DNA of 64,000 nt, taken from NCBI GenBank assembly GCA_027579435.1, contig JANBPK010000928.1, positions 60,293 through 124,292 on the forward strand. Direction: 5' to 3'. Numbering within the stretch: position 1 is the stretch's first letter; every line of letters begins with the position of its first letter. The position numbers and the translations under genes were made by a program. Of the stretch, positions 1 through 64,000 are shown piece by piece. Below the pieces are notes generated by a model. That model was given only the letters and a program-made list of their open reading frames with translations. It did not search any database and was not told the origin of the DNA. This DNA is from Candolleomyces eurysporus. Taxonomy: Eukaryota; Basidiomycota; Agaricomycetes; Agaricales; Psathyrellaceae.

Positions 1-294
1 CCAACGACCCCATTCCCTACGTGGTGGCTCAGAGCCTATTTTGCCTTCTTGGACCGCCTGTGGCTGCGTTGGGTTGCTCGAGGGTCGAGCAAATCCGATA
101 AGCCCGTGGATAACACACGCGTTCCTCCAGATGACGCTCTCATTCAGGGGGTCCTTGAATAGCGCATCAAAGTGCTTCGACACAAGCTGAACCGATACAA
201 GAGATTGAACGTCGAGATATGAAAAGGTGTGAAGCAAGAGCTCGGGCGGGAGAGCAGTCAGGGGTGACGTGGTGCGCGTCGTTTCGGGGGCCAT
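1..294 (-). CDS. F-box protein, N-terminal part (runs off the window)
   Basis: Read on the minus strand from an ATG at 294, 98 codons stay open to the window edge, so the C-terminal part is outside. Residues about 12-60 form an F-box (LPPELLLHTFSYLDVQSL, then a conserved VIWRNACVIHGL segment). F-box proteins recruit substrates to SCF ubiquitin ligases through Skp1. The segment is closely similar in sequence and layout to exon 1 of the F-box gene starting at 4886. After an acidic/serine stretch both reach the same PPRREWGRW motif, where this copy is cut off. The upstream regions also share TATGACCCTAACC. The pair is therefore a tandem duplication in the same orientation. The family call is secure; the substrate is unknown. 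Confidence 0.8.
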   Translation of the reverse strand, partial: MAPETTRTTSPLTALPPELLLHTFSYLDVQSLVSVQLVSKHFDALFKDPLNESVIWRNACVIHGLIGFARPSSNPTQPQAVQEGKIGSEPPRREWGRW

Positions 295-563
295 AGTGAG
301 TATCAGGATTCAAATACCTGGATGCAAGTCAGAGTTGGTAACAACTCAGGCATCAATCGTAGAGTCGATGGCGGTAAGAGCAACGATAGCCACCTGTCGT
401 TGGGACCTCTTATGACCCTAACCCTATGCCGTACAACTGACGTTGCAAAGCCGCAAGCAACAGTGATACGAAGGCACAACCTTCGAAAGGGAGAAATATC
501 TCGGTCATCACTTTTATATGGATCAACAATCACATTGATACTATGCACTCTTCCATTACAACA

Positions 564-3500
564 TCAATACGCAGAAGGAATAAATCGAATCTGATGGACC
601 TCAGACTTTGTCTTCATCCCATGGATCCACGCAAAGCGCTCCCCTGTGACTATACATAGCTGTAAGTAGCTTCTAAAAACCAACATAACAGGGTAGCGCT
701 CACTATCTTCGGTTTCAACGAGGATATCTCCGTTCTCAAGATCTGTATAACGAGGCTCTCGTCAGCAAACACACCTCGACAATGGATGAGAGTAAGAGAA
801 AAGACCAAACACAAACCCTGCACTCCCCGGCTCCCCATTCCATGCTCGTCAATCCTCTTTTCATCCAACGTAATCGTCAACCGACCATCATGCAACGTCG
901 CGGCCCTCTCTGTGGAATCCCACATCCTCTTCCTTGTAGAATCCTCCGCATCGTTCCATTTACACTTCCCACCCCAGACTTGGAACTGCGATGGCGGGGT
1001 GGTACCCAAGGGGAATTGCTGGCTGGTCCATCGACGTGCTTTGCCAGGAGTGTGATACGATAGAGGAGGTTTCTGGGATTTCGATTCCATCCCACCTCCA
1101 CTCCGACCTCCATTTCCAGAGGTCGTCGGCCTACCCATCCCGTTTTTACCCTTGCCTGTCTCCAAATTGTCCTCGTTCTTAGCCTCGATCTCGTCTTCTT
1201 GTGCTTCCATTTTCGGAGGCTCAGGCGTATCATAGTTCACCCAGACACCCGTATCGCTCATCTGCAAACACGATACATCAATGAGTCGTCGGGGGTCCAT
1301 GAACGAGGGTGCGAGGCGCATCACAATCAGCTCGACTGGTCTGGTAGTCGTCGTAGTGGGTCGTTTGAGGTACGGAGTGACGATATATATGCCTTGTTGC
1401 TGTCATAACGAACGTCGTCGCAAAAATCAGGTATGGGAAGAAACACGAGCAAATAAGGATACGCACAGTCACAACCCCAATCCTCCCGGCACTCCCCCCG
1501 CCCTGTGCCTCCCCGCACCCATAGCTCAAATACACACTCGGACACCTAACACTCCCTAACTGCACATCCACTCCGATGTTCCACAGATCCTCCTCTGCTT
1601 TGATCAATCTCTCGAAATGGGGTATGAAAAGGAGCCGAGAGGAAGAGAGAATCAAGGCGAGATGATTTTGACACGGTGATATATGCACAGCACCAAACTC
1701 ATCATGCATCCTCCTCCGCCGTTTAATCATCATTCCTAGCCCATTCTGCTCCATCTCTCCCTCTTCCTCCTCCTGGTGGCTCCCGTCTCCGATCCTCACC
1801 TCCAACCGATGCTTCCCCCTATTCCTCTCGCGTATCCGATTCCACGCAGGACTATCCACCACATTCACGTTCACGCTTTCCTCGCTCTTCGTCGCCATTT
1901 CCTCATCCCATATCACTTCTTGTCGTACGATCTCCGAGCCCCAGTGCGGTCGGTAGGATTGAGGCCCCAGAGAGGCGCTCCAGCGGCTATATTGGATACT
2001 CTCGGCCGGAATGCGGAGGACGAGCTGCCCTGGGGTGAGGGAGGCGAAGTCTTCTGGTGTCCAGGAACCTTTGGCTTCGTGATTGTCGTCGTCGCTGAAT
2101 GAGGTGGAGGAATTCGCACCGGTAGACATCCTCAAAGGCTGGTCGCCCTCAAAAGACTCTTTGCCCCTCGCAAACACCCTCAGATCCTCCTCTCCACAAA
2201 AGAAAATCCACCGCTCGCCCAACTCAACGTAATTGATGCTGCCCAGATGGGTAAAGGTGCTCGAGATTAGGGAAAGGGGATCGCCTTTGCTCTTATTGCC
2301 ACTTATATTTGAGACGCCTAAAGCAGGTGCCGAGCTTGAGGTTGAGAACAGCGAGGTTCCGGTGCCCCGAGAAGAGCTGAACCAATTTCCGCTAAACGTC
2401 GAATTGGCATCCCACCACCCGGATTTGAAGGGTTGGAACGTGGGGAAGACCTCCCTCTTCCCTTTCCCCTTCCCTTTCCCCGACGATGATGAGCCCTCGA
2501 AAACACCCTCCTCTTCGTCGTCATCTTGGACAGAAGCAGCCATCACTGAAACATTCCCTGAAGAGGGTGGTAGACCAAACACGTTCGCGAGATATGGGGC
2601 CTCTGCGATACCTACAGTGATGAGTTTAGTGAGTGAGTGTTCTTATCGGGCCATTGAGAATGAAACGAACTCACTTTTCCCAGGTGCACTCCCTTCTCCT
2701 GCTTCTCCGCCTCCTCCGCCTCCGCCTCCTCCTTCTCTCACCAAAGGATTGGACCCGGAGTCCTTCCCATACCCTTTTGGAATGGTAATCTTCTGAATGT
2801 CTTCTATAACCTGGACCTCTTCGCCTGTTCTGACGTCCCATACGTATGCTCTGTACGAGGAGGCGGCGAGGAGGTATGGGTAGACAAATCTGTTTGTGTT
2901 TACGAATTCGAGGAGTTAGTTAGTAAGAAAGTATGCGAGGTTCGCATCGAGGAAACGAGAGTGATGAATCAAAGGGAGGGAAGGAACGAGGAATAAGGTG
3001 GAGACAAAAAGACGACGAACGCACCGATACACCCTCGTAATGTCGTTAATCACCTGGCTCACTACCGAATGTTGAACCTGTATCGACATCTGTATTTNGG
3101 GGAACTGGGATGACGAAGTGAGGTACGAAATGAGGCGACAGCCTATACGGGGCCGCCTTCCTCCCTGATTCTCCCCCACTTGCAGCTCCTTCCAGGTCCT
3201 TCTGACTATCCAAACTCGCTAAATTCGACGCTGAAATTTCTTCGCCTCGGCTTCTACTAATTCCACTCCTACTGCCACTCGCACCACTCTCATTCTCCCG
3301 CTGAGCCTTCCGAGCCCTCACCGGATCTTCATCCCACACACTCCCACCCACACTTCCCTCGCCTTCCCAACCAGATTCGAGCAACTTAAAATCTAAACCC
3401 GGAATCCCAGTACCAGGCGCAGCCGTCTCTACAGAAAGCTTTAAGGCGCATTTGACTATAGCTTCGATGGGTAATAAACTGGATTTCTTCTTCTGGTTGG

Positions 3501-4886
3501 TCGTACTAGTAGAGGAAGTGTTAGAGGTAGCCATATCTAAGAGTCGTTGTCGAGTGGGTAGGTCAGACGTAGCCATCGCTTCGGATCTGAGCTCTCTTCG
3601 TATCTGTGCGTCTGGATCGATATCTGAGTCCGCCATCGTAGCCGTGGAGAACGGAGCTGCGAGGGCCGAAGCGAGGTGCTGGAGGTCGTCCGGTCGAAGA
3701 ACACGGGCACTATGATGTGGAGGGGGGATGGAGGCACTCCGCCATACTTCCTTCGACCCGTTTGGACGGTCGAAGACGATGTACCCGTTGTCGTATTCGA
3801 GGTGTGCATATAATATTCTCCAGAGCTACGTCCGCACCTAGTGAGTGTTAGCCGAAGGTCAGTTAGCGACATAAGCCAGGCCGCGAAGTAGAGGATGGAG
3901 AGAACTGAGATAACAGACCTTGGGCAACTCCCATAATACCTTCCTAGTCTCTATATCCCTCACGACCAACCCACCACCCCGACTCGTCGTCAAAAAGAAC
4001 CCGTTTCTCTCATCCGCCTTCACCCTGTGTACTTTGTCGTTTGTCGTGACGACCCTGCCTAGGGTGCGAAGGTACCGGGAGAGGAGAGCATCGGTAAGAG
4101 CTGATTCGGTAGAAGCAGTAGTATCGTCTGAGTCGTCTACCGTATGCTGTCGTTTCTTCCTCTCGCTTTGGATCCTTATGAGCGCTTCGTAGACCCTCCG
4201 GATCCTCGCGAGGTACGAATCATCGTCGTTGGGATCTGGACTGATGGTGGAGGACTCTGAGTCTCTGTAGCAGGTAATGTCGGATGGGAGTTGGCCAACG
4301 AATGAGCGGTGGATTTCGAGCCGGTGTTTGACTGTTGTTGGGTAAAGCAGTCAGTCGATCGTTCATTATTTGATTAGAGAAAAGTAAGGGCGAGAGGAGT
4401 AACGAGGAAGAAGTGATGCTCACAGAAAGCTTTCCAATTCACGTCCGTGCTCAGCGCGATAAAGCTCTGCGAACTGTATAGGTCCAACACGTCTGACCAA
4501 ACTGCATCCGTCGTTTCGCCCTTCGATCCTCTCAACCTGCTCTGCTTCTCCATCCACTCTCGCCAACGGCCCCATTCCCTACGCGGCGGTTCAGGGCCTC
4601 CACTCCCTCGATTGTCTCCCCGTGTCTGGGTTGCGCTCACATCCAACGATGAGGGTGATTCTGACGTTTCGTTCGGTTGAGTCAATCCGATCAGTCCGTG
4701 GATAACGCAGGCGTTCCGCCAGATCACGCTCTCGTTCAGGGGATCCTTGAATAGAGCATCAAACGCCTTTGAGGCAAGTTGCAGAAAGACGAGGGATTGG
4801 ACGTCGAGATACGAGAGGATGTGAATCAACAGCTCGGGTGGAAGAGCAGTCAGGGATGATGTGGTGTGCGTCGTTTGGGGGACCAT
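564..4886 (-). CDS. Large F-box protein (7 exons)
   Basis: I read seven exons on the minus strand: 4424-4886, 3919-4331, 3025-3825, 2675-2889, 1463-2611, 817-1392 and 564-742. Together they give about 1264 aa. The F-box is at residues about 12-58 (LPPELLIHILSYLDVQSL). The rest has WD/propeller-like blocks: an AHLEYDNGYIVFDRPNGSKE segment in exon 3 and a SYRAYVWDVRTGEEVQ segment in exon 4. These are separated by low-complexity Ser/Gly/acidic stretches, including a poly-Gly run near the end of exon 4. The likely role is a substrate receptor of an SCF ubiquitin ligase. The N at 3098 breaks the frame of exon 3; dropping it makes the whole spliced length a multiple of three, so it looks like a sequence artefact. 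The intron 3826-3918 has an unusual GTCTGT donor. The 1393-1462 acceptor is the least certain boundary. Confidence 0.8.
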
Positions 4887-6172
4887 GGTGAGTACGAGGA
4901 TTCGGATAAATCGTAGTTTAAACAGTTGTTTACACAAGTTCAATGAAGAACGGGCGATTGAGGAGCAATGGAGGCGCGACCCTTCTGCCCCCGCGGCGAA
5001 CGCATGGGTCGCACGTGCACGCATGCACGGCTACGGTCTCACTCTCTGGCCCAGGGTTTCACTCTTTCTCTCTTCCTCTCTGTTGCGACGAGTCTCGTGT
5101 ATCGAAGCCAAGGTTTGGTAGAAATTCAAGAAGTTGTACGCATGTATAGCAGAGGTGGTGCTAGTACGAACGATTACCTATCTAGGCGCCTTTGCTTTAT
5201 GACCCTAACCTTACTATGCCTCGGATGACATCAGTCTAAGTATACACGGTTCCTCTATCCGGCGCTTAGCCAACTGTATCTGGTCTCTGCTACCAAGGCA
5301 GCATGCATCACACAAAGCTTATTTCTACGTCTTTCATAGGAGATGGCATGCATTGTGCTAAGGTCCATACCATCCTCGAAGGGATTCAACGTCTTCTTGG
5401 ATGTACGGTCTCCATCGTCAATCATGGTAAATATGAGATCTACCGAGTCCTCGGCTGGTTTTCAGCCTTCGAACATCCATTTGAATCAATGGACTCCCCT
5501 ATTATCTTTCAGTATATATGAGGCGTAAAGTTGAAGACCGTGAAAGAGTTATGATGATGGCACATCCGTCAATTCTCTTTCGTGGCTCACTTGTGCTGTT
5601 TTCTCCTGCAAGGCCTTTGGACCGAGGAACGGCAAGATAGGATGTGTGAAGAGGTTGATTTAGCTGAAATTTTAAGGCAGAAGGCGTGGATGTCGAGGGA
5701 CTCGAAGCAAAGGGACCAGGGTATGTTCTGTCGGGTGGCACCCCAGAGCTCAAGGGGAACCGCTGTAGAATATGAGTGGATATTTTCTAGGTCATGAAAA
5801 CGATGAAAATTCATATGCAGATGAAGCAGAAGAGCAAGACGAGTCTGGAGCACTGTTTGGTGGAAATGAGGATAAGGACGAGGGTGATCGGGAATTCTAC
5901 TATAATATATGCCGTCATACGAACACCGTTTCTCGCCCTACCGTATGTATGCTCTTTGTACAGATATCATTCAATGTATTCTGAGGTCGGGTCTCATCTT
6001 CCGGGAGTTATAGCACCCCATATTGAAATGATCGGCTTCGTAAGAAATCAAAGTTGACCTCCAAAAGTTCAATACATATGATACACAGGAAAAAATACAT
6101 CGAGTAAGAGTAAGACAGGTATTGGGATTGGGACTACGCAAATTGCAAGTGGGTAGGTGCATTTTAGTGCCT
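4887..6172. other. Intergenic region between divergent/convergent gene ends, no supported gene
   Basis: This stretch holds the upstream region of the F-box gene (minus strand) and the region beyond the stop of the Hsp70-like gene. A TATGACCCTAACC block near 5197 recurs upstream of the first F-box copy (near 410). Short open frames around 5.3-6.1 kb on both strands have no start context, splice pattern or family motif that I recognise. Confidence 0.5.
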
Positions 6173-8338
6173 TCACCGTGGCCCAGGTGCGTTGGACTCG
6201 GAAGTCTCGCGGACGACCTTATATCCTGGGGGAAGCACCCGCTGCGCTAGTGCGACGAGTAATTCCTCCTGCCGAAGGAACTCAGCCTCTGAAATTGGTT
6301 GTGCACTGGTGTCATCTAGCCATTGAAGACATTCATCCACTCCCTTCCCTAATCCTTCAATGGAATCTCTAAATGAGTAGCAGTACTCCTCCAGATTGTT
6401 CCTTCTTCGCGTCCGTTCTTCATATGCACGATCCCACTCTACCAGTCCCAAAAAGTGGATGTCAGCTTCGTCTCAATCGGTAGACGCGGGAACACTCACC
6501 GTCCAGCATCTTGGCTCTTTCTATCATCGCGCGTTTGGCGTGCTGGGACATCGTTCCAACCCGGATGGCCAGACTTCGAGTTGCATATCCATACTCTTTA
6601 TGTGCTGCATGCACAACACAGGACCCATCGCAGCTCAGATCGAATGTGACTTCCACTTTCGCCAGCTGATCTTCAAATGGTGGTTTTGGTATTCCATGGA
6701 GCTCGAAGCTCCCAAGAAAAGTATTTCTGCTGGGATCATCGTGGTCCCCCTCGTACACCTGGATATGGGCGGTAGTCTGATCGTAGGTCGCCGTCGAGAG
6801 AGTTTCCTGTCGCTTGGCGGGGATTGTCGTATTTCGTTTTATGACCGTCTTCAAAACGCTCTCGTGAGGTGATCCACCATCGGCAGGTAGATAGTCGGTG
6901 TCTTCAGAGAGGGGGTCGTATTTAGGAATGACTGCGACGCCGAGAGAATGATGGAGAACGTCGAGGAGAATCATGTTATCGAGTGGCTCCTCCGAGCAGC
7001 CGGATTGAACGGCAGACTGAATGGCGCATCCATATGCCACGGCTTCGTCAAGGTTTCGAATGGTGACGAATGACGGACCATGGGGTAGAAAGCAGCTCTG
7101 GATCGACGCGATAATGCAGGGCATTCGGGTTGCTCCACCAACCAATAGGACTTCATGGATATCGGCTTTATTGAGCTCAGACTGCGAAATGACGGCTGTC
7201 ACTAGCTCTGCCATGGCTCTACACAAGCCGGAACAAATGCTTTCGAATGTATCGCGTGTGATGACCATGCTGGCGATATTGATATTTTCAGAGACCCCTT
7301 CAAGGTCGATCTGAGCTTTTTGAGCCGAAGACAAGGCGCGTTTAGCCTTTTCACAAACCATCGCTAAACGCGCCATAGTACGAGCGCGCCTGCCAAGGTC
7401 GACTTTGTGTGTCGTTTGCAACTCTTTCGCAACATAGTTGACGAAGAGTTGATCGAAGGCATCTCCCCCAAGACGATGGTCACTTGCAACAGCTTTAACC
7501 TCGATGACACCCGCTTCGATGTTGGTAACAGCTACACTCGTGGTACTTGCCCCAACATCGACCAGCAATACCGTCTTTAGGTCAGAGTCTCCCAGCTTTT
7601 CGTGTGCATGGGAGTAGAATGTGTAGTAGACAGCTGCGGCGGAGGTTTCACTGAGGAGTAAAGGATCTCGTACTCCTGCGATCTCACAGGCATCTTTGAT
7701 TGCTTGTCGCTGGATCGCGGAGGATCCGGGCGGTATTGAAACGACGGCCTTTCCAACTTTGCCTTGAATGAAGTCTTCAGCCATTGACTTCAGCTTGGAT
7801 AGCTGCATAGCAAGAATCTCTTCGGGCGCCTGCCATGGTATCTTATCAGCACGACCCACAGATCCACAATTGGATTCGACATACGAAAGTTTCCTGCTTT
7901 CCCAATCGTTCGACCTGGATATGGAGTGTTCCTGCTCTGCTCATGCACGAGAAATGTGCCTTTTTGACAGCCTCCTGAACAAGCGGGTCTGCGAATGTTC
8001 GCCCCAAAAATCGCTTGACACCATGCACCCTGGCGTTCAAAGTTGCGTCAGTCAGTACTCAAACGATTTGACAGAGGCAAAATATCAGCTACATACGTAT
8101 TGGTCACATTCGCGGTCTGTCGAGACTTCGCTACACCCCCAACTAATCGCCCATCCGTTCCAAACGACACATAGCTCGGAATATTCCGATTTCCTTCTTG
8201 GTCCGGGATAATCACTGGATGCGAATTTTGCCAAACAGCGACTCTACTTGAGTTGTGCGTCAATATAAATGCTAAAGTCAATGAACAGCGCTCAGTTTAC
8301 CAGTACTGTGTACCGATATCGATCCCAATCGCTGCCAT
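6173..8338 (-). CDS. Hsp70-family (divergent, Hsp110/actin-fold) chaperone-like protein
   Basis: Five exons on the minus strand (8301-8338, 8097-8246, 7885-8029, 6500-7841, 6173-6438) give 646 aa. The N-terminus has the phosphate-1 signature IGIDIGTQYCRVAVW. The middle has VLLVDVGASTTSVAV (phosphate 2) and LGGDAFDQLF. It is followed by VLLVGGATRMPCI, the Hsp70 adenosine/phosphate motif. The C-terminal third is a beta-domain-like region and a charged helical tail ending ESNAPGPR. Hsp70 proteins are ATP-driven chaperones; this one is divergent (DVGAST instead of DLGGGT), so activity may differ from canonical Hsp70. The 43-bp intron 7842-7884 is short but keeps frame. A broken paralogue with the same first three exon lengths (38, 150 and 145 bp) lies at 45260-45703. 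Confidence 0.88.
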
Positions 8339-9299
8339 GACCCCTAGGCGCCCGAGAGATCGTGGTGGTGAACGGAGAACAGCAAATTGAGCAAATGCGG
8401 CTACTTGGTCAACTTGCGGCACAAGCTCAGCCGTTTCTCACGGTATTGGTACATCCCCAGCCGCCGGGCCAGCACTTCTTATTTCGGGGCGAAGCGAAGT
8501 ACCGCAGGTAATTTGGCGAAGACGCGAGTGACAGCTATGATGCCATAATCAGGATACAGTCTCGAGGAAGAGACAAGGGAGCTGTCGTTCAGAACCATCG
8601 ATCGGTCCGGACTGTTGTTTGTCCGAGTTTGGGGCCGGGGTCTACAGCCAATATCGTCCTCCACCGTCATCCAGCTGATCGTGCTAATCTATTCAACCTC
8701 CTCCACCTTTCCTCGATTCTGAGCTGAAGCGTTCGCGTCGCTCCCGGACGCTGTTACTTTGCGAAGACTGAACCAGCGAATCGAATGCCCCGGATTGTAA
8801 GGGTGATATGAATGCCCGGCTGGCCCCAACTGGATGAAGGTCGGTTCCTTCGCAACCGAATTTGTCGTTTCTTTTCCAGCTCCCGGCCTTATTCTGATTG
8901 GACCAGGTTCTTGCGAAGTTTTGTTGCCAAGTTCGTCGATGTAGGGCTTTGGGCGAAACCAGCTTAGACACCATTTATGCGACTCCTTGTGACCCAAGCA
9001 CACTACGGTGCTCATTCGATTAACTGCTCCGTCATTTCTCGCCCTTTGGAAGCCGTATGAGCCATCGCGAAGTTATCCCAGGAGCAATTTGCCCCACGCC
9101 TCATGTCTCCCAATCGAAGNCCCCCCTCTCCAGCATCGATTACTTCTTCTCTCTTGGCCAAGCACACAGAGACGCAAGAAGCAGAGTAGAATTCTTCCTT
9201 TCGGATTAATCATTTGTACTTATTAGATCCCAGCCCATTACCATGGAAGTCTCGGTGTCGTCCCTCCCTTTGGTTGTCAACCGTACACTTGCCACGAGA
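8339..9299. other. Intergenic region between Hsp70-like gene and tyrosinase
   Basis: This is the divergent upstream region shared by the Hsp70-like gene (minus) and the tyrosinase (plus). A 108-codon open frame (8689-9015, minus strand; starts MSTVVCLGHKESHKW) lies inside it. It has no intron, domain or paralogue that I recognise, so I do not call it a gene. An N at 9120 precedes a C run. No clear TATA box was seen next to either gene. Confidence 0.4.
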
Positions 9300-10639
9300 A
9301 TGGCCCCTTTTCACTCTCTGTTATGGCTCACAGCTATCTACCTGCTCTCAGCAGTTTCTGCCATTCCAGTTTCTGAGCCTGGCGTCTCCCCTTCTGCGAC
9401 GAAAGTGTCTGGAACTCCATGCACAACTTTTGATCATCGAAAGGAATGGTAAGTTTCCGGTCCGACACATTTTGATGTCATCTTGCAAACGTCATCTCTG
9501 CACTAGGCGAGATTTGACTGTCGAGCAACGCTTGGGCTATATCAATGCAGTCTTGTGTCTTCACAAGCTTCCTCCCCGGGACAAGACGCGCGCTGCGACA
9601 TCGCGATACGAAGAGTTTCAAGCCACACATATTCTTCTAACAGATCGCGTTCACTCTGTGGTGCGTGTTTGCTTTATCTTACGATCATCTGTCGATCACT
9701 GAGGTGGATGACCTGATCAGGGTCATTTCTTACCCTGGCACAGGCACCTTGGAACCTTGTACGGTAACGCACTTCGCGAGGAGTGTGGATACAATGGACC
9801 GACAGCGTGAGTAATGATCCGATCCTCGTGTTGGGGTTCATTCTGAGGGATTGATCCACGTTACAGTTACTGGGATTGGTCCAGGGACGCGGATGTTAGC
9901 ACACCGTAGGTTCTTTGATTATAATTGTTCTTCTCATGAGGGTCACCGTGCATTCAGAATTCTTCAATCGCCCATCTTTCACCCAATCACTGGGTTCGGT
10001 GGAGACGGCGTTCCAGGAACGTACACGCTTCCTCCCGATCCCAAGAACGAAAGTGCCATCGGACCTTTCCCTGGCGGCGCTTTTGGCAATCGCATCTGGA
10101 AAGGATGCGTCAAGGACGGTCCTTTCAAAGATAGCGTCTTCCATCTCGGTCCAGGAAGGATGGTGACTGACCACTGCCTCGTGCGCGGTATCGATGATCA
10201 GTGGAAGCGTATGTTGACGTCCGACAATGTGAAGAACATGCTGAAGGCCAAGAGCTACGAAGAGTTCAGACTCGTTATCGACGCCTTCAATGGTATTCAC
10301 GGTGGCGGGCATATCTTGGTTGGCGGCGAGATGACGAACACGTACTCTGCTGGCGCCGGTAGGTCAAGTTCCTTCTACTTCACTAGTAACTGTGCTCACA
10401 TCCGCGCCGTAGATCCGTTGTTCTACCTTCACCACGCGAACTTGGACAGGGTGTGGTGGCACTGGCAACAGGCGGATCCAGCGAATCGACTATACGACGT
10501 CTCGGGACCCACGACAAAGGGCGGCAAAATCCCTGTCACGCTCGACTTTGAAATCGACTTCCCAGCTTTGGGTCCCAATATCACCGTTCGCGATACGATG
10601 GATTCATCGTTGGAACCTAATTGCTTCACATACGAGTGA
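9300..10639 (+). CDS. Secreted tyrosinase (type-3 copper monooxygenase)
   Basis: Six exons (9300-9448, 9507-9660, 9721-9806, 9867-9905, 9958-10358, 10413-10639) give 351 aa. I chose the ATG at 9300 because it starts a clean signal peptide (MAPFHSLLWLTAIYLLSAVSA); an in-frame ATG at 9243 adds 19 residues. CuA ligands are the histidines in EFQATH, RVHSV and HFLPWHRH. CuB ligands are in GIHGGGH and FYLHHANLDRVWW. The motif AYWDWSRD between the sites is typical of the family. Tyrosinases oxidise phenols to quinones for melanin or phenolic chemistry. The protein is short: it lacks the long C-terminal lid domain of cytosolic mushroom tyrosinases and resembles the small secreted class. All exon phases agree and no lesion was seen, so it is probably functional. 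Confidence 0.93.
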
Positions 10640-10797
10640 CGTAACCATTTCGTGTCACGCTAGTCCTGTCTCCCCGTTTCCTTTTGTATCGGATTATCAT
10701 GATGTCCTCTTCAATCTATCGTTCTTGTTTGTCGACACTGTGCTTGAGCAGCTCTACGATCGAAGCCGTCTATAACATATCTGTCTATGCCATCTTG

Positions 10798-10940
10798 GCG
10801 TAGGTGCCATACTAGATAAGGGTACACATGAACAATGTACGATTAATGGGCGCCGAAAGGAATGCTCGCGAAGGCCTCTCTCACTTCTAACACGGTTGTC
10901 ACTCGTGACTTTCGGAAAGTGTATCTGCTTTAGATGTTGG
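10798..10940 (+). repeat. Direct repeat a (partner 11263-11425)
   Basis: A stretch beginning GGTGCCATACTAGA and running through TGCTCGCGAAGG and CTCTCACTTCTAACACGG to GTGACTTTCG recurs about 465 bp downstream with substitutions and small indels. No coding signal is seen. Confidence 0.7.
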
Positions 10941-11262
10941 TTGGATCAGGAGTAGAGAGAGGAAAGAAATTGGAACGATTTCTCATGATGCTGAGTGATT
11001 TCTGTAGAGGGAAAAAGGGAGATGGGCTGAGAGTATGGGTGGTAACTTAAAGTCGTCAGCTGGTAGCAAGAAACTAGACCAGGTGAGTTATTGAGGGAAT
11101 GTAGAGTGAGTAATGCATGCATCATTCGTTGAAACCATCGGAATTTAATCACGGGCTGTTCTCTGAATCGCACTCCCCTGCTTATCGAGAGTCGCAATAG
11201 AACGAAATTATGCTCGTGTCCACCGTGGACATGATATCCATATATTGTTTGATGAACTTTGG

Positions 11263-11425
11263 TGTAAGTGCCATACTAGACAGTGATACACTTGAACGGT
11301 ATAATAGTATTAGGAGCCGAAGGGAATGCTCGCAATGACCCCTCTCACTTCTAACACGGCTGTTATTTGGGCTGTTACTTGTGACTTTCGTCCAGGAATT
11401 GTAGCTGCTTAAATCTTGATTAGCT
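11263..11425 (+). repeat. Direct repeat b (partner 10798-10940)
   Basis: This is the second copy of the repeat at 10798. It has the same order of blocks (AGTGCCATACTAGA, AATGCTCGCAATG, CTCTCACTTCTAACACGGC, TGTGACTTTCG) plus a short insertion. The spacing suggests an old tandem duplication just downstream of the tyrosinase. The rest of 10640-11440 shows no gene. Confidence 0.7.
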
Positions 11426-13177
11426 CGGGAATATGGCTAAGGAAGAATATGGAACGATTGTCCTCCCATCGTTCGAAAAATCCATCATACGGATGCGATG
11501 TGCCTCGCAAACAGTGACGTAGTGAACCGGCAAAGGCTCAAATTGACACGGGTGCGATACAATCGATAGAACAAGTGCCGAAACCTCGCCGTTCAGCAGA
11601 GTAAGAAGGTTCTAGCCAAACTTGTGGAGACCTGGAGTGCCTGCCGCCCTTTCCTGGCCATGTCACGCAATCCCTCCATCTGTCAATCTACTGTTTAATT
11701 GCCTTGCTCACCGTTCTCAGCTCTCTTAGCTACTAAAGTGATATTTTGTGGGTCCCTGGTCGAGAAGACGTTTCCAGCAGTACGCCAGAGCGGGGGCTCA
11801 CGAGGCTTCTGTATTGAAGTGATTGAATGTATCTTGTTGCCCGAACTCATGTATCTCAAGGGTACTGCTCACAAGCTTCCTTGATCTCCTCATTACCTTA
11901 ATCGCAGCTAGGAGGAGAGCGTAAGAGAGTAAGAAAAGCTATGTCATAGACTAGATTTTACAGGCCATAGAAAACAATCCTTTATATGATGAGGGGATAT
12001 CTGGAATAGCAGATAGAATCGGGTGGAACAGGGACACTGGAATAAGCGGAAGTGCAAAGATCGACCTTGAATTGAAAAATTCGATCGATTGAGGATGAAC
12101 GGAGACAAGTGAAAAGGTCGAGAGTCAAGATTAACGACGAAACACAGGAGAGAAACTGTGGGACAGCCAGACGTTTCAGACCGTTTCAAAATGAGCATCA
12201 TGGAGGGATGATATCAAGGAATAGGAGAAGTCAAAAAAAAAGTTGGAAGACCGAAAGAGAATAGATGATAAAAGAGCGATNAAAAAAAGACGTAAACAGA
12301 TGTTCGACATATGCTTGAAGATAAGTGATGAGACCCAGTTGGCCGTAATTATGTCTTTTGACCTTTGATCATTTTCTGAACTTATAAGACAGAAACGGAG
12401 CTCATTTTGGTATGAGTTGTGAGTTCAGACTATTGAGTATCGAGGGTGTTGGGAAGCGTCAGCAAGATTCGGCTAGCTGAAAGTATACTGGTGTTGTCTC
12501 TAGTCGATGTTTGGTATCACTTCGGACCCAAACAAAGCACAAATAAAGCACAAGGCAAGCTTGGTACGAACTTGAGATGAGGGGTATTTTGTATAAGGGA
12601 AAGAATCGCTCAAATTTGGGTTCTCGCCACTCACGGTTCGTATTTTGGATTTAGACTTTTAAACACCCACGCAGGCTGTAAGGATAGTTAACAGTTTGCG
12701 CCAGATCGTGGTGGACATAAAAGTTCCTTTTTCAAGGTCAGCCAATGGCCCGTTTCGGCACTAATGGAAAGCGTGGGTTTGGTCATTTAACCGACGCTAA
12801 CACAGGCTGTGAAGATTATATAGATAACAATTTGGTCAGATCGCGATGGACATAAAGGTCTCTCTTGCGAGGTTCCATTTCAGCGCCAATTGAAATCATG
12901 ACCTCATGTATATCGTCTCTAAGCTTGCCCGATTCAACGGACCAAAAGATAGAGATCAGTGGTCCCCTGGTACGGCCCCCGCTGCAGGCTATGAATAGCC
13001 AGATATAAGGCTGGTGGATTTCTGAGGGGGCTACTTACCACAGCCAGAGTTCCAACCCTAGCCTCTTCCATAGCATTCCCGCTCCACGCTTCCCTTCCCT
13101 TCTGTCGCCCTCTTCACAGCAAGTGATACTCTACACTTTAATACTGGTTTCCACTTTGCTCTCCTTCGCAAAATATC

Positions 13178-13579
13178 ATGCCATCTGATGGTACGTCGTC
13201 AATTCATCAAGCCCTTGACTCTGCGCGCTGACTCTTCCTCGTGATAGGGCCCTGTATGAGATACAACAATGCTGTACAGCGAGTCTTTTGTGGACACCTA
13301 CAGCCGGTCATCTTCACTTGGCGGACGAACGACAGGGAAGCGCCTTGGTTTGCTGAGGCCAGACGTGAGGAAAACGCAGCCACTTGGATGAAATGGACGC
13401 CTGCTAACGAATTATCTCCCTCACTAGTGATTGGCCACGACGAGGAGAACAACATCATCGTATTCAGATTGGGCCAAGCATCGGGATTGAAGAAGAGGGA
13501 CGCGAAAAAGTTGGCAGCCACCTCTGGATACCAATGGCTTGTTACTCAGTATCCAACTATCGATCTCAGTGACGTGTGA
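13178..13579 (+). CDS. Small orphan protein, 114 aa, intact founder of the triplicated family
   Basis: Exon 1 is only 13 bp (13178-13190, coding MPSD plus one base). A 57-bp intron follows, then exon 2 at 13248-13579. The product starts MPSDGPCMRYNNAVQRVFCG and ends TIDLSDV. It is basic and hydrophilic, with a conserved FTWRTNDREAPWFAEAR block and no signal peptide or membrane segment. I do not recognise a family. Evidence that it is a real gene: the ATG, microexon, GT donor, TAG acceptor and reading frame are conserved in the copies at 16219 and 23545 (the first of which carries only a late stop), and a TATA-like TATAAG lies about 170 bp upstream at 13005. Function is unknown. Confidence 0.6.
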
Positions 13580-14099
13580 AGAGAAAATGAGGTTCTCTTT
13601 GTACTGTATAGTACGTAGGTCCCCACGTAGGACCTAGCGTATGCAGAAGACACACCCATCACAATCCGCGTGGTTAGTAGATGGGGGCTTATAGATGACA
13701 AACAGTTGGTTGGGGTCCGTACTATCAAACTCAAAAAGCCGGAAAGTGATTCAGTGAAGTAAGGCGAAGCTCGTCTTCCAAGTCCGAATATTTGCCTTAT
13801 TTTGCCTTAAATACGATAATAATAAATAATTTCCTCATTTGTTTGGCATAGCATATCTTCGATTCAAACACGATGCGTTACGATCCTGTGCACTCAGCGC
13901 TGGATTCACACGCTTGGTTCGTAAACAAGGTAATACGGCCGGCCATTTGCGATGAAATCTGGTCCGTGAATACATATTCAGTCCCTAGATTGTCTTGAAT
14001 AAGCATGTGTGCCGTTGACAGACACCTGTTTCGTTGGACCGAAAATTCGGGATTGAGGAGACTCCTGAATCTCGATCGAAAACCACCAGAGGCAGGGCG

Positions 14100-14470
14100 G
14101 AACTTGGAACCCTCCTTTTCAATTCGTTGGCTCCTTGTGACTCCCCGTGCCACAACATCCGTCATTGCTCAACTTAAACGCTTTCGGTGCACTCTACTTC
14201 GCATTCAAGTTGATTGGGGCATTTATTCTCTTTTCCTTCTTCGAACCTCATGAAGACGATAGGACTTTGAGGTCTACCACAAGACTGCCAAGTTTGAGAA
14301 CGCACTGGCTGAAGGGGAGAGAAGCAGATTCATTCTGTTAGCTCTCGGCACGCTCTCGCCTTCAAGGTCGTCGAAGATTGCGGTAGTATTGGCTGGGTCC
14401 GGATGAGGACGTCCTTGCAACTAGTTGTGTGCTCTTAAAAACTCCACACACCCTTCTCCCGTGACTGAGA
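14100..14470 (+). pseudogene. Remnant of an unknown gene (module gene 2), copy 1
   Basis: A hydrophobic reading segment, YFAFKLIGAFILFSFFEPHE, is followed by a charged stretch and then loses frame. The same block is in copy 2 (HFAFKLFEALILFPFLDP) and copy 3 near 24910. A shift of frame reaches a second conserved stretch (AKFENALAEGER), so the block looks like a decayed gene rather than chance. The start, end and family are unknown. Confidence 0.35.
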
Positions 14471-14929
14471 TAAGGGGCACTTAATGGAGAACAAGACGGG
14501 TTCGAAGGATATATTACTCATTAAGCGCCTGAGATGAGCGGAAGTAGTGCGGCGATATGCACCCACCGAGGTTAGACTGCCGGCAGGGCAGCGAGGCCGT
14601 CATGTCGTCTTTTCAATTGTCGTCAACGTCGTATAAGGTTGACGGGAAAGCGATAACTAACTCAAGGTTGCTATTAAGAAGCATAACTGAGTCTGAACCT
14701 TATTGCACGCGTTGATGCCAGAATTCCGACCGAAGTCTCATGACCGAATTTTGTCGTTCAGCTAGCTTCTCGACTCCACTCTGAAGACCACCGCACCTGA
14801 AAATCGGGCCCCAAGACCAGCAAAGTCGAAGCAAAGTATTTGCCCAACCAAACAGTAGGCGTGCAAGAGCCGAGACGTAACCGCAACCCATCAATCATGA
14901 TCATCGCCCAGGCACTGCTCATTCAGCCA

Positions 14930-15560
14930 GCATGATGTGTCGCGAGTGCCCCTTGGGCTCTCCTGCTCTCCCGGAGCCACCATCGTCCAAGGATCGCCTT
15001 GTGTTCGCCGTACAGTACAACTGGCCTACTGCAACGACGGCTGGCCCATCTGCTACACAAACAAAGCCAAGGGACTGCAGAGCCTTTATTTCAAGGGCTT
15101 TCTGGTGCGTATGCCGGTCTGTTCGGGCGCATCGTTTCTCACCCTCGTCTACCCGCTCGTCTGTCCACCGTTCGATCGCACGAAGCACCACCCGCAGGGC
15201 GAAGATCCCCTTTCCATTCCTCCTCACCCCAACCTTCGTCTCCCTCCCCGTACCTGCACAATCCTTCTAGCTCATGATTCTAGCCACAACCACCGTCAAT
15301 TCTCGAACACCCTTCTCCTGAGCTCCCGAACCCTTTGACGGGCTAGGCCAAGAGAACAGCCTCCTATCATTGTCGCACGAAACCAGTTTGCTCGATCTGC
15401 GGTTCGTCACCGCGGATACCCACGTGGACGAAGGCTAGGCCCAAGCGAATTGTTTTTCGGGTCGCTCTTATCAGAGAAGGTGGGCTTGGGAGGAATCAAG
15501 TTGTCTTCAGCAAAACTGGGTGCGTGCTTCGTATTTTCTGTCGATCGAGATGTATGAGAA
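14930..15560 (+). pseudogene. Broken copy of the single-pass membrane protein gene (copy 1)
   Basis: This is collinear with the first two exons of the intact gene at 25842. The start codon context is changed (AAGGGCTTTCTG where the intact gene has ATGGCGTTCTG). A base is missing after the acceptor in the signal-peptide exon, and an in-frame TAG lies in the ectodomain segment (GAAGGCTAGGCC). Blocks equivalent to ETSLFDLRFVNADTQVDEG and the following GTGCGT donor can still be read. The downstream transmembrane part is absent: the second module begins instead. Confidence 0.65.
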
Positions 15561-16218
15561 CGAGGCTGATGGTGCGTATTCAGGAGGTTCTTTTAGGGAA
15601 AAGGGCTGAGAGAGCCAATGACGAGAACGAGAGGAGCTGTGAGGAAGGCAGACTTTTCAGACTTGGAAAGTGGGAAAATTGAGGGAGAACTTAAGCAATA
15701 GGAAAAGTCAAGAGAGATAGGCAGAACCGAAGTGCATGATAGAAGAGCGATAAGAGCAGACGTAAACAAATGTTCGACATACAATCGAAGATAAGGCTAC
15801 AGTTAGATCCAGTTGGCCGCAAATGACGCCTTTTGATTTTTTGTCTGGAGCTTGACAAGGAGTAACTGAGGTCATTTAGTCAAGATTTTGGTAAGATTTA
15901 CAACTTCACTATCGAAAGCGGCAGCGAGATTCTGCTAGCTGAATATGTACCCATGTTTAGAGTATAGGAACTGATGAAGGCTGTGAAGCTAACAATAGGG
16001 CCAGACCGAGATGGACGGAGAGGTCTCTCTTGCGACTGAAAGCATGTCAAAACTAATGGCCCCTTCATTGGACATCACTATTCAGCTGATCTAACAACTG
16101 AGAGATAGAGATCTATTTCCCTGCATAAGGCTGGTGCATTTTAGAGAGGGTTATATCAATCCCAGTCTCTTTCGTACGTCCCCACTCATCTTCGCTTTGG
16201 TTTCCTGCGCGAAATATC

Positions 16219-16578
16219 ATGCCATCTGATGGTACATGTTCATTTTGAGAAGACTTCCCCTCTCCATGGTGACTCTTCCTTGTGATAGGTCCCTGCTTGA
16301 GATACGACAATGCCGGACAGCGAGTCTTTTGTGGACGTCTACCGCCTGTCATCTTCACTTGGCGGACAAACGACCGAAAAGCGCCCTGGTTTGCTAAAGC
16401 TAGACGTGAGAACCACGCGCCCATCAAGATGAACCGCACGCCTTCTAAAAGATTCTCTCCTTCCCTAGTTATTGACCACGACGAAGACAACAACAAAATC
16501 ATTTTTAGATTAGGCCGAGCATCGGCATTGAGGAAGAGGAACGCAAAAAACTTGGCGACCACTTCTAGATACCAATAG
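16219..16578 (+). pseudogene. Truncated copy of the small orphan gene (copy 2)
   Basis: It has the same 13-bp first exon (16219-16231), a 57-bp intron and exon 2 from 16289. The frame is open but stops at TAG 16576-16578, where the intact copy has a TGG tryptophan codon in YQWLV. The product is 100 aa instead of 114. The lost tail is still readable downstream to a homologous end near 16620, so a single late nonsense mutation explains the truncation. It could still make a protein. Confidence 0.6.
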
Positions 16579-16622
16579 CTTGTTCCTCAGTGTCCAACTA
16601 TCGATCTCAGTGACGTGTTAAG

Positions 16623-17580
16623 AGCGAGTGAGGTTCCCTTTGTACTGTGTACGATCTAGTTCGCCATTGAGCGTCAACATATCACCTAAACATCTCCCTA
16701 TCCAAGTCGACGTATGTATGAGACTTGTTGAATGTAAGGTCAAAATACATACTACGTGGGTCGCCACTCGGCGTCAGCATATCTCCTGAACATATATCCC
16801 TATGGACGCACGAGACGTGTCAAATGTAACGTCATGATACGCAGCTCGAGGCCATGCCAATTCAATTGTTAACTAGCCTGTACGGGTTACATACCTATCG
16901 CAGTCGGCTTGGCAGGTCAAAGAGAACTTTCTGAATAGTAGAATTTCCTTCGAACGAGTCAAATGTAACGTCGGATACGCGGCGTGGGACGAGAGGTCGA
17001 GGTCGAGGCCATGCCAATTCAATCCGATCTTGCGACTAAAAAGCACATACATATCACAATGGGCGTGATTGGTAGAAGAGATCTTTTTAAGTTCTTTCAT
17101 GATGAAAGGGTCCGCGTGGTTCGTATTAACCTCAAAAAAGCTGGTGAAAGTGATCCAGTGAAGTGGCGAGCAGTGTACCTTTTAAGTCGACAAAATCTGG
17201 TCTGAATATTTAAAATATTGAATTTTAGAATTTCTTTAGAAGGCATGTCTTTGAATCAAAATTCTGAATAGAAAATGGGGACCCAAATTCCGTCACGCGG
17301 CCCGTCGAATACTAACTCGGCGCTCGATCCACAGTACAATGGGGACCACAGTTCAGTCATTCGCGATGACACCTAGTTCACAGATACCGTTTCGGTCTTT
17401 AGATTGTCTAGAATATGTAAACTTCGTTGACAGGCGTCATGACACCTGCCCCCTTGCATCGGAAATGGGGTACACTGGTCACAGCGCAAGGCCCCGTTCC
17501 GTAACTGCCGGGGACCACACCGAATTCNGGATGGAGGAGACTTCTTAACCTCGATCGAGGACCAGAGCCCTGTCTCTATT
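16623..17580. other. Non-coding part of duplication copy 2
   Basis: Several short direct repeats with CGTCAACATATCACC and TCCAAGTCGACGTA-like sequence lie here and again at 23970-24200. No gene is supported. Confidence 0.4.
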
Positions 17581-17599
17581 CATTGGCTCCGTAGTAGCT

Positions 17600-17869
17600 C
17601 AATCGTCACAACAAACTTCAATGCTCGACTGTAGAGCTCTCGATGGACTCCACTTTGCATTCAAGTTGTTTGAGGCGTTGATTCTCTTTCCCTTCCTTGA
17701 CCCCACGGAGAACGAGGAGAATCACAGGTCCGAGGAGCGTGCGTCAACTCCGAGGTACACCACAAATCTGCTAAACGAGGCCAATCAACTCTATTTCAAT
17801 GTAGTCGAACTAGCCGATGATTGCAGCATTGAACGGGTCCTCATGAGGACTTCCTTGCCAATGCTCTAG
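17600..17869 (+). pseudogene. Remnant of module gene 2, copy 2 (best-preserved segment)
   Basis: An 82-codon open frame (17621-17869) contains LHFAFKLFEALILFPFLDP, then an acidic segment and ADDCSIERVLMRTSL. The equivalent region is frameshifted in copies 1 and 3. The hydrophobic stretch could be one membrane helix. It is not recognised and there is no proof of expression. Confidence 0.35.
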
Positions 17870-18454
17870 TATTTGAAGAATCTCTGCACCCCGGAAGCCT
17901 CACAGCTCTCTCCTGTGACTGAGATAAGGAGTCCTCGATGGAGAACAAGGCGGGTGCCGTGAATTGAATGTGTTCATCATGAAGCGCCTACCTCAGATGG
18001 GTGGGGTTTACACGCACTGATCGGCACCCAAGTTGAACACTGCCGACAGGCGGCGTATTATCCTTTCAATTGGCGTAAACGTCATGGGAAAAACATGGCT
18101 ATCTCGAGGTTTCGAAACCTGAACCCTATTTCACACGTGGATGTCATGATCCGGATCGAGCCCTTGATTGCATTCATCGCTGGGACAAAATGGCTTCTCT
18201 GTCCCCTTCAACCAGAGGGCGAGGGGTCCAATCAGGCCTCTGAGAGAACACCCGTCCGGAGTGACACCAGGTGAGTTGGGGGGACAAATCGGAGAAAACG
18301 CTGAGCAGCTGAGTGTAGTGGATGCGCAACTTCCGCTGGGCTCAGATTTCTCCGACTAATCTAGAATGAAGTCCCTATTTCGAAGCCATCGATCTCTGCA
18401 GGGACCATAGGAATCGATGGAATCGCCGCGAGCTTGAGCGACGTTACCTCCCTT

Positions 18455-18965
18455 TCACCCACCTGCCATCAGCACTTCTCGTTTGGGCTTGCATTCAATC
18501 CGACTGATCAGGAAAACGCCCATTATCTGCTGTTCGAGGCTAATAGCATGCGGTGCGTCTCTTGAGGCATATTTTATCTCTTTTCTCAAGCATATAGTCG
18601 TATTAATGAGCAGCTGGAGGTAAAGATAGCCTCGCTCGAGAAGGACACCTCCAGCAACTGGCAACATTGGCAGTACCACCAACTACCTCCGAGGTTCCCA
18701 CCGACAGCGTCATCAACCCTGCAACTGCAAACTCTGCTAATCTCCTACTCCTGCCCCTGCTCCTGCTCCCCTGAGACCCAAAAAGCCCAATCCATTGAAG
18801 GGGAGGCGTTCCAGGAAGCTATTTGACGCCGAGGCGCAACTAAAGAAACTGAAAGCAGGGAGGGGAGTGGTGGGCGCTACTTGGAAGGCAGTCCATGAAG
18901 ACTTTAAAAAAGTCCGTTTTAGCCCGTATGGGCCTAGATGATGGGTACTTTTATTCCCGTCGTTC
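18455..18965 (+). pseudogene. Unidentified decayed gene inserted in copy 2
   Basis: Readable pieces on the plus strand are HFSFGLAFNPTDQENAHYLL, an intron-like 47-bp gap with GTGCGT...TAG, INEQLEVKIASLEKD, a frame change, VPPTTSEVPTDSVINP, another change, and LKGRRSRKLFDAEAQLKKLK then VGATWKAVHEDFKKVR. The pattern (coiled coil, Ser/Pro-rich linker, basic Lys-rich end) looks like one gene broken by indels. I see no domain I can name. This 1-kb segment is absent from copies 1 and 3. Confidence 0.35.
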
Positions 18966-19229
18966 TCCTGATACCCTTGTGACTCTATCTTTCAGCTCAC
19001 ATTGCCATCCCCTCAGATTCCTGGCCATCCAGCCTCACAAACTTTTTCCGTTCCGCCATTCTCGCCTCCTTTCCACCCCGTCCGCTTTCCGCTGACGCGG
19101 GACAAGCTCTGAGTATTTCAGATTGCTTTTTTGTTAGTTTACCTCTGTTCAGACTGTGTTGACCCTCGCAGAAATGTAGATCCTGATAATGAATCTTTTT
19201 AATACTCTACTCCGTTGGCGACAGCTGAC

Positions 19230-19555
19230 CTCCGCCAGAAAACTTTCAGATGTACAACTGGCCTGCTACAGCGACGGCTGGCCCCTCTACTACCTNAAAA
19301 AAAACCAAAGAACTACAGAGTCTTTGCCTGGTTCAGACTCGAAACGGTTTGAATTATTTCAATGGCGTTCTGGTGCGCATTCCGGTCTGCTCGGGCGGTT
19401 CGTTCACAACTCACTCATCCTCGTTTTCTCGCTCACTCGTCTACTCGTTCAATCGCACAACGTATCACCCACGGGGCGAAGATACCCTTTTCATTGTTTC
19501 TCCTCCTACTCACCTCAATCTTCCTATCCCTCCCCGTACCTGGCGATCAATGACG
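19230..19555 (+). pseudogene. 5' remnant of the membrane-protein gene (copy 2)
   Basis: It keeps an ATG equivalent to the intact start (19362) and the signal-peptide block FSLFLLLLTSIFLSLPVPG. The splice acceptor is lost (CACGG where the intact gene has CACAG), and similarity ends at about 19555. The continuation of the ectodomain is on the other strand at 21150-21305. Confidence 0.6.
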
Positions 19556-19809
19556 TAGGAAATAGCGGGTAGAGGTTTGAAAGGGGAACAAGGAAATACG
19601 AGGTCACGCAGGGACGGGGTAACAAAAAAAATAACGCCACAACCGGAAAACGACGGTGGCAAGCGAGGAAAGAAACGCAAAAAGGCGCCGGGATGGGAAC
19701 TCCAGCAATCTAATCTATAGTAGCGTGTATTAATATCATAGAAAGAGCAGAGCAGAACGACACCGTCGCCGAGTGCACAAGCGACTCCGTCCACCTCTCT
19801 CTCCCCGCT

Positions 19810-21035
19810 CTAACCTTCTCGCCTCGTGGTCAATCTCTTCACCCTCTCCAACTCGTCCACCTCGCGTAAATCAAACAGTTCAGGTAGGGCCTCCCGCATC
19901 TCCTCAGCATTCTCTTTATATACCACTCGAATCTCATCGAACACGCCTCACAGAACCCAGGTTCGAACGCCGAGTACTGTTCGTCATAGAAATCAAGGAA
20001 TCCGGCCGTGCCCCACTGTGTAAGGATTTTAGAGTGCCTAAAACGGGTGTAAGTGGACTGGCTCTCGGAGGGCAGGGTAATTTGATTGAGTCTATTTTTG
20101 AGAAGATGAAGAGGACGCGGAGGCGAGGGCGGTCGTGGATGTGGAGGGTGTGAAAACTGGAGGTGTAGGCGCAGCAGGGGCCTGTGGGCATTGGGATTTG
20201 CATTGCCACACCCACCCACCGCAAGGGCGCCACCTGCATTTGGTGTCCCCGGTGTCATCGTTGTCGGCTGCACAGACTCTCGAATGCCTTTGGCGATCTT
20301 CAACGCCTTCCCGTTCTGCCTCGATAGAATGTGATTACGGCCCTTGATACACATCTTTTGGTCCTCTCACCGAGCTTGACGGTCTTTANCCCCCCTCCCT
20401 CTCTTTAAGCATACACTTGCCACCGAGAGTGGCTTGAGTGTCGTCGGATAACGGCCAATCGGCGCCCTCGAGCGTTTTAGTGATGTCGCGGGAGCTGATT
20501 ATGCAGTATGCGACNGGGGGGAATCAGCCACGGCATGTCAAATTCGCGTGATCGAGAAGGAGGAACGGAGTATTCTCGACGAACGGGATGGTGCGTGTCG
20601 TATCACGGTTTTTCCAGGTGGTGAGAGCTGTAGGTATGTACAAACGAGGTGGTCCATTGCGCGGCGACGCAGACGGGAGACGTCGTATTTTGTGGAGAGG
20701 CGTAGAACGCCTTGGACGGTTGGGATCATGGTGGGTTTTGGTGGGGGTTCGAGGAATCTGCCAGGGCGTCAGTTCAACAGATATAAATGAACGAACAAGG
20801 GACAGGACTCACGCTGAATTCAAAAAAGCCTTCAAGAAATATTTCATGTCTTGCGTTCAAATCGTACGTCTGCACTGAAGGACAGACCTCCAAAGCAGGG
20901 TTTCTTCCGAGGAGAACTGGGAGGGCGACCATGTTGTTGAACACTGAGCTCTGATTGCGCAAGATACCCCGTTAAAGCTTAAAGAGCGCGTTTCCTGCCT
21001 GGAGGATGAGTTTGCCGTCCTCAAAGGGGAAACGA
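19810..21035 (-). pseudogene. BTB/POZ domain protein, pseudogene
   Basis: Minus-strand pieces give the basidiomycete BTB layout. These are EDGKLILQAGNALFKL, then RGILRNQSSVFNNMVALP, then VLRLSTKYDVSRLRRRAM, a middle part with FLLLDHAREFDMPWLI, CIKGRNHILSRQNGKAL, and a tail with FCEACSMRFEWYIK and ELFDLREVDELERVK. BTB proteins act as protein-interaction or Cullin-3 adaptor modules. Lesions are an in-frame TAA after NALFKL (where family members carry a His-Arg pair), a T-run that shifts frame at the first intron, further shifts in the middle, and one near the C-terminus. Ns at 20389 and 20515 sit in G/C runs and may account for some shifts, but not for the stop. The most likely reading is a real pseudogene with added sequence errors. 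Confidence 0.7.
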
Positions 21036-21149
21036 AAATTAGAAAATCACGCTACGATACTCACCCGCTCCCAGCTCTTAGAAAGAACCTCCCGAATACG
21101 CACACGGATAACTATTAGCCTCTCTGTTGGTAGACAGAAAATACGAAGC

Positions 21150-21305
21150 ACGCACCCAATTTTTCTGAAAAGAACTTCATTCCTCCCAAGTCCACCCTCT
21201 CTAGCAAGAGCGACATTAAAATCAACGTTTGCCTAGGCCAATCCTTCGTCGACCTAGGTTGACGAATCGCAGATCGAACAAACTGAACTTGTCCGACGAT
21301 CATCG
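21150..21305 (-). pseudogene. Inverted fragment of the membrane-protein ectodomain
   Basis: The minus strand from 21305 down matches the ectodomain exon of the intact gene. ATCGTCGGAC, then a segment coding LFDLRFVN, a REGG-like CTAGAGAGGGTGG block and the exon-end GGGTGCGTGCTTCG are all in order. It is the only piece of this gene on the minus strand. It supplies the part missing from copy 2 at 19555, which supports a local inversion of about 19555-21305. Confidence 0.65.
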
Positions 21306-21630
21306 CTTCAAGATAGACGAAGTCTAGTGGATTGGGATATGGTAGTGATGCTGGCGTAGCGCAGCTACAGAGAGTCTACTCGACGAGAAAGTTAGAGTTG
21401 ACCGCCCTATAGATCAGGTTTATCTTGGACAGGAGAAGATTCTCTCGCGACTCCGTGAGAATAGTGACTCTGATTTAGTGACGTTGTTTTTCAAGATGAT
21501 GTATTAGCTTCGAATTTATGACTTTCTCTCTTCTCTCCATTACTAGTCAGACAATGATGAGTAGTGAACTGTCTACCCTCTGACCAGGATTACAGAGAGT
21601 GATGAAAGAGAATAAAAGCGCGGCCCATTT
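21306..21630. other. Short unexplained gap between inverted fragment and copy 3
   Basis: No open frame or repeat that I can support is present here. Confidence 0.4.
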
Positions 21631-22689
21631 TCACAACTAGCTCCAGGTGATGGAATCCGGTGTTCCCGTTGCCCGAGAAAACGCTTCAAACGGAAGCGAT
21701 ATACCTCATGAATGCCGAGGTATTGGAGCGACAAGGGCTAGCGCCGACACATACGTGAGAGGACCAGATGAACGAGGCAGAGGGTTGAGACCTCGCCATT
21801 CAGCGGAGTATGAAGCTTGTAGTCAAACGTGTGATCCGTTTTTGGGAGGCTTGAAGTACCTACCGCCCTTTCCTGACGCTTTCACGTCATCCCTCCATCC
21901 GGTATTCTACGATTTAGTTGCCTTGCTCACCTTTCTCGAATCTCTTAGCCATTGTAGTGATGGTTTGTGGTCGCCTGGTCTGGTCGAGCACGCAGTTCCG
22001 ACGCCACAGGGAAGCTCACGAGGTTTCGAAGACGCACTCGTGTATTTCAAGGGTACTAATGACGAGCTTCCCGAACCCTATGGTCTCAATTAGGAGGAGT
22101 ATGGAAGTCAGCGGCATCGAATTTTCTATTGAAGAAGCTACAATGACAAGCTATGTCATGATTTCATAGACCATACAATGTATTCATGATAGCGAATAGA
22201 ATAGTGCGTCACGAGCCTCAAACCAACAAGGAATCGCGGGAACGAGACTGAATTGAATGTCTCAATCGATTGGCGGAGGAGACGGACATAAGAGAGGGTG
22301 AACGGAGATAGGTAAAAAGGCTGAGAGAGCCGAGACGACTAGGACGAGAACGTGGAAGAGAAGCTATGAGACAGACAGGCGTTTCAGACCGTTAAATAGT
22401 GGGAAAAATAGAGGGACGAGAGTAAGGAATGAGAAGAGTCAAGAAAGGTACGGAGAGCGGAAGCGTGTGGAAGATAAAGGAGCGATAAGAGCAGACGTAA
22501 ACAAAGTTCGATATACGCTCAGAGATAAGTGCTACAGCTAGCTAAGAAAAGATCTAGTTGGCCGAAAATTACATCTTCTGACGTTTCATTAGTTTCGGAG
22601 CTTGACAAAGAGAAACGGAGGTCATTTAAGTAAGATTTTGTCAATATTTCACTCCCAAAAAGCCGCAGCGAGATCGGCTAGCTGAAAGA

Positions 22690-22870
22690 TACCGGTGTTA
22701 TCAAGGTTTGGTTGCGGGGCTTGCCCCGCTTATCCCAGAATTGTTGGTGGCGATGCATGAGCAGGCGCATCACCCACGGGGGTAGCACAGCCACCTAAGA
22801 GTTAGCAAGTCCCAATTCCCTGATGCCGCATTGTGGAAGGAGAGTTTGACCGATCGGCTTGCAAAACTAA
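22690..22870. repeat. Insertion with a perfect GC hairpin in copy 3
   Basis: Compared with copy 1 (near 12490-12520), copy 3 has about 170 extra bases here. They include a perfect inverted repeat GCGGGGCTTGCCCCGC at 22714-22729 with a two-base loop. Its nature is unknown; it may be a small mobile insertion. Confidence 0.4.
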
Positions 22871-23544
22871 AGAACCTGATATCACTTCGGACCCAAATAC
22901 AGGGGTAATTGGCACGAAATCGCCCTTAAAGATAAGGATTATTAAATTGCTCGGGAAGGATCACACTGGGGTCCTCGCCACTTACGGTCCGAATTTTGAG
23001 TTTAGACTTTAAGAACGCCCGCAGGCTGTGAGGGTGAATAACAATTGGGCCAAAAAGTTCCATTTGCGAGGTCCCTCGCGAGGTTCCGTTTCGGCACCAA
23101 TGGAAACCGTGGGTTTAGACTCTTAGCGACGCTAACACAGGCTGTGAAGATAGCAGATAACAAGTTACCCGACCGCGATAGACAGAGAGGTCCCTCTTGC
23201 GATGTTCCGTTTCGGTGCCAATTGAAAGCATAGATACAATATCCCCAGCATTCGATATTGCTCCAAAGCTGGCCCAATGAGACAAGCCTAAAGATAGAGA
23301 TCTGTCTCCCGTTAGTACGGCATTTCCTGCGGGCTACGAATAGCAAGATATAAAGCAGGTGCATGCTAGAGAGGGTTATTTGCCACGGCCGGGGTTCCAA
23401 TCCTAGTCTCTTCTGCACGTCCCCACATTTTCGCTCCATCCCTCCCTTCTTCTACCGCCCTCCTTCCTCTATCGCCCGTTTCACAGCAAACCATACTCCA
23501 TACATCGTCAATCATCTTTGCTTTGTTTTCCTTCGCGAGATATC

Positions 23545-23934
23545 ATGCCGTCTGATGGTACGTGCGCTTCGACAAGACTTTGCTGCTCCGTGGTGACCCT
23601 TCGTTGTGATAGGCCCCTGTATGAGATACAATAATGCTGGACAGCGAGTCTTCTATGGACGCTTGCGGCCGGTTATCCTCAGTTGGCGGACGAACGACAG
23701 GGAAGCGCTTTGGTTTGCTGAAGCCAGACGTGAGAACCATGAGGCCATTAGGATGAACTGCTGACAAATTCTCTCTCCCCAGTCATTGGCCGTGACGAAG
23801 ACAACAACAGCATCATATACAGATTGGGCCAAGCATCGGCATTGAAGGAGAAGGACGCGAAGAAGTTAGCGGCCACCCTTGGCTTCCAATGGCTTGTTGC
23901 CCAGTATCCAACCGTCGATTTCAGTGATGTGTGA
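23545..23934 (+). pseudogene. Frameshifted copy of the small orphan gene (copy 3)
   Basis: The 13-bp first exon (23545-23557), the intron and the start of exon 2 (23613) are conserved: GPCMRYNNAGQRVFYG and SWRTNDREALWFAEARR. A small deletion after RMN shifts the frame to a TGA at 23762. Beyond it the original frame reopens (VIGRDEDNNSIIYRLGQ) to the homologous stop at 23932-23934. No N or homopolymer lies at the lesion, so it looks like a true mutation. Confidence 0.65.
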
Positions 23935-24439
23935 AGAGCGAATGTGGTGTTCTTTGTGCTACGTACCTCTCCATTCGGCGTCAACATATCACCTAAACAC
24001 TTCCTTCTCCAAGTCGCTGTACGTACGAGATTTGTCGAATATAGCGTAATGATTTGTACTATTTCGGCCGCCACATCTAAACATATCCCTATCCAAGTTG
24101 ATGTACGTACGAGATTTGTCGAATAAGACGTCATGATCAGTACTAGGCAGGCCACAACTCGGCGTCAACATATCACATATCCTGATCCAAGTCGATGGAC
24201 AGCAAGATGTGTCAAATGTAACGTCATGATACGCAGTGTGGAACGAGGTCGAGGCGCTCGAGGCCATGCGATCTTGCCATTAGTTAGCCTGTGCGGGTGA
24301 CATATCCAATACAGTCGGCGTGTTTGGTGAAAAGAGAACTTTCTTTGATGGAGAAGGTTTCCGCATGTTTCGTATCAAACTCAAATTTGGTGAAACTGAA
24401 GTAGTGGGCAACGTGTCGTTCAAGACGACAAAATTTGGT

Positions 24440-25480
24440 GTGAATACTTAATAGTAGAATTTCTTTAGATGGCATGTCTTCGAACCAAACACATAATACG
24501 GTATGACTCTGGATGGGTAATGACGACTCGGACTCCGTCACACAGCCCTTCGAATACTTCGGCGCTCGATCCACAAGCCTGGCTCGTACTGTACCCCAGG
24601 GGACATAGGATCGGCCATTCGCGATAAAATCTGCTCCGCAGATACCTATTCAGTCCTAGACAGACTTGAGTACGACAGGCATGCTAACACCTGCCTCGCT
24701 GGATCTGAAATGGGGTGGGTAGGTAGCCCACCACGCAAAGTTCCGTTCCGGAACTGCCGGTCTCCGTACCGATTCGGAACTGGGAAACCTTTTTAACGGT
24801 AACCTCGATCGAGGACCACTTGCTGCAGGACGGAACTTGAAGCCCTGTGTATCTCTTCATTGGCTCTGTAGTAGCTCCACGTGCCACAAAAGACTAGTGA
24901 TCGACTGTGTAGAGCTCTCTCTGGACTCGACTTCGCCTTGAGGTTGACTGAAGCGCTTGTTCTCTTTCCCTGTCTTGAGCCCCACGGAAGGCGAGGATGA
25001 TCGCAGGTCTGGGGAGCATGAGTCAGCTTCGAGGAACAGCACATGCTAGGTTTGAGAATGTATTGGCTGAAAGATCGAGGCCGATCAACGCTACTAGTCA
25101 AATTCAATGTGACTCACCGAGTCACAACAGCATTGGCTGGGTCTGAATGAGGCGTCCTTGCCAGTTTTCTGGTCTTCTACCAAGGTCTGCGCGTCAGAAG
25201 TCTCACCAACCTCTCCCGTGACTGAGATAAGGAACCCTCAACAGAGAACAAGGCGGGTTCGGGGAAGTCTGTTCATCATAGGCGTCTAGGACCTGAGATG
25301 AGTGGGGCTACTGCGGCGATCTGCGCCCAAGTTGAGCACTGCCGGCAGGACGGAAAGGCCCGTACACATGGTATGTTATCTTCTCAATTGTCGTCAACGC
25401 CATGGAAGGGTGACGAGCTATCCCGAGGTTGACCAAGAACCCTCGAGTCCGACGAACCTTGTTTTCACACGTGGATGACA
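24440..25480 (+). pseudogene. Remnant of module gene 2 and flanks, copy 3
   Basis: This is collinear with 13800-14720 and 17220-18150. The hydrophobic segment is still visible near 24920-24985 (LDFALRLTEALVLFPCLEPH) but the frame is broken soon after. No other gene is seen between the orphan-gene copy and the membrane-protein gene. Confidence 0.3.
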
Positions 25481-25841
25481 GAGTCCGGACCGAGCTCTGG
25501 CATGATTGCATTTGTCGCTTGGACCAATTGGCGTCTCTTCAAGACCACCACGCCTCCCTAAGCGCCCAGGCATCACGGCAAGAGCCGAGGCTGCCCGCAA
25601 CCCATCAATCATGATCATCATCGCCTTGGGCACCGCCACGCTCGTTCAGCATGATGCGTTGCGAGTCCCCCCTGGGCTCTCTTGCTCTCCCGGAACCATC
25701 ATCGTCCAAGGACTGCCTTGTATTCGCTGTGCGATACATTGGCCTACTACAGCGACGGCTGGCCCGTCCGCTACCTAAAGAAAACCAAGGAACTACAGAG
25801 TCTTTGCCTGGCGCAGACTCGAAACGGTTTGGATTATTCAA

Positions 25842-28630
25842 ATGGCGTTCTGGTGCGTATTCCGGTCTGCTCGGGCCCTCGTTTCAGCTCACTCATCCTC
25901 GTCCTCCCGCTCACCCGTCTACTCGTCCAATCCCACAATGTACCGCCCACAGGGCAAAGACACCCTTTTCANTTCTTTCTCCTCCTACTCACCTCAACCT
26001 TTCTCTCCCTTCCCGTACCTGCCCAATCCCTCCGACTCACCATCAATGCCACAACTACCGTCAACTCTCGTACCCCCGTCTTCTGGGCTCCCGAACCCTC
26101 TGACGGGCTAGGACAAGACGACAGCCTCCCACCATCGTCGGACGAAACCAGTTTGTTCGATCTGCGGTTCGTCAACGCGGATACCCAGGTGGACGAAGGC
26201 TTGGCCCAGGCGAACGTTGATTTTAGGGTCGCTCTTGCCAGAGAGGGTGGATTTGAGAGGAATGAAGTCGTTTTCAGGAAACCTGGGTGCGTGCATTGTA
26301 TTTCCTGTCGACCGATAGAGAGGCTGATGGTTATCGTCGTGTGCGTACTCAGGAAGTTCTTTCTAAGAGCTGTGAGCGGGTGGGTATTGTAGCGCTATTC
26401 TCTGATTTTCAGGCAGCTGACGCATCTCTTGTGTCGGTCTCAGACCCTCGTTCAGGACTATCGGTGAGAGCAACCCCGTATCTGTCCTTGCTGCTTCGTG
26501 AGTCCCTCTACCCAGCTTCCTCCTCGTCCCTTATCTCTCTGATACTAATCGCTTTTCTCGTGTAGGACAATCAAGCTCGGACCAACAACCACCTCATCTG
26601 CGGCACCTGGAGAGTCTTCGGCTGACTCGTACGTACTTCCTCCCACCAATCAAAACTCGAGCTCACTCCTTTTCCGTTCATGAATCCCACCACCTGTCCC
26701 GCGTAACAGCCCTTCAACCTCGGCCGCTTCCTCCTCTCGAGCCACCAACAAAACACCAATCATAGTCGGCGCTCTGATCGGCGCACTCCTCTTCATCACC
26801 CTACTCACTCTGCTCCTCCTTTTCTTGCTCAGGCGAAGGAGGATACAGAGGGAGGAGGAGGACGCGATCAGCAGGTTGTCGTTCCACCCTGAACAAATGG
26901 TCATCCCAAAGTCGGCCGTTAGTGGAGGAGGCGCACCGGCGGTGAGGAGACTATCATTGGCTGCACGGATTTGGGGTAGTTTCAGTGGCGCTGCCAGTGC
27001 TGCGAGTGTGAATCCCACTTCCAATACGACCCAGGCGCCGAATGCTGAAGATCGGGATCTCGAAGGTGGTTTAGGCTTTGCTGCGACCAGTGTGAAGCAG
27101 GAAGAGGCGCGCAGGCCTTCGGATACCACTTCCCTATCCAGCTACTCTTCGTCTTCGAACTCGACGCTCAGTACGACTGATACCGACCCTCACGCACAAA
27201 TTCACTCTCACCCTTGCCCTTCGACTTTCCCCAAGGCTCTTGGTCAAATTCAAACTCACGCGGACGACCGAGAGCTGTATGGAGCGAGGGAACGAGACCT
27301 TGAAGCCGCTCGCACTTCCACCGAACAGCAAAAGCAAAGGGACCTCGAAGCGGCCAGGGAGAGCGTCAACTCGGTCGAAGACCTCCGATNCCCCCCGTGT
27401 TTTGGACCGTTCAAGCACATCCAGCAGCGGAAGCAGCAGCAGTGGTCTTGGAGGAACCAACGGGACCGGAAGCAGCGCACTGTTGGGTGTTATTGCGTTC
27501 AGGAATCCGTTCTTGGTTTATAATCGGGATGGAGACGAGGAAGAGGCGACAGGATCAAGTTCGAAGCCGGAGATGACCCAAGTCACCAAAGTTCAACCAT
27601 CGATCTCGATCCCGCCTGCACCTCAGACCCCGCCTCCTCGTGTTCCTTCGACGACACCCTCAATCCGAGTTTTGCCTTCCCTCCCTGCTCCGACTCCCGT
27701 TCTGGCGGNCCCTGTTCCGGTTCCCGCCCGGCGAGCTCAGCGAACTGTACGTATAGCGGAGATTGAAGCGGAACGAGTGGGATCGGAGAGTCCACAGTTG
27801 CCGCCTGTGAGGTTCAGTCAAGTAGGGTTGGGGCTTGTGTTTTCGAAGACTAGTCCACCTGCCGCTGGGGCTACGGCTACGGCTACTTCAACCGTGGTCC
27901 CCGCCCCTGCTACTGCAACGAAGACGGCCCCACCTCCACCGCCACCGAGGAAGTCCAAGCCAACGACTACGACTACGACCACGACGGCGACGGCGACGAC
28001 GCAGAGCAGGCCTTCGACTCCTACTACTAGCACCCGGAACAGACCTCTCCCAACTCCTACCTTCCCCGCGTCCGTCTACTCCGCGGTAGCGGCTGCACAC
28101 GGTAAACCTCCCGCAGCACCCGTTCCCTCCAGACCTACGACTCCCAGTACCGCGAGACCGCTCCCTACACCCGGTCTAGCCATTACCGTTNCCCCTCCCG
28201 AGGACGCCATCCCCGCCTACGCCTGGTGTGAGCGGTGGGTTCGTTATTAGGGCCTTGCCGCCTGTTNCCCCCGATCACCAGCGAAGAAGGGTTGAGATCT
28301 GCTCCGGTCGCCCCTCCCACGTCTGCGTTCACCGCTCGCATTGAGCCACCCAACACCAGCACCGCAGGATCGACGAGTTCTAATAGGACGAAGAGGCAGC
28401 GGTACCTTGACCTCCGACTCTCCCAGGCGCAGAGCCAGCTCACGTCTTTGCGGACCAAGTTGAGGAGGGGCGAGATTGAGGAGGCTGTGGCGAAGAGGGT
28501 GATCAGGGATCTTGAGAAGCAGGTGGGGTGGTTGGAGGGTGGGATTCGAGATGGGGGTTGGGCCAAGGGCGAGAGGGATTGGATGGAGGAGACGGAGGAG
28601 GCCGGGTGGAGGAGGTGGATGAGGCCTTGA
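25842..28630 (+). CDS. Single-pass membrane protein with signal peptide, Thr/Pro-rich tail and coiled coil
   Basis: Five exons are proposed: 25842-25852, 25953-26286, 26413-26463, 26566-26628 and 26710-28630. The 11-bp first exon codes MAFW (last codon split), and the signal peptide continues as AKTPFSFFLLLLTSTFLSLP. The mature ectodomain (TINATTTVNSRTPVFW, FDLRFVNADTQVDEG) is followed by a Ser/Thr-rich stalk. A single membrane helix follows, PIIVGALIGALLFITLLTLL, and then the stop-transfer RRRRIQRE. The long cytoplasmic part is Ser/Pro/Thr-rich and ends in a coiled coil (LSQAQSQLTSLRTKLRRGEI) with a stop at 28628. The overall plan resembles fungal Skg6/Axl2-like surface proteins, an inference from architecture only. 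Ns at 25972, 27390, 28191 and 28267 break frame and their removal restores it; the N at 27709 must count as a base. Copies 1 and 2 of the duplication hold broken versions. Confidence 0.65.
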
Positions 28631-29600
28631 GGTTATAATTTATTCAGTCGACGTGATGGGTATATGTTCACTCGTTTAATTCGATTTTTTGGTTTTTCTT
28701 GTTCGTTTTTCTGTGAGGTGCTCGTTCGAGTGGGATGGAAGGTCCTAGATGAAAGAACACCATCGATTGGACCGATCGGTAGGCATCTTCCGCTTTGCAC
28801 CGCTCGACTTTCGCTTCTAGGGTCAGTTTCTCTCGACGTACGCACCGTATACGCCAGGATCGAACCCTGCACCTCCTCGCTGCATCCTCGTCCACATCTC
28901 ATCTCATCTCAACTCGGGTTCGGAGGTCGGAAAGTGGGGCTTGGCAAGACCCATTTTCCTGGCAGGCACACGAGACGCAGGCACGCCCGCCGATCCCCGG
29001 ATCTTCTTTGAGTAACCCTGCTTCTTTTCGAATCGAATGTTATTTCAGGAACATCACAGGCAATGGAATGTGTATTGTATACATGACAGTGTGACATGTG
29101 GACATCGAGAATTTGAAGGGTCCACATCTATTCCAGAAACGCGAGGACTGGAGCAGGTGGCAGGTTTGGGCAGCCAGGGTCGCCGGATGAAACGACACAG
29201 GTACATGGATGCCTTCCGAGGTGGGACGGTCGTTCGGCCGAGTCACCACTGTCAGTGTCGTGGTCATGGAGCAATCCAGAGCGCTCCGTACTGGTCCGAG
29301 GAGAGGAGTTTGCATGGGTTACCATTGTATTGGTTCTGCCAACCGACACCGTGACGGGGAAGGGGCGCCAGTGTAGCGACTGTTTTTATATTGATGTGAT
29401 GAAGGCGGCGTGGACCATGTGCAACTGGCAAGCGAGTAGGTGGTTTTAGTTGGAGAGCTCGTCGAGCCGGAACGCACCTCTCGTGGCTTTGACTCTCGAG
29501 GCGGACGGTGCTGTGCGGGTTCTTTTAGGCTTGGAGGGGCAGATGGAGCGGCAAAGCGAGGCTTCTCGTTCTCCGGCTGTACACTTGAGGAGCCCAGGCA
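28631..29600. other. Intergenic region, no gene seen
   Basis: Only short overlapping open frames on both strands are present, without domain or splice support. Confidence 0.5.
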
Positions 29601-29633
29601 CGCGTGCGAGTCTCGTCGGGTGCATCTTATCCA

Positions 29634-29743
29634 ATCAGATAAAAGCATCAGGGCGCCAAGGCTGGCTTTGTGCTTATCTGATAAGTGAAGCAATTTTAGA
29701 GATGTGATCATATCAGATTAGACGACAGGTGGCGTTATCAGAT
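29634..29743. promoter_or_regulatory. Cluster of iron-GATA sites (ATCWGATAA) upstream of the siderophore transporter
   Basis: There are exact matches to ATCWGATAA, the site bound by fungal iron-repressing GATA factors (Urbs1/SreA/Fep1 type). They are ATCAGATAA at 29634-29642 (+), an overlapping palindromic pair CTTATCTGATAAG at 29673-29685 (matches on both strands), and ATCTGATAA on the minus strand at 29735-29743. A one-mismatch site, ATCAGATTA, lies at 29712-29720. They are 285-395 bp before the transporter ATG. By analogy they would repress the gene when iron is sufficient. Confidence 0.7.
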
Positions 29744-29854
29744 GAGAAAGAACTTGTGGTTCGGTTGTTGTGTTGCTCCTCTCCCACTCAGAGGCCGACA
29801 GCCGTGCCCTTCCTTCGGGTCGCTCGCTTGCTCATGGCACACTGGGACGCCTGT

Positions 29855-29860
29855 TATAAA
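29855..29860 (+). promoter_or_regulatory. TATA box of the siderophore transporter
   Basis: TATAAA lies 168 bp before the ATG at 30028 and just downstream of the GATA-site cluster; a pyrimidine-rich leader follows. Confidence 0.5.
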
Positions 29861-30027
29861 GGGAGGTGGGAGCTCGGGGTGGGGCTTCTTTTGTGCGCCC
29901 TCCTTCTTCCCTCCCTCGCACATACTCTCCCCCTCCTCCCTACCCCGCCGCCCGTCCCCACTAGGTCATCCGACCTAACTACATTTTTCCGAACTTTACC
30001 CTCCGTCGTGTCCTTCTCACGGAAGTA

Positions 30028-32320
30028 ATGTCCGACGAAAAGTCTCCCGTAAGGGACATTGAGAGCTCCCGCTCCTCGCGAACCTCCGACGAGGATCTCG
30101 CGCACGAGGGTGTCAGGACCGTCGAGGCCACTCACAAGGTCTTTGGCAAGTACTCGAAATGGGCCCTGTTCATCAGGTATGCCGACACGATTCGCTCTTC
30201 TCCCGCGTCAACTTCACGTACTCACGGCGCAATTTTACAGTTTGGGTCTCGCTGCGTACATCTACTCGCTAGATGGCACGACTACCTGGTCCTACTTGTC
30301 GTTCGCGACCTCGTCTTTCGGTGGCCATGCCCTTATCAGTACCATTCAAACCGCTCAGTCCATTATCGGTGCGTTGTTTCTTCGCTTCTCCTTATCATTT
30401 CCACGCAACTTACCCCGCGCACAGTCGCTGTTGGCAAGCCCGTCATTGCTAAAATTGCTGATGTCAAATCGCGTGGTGCTGCATACGTCCTGGTCTGTGA
30501 GTATACCTTCGTTTCTCGTCTGTTTTTCTGGTCGCGATGACTGACACTACGACGCACAGTGATATTCTATGTCATCGGATACATCGTCATCGCCGCCGCT
30601 CCCCGTGTACAGGCCATCGCCGGTGGAATGGTGATATACTCGATGTGTGTTTTCTCATTCTCACCTTCCTTCGCTTTCTAACAATTTCATGTCGTTTGAA
30701 GGGGATACACAGGTCTACAACTCCTCACCCAAATCATCATCGCCGATATCACGACTCTCAAATGGCGTGGTCTCGTCTCGGCACTCATGTCCCTCCCCTT
30801 CGTCATCAACGCCTTCGTCGGCTCCAACATCTCCGCCAACATCCTCACCGGAGCAGGCTGGCGATGGGGCTACGGCATGTTCGCCATCCTTGTCCCTGCT
30901 GCTCTCCTCCCCCTCATCATCACCCTCCTTTGGGCTCAGTGGAAGGCCAAGAAGCAAGGGTTGATTGTCAAGGTGGAGAGAGAGGGTACCGTTGTGCAGA
31001 AGGTTGTAGAGGATGCGGTCAAGCTCGACGTCCTTGGGTTGACCATTCTCGGCACGAGTGTTGCGCTCATCCTGTTGCCTTTGACGTTGGCTGAAACTGC
31101 CGACAATGGTTGGAAGAATCGTACGTTCCTCTTACACTGCTATGTGCCATTTTATACTGACCTATTCGTCTGCCTTTAGCCTCTATGATTGCGATGGAAG
31201 TCATCGGTATCCTCCTCCTCCCCGTCTTCTTCTTCTACTCGTCGAAGCTTGCCAAGTACCCTGTCGTCCCTAAGCGGTTCCTCCTCAACAGAACTGTTGT
31301 CCTGGCCGCGCTCATCGGTGCTTTCGATTTCACCTCGTTCTACCTCTCGTTCACCTATCTCTACTCCTTCGTCGTCATTGTCAAGCCCTGGCCTCTCCTT
31401 CACTCCAACTACTTCGTCCAGTCCCAGACTGTCACGTTGACTGTGTTCGCTATCGTTGCTGGTATCATTCTGAGGTTCGTCAGGAGGTACAAGGTGCGTT
31501 CATTTCGTTCTAGCCTCCCACATTGAAACGTATCTCTCATTACGATCTCACCTTGCGTTTGCAGTACGTCCTCATCGCCGGTCTCTCCATCCGACTCCTC
31601 GGTGCTGGTCTCATGATTCACTCTCGCGGTGCCAACGCATCCGATGCTGAAGTCGTCTGGTCCCAACTTCTCCAAGGTATCGGAGGCGGTATGGCTGCTG
31701 TTACCTCTCAAGTCGGTGCTCAGGCTAGCGTGAAGCATGCGGATACCGCTATGGTTACTGCTGTCGTGCTTCTGTGCACTGAAATTGGTGGAGCTATTGG
31801 AAGCGCTATTGGTGAGTTTCTCTTTCCTCGACTCATTTGTCATCGAGTCTTCTACATATCGGTACTGAACGATGACCCTCTTTTGTAAATACAGCTGGAT
31901 CAATCTGGACAAGCATGATGCCCAAGCAGCTTGCGGAGCACCTTCCCTTCGTCGACGCGGCTACCCGTGCAGAGCTCTTTGGCTCCCTGTACGTCGTCGC
32001 TGCTCAACCTCGTGGGTCGCCTATTCGTGAGGGTGTCATTCTTGGTACGTTCGCCTCTCCCTCCTTCTCTTGAATGGGTCTTGAGATTCTGACCGCTCGT
32101 TTTTGCAGCCTACGATGAAGTCATGAAATGGCTCTGCATCGCAGCGACCATTTTCGCCATCCCTCCACTCCTCATCTCCCTCTTCATGCCCAACTGGTAC
32201 CTCGGTGACGCGCAGAACGCTGTGGAGGGTGTTAATTTGGCGGGTCAGGCGGTTGATGAGGTTACGGGTGAGGAGAAGAACCGGAATGCGAGTCCGCCGG
32301 TGACGAGTGAGAAGGCTTGA
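30028..32320 (+). CDS. Major-facilitator siderophore-iron transporter (ARN/SIT family)
   Basis: Nine exons (30028-30176, 30241-30368, 30425-30496, 30560-30644, 30702-31120, 31180-31493, 31565-31811, 31895-32044, 32109-32320) sum to 591 aa with every phase consistent. The cytoplasmic N-terminus is followed by about 14 hydrophobic helices. Family landmarks are ALFISLGLAAYIYSLDGTT (helix 1), VGKPVIAKIADVKSRG, GYTGLQLLTQIIIAD, LTLAETADNGWKN, YSFVVIVKPWPLLHSNYF and the region LLQGIGGGMAAVTSQVGAQA. Members import ferric-siderophore complexes across the plasma or vesicle membrane by proton symport. Upstream iron-GATA sites fit iron-dependent control. No siderophore synthase is in the window. The C-terminus is hydrophilic (EEKNRNASPPVTSEKA). 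Confidence 0.92.
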
Positions 32321-33925
32321 TTGAGTGATCAAGGTATTTATCTATGTAGCACTTCCCACTCTCAACGACCTTCCATTTCTGCTTCTTTTACGACGTCCAA
32401 CCTGTCTACCCCTATCTAAAACTAAAAGTTCTCCCCATCCCCTCCCCTCTTTTTTAATTATTCCGTTAAATCCTCTGGTTGTACGTACGACATACGTGTA
32501 ATGTATATAGTTGGGCTCTCGATCTTGATCCTGTTTTTTTAGTCTTTTTAGTAATCGATTGTATGGTCGTTGTACTGAGATTCATGACCCTTGGGCTAAG
32601 ATACTGAGACGATTGCGGGTGACTCCAGACAACGAGCGTTGATACGCCAACGTGAATTAGGGGATACCCTAGGAGCAAAATGCGTTGGCCAACTACAGCT
32701 AAAGGCATCTGAGATATGTGATAGATGTAACCCCGTTTGATCCTCCAACATCCTCCTAATAGACACTAATAGATGCATGCTAAGGCATGATTCATACAAT
32801 CCCACGTATGCATTCGCAGTTTTTATTGTACGTTACGGACTTACGGTTGTGTTGGCTTAGTTCAACTTATTGTGGGTCTTGGTGTTTGAATTAAATGAAT
32901 AAACAAAGCATGACCGTCCCGAAGGGTTAAGCTCTACCGTTACGTGATAGCAGTAGGAGACATCAGACAACAGACAAGGAGCAGCCGTCAGCGCCGATCG
33001 ATCCCCTTTTGTCAAGGTTTGAACGGGCAGTTGAAGGTCCAAATGGGATGAGGTGTGTGGTCTATCAGTCGTAAAGATTTCAAGGCATTATTATGAAAGA
33101 AGTAGTTTTATATGACTCTAACTGCTTATTAAAGGCGAACAGGCCCGTCCAATTTGCCCGTTTCGTCTGACATTATACCTCTCAATACTCGAGACGCCCT
33201 TTGAAGCTCGACGGCGTTTCAAACTCCGTCCTGCTTGTAAGTTCTCCCGAGAACGACCACTATCCTACCTCGAGCGATGGTCGCCAGCGCTCTGGAGGTA
33301 GCGGAAATCGACGACTACCAAGGTGTATCACACTTGACAAGACACACGAACGCCTCTGCTCCAGCGTTGGATGCAGATTCATAACGTAGTCGGACATGTG
33401 CGAATAGATAGGAAAATTTGAAGTACCCTCCCGGTGGAGCTTGGGTGGAGGCGTCCGTAGCCTTCATTATCATCTGTTCCCTGACAGGGACTCTATTAAT
33501 CAAGAAAGGTATAGTTTTGGATGCCTTCCCTCATGAAGCTACTCCCAAGAAGAAAAAACTGGGCGCGTTGATGGTCTTACCCGATCATGATGGACTCCCG
33601 CTGGCAGACAAATTCTTGTCTCACATCTCTTGAGGCAGGGCTCAGATATCGCATCATCGCACAGCTCAGTATGACGAGGCGCTGAAACTTTTGTCTTACA
33701 TCTATCTTGGAAGATGTTGAGCAAGATAATAGAGATGGACTGAAATACCTTTGACCCGGACGCTGTTGAATCTCGTAGCGCTGCAAAGAAGCGATGCTGC
33801 GGGATGCTTATCCTGCTCTGCCTTCAATCAGTGTCAGCGGCAGTGAGAAGAATCGCAAATATATATAAAGAGCTGAGAATGAGGGAGTAGATCAACCCTA
33901 ACGGACTCGGGTCAAGTCAGCAGCA
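32321..33925. other. Intergenic region with a weak membrane-protein-like open frame
   Basis: The transporter 3' UTR comes first. At 33418-33633 (+) a 71-codon frame contains WVEASVAFIIICSLTGTLLI. It resembles one helix of the basidiomycete DUF6534-type membrane proteins, but no further helices follow, so at most it is a fragment. A TATA-like ATATATATAAAG at about 33859-33870 lies near the next gene start. Confidence 0.35.
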
Positions 33926-35262
33926 ATGAGCGACGATAGTCCAGAACACCGGCTCACCGTAACCGCTCGAGCCATTTACGCAAATTATAGCATGTCCATG
34001 GTGGTGACTGGTAATTCAATTTCTATATCTCTGTGGATCACCCAAAGTAATGCGCCCTATACTCCCCCCCATTCAGGTATCCACCTTTTCATGGCACTAT
34101 ATGGTCTCTCAGTTTTCCTAGAGACCCCAGAGTCCCAGAGGAGGGGCCGAAAGAGATATATAGCAGCCAGTTTCGTAATCACAACGTTGTCTGCCCTCAT
34201 CGCGTCGCTTGACATGGCACATTACTTCAAAATACTGTTTGAATCCACCTCACCGCGACATTGGCGAGAACTATTTAACCTCTATTCAGAGAACTGGGGG
34301 TATTTGGTTAGTAGCGCGGCCATCGGGTTGGTTATTATGATTGGGGATGCACTGCTGGTGAGAGCGGTACTCGAATTTTTGTCCAGCTGTGTGGAAAGGC
34401 TCAGGAACTGTTTATGACAGGTGTATCGGTGTTTTATAGTTTGTGTGGAATATTGGTGGATGGCAATTCTACCTATGATTACGTCCCTGTCTGGTATAGG
34501 TCTGTTTCGTGTCCGCTTTGAAGTACGATTCTTACTGATCCAATTCTCTGGAACGCAACACATAGTTTTCTTTTACGTGCAGAGCTACGGGGACTACCCA
34601 GACAATTATAAACGGCGGTATACAACCGCTTTCACCCTTTTAACTGTATCAACCAACATCGTTGTCACAACTTTGATCACATTCCGCCTTCTTTGTGCAC
34701 GCCGGACCCTGGCAAAGCTTTTGCCATCAGCGGATGTGCGACTCTATACCGGAGTTATCGCCATTCTCATTGAATCTGCTGCACCGCTCACCATCTTCGG
34801 CATTATTTCAGCGATAACGAAACAATTATGGTCTCCTAGACCTCATCCGTCCCAAGGATTCCTTGTCTGCACCTATTTATTCGATGGCCTTTTCTTCTCA
34901 TTCTGCGTGAGTTGGGCTCCTCGATTACTTTCTATCGAAGTTACTTTTGTTGACTTTGCTAAAAGGCCCTATCACCACACATGATCATATTCCGTGTCAC
35001 CACTGGCCGCTCCTTCACCAAATTCCCCTCGGTCAAGGACAGCATCCTCTTCAACCCCATTCAATTTGCCCACCAAACGGCCGAATCATCTTTCCTCCGA
35101 TCAACGCTGAATCGCGAGTTTGGCCGGAACGATGATGCTGATACCGAACAGGGACTGAATTACAGCACTAATAGCGAGCCCACCCAGACCCGGACGCCAA
35201 TAATTATCCACATTGCGCAGGAGAAGCAGAACAACGGTGGGGATGATGAGAAGGTCGTGTAG
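33926..35262 (+). CDS. Multi-pass membrane protein of a common basidiomycete orphan family
   Basis: Three exons (33926-34357, 34421-34906, 34966-35262) give 404 aa with matching phases. I count about seven hydrophobic segments. Landmarks are GNSISISLWITQSNAPYTPP, LFMALYGLSVFL, ENWGYLVSSAAIGLVIMIGD, the loop VYRCFIVCVEYWWMAILPM, TVSTNIVVTTLITFRLL and LYTGVIAILIESAAPLTIF. The YRCFIVW-like motif followed by a Trp-rich helix and the RLLCARR loop are hallmarks of a large seven-helix family without known function in mushroom genomes. The cytoplasmic tail is long and hydrophilic. The segment 34496-34580 may hide an unrecognised intron, since an in-frame but family-atypical stretch (GLFRVRFEVRFLL) lies there. 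TATAAAG sits about 60 bp upstream of the ATG. Confidence 0.65.
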
Positions 35263-36307
35263 AGATCGATCAACTGTGTTGGTCATGAAGAAGCTGAATC
35301 TGTTCTTTAGCCAGCTGAAGCCTTGCTTGTAGTCGTAGTTCTGGCTCAATTTGCTCGTTCTTGTATTGAAATTTGATCTCGCGTGTTAGAGACGCGCCTT
35401 TACTATCAATGTAGCAACCCGCACCCCGCCATCACATTGCGTGTCGCAAATAATACCTTTCTGAAAGGTATGTTAAAGATATATGAGGGGCGTCGATCGA
35501 TGTTCCTCAGTGATAGCCCGGATCGCCCCAACTTCATGAGGTAATGCAGCGTGGTTAGTATTAAGCGGGAAGTGAAAAGACAGCTATATCGAGATCCATG
35601 CAGCCACATCTGTGTACGCTGTCGAGGTGGAATGAGTACAAGTCGAGGTTCGATAAATCACGGTTTCTGGAGCCAGTAACCTCTCGATGGATTATCTCGT
35701 ACCGTCTCATGAAGGAACGACGGTTGGAAGAAGTCAAGATGAGCTGTTGTACAATATAATGGGCATCCCGATATTTGCTCGGCGACCCTATGCCGAGAAC
35801 GAACGAGGCCCCGATGCTGATGGTGGTGGAGAAATGGAGACGGTGCGAACAACCACGGCTTCGTCTATTGAGAATACTCAATAGCCTCGAATGTGAAATG
35901 AGCATCTTCCGCTACTACAACGTCGTTAGAGCGTCGAGCTCGAAGAGTCAATAAGGTCGTATTCCTGGAGGTTAGCAGTTGAGAATCACTCCTGTGAGAA
36001 GGCATATTCTTTGCCGATGGCGGAGTAAGTTGGGTTAAATCTCCGTCTTTGTCGCGGATTCTTACTCCAACACGCTCGCTATCTCCCCTATTTTAGTGAT
36101 ACAACGGTAGAAACACCATCTTTTTGCAAAGCTTCCCTTCCCTCCGAAGATTCGCCAGCCTGGTATGGGCAGTGAATACTCGTTCCAAGCAAAAGACTCC
36201 GTAGAATCTCTAATTTCACGGCATGGGACGTTGCAGGATGGGTACATATGCAAAGATTCAGGGTACTCATGACGTTTTGTGTGCACACAAAGCCCCTTGC
36301 ATTTGCA
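35263..36307. other. Intergenic region
   Basis: A 65-codon plus-strand frame at 35687-35884 (MDYLVPSHEGTTVGRSQDEL) has no recognisable family or partner exons. Nothing else is supported. The region includes the upstream part of the GH115 gene, with no obvious TATA box. Confidence 0.4.
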
Positions 36308-39300
36308 ATGATTGCGCACCGTCTTCTCCTCGTCATCACTACTGTCTTATCTTTGCTCCTTCGTCATGCTGCTGGTATCGGGCAAGAGACATGCGTCTCC
36401 TTCCAGTCGTCTTCTTCGACTTTCTCCATAGTCTCTGCGCGAAGAGCAGCGCCGGTTCTCATCTCTCAGGAGGATTGGCCCGGCGTTCAGCTTGCCGCCG
36501 CCGACTTCGTTGCCGACATCGAGCGAGTTACGGGAGTCAAGCCTAGCTTCCTCAATGTTACCGCTTCCAACATCCAGGCCTCGGGCTCACAGACGCCCAT
36601 CATCATTGGAACCCTTGGGAAGTCGCCTCTCATCAACCAGATCGTGAACACCACAGGACTGGATGTGTCCTCTATCCGAGGGCGTTGGGAGGCGTTCTTG
36701 AGTCGACATGTTGAAAACCCTCTTCCTGGCGTCTCGAGTGCCTATGTAATCATCGGCGCTGACAAGCGGGGTACCATTTACGCTCTGTATGACCACTCCG
36801 AGCAGTTTGGAAAGTCCTGCCTTAGTCTTTGTCTCATGTACGCTTTACCAGGCTGACCGCAATTCTTAGGTGTTTCCCCTTGGTACTGGTGGGCGGACGT
36901 TCCAACCACCAAAAAGGCTCAACTCTTTGTCTCGGCGTCTGGTTGCTCTCATGGGTCACCTACAGTCAAGTATCGTGGTATCTTCTTCAACGACGAACAG
37001 CCTGCCCTGCAGAATTGGGCCCAGGAGAAGTTCACAAACGGAACCGGCGCTCCCTTCAACCACCTTTTCTATCGCAAAGTGTTCGCCTTTCCTTCATTCA
37101 TAGCCTCGGGATTACAAGTCTGACAATTACCAGTTTTGAGTTGATTCTTCGACTCCGCGGCAACTATCTCTGGCCTGCCATGTGGTCAGGGTCAGTGGGT
37201 ACGCTCTGTTAGGAGGGAGGATCCACTCACTGTTGCTTTAGCAAGTTCGCCGTTGACGATCCTTTGAACCAGCCTTTGGCCGATTTCTATGGTGTCGTAA
37301 TGGGCACGAGGTATGTCTTCTCAAAGCTTCGTCCCAGTCGCTAATGTTGAGCTTCTTTCTAGTCATCAAGAACCCATGATGCGCTCTACTCCCAACGAAT
37401 TTACTGCACTTCCGTGGGATTATTCGACCAACTCGGGTGCAATCAAGCAGTACTGGCTTGAAGGTGCACAACGGGCGCGTCCCTACGAGTCCATCTTCAC
37501 CTTGGGAATGAGAGGTTTCGGTGACTGTAATTTTCGTTCCTTGTTCTTCGCGATGCTCGACTCGGAGCTCATCCCAACGCTAGTACCACTTTCCGAGGAG
37601 ACCAACATTCAGCTATTGGAAGGTGTCATTTCTGACCAAACTGAAATTCTCAAGCAAGCCTTTGGAAATGAAGTAGACATCTCTACAATTCCTCAAGTCT
37701 GGACTCTCTGTACGTGCCATCGAAGCAATCACACGATATTCTATCAGCTTACAATGACACTCAGATAACGAAGTCGAAGATTATTATACCAAGGGTCTTA
37801 AGGTTCCCGATTATGTCACCCTTCTCTGGTCTGATGACAAGTGAGTTACTCCAGGATCTCCGAAGAATACGAGCCTTTTCGAGACTTTAATTTCGTCCAC
37901 TCTTAGCTGGGGTAATATTCGGGGCTTNCCCCCCTGCGTCTCAGCGTAACAGAACCGGAGGAGCGGGGGTTTATTATCACGTATGTTGACCTTCTGTCTT
38001 CTTTGTGAACCTTATCTCATGGAGTCTGCAGCTTGACTACGTGGGAGCGCCACGAAATTACAAGTGGATCCCCGTACGTCGCTTTCTTGCTTTGGATCTC
38101 CACAATTTCCACGATTACTCACGACCTCTGTAGAGTACCCAACTTGAGAAAGTCAGCTTCTTCCTTTGATTTTCAGGTTCGCACCATCTTAAACACTCCG
38201 CAACGAATCAGGTTCACGAGCAACTTTCTCTGGCTGTCGCTCGATCTTCGATCAAGCTCTGGATCCTCAACGTAGGAGACTTGAAGCCCTACGAGCGTGA
38301 AGTTGAATTCTTCCTCAACTACGGCTGGAACTCGACCCGATGGAATCACAGCAACATCGATCAATATATTTCGGCGTGGGCACAGCGTGAATTCGACGTC
38401 TCCGCTGCCATGGCTGGAACTATCACCCAGATTGTAGGTAATCTTACCCGTTTTACCGCTCGCCGAAAGCCCGAGTTTTGGAATGGAACTACTTACAGCT
38501 TGATCAACTATCGAGAGTAAGTGAAAGTCACTGTTCCTTTCGCATTTAGATGATTCTTTCTTTCTTTTTTTGATAGGGCAGAGACTGTCCTCGCGGGCTG
38601 GAGTACGCTGCTCAATGCCTCAAATAGGGTATACAACTCCCTTTCTGAAACCTTCCAGCCTGCCTACTTCCAGTTGGTTCACCATCCCGTTCTTGCTGGT
38701 AACAACCTTGCGAATATGGTATGGTGCAACTGAGTTTCACTGCGAGTACTCGGTTGACAGAGATCCAGTATGTCAGCGCTGGTTTGAACCGCATGCGAGC
38801 TACGCAAGCTAGGGTAAGTTCATGGCTGCTTCTAGGTGCTTTAGACCTGCTTTCACTACGATTTTTTACGCCAGTTAAGTGCAAACAGCCTCGCGGACAC
38901 TGTTGAGCATTTGTTCAATGTTGATTATGACATTGAGGAGCAGTACAATTCCTTGCTCAACGGTACGAATGTCGGTTTTTCATTAGGTCTTCAACCTTTT
39001 CTGACATCGCTTTTTCAGGTAAATGGAATCAGTGAGCCTCCTAAACTTGATCAATCCAGACGCATTGAACCATCTGAACCTCGTAGCATCATGGACCAGA
39101 CCCGTAAGTTCATTCTCGTCGATTCTTTCTCGACTGACATGGGCTATAGATATTGGATACGACTACTGGCAGCAGCCCATGCAGAACTCAATGCCTGCGG
39201 TGACCCGAATTCAGGCGCGTAAGCAAGCATTGCCTGGCGTTATGAGAGTCGTTCCTGAAGGAACTTGTGGTGCTTGGTAAGTTGGTCCAAATTGCGAGCC

Positions 39301-40481
39301 AATGAAGTAGATGTGACATCGAATCTTCCCATTTTTAGGCCTGGAGACAACCGTAATAACTGCGATCTTGGATACAACTGCCCTGATTGGACGCTTACCA
39401 TCGATAACTTCGATGACTTCAAGGACCGATACATCGATATCGGAGCTGGAGGCCCTGCGTCATTTCAGTTTACCGCTGTCGCCAACGCGTCTTGGGTGCG
39501 ATTCTCGACTTCCCGAGGTACCATTTCGCCTAGAAACAAGGTTGAGCAGAGAGTGTTTGTCGGCGTCGCCGACTGGAGTCAGCTGCAGGATGGAGCAAAT
39601 GCTGCCAAGATCACGTTCACTGCTACTTCTTCAGGGTACCAGCCCTCGACCGTCAACGTTAGCTTTGTGGCTACCAAAAATGTGTTGCCTTCTGGATTCA
39701 AAGGTACGTACTCATGGAGCTTTTTTCTGACCATGTGGATAATTGTAACAGGCTTCGTCGAGAGCAAGGGCGTCATTTCAATTGAAGCAGCGCACACGTC
39801 TAGAAACAACGCCGTTGATGGGACGACTTGGACAGAGCTCCCAGGGTTGGGCCGGACCCTTTCTGGACTCACTCCCCTTCCACGCAACGACCAGAGCTTT
39901 GCAATTGGTGCCGGTCCCACTGTGTAAGCTTACTCTCAAATTCTAAGAGCNTTTTTTTCGAAACCTTATTATGCGATTCCAGTGAATACGACTTTTTCAA
40001 CTTCAACACGATCGGGGGATCGGGCAACTTGAATGTCACGCTCTACCTCTCGCCCTCACTCAATGCTGCTACTGATCAGAAGCCGTTGGCATTTGGTGTG
40101 GCGCTTGACTCTGGAGTGCCCATTCGTGTCCAGCCCGTCCCTGCTTCCAGTCGCAAAGATAAACCTCTTGGATGGGACACTGAAGATGGTTGGGTGGCGA
40201 ATTCAATCAACACTCAGACTGTTACGTTCACTGGTGTCACTCCCGGTCCTCATACTCTCAAAGTCAGTCCCTAGAGCATCCTTTGTGTCTTTGTGTTGGA
40301 GCGGAGTACTCATTTACTGCAGGTTTCAATGATCGAGATCGCTGTTGTTTTGCAAAAGATTGTCATCAGTACGTGCTGATGTCCTTTCGTTTATATCGGT
40401 ACGCGACTGACTGGGATTCTTCTAGATGCTGGTGGCCTCGCAAGTAGTTATCTCGGTCCTCCCGAGAGTCGGATCGTTTAA
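36308..40481 (+). CDS. Secreted glycoside hydrolase family 115 (xylan alpha-1,2-glucuronidase)
   Basis: Twenty-two exons fit with every phase consistent, giving 999 aa, the family size. Boundaries are 36308-36809, 36870-37080, 37134-37190, 37242-37310, 37363-37526, 37584-37709, 37765-37840, 37907-37980, 38032-38073, 38134-38151, 38212-38516, 38577-38718, 38763-38813, 38875-38962, 39019-39031, 39087-39103, 39150-39276, 39339-39703, 39752-39923, 39983-40262, 40323-40368 and 40426-40481. The signal peptide is MIAHRLLLVITTVLSLLL. GH115 landmarks are GTIYALYDHSEQFGVSPWYW, KYRGIFFNDEQPAL, LRLRGNYLWPAMW, DDPLNQPLADFYGVVMGTSH, RGFGD, RNRTGGAGVYYH and IKLWILNVGDLKP. It removes (4-O-methyl)glucuronic acid side groups from xylan, pointing to plant cell-wall decay. 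Oddities: intron 1 has a GA donor, exons 15 and 16 are 13 and 17 bp, and the N at 37928 breaks frame (its removal restores it). An earlier in-frame ATG (36248) exists. Confidence 0.92.
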
Positions 40482-42860
40482 ATGCAGCCTCGATGTATAC
40501 GTACTACTATCTCTCACCAAGTATCAACATTCTTTGGACGTCCCTTCATTCACTCAAAGTTGGAGATAGGCGCTGTGCATCCGGTATTCACGGACGTCCA
40601 GCGCTACACCACCCTTGCCCAGGATTTGGGTAGTTGCAAGGGCCCCAGAGGCCTACTTTCTGTAAGGGGAAACTGGCCTACAAGAGATTCTGCACCACAG
40701 GTAACTTACCCAAAATTGCAATGCAGGTAATCGAAATCGTGCAGCGAGGCTCCTCTGGAAATCTGTTCCCATGGCCACCATGTTTCGTTCCAAGTCCAAT
40801 GTCTGTCAGCTTTGGCCTGCAGGCTTCTTCTGCCCTGCGGCCCAGTTCTACTTCATATTCTCACTCGTTTAAACGGTATGCCCCCAGATGACGAGGCAAG
40901 GACTGACGGCGCGTGAGTTTTTTCATTGAGTTTGGGCAGAGGTCTTCTGAAGCGTTAAGCCCTCTGAGTTCCAATGGAATGTCGTAAGACTCATAAATTC
41001 GGTTGTTAATGTGATATATATTTCGTTCTCTATGGACTGAAATATGGCAAATCGGAATTGTGTGTGCTGGGCCACGTATCAACCCAAGAATCATCGCAAT
41101 TGGTAATGCCAACTCCACATCGCTTCAGCGCAGTGGCGCCCAGGGTGTCGCTGTATCAACGAGAAAGTCATTTATCGTGGTTATAATGGCACAATGTTAT
41201 CGCTCGTGCGTCGGCTTTGTGTTAACACTGGCTCAGGTGTAGAAGCTTGGTGAATGTCGCTTTGTTGTGACTTCACGATATGTTTGAGAAATCTGATATT
41301 CATTCTATGTTAACTGTACTCAACATTTGAAGGATGAACGGGGAAAATATTGTATATGCTAATGCCCGTTCACTTCCTTACTGCTAAAATCGTAGACTCT
41401 TTGCGTAAAACGACCCTCAACAGTCGGGTGTATCCCCTAGTATTCGAAGTTCTGTATATGTGTGTTTGCATTCCGCTTTTACGTTATTTGACTTCCCTTG
41501 CTTTCTCTTGTCGGGCAGTCCCACATCTTTCATGCTTTCCCTCCATCTTTCTCTCTTTTGTGTCTGCCTCTGCTCTCTGCCTCCCAAATTTTGCAGTTAC
41601 ATCCCTTCGTCCTCTGTCTTGGCACTTTCAGCCCCTTCAGACTATCTCCGCAGATGGTGTCTCTTACCCCCGTTTTCGCCGATATACAATGGATGGACCG
41701 TTTCCATTACACCTCTACAATACGCTTCTCAGCCGCCATTTCTCCTTGGTGCTGACCTTCTATGGTAGTCCGGTTCTTCCAAAAATTTATGAATATTGTG
41801 ATTGGATTGCACAAGATCGATTTCCGCTCACCGGTCAGGCAAATGCCCACCTTGCTTCCACTCAACTTCTTCCGCGCCATCACCACGTGCAGTACCATCT
41901 CTGAAGCGCTCACTCGGGACTTTTAAGTGCACCGAGCCCAACGGTTTTGGGACGAGCCATAAAATACATTGGGCGTTCAATCCAGAACCTGCATGCAATC
42001 AATATGGCTGGTATACCGACGTCAGTGGGGGGCAGGAGAATTTCTGAGGTCTTTCGAACAATCTAGCATAAACAGAGTCTGGGATAGTGTTTGTTCGTTA
42101 GAAAGGAAGAGCGCCCATGTATCGCATCTCCAAATTCTCCAGTTGTTACCAATGTGATGATGGGTGTTCAACCTTCGGAGCTTGAGGGCTGGTAGTTGAG
42201 ACCGCTCTGAAGCGCCGAACACGGAAATGCGCCTACAGTCTCGTAAAGAAGGGCATTGGATCGATCAAGGCGCTGCTTATGTTTTGGTTGGGAAGCACAG
42301 GACTCAATCTAGAGGTGGTGATTACTGTTAGTATCCGGATGCTCTGGGCTCAAAGGCGGCGCAGAAGAACCGACAGGCTTCTTTCCCCTAGCGAATGTAC
42401 ACATAGGAGGAAGTGATAGAGCTCGGTAATCTCCCTGAACCTTTGAGTGGATGTTCAGGCCGATTCAGATGCCTTGTTTAGTATGCCCTTTTCCGAAGAT
42501 GAGCGAACTAATTCGAAGTCAAATTCAAATTCCTGTCTCAATCGAGAACCTTGAGCCGCTCGACACCACTTCAAGTTTATCGTTACTATCTGCAGCACTT
42601 AGATCTGTTGATTGACTTCGTAACCTCATACCTAAGGAATTGAGAATACTCCGAGGTTCTGGAATCCACAGCGCCGTTCACCGCAAATCGAACGAGGGGC
42701 TTTGTCAACCATACCATATGTTACGAAGGCGAAATGAGTACCCCATTTGAGAAAATTGTACGGGTTGAGTCTTCTCTTCCTGATGTACCATAGGTTACAC
42801 CTACCCCCGTTTCAGAAATCCAAGATTCAGCGCTACAAGCGGGATTTAAAAAGAGGTGTT
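40482..42860. other. Long intergenic region, no supported gene
   Basis: I see no domain or splice-consistent exon chain. The largest frame (41350-41904, +) is rich in Ser/Leu/His/Phe with biased pyrimidine composition and looks like chance. Confidence 0.45.
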
Positions 42861-42867
42861 NGGGGGG

Positions 42868-42874
42868 TATAAAA
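42868..42874 (+). promoter_or_regulatory. TATA box of the small secreted protein gene
   Basis: TATAAAA lies 116 bp before the ATG at 42990, directly after a G run with an N (42861). A C-rich leader (CACCCAGCC, CACACCC, CAACACC) follows, typical of strongly expressed fungal genes. Confidence 0.6.
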
Positions 42875-42989
42875 GCCAGCCTCGAACGAAGTGAAAGAGC
42901 AAGACATCGTTCACACCCAGCCGTTCTATTCTCTCACACCCTTCAACACCAACCTTTTCTACTCAACACTCTCAACGCAAGCAGAGAAA

Positions 42990-43643
42990 ATGCAGTTCAT
43001 CTCAGCAGTCACTATGGCCACTACCATCGTTCTGCTCCAGAATGCGGGATTGGTTGGGGCTCTCGACTTGCGCTTCTGGACCAACCCCGGCTGCTCTGGG
43101 ACCTTCGCCCAGTGTGGTAATATCTCTGCTGGAGTTTGCTGCAATTTACCCACCCTCACTGCTCGCTCGTTCAGGGTGTCTGACGTCGCTAACGTGGCGT
43201 GAGTATGACATTTCATCATTTCACACTATCCTTCTTGCTCATTCGATCTTTTACTGTCGATGATACAGTGATTTCACCGGTTGGGGCACTCTGAGCTGCC
43301 GGGCGCCGGTTGTATCCAGAAGCTCTTTGGCTTCATGCATCTCCGCAAATGGCAGTACGTTCAAATTATATGAGTACTCTTTTCGACCAATGCACTAATC
43401 ATTGGATCTCTTATCACGCTATTAGTCCGCTCTGGAAATTGGCGTAGCAGGTCGCGTATCGGAGATGCCGCTAAATCGGGCTCTACCGAGGACTGTGTCG
43501 AGCCAGACAGCTTCGGATTCGTCGACGAGACCGGCAAAGAACATATCGCCAAGATCACCGAGGCCAACAAGGAAGCCATTTATGGCGCACTCGAGAAGGG
43601 TGATGTCGCTACTCTCAAGACTGAGGCGGGCGTCGCTGCTTAA
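42990..43643 (+). CDS. Small secreted cysteine-containing protein
   Basis: Three exons (42990-43198, 43269-43354, 43426-43643) give 170 aa with consistent phases. The signal peptide (MQFISAVTMATTIVLLQNAG, cleavage near LVGA) is followed by LDLRFWTNPGCSGTFAQCG. The spacing is C-x6-C-x8-CC, with three more Cys (LSC, ASC, EDC), seven in the mature part. The C-terminal half is charged (KEHIAKITEANKEAIYGALE) and probably helical. I do not recognise a named family; small Cys-containing secreted proteins of this kind are common in Agaricomycetes and some act as effectors. The TATA box and C-rich leader suggest strong expression. Confidence 0.7.
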
Positions 43644-44815
43644 ATCGCGGTTTTTCAAAGACTAGGCCCTCAATGTGGGCTTGTTAGTGATATCTGTCTT
43701 CTCATGTACAATATTGTGAACGCTGTTGTATGGACTCTGTGATCGTGTTTCTTCATAGTGGCACTGTGCGACCGAGTAAGCACACCCCACCACACAAACA
43801 GCTTTTGGCGCTGGTCTTGGCGGACACGGAATAGCATGCTCAGGTAGGTAAGCCCCAGCCTCATCGTGTTTTTTCCTCTACCTGCCAGAGAAATAATTAT
43901 GCAGCTCTGCACGTCAAGTTCACCACCGCCGTCGTTGCTCTGCCCAGCGCCGTGAATTCTCCGACAGAATCGGCATACGGTTTCTTAAAGAAATGGGCTA
44001 CGTGAAGGACTCTGATTTTCTTCGAGGAAAGGGTGGCGGTACCCAGACATCCGGTGAGCTTCACTATATGCCACAGCGCTGGATGACAATGCCTTGATCA
44101 CATGTTATTGAGCATAAAATATATTAGATATATACATTAATAACAGTACTGGGCCTTACGAGCAACGAAAGGGACGAGGGAACAACGTGAAAAGCACGGA
44201 CTGAGCCTCTGCCATTCTTCCGGGCCGTCTGATCCAACCAAATTTCCCCTTTCACAGGCTCTCCCCGCAGAACCACCAAGCGTTCCTGAATGACTCATCT
44301 CCCTCCCCGTACCGACGAAGCTCCCAAACATGTCATCTTGTATAAAACGGGCACGACTGGGTGCGAACTTGAGGCGGAAGGGAGGGAAATATGGAGGGAT
44401 AAGAAGTTGAAGGGGCGGGGTGTGCTGGAACGTCGATGACGAGCTAGATGGACGGATTTGGTGAGGACAAGGTATTGACCAACAAAGCGTTGACCATCAA
44501 AGGAGTAGTTGAACAAGAGCCTATGGACCTCTCAATAGGGGGATTAGTGCGTCTATCTGTGTTTTTCCACTTCAACTCACTGCCCCCTTTCCGTGGACCC
44601 AAGCGACTCCAGCCAAACCCATTTCTCACCCAGCTCCCAACACCCACGATCAACCACGCCGTCTAGGAGAGTATACTAGCTCCTTGAAAGATCCCTGGGT
44701 GGAGAACGTCAAGCAGAAATCAGGCTAGCAGTGACCTCCGTCGTTTGACCAGAATCGATGAAAATACGGAAAGCTTGTATCTGTTTACAATTTCGGTTGT
44801 GTAATAAGCTAGAAT
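43644..44815. other. Intergenic region with an isolated open segment
   Basis: On the plus strand near 43950-44055 a frame reads RREFSDRIGIRFLKEMGYVK then DSDFLRGKGGGTQTSG and ends at a GTGAGC donor-like site. It may be one exon of an unrecognised or lost gene. Elsewhere nothing is supported. Confidence 0.3.
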
Positions 44816-45240
44816 GAGGTCAGTTGCCACTTCGGCTTTTACTAATGGGCCACACCTTACTCCAGTGGTGTACGACACAGGTCACCAAGAACGGCATTTT
44901 GTCTCCTGGCATGGCGAAGCCTATACGGCAATTTACATCCCGAACAAAAAATCAGCCTTTTAATGTTACCTGCGCGCGGAATCTACTCATCCCGATCGTA
45001 AGAGTTGGGGACATGCATCGGCAAGGGGTGGATCCAAGAAATCCCGTTCGGATGCCGTTGAACGTGCTGCCGGTGGTTCCGATTCAGAGGACCATTTTGC
45101 ATTGCAAAACCAGGTGCAGCAAGGCATTTCAAGTGTCGATATCTGGCACTTTGACGCTTGATCCCATCAAAGTGTTTTCCCAAAGGGACCGACCGAGCCG
45201 TATTTGCTCAATTCGCTGTTCTTTAACTACCATCAGCATC
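44816..45240 (+). pseudogene. Unidentified decayed coding segment next to the Hsp70 fragment
   Basis: From ATG 44816 a frame reads LTPVVYDTGHQERHFVSWHG then AYTAIYIPNKKSAF and hits a stop. Shifted pieces follow (SSVDIWHFD, EPYLLNSLFFNYHQHL). The last piece ends shortly before the Hsp70 fragment. The family is unknown. It may be an old gene interrupted by stops. Confidence 0.25.
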
Positions 45241-45259
45241 TCACGAGCGTCTAATAGTC

Positions 45260-45703
45260 ATGGCAAGGATTGGAATTGATATTGGCACCCAGTACTGGTA
45301 GGCTTAGCACCTACGATTGAATCTTAGCCCAGCTTGACACGTTCCCCAAGTAGAGTCGCCGTTTGGCAAGACTCGCAACCAGTTATCGTCCCAGACGAGG
45401 AAGGGAATAGAAGCATTCCAAGCTATGTCTCCTTCGGTAGCGATGGACGACTTGTTGGGAGGAAAGCGAAGTCTAGACAATGTGCCAACTTGACAAATAC
45501 GTGAGTAGCTCTTGAATCGAACAACGCAACTCCTCGCTGATGCACGATGAAACGAAAGGCTGTATGGTGTTAAGCGCCTATTAGGAGGAGCCTTCTCTGA
45601 TCCGCATGTTCGAGAACTGGTAAAGACAGCACCGTTCTTGTGCATAAACAGAGATGAAAAGCCCTATCTTTCGGTTGGGCCGGTGGGACAGACGGAAATC
45701 TTT
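45260..45703 (+). pseudogene. Hsp70-like gene, first three exons only (truncated paralogue)
   Basis: Exons 45260-45297, 45351-45500 and 45559-45703 are 38, 150 and 145 bp, exactly as in the complete gene at 6173-8338. The introns fall at the same codons (after GTQYC and LTNT). The protein starts MARIGIDIGTQYCRVAVWQD, with later IPSYVSFGSDGRLVG and LYGVKRLLGGAFSDP. A donor-like GTGCGT follows TEIF, where the complete gene has its third intron, but no later exon exists: within about 60 bp the inverted repeat of the transposon begins. Only the start of the ATPase domain is left, so it cannot be a working chaperone. Confidence 0.85.
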
Positions 45704-45758
45704 GTGCGTACAAGGGCGAAAGATGTAATCAATCGATGATGCGCTGATAAGCAGATAA

Positions 45759-45872
45759 CCGCTTATTGCCAGGGTGCACCAAACCAGTGTCACCGGTTGC
45801 GCAAAACAGATGCAACCTGTTGCACTTTTCGCGATTGCTGGGCACGTGAGGTCATTTCTAAGTCCATTGACT
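45759..45872 (+). repeat. Left terminal inverted repeat of the element
   Basis: It reads CCGCTTATTGCCAGGGTGCA inward and includes CACCGGTTGCGCAA, GTTGCACTTTTCGCGAT and GGGCACGTGAGGTCA. The reverse complement of 61914-62027 carries the same blocks in the same order with scattered substitutions. Similarity continues weakly inward to ACCTTC[TC]GGCC[AC]ATACC near 45960-45980. Confidence 0.85.
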
Positions 45873-46139
45873 ACGTATGTACTGTATGTGCACTGGTAAT
45901 TGTAATGAATGTGCACTATACCTATAATACATATCATGACAAGGACAGAAGTCTCCATAACCTTCTGGCCAATACCATGGACGGTCAAGGGGAGGGTGCG
46001 AGGAAAATCAGGCTGAAGGTGTCTGGGCCTTCAAGCCCGTGAACGGAAGGGATTCCCGCCTTCAAGTGCACGGATCTCACNCCCCCGGCCGGGTGAGAAG
46101 CGAAGTCTGCGGGACCTTCGGTATACGGCAACAGAAGGT

Positions 46140-48250
46140 TGGGCAACCTACCATCCCAAGGGAAGGCCCCAGACCCTTCCAGAGATCGCCCAAATAGAAA
46201 ACGAGATCACCAAAAAGAGATCAGGATGGAAGTCAATCACAACTTTGAGCAAGGTAGATGGAAGGTCGTTCTGCCCTCTCCAGCGCTTTCAAGGCTTAGG
46301 TGGAAGGTTCAAATACCTACCTATGAGGCTCTAGCTTCAGTCTGGAAGTCAATTGAGTCGTCAGGAGAGGTGAACTGAAGGTCATTCTACCCCCCAACAC
46401 CACTCTGAAGAGAGGCAGACGGAAGGCAGAAATACCTTCCAGCTCTGTCCTAGCTTGACGCTTGAGGTAAATGTGACCTTCTAAAGAGGATGATGGAAGG
46501 TACTGGTGCCGTCCAACCCAGTGAAGAGTGGTCAATGGAAGGAGCAAACACCTTCTGGTCGGGTCCTGCATTAAGGTTGGAAGTAAACAAGACCGTCGAC
46601 ACAGGAGGACGGAAGATGTAATTACCTTCCGGTCGGGTCTGAGGTTCAGGCTGGAAGTCAATGTGACCCTCAGCTCAGTGGAGAGTGGTGGATGGAAGGC
46701 ATAAATACCTTCCGGCTGTATTCTGGGTAGAGGCTGGAAGTCAATGGGAGCTTTGAGAGAGGAAGACGGAACAGCGGAGAGTGGCCGGTGGAAGGTACGA
46801 GTACCCTCCGATCATATTCAGACAGAGGCTGGAGATCACGATGAGCTTCACAAAGTGAGAACGGAAGGTCGTCGCACCTTCCAAACACAACAAAGAGAGG
46901 CAGGCGAGCATTCTTAATAAAGCCTGGAAGTCAATGAGACCTTCGAGACCGGGAGACGGAAGGTACTCGTACATTTTAGCTCAGCAGAGAATGGTCGACT
47001 GAATACCTTCCGATCATATCTACATAGAGGCTGGAAATCATAATGACCTTCGCAATGCGAGAGCGGAAGGTCGTCATACCTCCCTATGTGACAAAGAGAG
47101 GCAGACAGCCATGATTGATCGAAGTCGGAAGTCAATGGGACCTTCGAGGAGGGAAGACAGAACAGCGGAGAGTGGTCGGTGGGGTATGGTCGGCGTGAAG
47201 TCCAAGGATGAAATTCATGAGCGACCCAAGGCATCAATGCGATCAATCATTGCGCTCAAGTGGTATCGATGAAGTGGAGACACCTTACACCTTAGGTCGA
47301 ATGAATCAAAATATCAAGCTAGATTTTCTTAGAAATAAAGCCCAAATCGCGGAGTAGGAAGGGACTATCTTATCTTATCTTATGGTCGCACTGATTAGGG
47401 GAGAGCCCAATGTATCAGTGTATCGGTGCAGCCATAAGATAAGATAAGTGTGGGAGACTCATGGCTGTGGTATTACATATTCGTGGAAACTGGTCATAAA
47501 ACTTCTTGATTTCACCCTTTGGGGTTTATTTCTAAGAAAATCTAACTCTATATCTTGATTTACAATTATATTTTATGTGCAAATACCTTATTTACGCGAC
47601 CTTAGGTGTCTCCAGTTTGCTGTTATTGAGACTTCAATTCGACCACTTGAGCACGGACGAATTGATCGCGTTGATGCCGCCTGGAAACTTGGGTTGCACG
47701 CGTGAATTTCATCCTTGGACTTCCCGCCAACCGTACAGTGGGGGGTACAAACATACCCGATCATATCCAGGTAGAGGCTGGAAATCGTAATGACCTTCAC
47801 AAGGCGAGAAGGGAAGGTCCTCCCACCTTCCAAACGCGACGAAGAGAGGGGCGAGCATCCTCTTGATTGAGGCTGGAAGTCAATGGGACCTTCGAGAGAG
47901 AGAGACGGAAGGTACCTTTACCTTCCAGCTCAGCGTAGACCGGTCGATAGAAGTTGCGAATACCTTCCGATCATATCTACATAGAGGCTGGAAATCACAA
48001 TGACCTTCACAAGGCGAGAATGGAAGGTCCTCGTACCGTCCAAACACGACAAAGAGAGGCAGGCGAGCATCCTTGATCGAGGCCGGAAGTCAATGGGACC
48101 TTTGAGAGGGAGAGAGACAGAAGGTACCTACACCTTCCAGCTCAGCAGAGTCGCTGTTGGAAGGTCCTGAAACCTTCCAGTCAGGTCAGTCGGATTTGAT
48201 ATACTGTAAGGAAGGTCATTCTGCCTTCGAGCTCAGGCTGTGAACGGATC
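46140..48250 (+). repeat. Left subterminal array of GGAAGGT hairpin units
   Basis: There are dozens of degenerate units of roughly 60-90 bp, each with GGAAGGT, a spacer and ACCTTCC. Examples are GGAAGGTACCTTTACCTTCC near 47908, GGAAGGTCGTCGCACCTTCC near 46863 and GGAAGGTCCTGAAACCTTCC near 48160. They are joined by AGGCTGGAAGTCAATGRGACCTTCGAGA. The paired half-sites can fold into short hairpins. The array has no coding capacity and is interrupted by a foldback insertion at 47188-47732. Confidence 0.85.
47188..47732. mobile_element. Nested foldback/MITE-like insertion in the left array
   Basis: The outer arms (about 47188-47296 and 47599-47732) are inverted copies: the left has GTCCAAGGATGAAATTCATG, the right CGTGAATTTCATCCTTGGAC. 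Inside them a second, perfect inverted repeat GATTTTCTTAGAAATAAA (47322-47339; partner 47525-47542) is flanked by TA on both sides. A third inverted pair (CTTATCTTATCTTATGG and CCATAAGATAAGATAAG) lies inside that. There is no coding region. The inner 225 bp look like a TA-targeting MITE within or as part of a larger foldback. Confidence 0.75.
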
Positions 48251-48477
48251 TCGGGGCCAAGGAATCTAGGCGCTTGCATAGGGGCTGGGTGATTGTTCCT
48301 TGCGCTATCTAACCAAGTTGTCGCATGGATCATCTTCTCAGACCTTTCCGTTGCGATGTTTGGCTACTATTCGACCGGAACGGTGTGCGATTGAAAACAA
48401 ATAAATTTGCTCCATCTCTGTAGCGTGCATCATTCTTTCGCCCTTCTTTCTTCCTCCCTTCCTTCCAATCAGTTACG

Positions 48478-49095
48478 ATGAAATCGTATACCCGTGAACA
48501 ATCTGGCGAGCATTTTCTCGCTCGCCAACGCGAGTCCCGCGGTCTCTACCTTTGGCACAGGTGGATGGCGTGCTCCGTCGCCTGGTAAGTTCTCACCTTG
48601 ACACATCATGGTCTTCAGTTCTGACAATTTTGCAGGCCTGCAGTAACAGCCGGAGTCAAGCTGCCTGCCACTGAAGTCTTAGCATGGCTTCATGCTCGAC
48701 GCCTTGTCTGGCGCTGCCTTTGTCCAGGCTTGGCGAAATTTTCAACATCCGACGATGGAGTTGTGACCGTTCAATGTGCTCGCGCATCCCATGGCGACGG
48801 CTGCCAATATTTCAGTGCGTGCTTCACTAAACTTTCCATTTTTCCGGTTTTAATCTAAGCTCCAGTGAACCTCACCGAGATCCAGGAGCACGCTACCTGG
48901 GTGGACCGTTATCCCCACTTTCCCGCAGGCCAGGATTTTGAGCAGTACACCGATGGTGTTTGTCGTGGCTGTAGATTCTACAGAGGCTATGATGAGCAGG
49001 GCTTTGAACGTATCGAGGCAATTTATCAGGGTTTTTGTGGGGAATTCTCGAGGGATAGGGCTCAGCCTGGAGACGATGTTGTTGACTTAGCTTGA
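48478..49095 (+). CDS. Cysteine-cluster protein of the element (173 aa)
   Basis: Three exons (48478-48584, 48636-48814, 48860-49095) give 173 aa with consistent phases. The N-terminus is MKSYTREQSGEHFLARQRES. The middle has a CLCPGLAKF, VQCARASHGDGCQYF cluster (C-x-C...C...C then aromatic pair), resembling a small GRF-like zinc ribbon. A second pair follows in GVCRGCRFYRGYDEQGFERI. It probably binds zinc and perhaps DNA; the family is not known to me. It is the first gene inside the left array, and its promoter is pyrimidine-rich (TTTCTTCCTCCCTTCC). Confidence 0.6.
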
Positions 49096-49269
49096 TTTTT
49101 CTACATATTATTACTGCATCTAAGATCATAATACTAGAAGAGTAGTGTGCTGGCCAAAGAGGCGTCGGAAATGAGTGACACCGATAAGGAATGAACTGGA
49201 GAGCAGAGACCGAGATCTCCGATCAGGCCCACTTCGAAATCAGGCTGCCGGGGAAGAAAGCAAGAATTA

Positions 49270-52200
49270 TTATTCCATTTTACGTAGACGAAGCCGATTC
49301 CAGGCAGACAGAAATACTTTTGTATATATGATAGCTCGCTCCTGACCCATATAGCTCACTGATTTCCGAATCCTTTTCAAACCGCTGTTCCCGCACTCTC
49401 CTGCGCTCGAATTGATAGAGACCAGTCGGGGATCAACGTTTGCATATTCGGAAAGAAAGGCTGCGGGGCTGCACTTGGTGTGTCCAGCACTATGGAAGTG
49501 GTCGATTGCGAAGAGCGTGTTCCTAAAAAACTCTGGCTCTCGTAGCATGCAATACGGACCCAGGGCGCATGCAAAGTCGTATATAACGCGTTTCGGAGCC
49601 ACCGGCCAGCGTGTTACCATTGCAGAAAACACATCGTTGCGGCCTTCGCTCTCGGGGATGCAGTGAAAGCCATAACAGACGGAGTGTGTACACCATGCCA
49701 CCATGATGCCTCCTGTCAGCCTTCGTTCCCCGTATTGTGTGTAGTACTTGCCACACCTGTCTCCTCGAGGTTTCGATATGTCTTTCTTCTGGTCGGATCT
49801 CAAACGGGGATAGGCAGGACGTTGTCGTACCTGGGGGAGACTGTAGAAGGCTCCGGTCTGACAACTCAATTATAAGGACATGTTGCTGCCGTTAAAATCA
49901 TTCTCTAGACGTACCACTTTCCAGTCGGAATCTCGAACGCCCATTCCGGCACCGTTTGACAAAGGGAGGTGCTCCACCGATAGCTCCTCAAGCACCACGG
50001 TGGCCCTCTTTGCAAGCCACTGCAGTAAAGGGACAAAATCGCCAAGGGACGATTGCCCCTTCAAGACGCGGTAAAGGCCAGGTATGGATAATAATTTCGT
50101 GAGGTGTTTGGGTTGCGGAGTTGCTATAAAATTGTTGAGATCGGCCAAGGCGGCGCCGTTGATCATTTGGAGTATAGATTCTTCCGCAGCAATCTATGGC
50201 TAAGGATTAGGTGACTCTTGATCGAATAAAAATTGACCTACCTGGAGAAAAAAACGGGTTGTCGCAGAAGGTGCTGATTTCTTTTGCGAATACGCAACCG
50301 CCCCATACGAATCTAGGAAAAGGGATGCAAGAGGCTCGCACTCCTTCCGAAGTCCTCCATGGACTACGTTTATCCGATTCAAATGCTCAGCAACTTGACT
50401 GGATTGACGATCAAGCTCCATCTGTGCCAGCGCAGCATCAGAAGGGGTGCCCTCAGGTATGCTATTTGCCGAAGCAGCCTCGAGCTCGAGCTTTGGTGCG
50501 TTCACAACCTGGCGAATAAGCTTGCGTAAGGCTGGATCAAGGAGGAGCTGCTGCCTAGGATGGTTCTTCACATTGAAACGCTGAATTGAAGTGGCGGAGG
50601 TCTGAGTGGGGGGGGGAGAGTGTTGAAGAGAGGTGTTTGCGTCCGAATGCCAGCGTGATACCGTCCCAAATAACAGTTTCAGGGTATGTCCCGCAACGCG
50701 TGCAACGCATATCATTGTCGAGAGCGAGCCGAGTAGCATAGGCGAACCAGATTGAACGGAATAAGTCGTCGCCCATAAACTCCGTACCAGAAACAGTGTA
50801 GCGATGAGTGACAGTTGCCACAAATGCATTGAATGGTGTTTCGGAGGTGACAAAAGCGAAAGTATATTCATCCAGGAGCTCGTGGCTAACGAGAATGGAG
50901 TTATTGTAATTGAATAAACCCTGCTCGCGGAGATCTGGTCCAATAAAACGTCGTCGAGTCTGAGGACAAGTAGGACAGGGCTGGACCTGAATTAATCCTT
51001 CATAGACGGTGAACAGAGTGAAGATGCGGCAACTCCGTTCGACAGTTGGTGAGTCTGGGTTATAGAAGGTTCTTCCACCAGGACAAGGACAAGAACCTCC
51101 GTTTTTGAGCGTCAGAGTAGAGACCGGTGGATAGCGGAAGGGCAGCGGGCGAGGGTAAAGAACCGGGTCATCTTTCAGACCAAGGGAGATTGGGGGGAGG
51201 ATGGGGGAATGTGAGACGGATTCCAGCCGGGTGAGTGAAGCTGTCACCATCATCAGAACTATGTCCTGACAGTGCAAACAAAGGGAAGACGTACCGAGCG
51301 CCCGTGTATTGTCAAACATAACAGGGTCCAACTCCTGGCCATCCTCTCCAATCACCGATTGGAACAACTCAAAAGCCTCTCTTACATGTACACATAAAAT
51401 GCCGCTTGAATGCTTCGAGCATTTCCATGCCCCTCCAGATGGTGAGACGCCGGTGTGGGTAACGATGGCACGTCCCTTCAGCTCGGAAGTGGATATGCCC
51501 TTCACGGAGAACATCGTCAAGAAGTCCGGGGAATTCGGGAGCTGCTGACGGAAGTAGATCGCAGCATTTGTATTGCCTTCAAACAATTAGATGGATGGTA
51601 ATCAAGATTGAGCGTTAGTACGTACCAGGCGCTTCAATCAGAGCAGTCATCGACAATAAAGAATCGACATCATACATGTTGAAAAATTCCTCATGTATGC
51701 ACAATGGATGCTGAGAGTGCCGGGGGCATGTGCAGGCGACATGGACCTCGTTCTCAATCTCCAGGTGCTGAAGGTGATACCAAATGTTCTATTGGTTGTC
51801 AATCGGCATGGTTCTCAGAATGCAAGAGGCAACACACGGTTGGTTTAGCTTGGCGTGAATCCCAACCTTGAACGACAAAGAGGGATTCATTAATGCAGTA
51901 CCACCCAGCGCCAAATGTTTCGACAGCCTCGATGTAGTCGGCGAGGTCGGCATCTGGATCCCGTTCCGCTGAGACCGGTGAACTGGGTTGAATGAATGCC
52001 GGAATTGAGACAGGGTCCATAGTAGACAGCGAGTCCCAGATCCCAACGTCCACATCCTCCGTTGCCAAGTCTTGGCTGCTTTGTCCTTCCAGGGTCGGCA
52101 AGACATCGCTTTTGGGTCGGGGACCCCGCTTTGACCCCTTTCTCCTCTTCAGGGGTCAATGGTACTCCTTCACAGCTTTGGTAGGTGAAACCCAAGTGTC

Positions 52201-52284
52201 TCCACTGGCTGCTTGCTCGAATAAATCAACAGGATACTCGTAATTCAAGTCTAAATCATCCCTCTCCAGTTGTCTGGGGGGCAT
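49270..52284 (-). CDS. KDZ-type transposase with cysteine clusters (damaged reading frame)
   Basis: A minus-strand chain of exons runs from ATG 52284 (MPPRQLERDDLDLNY) to TAA 49270. Blocks in order are an acidic N-terminus; a SWIM-like CTCPRHSQHPLCIHEEF; PCPTCPQTRRRFIGPDLREQ; GLFNYNNSILVSHELLDEYT; DMRCTRCGTYPETVIWDGIT; a helical middle (FLDSYGAVAYSQKK); and the RNase-H-like core. That core has IYDFACALGPYC (first Asp), FAIDHFHSAGHTKC (second Asp, His) and INSSAGECGNSGLKRIRKSV (Glu). This order matches the CxC4/CxC5 cysteine-cluster proteins associated with KDZ transposases (recalled, not searched). Lesions are an in-frame TGA at 52156-52158 after VKEYH, and one extra base in the nine-G run 50608-50616; shortening the run by one joins the two halves. 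It is divergent from the next gene, 326 bp away. Confidence 0.7.
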
Positions 52285-52610
52285 TGGAGGAGGTGAAAGG
52301 CGGGTGAAGGAGGAGGTGAGATCACAAAAATCGTGGCAGCAGAAAAAAACACATGGATCTGATAATGTTACCCATAGGAACAGCGTATGGAATTGTGACC
52401 GATAGATGTTGCGTCACCCGCACCCCAAAGGTCGTTGTTTGACCATGCGTTGAGCCGGACCATCTCGTTGCAGAGTTTGTCGTTCAACCATGCGTTGAGC
52501 CGGTCCATCTCGTTTTGAAATTGGATCAGTGTCCCAATGTGGATGTGTTCCCTGGTATTTAGATCAGGTACAATTGCTGGTGCGCAAGAGGTGAGCAAAC
52601 GTTCGTTGCC

Positions 52611-54091
52611 ATGCGCACCTCTCCCCGAAAGGTAGCAGCTGCATCCCACAAGCAAGTCACCAATGCCACCCCGATGAAGCGCAAAGCTCGTCAATGTCGC
52701 AGATGCCCGGGCAAACCGCTGCTGTCCGAATGCGAGCACAGTCGCAAGAAAACTGTATGTCGCTGTTCCTCATTTTATATCACAGTGCTGATCCCTCGAT
52801 GACGCTGCTCTCGTTAGGGTCCTGCCCTGCATCCGAATGGTTCAGGGTCAGAGGTTCAGCTTGGGACTGTGCCTACCCCATTTCAATCACCCTACCAGGC
52901 CCCGGCGTCCTTCGTTCATCACCAGCACTTAGCACAAGATCTCCCGGCAGCTCCTGCTGTGAATGCCGCCTCCGACTCGAATGCCGCCTTTCATGCGTAT
53001 GCATCCACAGTCGGGACTGTTGGTTACACTCAGGGCGCTCAGCTGGATTCATATGCCGCGAACGCTGCTGCAGGAGCCTTCCAGGCTCCTGGATTCATGT
53101 TCGATCCGACCTATCGTCAACCTTTCTTGCCTGGTGCCATGCCTCATGCCACCGGGCCCCAGGAGGCGCCTCCCCACTCTGGACAAGGCCTCACCCATCC
53201 TACCTGTNCCCCCAACGCTGTCTACATTGCCCATCGACCCTTCCCTAGTTGCGCAGTCCCATGGACAGTTGCCTCCAGGCATTCTACCTCCCCAGCCGGC
53301 CACCACGCCACCTCTCGCTACCGAGGAGGGATTGGACAACTCCAATATTGGTGAATACAGCTCGGAGGATTCAGAAGGTTCCGATGCCGAGGAGCCCAGC
53401 AAGCCATCAGCTCCGACAAAGAAGAAGCGAGTTTATGCATCTGACAAGAATCCTCACCACGGATACATTGAGGGCGTCGGTCGCGGCAATCGTATGATCA
53501 GTAAGTTGTCTTCAGCATATCGATCTCTTCCATTGGCAGCTGATGTGACCAGAAATGGCCCGCAAACGCAAGCTCAAGGTGGTCTACACCGATCAACACA
53601 CATCGTCGATGAACTGGAGGCGCCTTACCCGGGATTTCATGACCAGGGTCTGTCCTATGATTCACGTTTCTCCGCTATCCACTCACCTGTTGGTCTAGGC
53701 CGAGGACGTGGCCAATCGAACCGCTTCGTGGCTATATGTTGCCATACACAACCCTGCTGCCAGCCAGCCCTTCACACACTTTGCCTCTCGTCGGTTGCGT
53801 CTGGAGGCGCCGGATGATCTCCAGAAGATTCATCAGCAAGTCGCCTCACTGATGACCGTTCTCAAGCGCGCGGATAGGTCCCATAGCCTTCAAAGCGAGA
53901 AGGAGAAGGAAAAGGTTTTACAGAAGATGCAGGAAGCCACCGATAAAGCTGAGAAGGCGATGGAGCAAGTAGCGAAGGCTGAATCGGAAGCTCAAAGACT
54001 CAGGGAAGAGCTCGACGCTCGTAACAAGGTTTTGTATGACCTCTATATGTCTGCTCAAGCCGCTCAATCTCAATCCGACCATGGTAACTAG
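52611..54091 (+). CDS. Zinc-knuckle and coiled-coil protein of the element (437 aa)
   Basis: Four exons (52611-52754, 52818-53500, 53553-53647, 53699-54091) give 437 aa once the N at 53208 is dropped; with it the frame breaks in a C run. The N-terminus is basic with CRRCPGKPLLSECEHSRKK, a small Cys/His cluster likely to bind zinc. The middle is Ala/Pro/Gln-rich and then acidic (SSEDSEGSDAEEPSKPSAP). The C-terminal part has a conserved-looking block, MARKRKLKVVYTDQHTSSMN and WLYVAIHNPAASQPFTHFAS. It ends in a long coiled coil (KVLQKMQEATDKAEKAMEQV). It is head-to-head with the transposase, so the two may share a promoter. It may be a DNA-binding or assembly partner; this is inference. Confidence 0.65.
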
Positions 54092-54142
54092 TTTGATTGT
54101 AGTTACTGTTTTATTTTACGGAGTGAATATACTCTTTAATGA

Positions 54143-54927
54143 TTACACTTTAAGTTGTTCGGAAGTCTGAAAATCGAGTTGCTTCGCGTGAAACCGTTTG
54201 ACCAGATCAGCGGGTTCAACCATCGCTTTACAGAGCACGTCATCAAGCCAGTGGACAACCTCGCGGACTCTGGCAGCGGTATCCTCAATTTGCTTCCACT
54301 CCTCGCTAATTCCAGAAATCTCCTGCACCATACCCTGATACTTCTCGAGAGCGCGCTGAATCTTCCGAAATTCCAGCTCCTTCTCCATGATAAAATCTTT
54401 GGCCCTGGTCACGTACCCCTCCTCGTAATGAATCTCGAAGCCGACGCAAATCAACGATAGGTACCCAGATGTGCTCCTCTGAGCCAGAGCTCTTTCAAAT
54501 CTTTGTGATAATCGTTGAACCTGATCTTTAATGATATCGAGTTTTGATCTTGGACTGAAATACCAACACATTAGGGAGATCATGCAGGACTGGTGTGAGA
54601 GACGTACCGCTCCTCCCGCTCGAGGGGAACTGCATCCACTCGACCGTTGGACTGTGCAATTTTATTGACTTTCCTATACACGAGGCACAGTGAGTATGAT
54701 AGCTTAGAATGTATGTTGACACTTACTCGGACTCCAAGTCCCTTTTTTGCCTGGCAGCTCGTCGCCTCCGTCTTAGTAGAATGTCTCGATTCCTGGTCGA
54801 TACCGCTCGGTGATTAGCATAATTATGATGATGGATTAAGAACGCACTTCTCGTAGTGTTTCTTGCTCTTAAGTCGGTTGGCAGCCCTCTTTTCCTCAGG
54901 TGTGTGATACAGCTGTGGTCGACCCAT
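54143..54927 (-). CDS. MGRP-type basic/coiled-coil protein (207 aa)
   Basis: Four exons on the minus strand (54848-54927, 54727-54792, 54608-54673, 54143-54554) give 207 aa with all phases consistent. It begins MGRPQLYHTPEEKRAANRLK then KKHYEKNRDILLRRRRRAAR, a strongly basic N-terminus that recurs in many Agaricomycete genomes near repeats (recalled). The C-terminal two thirds are helical and charged (VTRAKDFIMEKELEFRKIQR, ISEEWKQIEDTAARVREVV). It could bind DNA like a basic region. It is convergent with the previous gene, with only 51 bp between stops. Confidence 0.65.
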
Positions 54928-56077
54928 GATGTAGGTGATGGTTGAGAGAAGAAGAGTGAAGTCAGAACTCGGTGAGAGTGGCGGCATCAGCTGTCTGACC
55001 GTTACTCAATTCTCAAAGTACTGACTGGATTTAAATGTTGAAATACCAACAGTGCCCTCAATATGTAGCTAATGAATGCTGTAGCATAATTCTATGTGCA
55101 GTGGGGGCCACCAAGCCTCATGTTCTCAATGCAATTGAACGCAGTTTACTACGTGCAGGCAGATGGCAGTCTGACTTTTACTGAACACCCAAGGCATTTG
55201 CGGATATTTCGGACTTATGATGGTCAATAGAGCTTTCTTCAAGTTCTCTTCAATGATGGGATATATTTTTATCTGGTCCCCCCAACTTAGCGGTGGCTGG
55301 TAAGCGTCGCAAAGTAGCAAAGTCGTCTAGAGATTAATGATTGCCAATGGAACTTAAGTGATGTTATGTCAGTTTCATGGACACCGTCTGACTTTTACTC
55401 TAGACAAGGATATACAATGAGAAATGGCTACGTACATACATTATTCAATTTTCTACGAATTATCATCATTTTTTAAGAGTTTTATGGTACATTTTTAAGT
55501 GCCAATAGCGCAATTCTGTTGTCGAGGAAAGGTCAGATTCTGGCGGCCATCAATTCATCATTCACAGTCTCAGGTTAAAGCCTGCGATCACAGCGCCAAC
55601 TCCTTCGTAGACTTGTCTTCTACCCCTCGTTCGCACCTCCTTGAATGCTTTGAGACATTTTGTAATGTTATAGGTACGCTGGACCCCCTCTCGGTTATCT
55701 TGATCACTACCTTGCCTCCCTGATGAGTTTCTCGTACCCAAGTTTCGCATTCATGCGGAGTTTGGCCCATCTATAATCACTGTATCACGTTTGGTTCGTC
55801 TTGCTCAGTTCGATTCAGTTTCACTTTGATTGAGTATTGCAACCATTTGTAGCAGCATGGTGCAGAAACCCCACGCGACCCCTGTTGTCTCGTTTCTAGC
55901 CGGTTGCCCGGTGTTCCGTGCCAGCCGCCTCTTTTGCATTCAGCGATCCGCTTGGGAGAATTCCTCCTGCTCCTTCCTTCCCTTCCCACCTCTTCTTTCG
56001 TCGTGCGTAACATATGTAAGTGAATATTTCCATTAGACGAGCTCAACTTGCTTATTCAAATTCCTGCCTAGATAACT
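54928..56077. other. Spacer inside the element
   Basis: A 64-codon minus-strand frame (55126-55320; contains WGDQIKIYPIIEENLKKALL) is the only candidate and has no recognised family. A short direct repeat, GTCTGACTTTTACT, occurs near 55168 and 55388. The last 200 bp before 56078 are pyrimidine-rich and promoter-like. Confidence 0.35.
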
Positions 56078-57033
56078 ATGTACGATTGGCTCGATTACCC
56101 ACCCGAAGCCATTTGGGACGAGTTAGAGCATCCGGATACTTGGCCCTCGTCCCAAGACAGGGAGCCCCCGGAGGATTGGGAATTCCCAGAGGATTGGGAG
56201 CCTCCGGAGGATTGGGAGCCTCCAGAGGATTGGGAGCCCCCAGAGGATTGGGCTGAGAGCAGCTTGGGGAATCGACTCACTAGGCCTCAACAAACGATCA
56301 AGAAATCGCAGCTCATGCAATGCGAGCCCTGGAGCTTCAAAACCTATGTACCGCCCCCACCTGGTTCACCTCTCTCCGCCCCAGACTGGACCGCACGATG
56401 GCTTCCCTTGCTTTCAAACAATATTTCAGACGAGGTCCGGCTCACCAATATCTCTATGCTGTTCGACGAGCTCGTGGCTCGTCCAGATGCTCAGGGTACC
56501 CGAAGGCTCCTCCAACGGGAGATGGCGTTTTCTTGGACGCCTTCACACAATATGCGTGGGTTCTATTTCCGCAGGGATCCGAGGAGTGGTACGACAGGTA
56601 CGTCTGATGTGTTCTATCTCCAGCCTTTCTATTGATTTTTATCTCTAAAGATCTCAGTAAGCTGCACTCGGCTAAGTCGGTGAGGATGGCTCGTTATTTC
56701 TGCCACGACAAACAAGAAAGGAAATATCGTAAATTCCTTGCGTGGGGAAAGCCTCTCATACATGACATCCTTTCGTGTTTCGATGATCTACGTTTAGCAG
56801 AGAAGGCCTGGCGCGCGATCTCTTTGAGAGAAGGGATGGGGGTGCCAACACGAGTTCCAGTTTGCGTTGGCCAGGATGGGTCGATCAAAAGGTTGGATTA
56901 CGACTTTGGTTGGGATCCGATCGACCCGGATGCTTTTTACACTAGGCTCAGAAAGCATGCATCCATAGTGACAACGTACATTGGCTACATACGGCGAGAT
57001 GGTTCATGGGTTCCAGATACAGCTACCATCTGA
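56078..57033 (+). CDS. Orphan protein with PEDWExP repeats (300 aa)
   Basis: Two exons (56078-56597, 56651-57033) give 300 aa. After MYDWLDYPPEAIWDELEHPD there are five tandem copies of a six-residue PEDWE(P/F) unit (about residues 29-57), encoded by an 18-bp DNA repeat. The rest has a Trp/Pro-rich part (WSFKTYVPPPPGSPLSAPDW, MAFSWTPSHNMRGFYFRRDP). The folded C-terminal region contains KFLAWGKPLIHDILSCFDDL and LDYDFGWDPIDPDAFYTRLR. No family is known to me. It sits between element genes on the same strand as the next one, so it is presumed cargo. Confidence 0.55.
56159..56252 (+). repeat. 18-bp tandem repeat inside the orphan gene
   Basis: Five copies of an 18-bp unit close to GAGCCTCCGGAGGATTGG are arranged in frame and code PEDWEP. 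Copies differ mainly at third positions, so the repeat is old enough to have drifted while keeping the protein. Confidence 0.85.
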
Positions 57034-57807
57034 ATTCTCCTTCTGTATAAAGATAGATCTTTCTTTGCGAGCGGCATGGAATGGATGGTAAAATCAGACC
57101 TTGGGATCTTTGGACTATCTTAAACACATTTTGAACCGTGATTTTCTGAAGCTTGCGCCGAATAAGCATGAGGCCAGGCACGGAGCCGCAAAAATGACTC
57201 ACATCTTCAAAAGTTCCATGCGGGTAGTCGACCAGCAGGCGTAAGGATACGCCGGTAGCTGGTAACGCCCGAAAGATGACTCGTATCCTTGAAAATACCC
57301 ATGTGGGTGGTGGATCAGCAGACATAGATAGCCCGATTGAGGGTGGATAAAATGTTTACGGGTGCGATAAGAAGCGCAAAAGATAGAAGGAATATGATAT
57401 TCCTGTCTTCCAGAACGTTCCTTTGCTATGGCAAGGGTATTCTTGTGCCTTCTGAGAGTTCTTGGATAGTCTCGTCTGTGTTTGGGCTCTCACTAAGGAT
57501 TCCAATTATGGTTGATCCGCTATGACGTCATGGCTGCCACCATGCTCTGCTACTGGTTCACAGTCCCAACCCTCAGGTTTCCCCCTGGCACTCCACCATC
57601 CGTTCCACATGGTGAAGATCACACGTAGCTGCGAGCGTGCGACGAAGAGAGGGTAACTCGGCATGCAATCTGCCGGAGGCCCCTGAAGCATAGAGAGGTT
57701 GAATATCCTTCGGGGAGAAGGATTGCCGTCTTTCTCCCCTTCCACCTCGCTTTCTCATCTTCCTTTTACGCTCTCAATCTCATCCCTTTGATACTTTGAC
57801 TGCTGCG
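57034..57807. other. Spacer inside the element with a short direct repeat
   Basis: Two diverged copies of a 45-bp segment lie at about 57197-57241 and 57279-57323 (both with ATGACTC, CCATG[CT]GGGT and GATCAGCAG-like blocks). No gene is supported. The last part is the upstream region of the next gene. Confidence 0.4.
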
Positions 57808-60027
57808 ATGGATTCTCCTCAAGACTCAACCAGTACCATGCGTGAGTTTTCCATCTTATCATACAGGCATGGTTGTGAACCTTTGTTCTAGTCGAGGCGA
57901 AGATGACGGTGTGGCCTAAAACCGTCAAGGAGATCAATCGTTTGCTCAAGTACGCTGAAAGTCATGCCGAAGACCTGACGATTGATTTGGCTGCTGCAGA
58001 GAGTGAGATTCATTTGACTATGTGTTGCGCTCCTGACTGACCCACACTAGCGAACTCCATTGACGGCGACACTGTTGCCGAGTTGAAAAGGAAATACGAA
58101 ACAGTCCTGGAGAACGTTGGAACCTTGCAGAAACTGTTGGAGACTAAGCGGAGGGGGAAATCTGGCAAGAGGCCAGCTCCGACCAACTTGGAGCAGCCCG
58201 CAAAAAGGACTCGCTCTACTGCCCAGAGCTCGGCCAAGACCTCCCCTCCCCCTACTGCCCCGAAAGCCAGAAACACACGTTCTTCCACTGCTAAGACAGC
58301 ACGTAAGCGTTCCCCTCCGGATGATGCTGGCACTAAGGAAGGAGTCATGAAGCCTCCGAGGACTGAGGACGACTCCGACACCGCGAAGCCTCTCTCCGAC
58401 ACTCCTATGTCCCCCAAAGCAGCTACAAAGCCCATGCCTGTCCCCGACGTTCCCAAGTCACCGAAATCGCTCGCCGACCCTCCNCAGTCGCCCAATCCAC
58501 TTTTCGACCCTTCCCAAGTCACCAGAAACCGCTCCGAAACCGCTCTCCGACCCTCCTCAGTTGNCCCAAACCTGCCCAAAAGTNCCGAGGAGCACAGGAA
58601 GACTAAGAGGAAGGTCCAGGCCTCCGACGGCTCAGAAACCGAGGAAGTATTCCCCGACCCTCCCAAACCGCGCAAGCCTGCCCAAAAACCGCAGACAAAA
58701 CAAAACTCCAGGAAGAAGTCTCAGCCTGTGGAGGACTCGGACCTGGAGGTCCCCAATCCCGCCTTCATAGAGGGCATGATTGAAATCGTGCGTAATGTCT
58801 GCTCCATCGCTTTGACTACTAAAAATTCACTAATGCTTAGGAAGAGGATGTCAAACCGGAAGCATCTAGTTCCGAGCAAGGACGAACCCACAAGGCAACC
58901 GCTGCCTCCTCCAAGGGTTCACACCACCCTGACATCTACGGCAACCTCTCCAAGACGCAACACAACGCCGTGCATCGTAAGCTTCAATTTCTTTTCCTCT
59001 ATTGCTATCGCTTATGCTGATCATTTGGAACCATCTAGAGGATGCATTGAACGATTACGAGGATTTCATCGACTACAACGTACCTCTTAGCAACGCTATG
59101 CGCACCTGGATCAGACGTGGGCAGCCAGTTCTTCCGCAGGCTGCATCCCATTCAATCAAGCTGGCGGCCTCCGTGTTCATACTTTCCAACGGTCGAACCA
59201 CCTGCCATCACCACAGTATCTCCAATCTCACACCAGTCAACGACTCCAACCCCAAATCGGGCCAGAAAGTCACCGGGATCCCATACCCGCCGCTGAAGAC
59301 CAAGAAAGGCATCCGCGAACCTAGCTATCTAGAACGCCCCATGCGTATCGATTCGCAGGGTAGAGTCAAGCCTCCCAGGCCGAATTCGTACAACCCCAAC
59401 TTTACGCTCGAGAGGGTCCTCAAGTTCTTTCCTGTTTCGAACGACGGTATCCGAATGCTGCACTGCGGGTGTGTCCTGAATGATGTCCTTGTCGACTTCT
59501 CCTACTGGAAGCGTACGTCGATTGTATCGCCTTCGACTTCTGCTACCGAAGGCCTTGCAGCCCCATTGAAGCCCCGCGAGCGCCTCTATTTGTGCACCAT
59601 CCTTACTTCACTCCACATAAAACTCGACTACCTGTTTCAATACGATACGCAGGGCAAGGAGCATTCCAGCGAGGCTCGAATGGACAAATGGGTTGACGAC
59701 ATCTGTGCCCAGATCGACGGGATGGAAGCTAGCGCATCGAAGAAGAAGAAAGCTGGATTGCCAAAACGACGTCTTGAATATGTGGAGGTCCCCGATGAAG
59801 TTGAGGATGAAGACGAGGATGTGCTCAAGATGGGTAGGCCTGCGGGAAAGCTATCCCTTCCTGACGTCGATGGGGAATATGGTGTTAGTGGCAAGGGCAA
59901 GGACAAGGAGATTGCCCCCAAGGATCTCTATAGTGACGGTGACAGTGATTCCGATGCCAGCCAGCCTGTACAATCTCCATCTTCCCTTAGACGCCTTTCA
60001 AAGCTTGACCTGGACTTGGATGAGTAG
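57808..60027 (+). CDS. Large orphan protein of the element (667 aa)
   Basis: Five exons (57808-57841, 57892-58002, 58051-58787, 58841-58976, 59039-60027) give 667 aa when the three Ns (58484, 58564, 58584) are dropped. Removing all three keeps the overall frame and also turns the stretch between them into a coherent Pro-rich repeat (KSPETAPKPLSDPPQ, like the preceding KSPKSLADPP). The N-terminal part is helical (VKEINRLLKYAESHAEDL). The middle is basic and Ser/Pro-rich. The C-terminal domain (DALNDYEDFIDYNVPLSNAM; ERVLKFFPVSNDGIRMLHCG; RLYLCTILTSLHIKLDYLFQ) looks globular. It ends with acidic stretches and KLDLDLDE. There is no recognisable enzyme motif. It may be a nuclear, chromatin-type partner; this is inference only. 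Confidence 0.55.
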
Positions 60028-60229
60028 AGTAGTTCTATATCTGCATGTACGACACACTCTGAATTTAATACCCATTCCGCTGAAGATCTGATTAAAAAAT
60101 TTCCATCTTCCTTTCTCAAAATGATGAGCTCATTCTAACTCAAATCTCAGCAACAAGTTATCCTAACTCGCGTCGAGAATGGTGGAGATATTGATAATCG
60201 ACTAAAGTAATCTGACCTTCTATTGACGT

Positions 60230-61870
60230 ACCTTGAGTTCAGATCCCCTTCCTTGCGCTGGAAGGTAAAGGCACCTTCCAGACTCTGTTCTGAGGTCTAC
60301 AAGCTGTTCCAGTCTGATGTCACGACCCGGCTGGAAGGGAGAAACACGGAAGCCCGGAAGGTGAAATCACCTTCCAATATAATTGCCTGAAGGCATCCAT
60401 GGCTTCAAATCCCGGTTCATCTTTCAATTTTGAACTGATGACTTGGCCAGAAGGCAATCCCATCTTCTGTCACACCAACTTCCACTTCCAACTCCTGACC
60501 TGCCTAGAAGGTATTTACACCTTCTGGCTTTACATTTCAAGAGACTGGAAGGCATTCACATCTTCCAGTCCTGTCTCTCTGTTGGATTAGNAAGGTATGC
60601 TAGCCTTCCATCTCTCTCTCTCAAAGGTCACATCAACTTCTGGTTCCAACTTCTGANCCCCCCTAGAAGGTATTTACACCTTCCAGCTTTGTGTTTCAAG
60701 AGACCGGAAGGCATTCACACCTTCCAGTCCTGTCTCTTTGGTGAGTAGGAGGGTACACTCACCTTCTGTCTTCCTCTCTCAAATGTCACATTGACTTCCA
60801 GTCTGGACCCAGGACCCACCTGGAAGATACCTGAACCTTCTGCCCTTGTATCTTCAAGGACTGGAAGGTGTTTGTGCCTTCCACTCCCATCTCTTTGTTG
60901 AGTTAGAAGGTACATCAACCTTCCATCCCTATCTCTCAAATCCCAGATTGGCTTCCAGTCCAGACCCAGGACCTGCCTGGAAGATATTTGAATCTTCCAC
61001 CTCACGTCCTTGAGCACTGGAAGGAATTTGTGCCTTCCACTCCTGTCTCCTTGTTGAGTTGGAAAGGTACATTGACTTCCGTATTTCTCTCTGGAAGGTT
61101 GCACTGACTCCCAGTCCAGACTCAGAATGCACCTGGGAGGTAATTGCGCCTTCTGCGCTCATGTCTTTGACAACTGGAAGGCATTTGCACCTTCCACTCC
61201 CATCTCTCCAATGGCTCGGAAGGTACGTTGACCTTCTGGTGTTCTCTCTTGAAGGTCACATTGACTTCTAATCGTGATTCACAACCCACCTGGAAGGCAT
61301 TCACACTTTCCTGTACTGTCTCTCTGTTGGATTGGAAGGGATGTTGACCTTCTGTCCCTGTCTATCAAAGGCTAGATTGGCTTCCAATCCTGACTCAGGA
61401 CCTGACTGGAAGTTATTTGTACCTTCCATCCTTGCCTTTCAATGCACTAGAAGGCACCCGCTCCTTCCGTTGACCTCTCCCTGTTCAGCTGGAAGGTACA
61501 ATGACCTTCCGTTCTTCTATCTCAAAGCTCACATTCACTTCCAGCCTCAACCCAGCAACCAACCGAGATGTATCTTCACCTTCCAATCACCTCCGTCGAA
61601 GGCCATATTGACGTCCGGTCCCAACTCACGACCCAACAGGAAGGTATTTGCCCCTTCTAGCAACCCCAGTGACCGGGAAGGTACAATTCCCTTCTTCCCT
61701 CCTCCCTCGAGGGTGTTATGAACTCCGACCCAGGACCTGACTGGAAGGTCCCACTGACTTCGGATATCACCAAATATAGACTCAGGAGGGTGGAATCACC
61801 TTCCAATTACATGCTTTCTGTGGTATGGGCCGGAAGGTTGTAGCGACTTCCGACCTAGTCGTGACATGGA
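60230..61870 (-). repeat. Right subterminal array of GGAAGGT hairpin units
   Basis: About 20 units of roughly 75-85 bp occur, each with a stem such as GGAAGGCATTCACACCTTCC (near 60707), GGAAGGTGTTTGTGCCTTCC (near 60860) or GGAAGGCATTTGCACCTTCC (near 61176). They are followed by A[CG]TCCTGTCTCTTTGTTG- and CACATTGACTTCCAGTC-like spacers. It is the inverted counterpart of the left array, with more regular spacing. Ns at 60591 and 60657 lie here. Confidence 0.85.
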
Positions 61871-61913
61871 ACGTAGACACACTATATTCAGTACTGTTAT
61901 AGTGTACACATCT

Positions 61914-62027
61914 AGTCAATGCACTTGGGATTGACCTCACGTGCCCCGCGATCGCGAAAAGTGCAACCGGGTGCACCTGGCTTGCGCAACCGGCGATCCT
62001 AGTTTCGTGCATCCTGGCCATCAACGG
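61914..62027 (-). repeat. Right terminal inverted repeat of the element
   Basis: The reverse complement begins CCGTTGATGGCCAGGATGCA and carries CGCCGGTTGCGCAA, GTTGCACTTTTCGCGAT and GGGCACGTGAGGTCA in the same order as 45759-45872. Length is equal to the left copy. Confidence 0.85.
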
Positions 62028-62049
62028 CTGCCCCGTCCGTGTCCACCCC

Positions 62050-62580
62050 CTAACTCACACTCCCTATTGCCGTATGCAACGCCTCCCTCAGCCTGCCAAT
62101 CGCGGACGTGATGGGGCCTTGCAGGTACGGTTTGAGGCCGGAGACGCCCTGCTCTCCGCCAGTGGNAAACGAAGCAGGCGTTAGATGCGAGTGCGTTATC
62201 TCACTCTCGACGCGATTCTCCCTCTCCTCTCGCCCTCCTGGCAAATCGTCACTCCAGCGTCCAGCTTATCGGCTCATCCACACCCTCCTCCGTCCACCTC
62301 TCCTTGCTAGTTCCACCTGACGAACGCTGCAAGGAACAACACAAAGCTAAGAAGAGAGGATAGGGGAAGCTTTCAAAGTCGTCGCCTGGCTCACCTGTGT
62401 CCCCAGGGGCGTCGATTCCGGCGGGACGGTGGCCGGCTAGTCAAGTCTTGCTCGTGAGGACGAAGAGGCTGTTTTCCTTGTTACGGTTGCACTGGCAAAG
62501 GAAGATGGGCTTGCTGCAGATGGGCTGGGGAGGTCGAGGGCTGAGTCCAAACGGTACGTTTCTTCATCACCTCTTTATGT
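62050..62580 (-). pseudogene. Unidentified minus-strand gene remnant right of the element
   Basis: Minus-strand pieces read RLDSALDLPSPSAASPSSFA (then a stop after SSRARLD), SGGTSKERWTEEGVDEPISW, a one-base frame change, GGREERENRVESEITHSHLT and GVSGLKPYLQGPITSAIGRL. The last stops at a TAG near 62052. The run of sensible protein over three frames suggests a gene with lesions or sequence errors (N at 62166). The family is not recognised. Confidence 0.35.
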
Positions 62581-62951
62581 CTCGAGAGCTCCAGTTCCGC
62601 TGAGCTGCGGATATCGCATCAAAGTCAAGATCATGGCCCAAGTCGTGCCAACTTCTTATGATAAACGCTACGAATTTATCCACAGGCTCTATCGTTTTCT
62701 TAGTTAGCTGTATTGACAAACGTAGCGTTCCTGTGTTGATAGATCGACCCGTGCTATTTGTTTCTATATCGACTTTAGCTCAAGGAGTGTGCGCTGCGGC
62801 GAAGTAGGCTTCAATGGTCATTTGATTTTCCAACAAGTGAGCGACTGTGGGTCCCCTTGAAGGGGGTACAAGCAGGGATAAATATAGACAAGCATTCCTA
62901 CCGGGCAATGCGCCTCACTGCGTAAACCTTCGCACCCACACACCACTGAAC

Positions 62952-63323
62952 ATGGGCTTCGCAAAGTCCTCCACCGATATATCGATCGACGCCTCGACCA
63001 CCGATCTGAGTGCCAACTGCCGCACCAAGAGCGGCGGCTCAAGGCGATCTGTGATGAGGCTCAACGAGTATGTGGGCAACCACGACGGTCGTTTTGTGGC
63101 GGGAGGCAAGGACTTTGGGGCCAGTGCTACGAATATCCGCTTGATTCAAGATACCAATAACCATACCACATATCTCGTAGCAAACCTCCGTGACCGATCT
63201 GGGTCGGTAAGGCCGACGCTGTTGGACTTGAACCCTATCATTGCCAACATGGATGGTCGCCTAACGTATGTGGGACCGTTGCATACGGTGAGTGGGTTGA
63301 TTCGCCGTCAGTGCTGGTCCTGA
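62952..63323 (+). CDS. Cyanovirin-N homology (CVNH) domain lectin-like protein
   Basis: The frame from ATG 62952 gives 123 aa. Two tandem CVNH half-repeats are visible. The first has FAKSSTDISIDASTTDLSAN then MRLNEYVGNHDGRF, the second has SATNIRLIQDTNNHTTYLVA then LLDLNPIIANMDGRLTYVG. The LxxxIxNxDG signature appears as LNEYVGNHDG and LNPIIANMDG. CVNH proteins bind high-mannose glycans; fungal members are small intracellular or secreted lectins of unclear role. There is no signal peptide. A TATA-like ATAAATATA lies about 75 bp upstream. The C-terminus may instead splice at a GTGAGT near 63288. An in-frame ATG at 62847 would add an unrelated N-terminal extension, so I prefer 62952. Confidence 0.85.
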   Translation: MGFAKSSTDISIDASTTDLSANCRTKSGGSRRSVMRLNEYVGNHDGRFVAGGKDFGASATNIRLIQDTNNHTTYLVANLRDRSGSVRPTLLDLNPIIANMDGRLTYVGPLHTVSGLIRRQCWS

Positions 63324-64000
63324 CAGCTCGGATTTGCTGACCATTCGGGCAAGCAGTAGCTGCCATGTTCTCTAAGACTGCCACCCAGCTGTAAGCTTAT
63401 AATTGCGGGGGATTTCACTCAATCCAAGCTTTAATTATCTCCTCAAGACAGGGTTTCCTTCATCAGTCTTCTTCTTCCCGGCCGCCTACTCGTGTGGTAG
63501 GAGTTGTTCATTCTGAAAACTCTCCGGCTTCCAGTCGAATCAGTAGAGAGAGTAACGTGTAACTTCCAGAATCCAGTAGTCTGTGCTAAAACCTTCGTCC
63601 AGTTGTTCGAATTCGCAGTTGAGCTATCCATCAGACGGGTTTTGGTGTTCGCATTCGTGTTTGTATATCCATTAACAGCAATCGTACTAACATTACGAGA
63701 CTTTCTCCGTCCCNAAAAAAAATCCGTAGAAGAANTTTAAAAGAATCCAGAGCGTATAACCATATCATATCATATCCTATCATACTATCGTATCGTATCA
63801 ACAAATCGAAGATCAAGCAGGAGGTAGGTAGGTCGGTAAGAGCCAAAGTTGCAGTTAAAAGTCGCAGTTGCAGTTGTTCTTCTCAAAAAAAAAAGAGAAA
63901 GAAGGAACGCAAGGAAGGAAGCGGAGGAAAGAAGGCGATATTAAACGAATCCATAACCTAAGAAAGAAAGAAGCCATACACAACAACAAAAAATCGATAA
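63324..64000. other. Terminal non-coding stretch
   Basis: No gene is seen. The final 250 bp contain simple ATCATATC-type and purine-rich (GAAAGAAGGAACGCAAGGAA) low-complexity tracts. Ns at 63714 and 63735 are in A-rich context. Confidence 0.5.

Follow-up and report, generated by a model that had tools for sequence, protein, structure and literature searches.

Two inverted sequences about 16 kb apart in the genome of the mushroom Candolleomyces eurysporus (Psathyrellaceae) enclose a compact group of genes, raising the question of whether they delimit one mobile element and whether the genes belong to its machinery or are merely carried by it. We analysed a window of 64,000 nt (assembly GCA_027579435.1, contig JANBPK010000928.1, positions 60,293-124,292, forward strand), and all coordinates below are those of the window. 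Judged by its sequence, the element is a member of a family of large KDZ-type (CxC4) DNA transposons with 8-bp target duplications and a fixed gene set. The locus as a whole is, in our view, quite probably best explained as an assembly of two copies of this cut-and-paste family, with the roles proposed below for genes A-E and for the dyad arrays.

Ends and target duplications

Self-comparison of the window recovered terminal inverted copies of 115 bp at 82.6% (E=5e-22), and positions 45759-45887 and 61899-62027 are 81% complementary over 129 nt, in agreement with the inverted ends of about 114 bp, 16 kb apart, in the initial annotation. That annotation bounded the element at 45759..62027; the ends are real, and alignment with other copies places the true termini about 7 bp further out on each side, at 45752 and 62034. 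The left terminal inverted repeat spans 45752..45887 (+ strand, terminus CAGATAAC) and the right one 61899..62034 (- strand), ending in GCTGCCCC and reading GGGGCAGC inward. The same ends are present on other copies, which rules out a chance inverted repeat. Across the family the terminal inverted repeats (TIRs) are imperfect, about 120-140 bp long and about 15-19 kb apart; this description is drawn from partial copies, C983 being the sole candidate for a copy on a single contig. Ends were accompanied by core genes of the set at 10 of the 15 end places examined, two of them the window's own. Of the other five, C254, C541, C880 and C1215 show no intact core gene, but the contig stops there (C254, C541 and C880) or breaks at an N (C1215), and the C1256 end is degenerate.

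Five of 48 left-by-right end pairs matched over exactly 8 bp and none over 9 bp (control 7/269,206); C1256, with its degenerate terminus, was left out of this count. Additionally, three sites have unoccupied homologues that span the joined flanks and match the full length of the query at 93%, 78% and 93%. In two of them the 8-mer occurs a single time, and in the remaining one it carries one mismatch. The second site falls within a repeat that has 48 matches, and the first shares its contig with one of the partner ends, so the unoccupied sites are probably paralogues rather than alleles. The 8-bp target duplication of the KDZ superfamily (Zisupton/KDZ1 type) is thus present, as are TIRs, and mobility is visible as insertion footprints only.

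The 8 bases outside the window's two ends are unlike. The left 8-mer, CTGATAAG (45744..45751), has its partner on contig C469 and not at the window's right end, while the right one, GTCCGTGT (62035..62042), is paired with the left end on contig C845. Because the flanking 8-mers differ and are each matched by an end located on another contig, the window unit must, by these flanks, consist of parts of two insertions that meet within gene E, at about 58.4-58.6 kb. The complete-looking single element of 16.3 kb that had been described is therefore not upheld. C469 and C845 both stop inside gene E, in the interval 58380..58620, a proline-rich repeat with Ns at 58484, 58564 and 58584. Most likely, the 16.3-kb unit is a misassembly of two insertions. 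It could instead be a true recombinant, in which ectopic recombination between two elements within gene E swapped chromosome arms. The target duplications would then reveal the exchanged ends, and copies may be mosaic in nature, since copy C26 and the window share 97% identity across the left end (45759-48240) and 82-88% beyond it. We consider such an exchange unlikely, as its reciprocal product is not in the assembly, C845 and C469 both end at the joint, a 101-bp stretch there holds three of the 25 Ns in the window, and further copies are likewise split across contigs or broken (C746/C254, C880/C64, C1215/C541). We therefore favor the misassembly; draft assemblies can fuse such elements, and copies that look complete consequently need a check of their target duplications.

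Dyad arrays inside the ends

Inward of each end lies an array of a 20-bp dyad, GGAAGGT-N6-ACCTTCC, whose spacer measures 6 bp in 146 of 154 dyad sites. The left array (45890..48240) holds 15 dyads and is split by a small insert, at about 47184-47736, whose own ends are inverted. The right array (60201..61900) holds 20 dyads with the 6-bp spacer, and 14 of its 18 distances below 200 bp measure 40-43 or 74-75 bp. The 11,960-bp core contains no dyad, and shuffling gave means of 0.04 for the left array, 0.12 for the right array and 0.26 for the core, which bears out the inward arrays that had been noted at both ends. The right array and the left array of C845 share 72% identity, and all 10 element-end arrays that we examined, on 9 contigs, contain dyads with 6-bp spacers. 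Because the spacer is constant at 6 bp while the letters vary, a protein dyad is favored over RNA hairpins, and the dyads are probably protein-binding arrays. Over all 130 distances, among which tandem copies are not independent, phasing peaked in the scan at 10.5 bp (R=0.66; 14.5 bp 0.55; 8.0 bp 0.48). With each distance value taken once, R was 0.33, which 18 of 20,000 random sets equalled or exceeded; the helical phasing of the dyads is suggestive only.

The arrays might serve silencing, replication or chromatin-boundary formation instead of transposition, given that they lie inside the inverted ends, appear longer than a synapsis site would be expected to need, and have a spacing near whole helical turns. 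We regard this as improbable: in the window the dyads are confined to the two ends, and their recurrence in every element-end array examined is what element-specific sites would lead us to expect.

Gene set, selection and codivergence

Gene A (49270..52284, - strand) combines a SWIM-like CxCx(8)CxH motif, a CxC4 domain and a KDZ-type catalytic region, and has an in-frame stop at 52156-52158 that none of the 12 other copies covering the position shares. The CxC4 match (PF18717) reached 148.8 bits against a cut-off of 26.9, and the KDZ match in the window exon (PF18758) was sub-threshold at 17.0 bits (Pfam cut-off 26.6); in a hand-spliced relative no match to KDZ was detected at E up to 0.5. We found 229 transposase relatives, and among the 120 listed many other mushroom genera are named and 5 carry a precomputed PF18758. 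When 7 relatives were scanned for PF18758, 4 of them chosen because they were listed with it, 2 (P0094 and P0120) passed the cut-off, 3 fell below it and 2 had no match (E up to 0.1). A search of PDB sequences with the CxC4 relative P0016 found nothing at E up to 1. The initial view of a large DNA transposon encoding a transposase of the KDZ type is supported.

By eye, gene B (52611..54091, + strand; frame broken by an N at 53208) shows an N-terminal CxxC...CxH zinc-knuckle-like motif, a low-complexity middle and a conserved C-terminal coiled coil, and gene C (54143..54927, - strand) a basic N-terminus starting MGRP, followed by a probably helical domain. Gene D (56078..57033, + strand, one intron) has repeated PxDW motifs followed by a conserved domain for which no relatives are known. 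Gene E (57808..60027, + strand), which contains the chimeric joint, has several exons, and CxxH and HCGC mark its conserved C-terminal domain. Genes B-E matched no Pfam family above cut-off. Profiles of D and E had no match among PDB sequences at E up to 1, AlphaFold models were poor (mean pLDDT 40 for a relative of E and 48 for D), and Foldseek of the D model returned nothing at E below 0.001; the roles we give D and E are therefore guesses. Both were found only in Candolleomyces, save one JGI/lgn sequence for D. The core had been described as six genes including the transposase. Five recur, and the sixth, F (48478..49095, + strand, hand-spliced), is optional: it is missing from the closest copy, C26, and weak relatives (29-32%) adjoin the transposase gene on C675 and C180 (contig pieces compared).

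The order and strands A-, B+, C-, D+, E+ are kept on 18 of 18 contigs with at least two genes of one copy. Gene A was found on 18 contigs and B on 16, of which 15 also bear A. C occurs on 15 contigs, 14 of them shared with B, D on 14, 12 of them shared with A, and the C-terminus of E on 11; C247 and C1061, with A present and room for B, have no detectable B. Setting aside a lone C (C159) and lone E (C1226, C1133, C1292), we saw no linked genes of the set at unrelated conserved loci in the C. eurysporus genome. Since other copies keep the set, the ends and the order, the genes are a travelling unit, and the target duplications further agree with the transposition system suggested in the initial annotation for the case that the set is conserved elsewhere.

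For unsaturated pairs, dN/dS was 0.02-0.03 for the catalytic exon of A, 0.05-0.14 for the CxC4 exon, 0.04-0.16 for the B C-terminus, 0.08-0.26 for C, 0.19-0.41 for D and 0.19-0.38 for E. These ratios indicate that genes A-E are all under purifying selection. Further, distances correlated with those of the CxC4 exon for the B C-terminus (r=0.92) and C (r=0.86; 0/5000 each) and for D1 (r=0.80; 44/5000), and B C-terminus and C distances with each other (r=0.82). With all B blocks the correlations were weak (A-B r=0.35, 139/2000; B-C r=0.14, 486/2000). B, C and D thus diverge in step with A, for B in the C-terminus alone.

The label "cargo" in the initial annotation fits these results poorly: with B-E selected jointly with the transposase and B, C and D codiverging with it, element functions suit B-E better than captured host cargo, and we infer that they are transposition or maintenance factors. 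True cargo, meaning passengers of host origin, whether beneficial or neutral for the mushroom, on a transposon that needs A alone, would agree with the restricted occurrence of D and E compared with the wide spread of transposase relatives, with their faster evolution than A and with the two contigs bearing A without detectable B; selection on B-E could also reflect host benefit. We nevertheless think it has a small chance of being correct, since constraint on the B C-terminus and on C is about as strong as on the CxC4 exon, subfamilies near or at synonymous-site saturation have the set as well, and no metabolic, resistance or other host-pathway family was matched in the Pfam scan of frames and spliced proteins. 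Chance neighbors within a repeat-rich region are refuted, to near certainty, by the many contigs that share genes, order and ends.

Proposed mechanism and known systems

We propose that transposase A would cut at the ends and insert with an 8-bp stagger. A dimeric DNA-binding protein encoded by the element may cover the dyad arrays and help to bring together ends about 15-19 kb apart; the likeliest candidates are B, C and the zinc-binding part of A. D and E might act in transposition, in maintaining copies or in escaping silencing. Eukaryotic DNA transposons usually carry one gene, sometimes two. It is conceivable, and we suggest it tentatively, that a KDZ transposase and four dedicated proteins, one of them coating helically phased palindrome arrays, form a five-component eukaryotic system whose end-pairing complex moves an element of 15-19 kb. 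Five selected genes and apparently purpose-built binding arrays make this family a defined test case for asking if a multiprotein machine is needed by large KDZ elements.

CxC4-KDZ transposases were reportedly treated as protein families by Iyer et al. in 2014, and Pfam describes PF18717 (CxC4) as associated with KDZ transposases. Gene A shares the CxC4 domain with them and has long relatives in many mushroom genera. Whereas CxC4-KDZ was known as protein families, ends, target duplications, unoccupied sites and partner genes are now supplied for such an element. Starships are giant fungal elements with several genes and a tyrosine recombinase. Our element is likewise a large fungal element with several genes, but no tyrosine recombinase family was seen among the scanned open frames and proteins, arguing against a Starship.

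Kyakuja, Dileera and Zisupton (PMC12730594) are fungal KDZ elements encoding TET/JBP dioxygenases, Zisupton with 8-bp duplications and Laccaria Kyakuja with 7-bp duplications, CA..TG ends and no TIRs. As in these, the C. eurysporus KDZ element carries additional conserved genes, and its 8-bp duplication is that of Zisupton; unlike Kyakuja, it has 8-bp duplications and long TIRs. No TET/JBP Pfam match was found in 19 window frames (17 in the element) or 6 proteins (4 hand-spliced, 2 relatives), arguing against a TET-carrying element. Among open-licence papers searched for KDZ, CxC and passenger genes, we found none that describes this gene set or the dyad arrays.

The Cryptococcus neoformans elements KDZ1, KDZ2 and KDZ3 (PMC12810828) measure about 9-11 kb, with TIRs of 139-241 bp and target duplications of 8 bp (4-8 bp for KDZ2/3). 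They resemble our family in their large size, long TIRs, 8-bp duplications and a transposase combining a cysteine cluster with a KDZ region; in contrast to these CxC1 elements, the C. eurysporus family is CxC4, about 15-19 kb long, and has four more conserved genes.

Inverted ends, target duplications and the composite window copy

The window copy (45752-62034) belongs to a real, unusually gene-rich KDZ-type DNA transposon family, which has defined ends, 8-bp duplications, fixed-spacer dyads and a conserved five-gene set under selection (A, the SWIM-CxC4-KDZ transposase, and B to E). The inverted ends of about 114 bp proposed in the initial annotation were confirmed: 45759-45887 and 61899-62027 match over 129 nt at 81% (by BLAST 115 bp, E=5e-22). 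Further loci with similar ends were found, with 14 places in the 65.85-Mb C. eurysporus genome for the left end as query and nine for the right, both window ends counted. In the aligned ends, left-type termini begin with CAGATA and right-type termini, read inward, with GGGGYAG, which places the window termini at 45752 and 62034. On contig C513 (1831-4946, piece L008), the end adjoining gene E, which contains stops there, has a left-type terminus, CAGATAACC; therefore left-type and right-type ends may be able to substitute for each other.

The 8 bases outside eight left-type and six right-type ends were compared (48 pairs, with the degenerate C1256 end excluded). Five pairs matched over exactly 8 bases (window-left/C469, C845/window-right, C746/C254, C1215/C541 and C880/C64) and none over 9, while a control at displaced positions gave 7 matches in 269,206. 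The ends on C26, C513 and C1238 (left type) and C1285 (right type) had no partner among these pairs.

The single complete element described initially did not hold up, since the matching duplications pair the window's left end with C469 and the right end with C845. The window copy is a composite. Both partner contigs stop within gene E, at the equivalent of ~58.6 kb (C845) and ~58.4-58.46 kb (C469). Near the joint (~58.4-58.6 kb) the window is identical to neither, so that the joint can be placed only within this stretch. Of the 25 Ns in the window, three lie within 58484-58584. By added lengths, the real elements would be window left plus C469 (~19 kb) and C845 plus window right (~15.5 kb), and the 72% likeness between the window's right array and the left array of C845 is what the ends of a single insertion would be expected to show. 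The composite is most simply explained by misassembly, and we consider it unlikely that real recombination produced it. The window copy is probably inactive. Its transposase frame also has an in-frame stop at 52156-52158, where all 12 other covering copies encode an amino acid.

Among the window's single Ns, 16 of the 25 stand immediately before a homopolymer of at least four bases, a pattern that resembles a trace of flow-type sequencing. The three at the joint are not among these 16. On C1215 (66260-67990, pieces L081 and L074) a left end with ~1.2 kb of array breaks at a single N, beyond which nothing matches element copies, probably another assembly break within an element.

A genome search with joined flanks found unoccupied homologues over the whole query for three pairs, at C469:43405-43780 (93%), C588:24391-24947 (78%) and C1230:18313-18815 (93%). 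The 8-mer occurs once each at the C469 and C588 sites, and at C1230 it has a single mismatch. These sites are probably paralogues, because the C469 site shares its contig with one partner end and the C588-site query matches 48 places in the genome, some others over the whole query at 69-71%. The C469 site represents a copy of an Hsp70-like gene (PF00012, 7.8e-9, for a peptide assembled across two frames). The window has an Hsp70-family frame at 6465-7940 (PF00012, 3.8e-92); neighbouring sequence at 8087-8402 matches 45196-45510, within the left flank of the element, in inverted orientation at 73% identity, and this flank (45196-45750) looks like a degenerate Hsp70-like gene.

Gene set, selection and co-divergence

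The gene set was traced by DNA comparison, hand-spliced proteins on selected pieces and genome-wide protein searches. The CxC4 exon of A was located on 18 contigs. B is present on 16, all but C1142 also carrying A; C on 15, all but C159 also carrying B; and D on 14, of which 12 also carry A and the other two, C1194 and C278, carry E. The E C-terminus occurs on 11 contigs, C1226, C1133 and C1292 among them. The surroundings of the other eight were inspected: C1220 (the window's contig) and C983 also carry A of the same unit, C278 carries D, C469, C64, C1285 and C513 run into the contig end inside the element, and C279 has an A necessarily from a different copy.

The gene order sought at other loci was found: by our tally it is A-, B+, C-, D+, E+ on all 18 contigs with at least two genes of one copy (C1220, C26, C845, C1062, C746, C991, C96, C1238, C927, C675, C180, C626, C279, C759, C983, C1142, C1194 and C278). 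Counting against the pattern, protein searches did not detect B beside A on C247 and C1061; C162 stops within A. Five genes of the proposed six-gene core recur; the sixth, F (48478-49095), is absent from C26, and among the selected pieces weak relatives adjoin A only on C675 and C180.

By the Nei-Gojobori method, dN/dS for unsaturated pairs of the window with another copy was 0.02-0.03 for the A catalytic exon, 0.09-0.44 for the A middle, 0.05-0.14 for the CxC4 exon, 0.27-0.47, 0.25-0.44 and 0.04-0.16 for the B N-terminal, middle and C-terminal parts, 0.08-0.26 for C, 0.19-0.41 for D, and 0.24-0.38 and 0.19-0.27 for the N- and C-terminal exons of E. Distance matrices for B, C and D were correlated with that of the CxC4 exon, giving r=0.92 for the B C-terminus (0/5000), 0.86 for C (0/5000), 0.80 for D1 (44/5000) and 0.54 for D2 (13/5000). 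Over all B blocks, the correlation was only 0.35 for A-B (139/2000) and 0.14 for B-C (486/2000), possibly because some copies cover just the conserved end of B. Copies in which A and E occur together are few.

Dyad arrays and a proposed mechanism

Just inside both ends lie arrays of the dyad GGAAGGT-N6-ACCTTCC. Scanning with one mismatch per arm and spacers of 0-14 (10 arrays, nine contigs) gave a 6-bp spacer in 146 of 154 sites. In the window, the left array holds 15 sites and the right array 20, with none in the core or left flank; the window's first 40 kb hold one, with spacer 7, matching chance expectation. Distances between site centres are concentrated at 42 and 73-74 bp. Over 130 distances R is 0.66 at 10.5 bp, compared with 0.55 at 14.5 bp and 0.48 at 8.0 bp; over 47 distinct values it is 0.33 at 10.5 bp, a value that 18 of 20,000 random sets attained. 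This spacing is suggestive of sites on one helix face. A small insert at 47184-47736 in the left array has 34-bp inverted ends (91% complementary) and inner 43-bp arms (88%); it is common to C26, seen as the same ~745-bp gap between dyads.

We propose that A would perform cut-and-paste, that A, B or C may bind the dyads as a dimer, that the two element ends would pair, and that D and E could have roles in the element.

Relatives and neighbouring features

The KDZ and CxC families were reportedly defined by Iyer et al. in 2014. In Pfam, A matches CxC4 at 148.8 bits and KDZ at 17.0 bits, under the cut-off, which two of seven relatives chosen by us pass. The SWIM-like CxCx(7-8)CxH is kept in all 14 matched copies, window included. 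When the C-terminal part of one hand-spliced relative served as query (7996 closest candidates scored), 229 relatives were found; the best 120 of these include many mushroom genera, and five carry PF18758. No Pfam family exceeded the cut-off for B, C, D, E or F. D had eight matches and E six, all from C. eurysporus or C. aberdarensis except a single JGI/lgn sequence matched by D; their absence elsewhere is weak evidence because the search needs shared 5-residue words.

Cryptococcus KDZ1 is described as ~11 kb with a 241-bp TIR and 8-bp duplications, and KDZ2/3 likewise come from Cryptococcus (PMC12810828). KDZ elements are described in MAT loci (PMC12510652). One account gives 7-bp duplications without TIR for Kyakuja, 8 bp for Zisupton, and TET-carrying elements (PMC12730594); Zisupton is also described from nematodes (PMC9297572). 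In Marasmius oreades, KDZ and Plavaka make up about half of the DNA elements, with TIR motifs summarised in the supplement (PMC8290104); the hAT activity described there (PMC9674265) is not relevant to the present element. CxC5/CxC6 and CxC2 clusters are described in Pleurotus (PMC7641404). For the GenBank record of C. eurysporus, a Candolleomyces genome paper (PMC12786890) states a size of 70 Mb, compared with 65.85 Mb for the genome searched here.

Just to the right of the element, 62841-63323 is a CVNH (cyanovirin-N-like) domain frame (PF08881, 8.5e-22). Between 11600 and 26400 lie diverged repeated blocks (pairs 73-87% identical), several of them colinear, which suggests a duplicated gene cluster.
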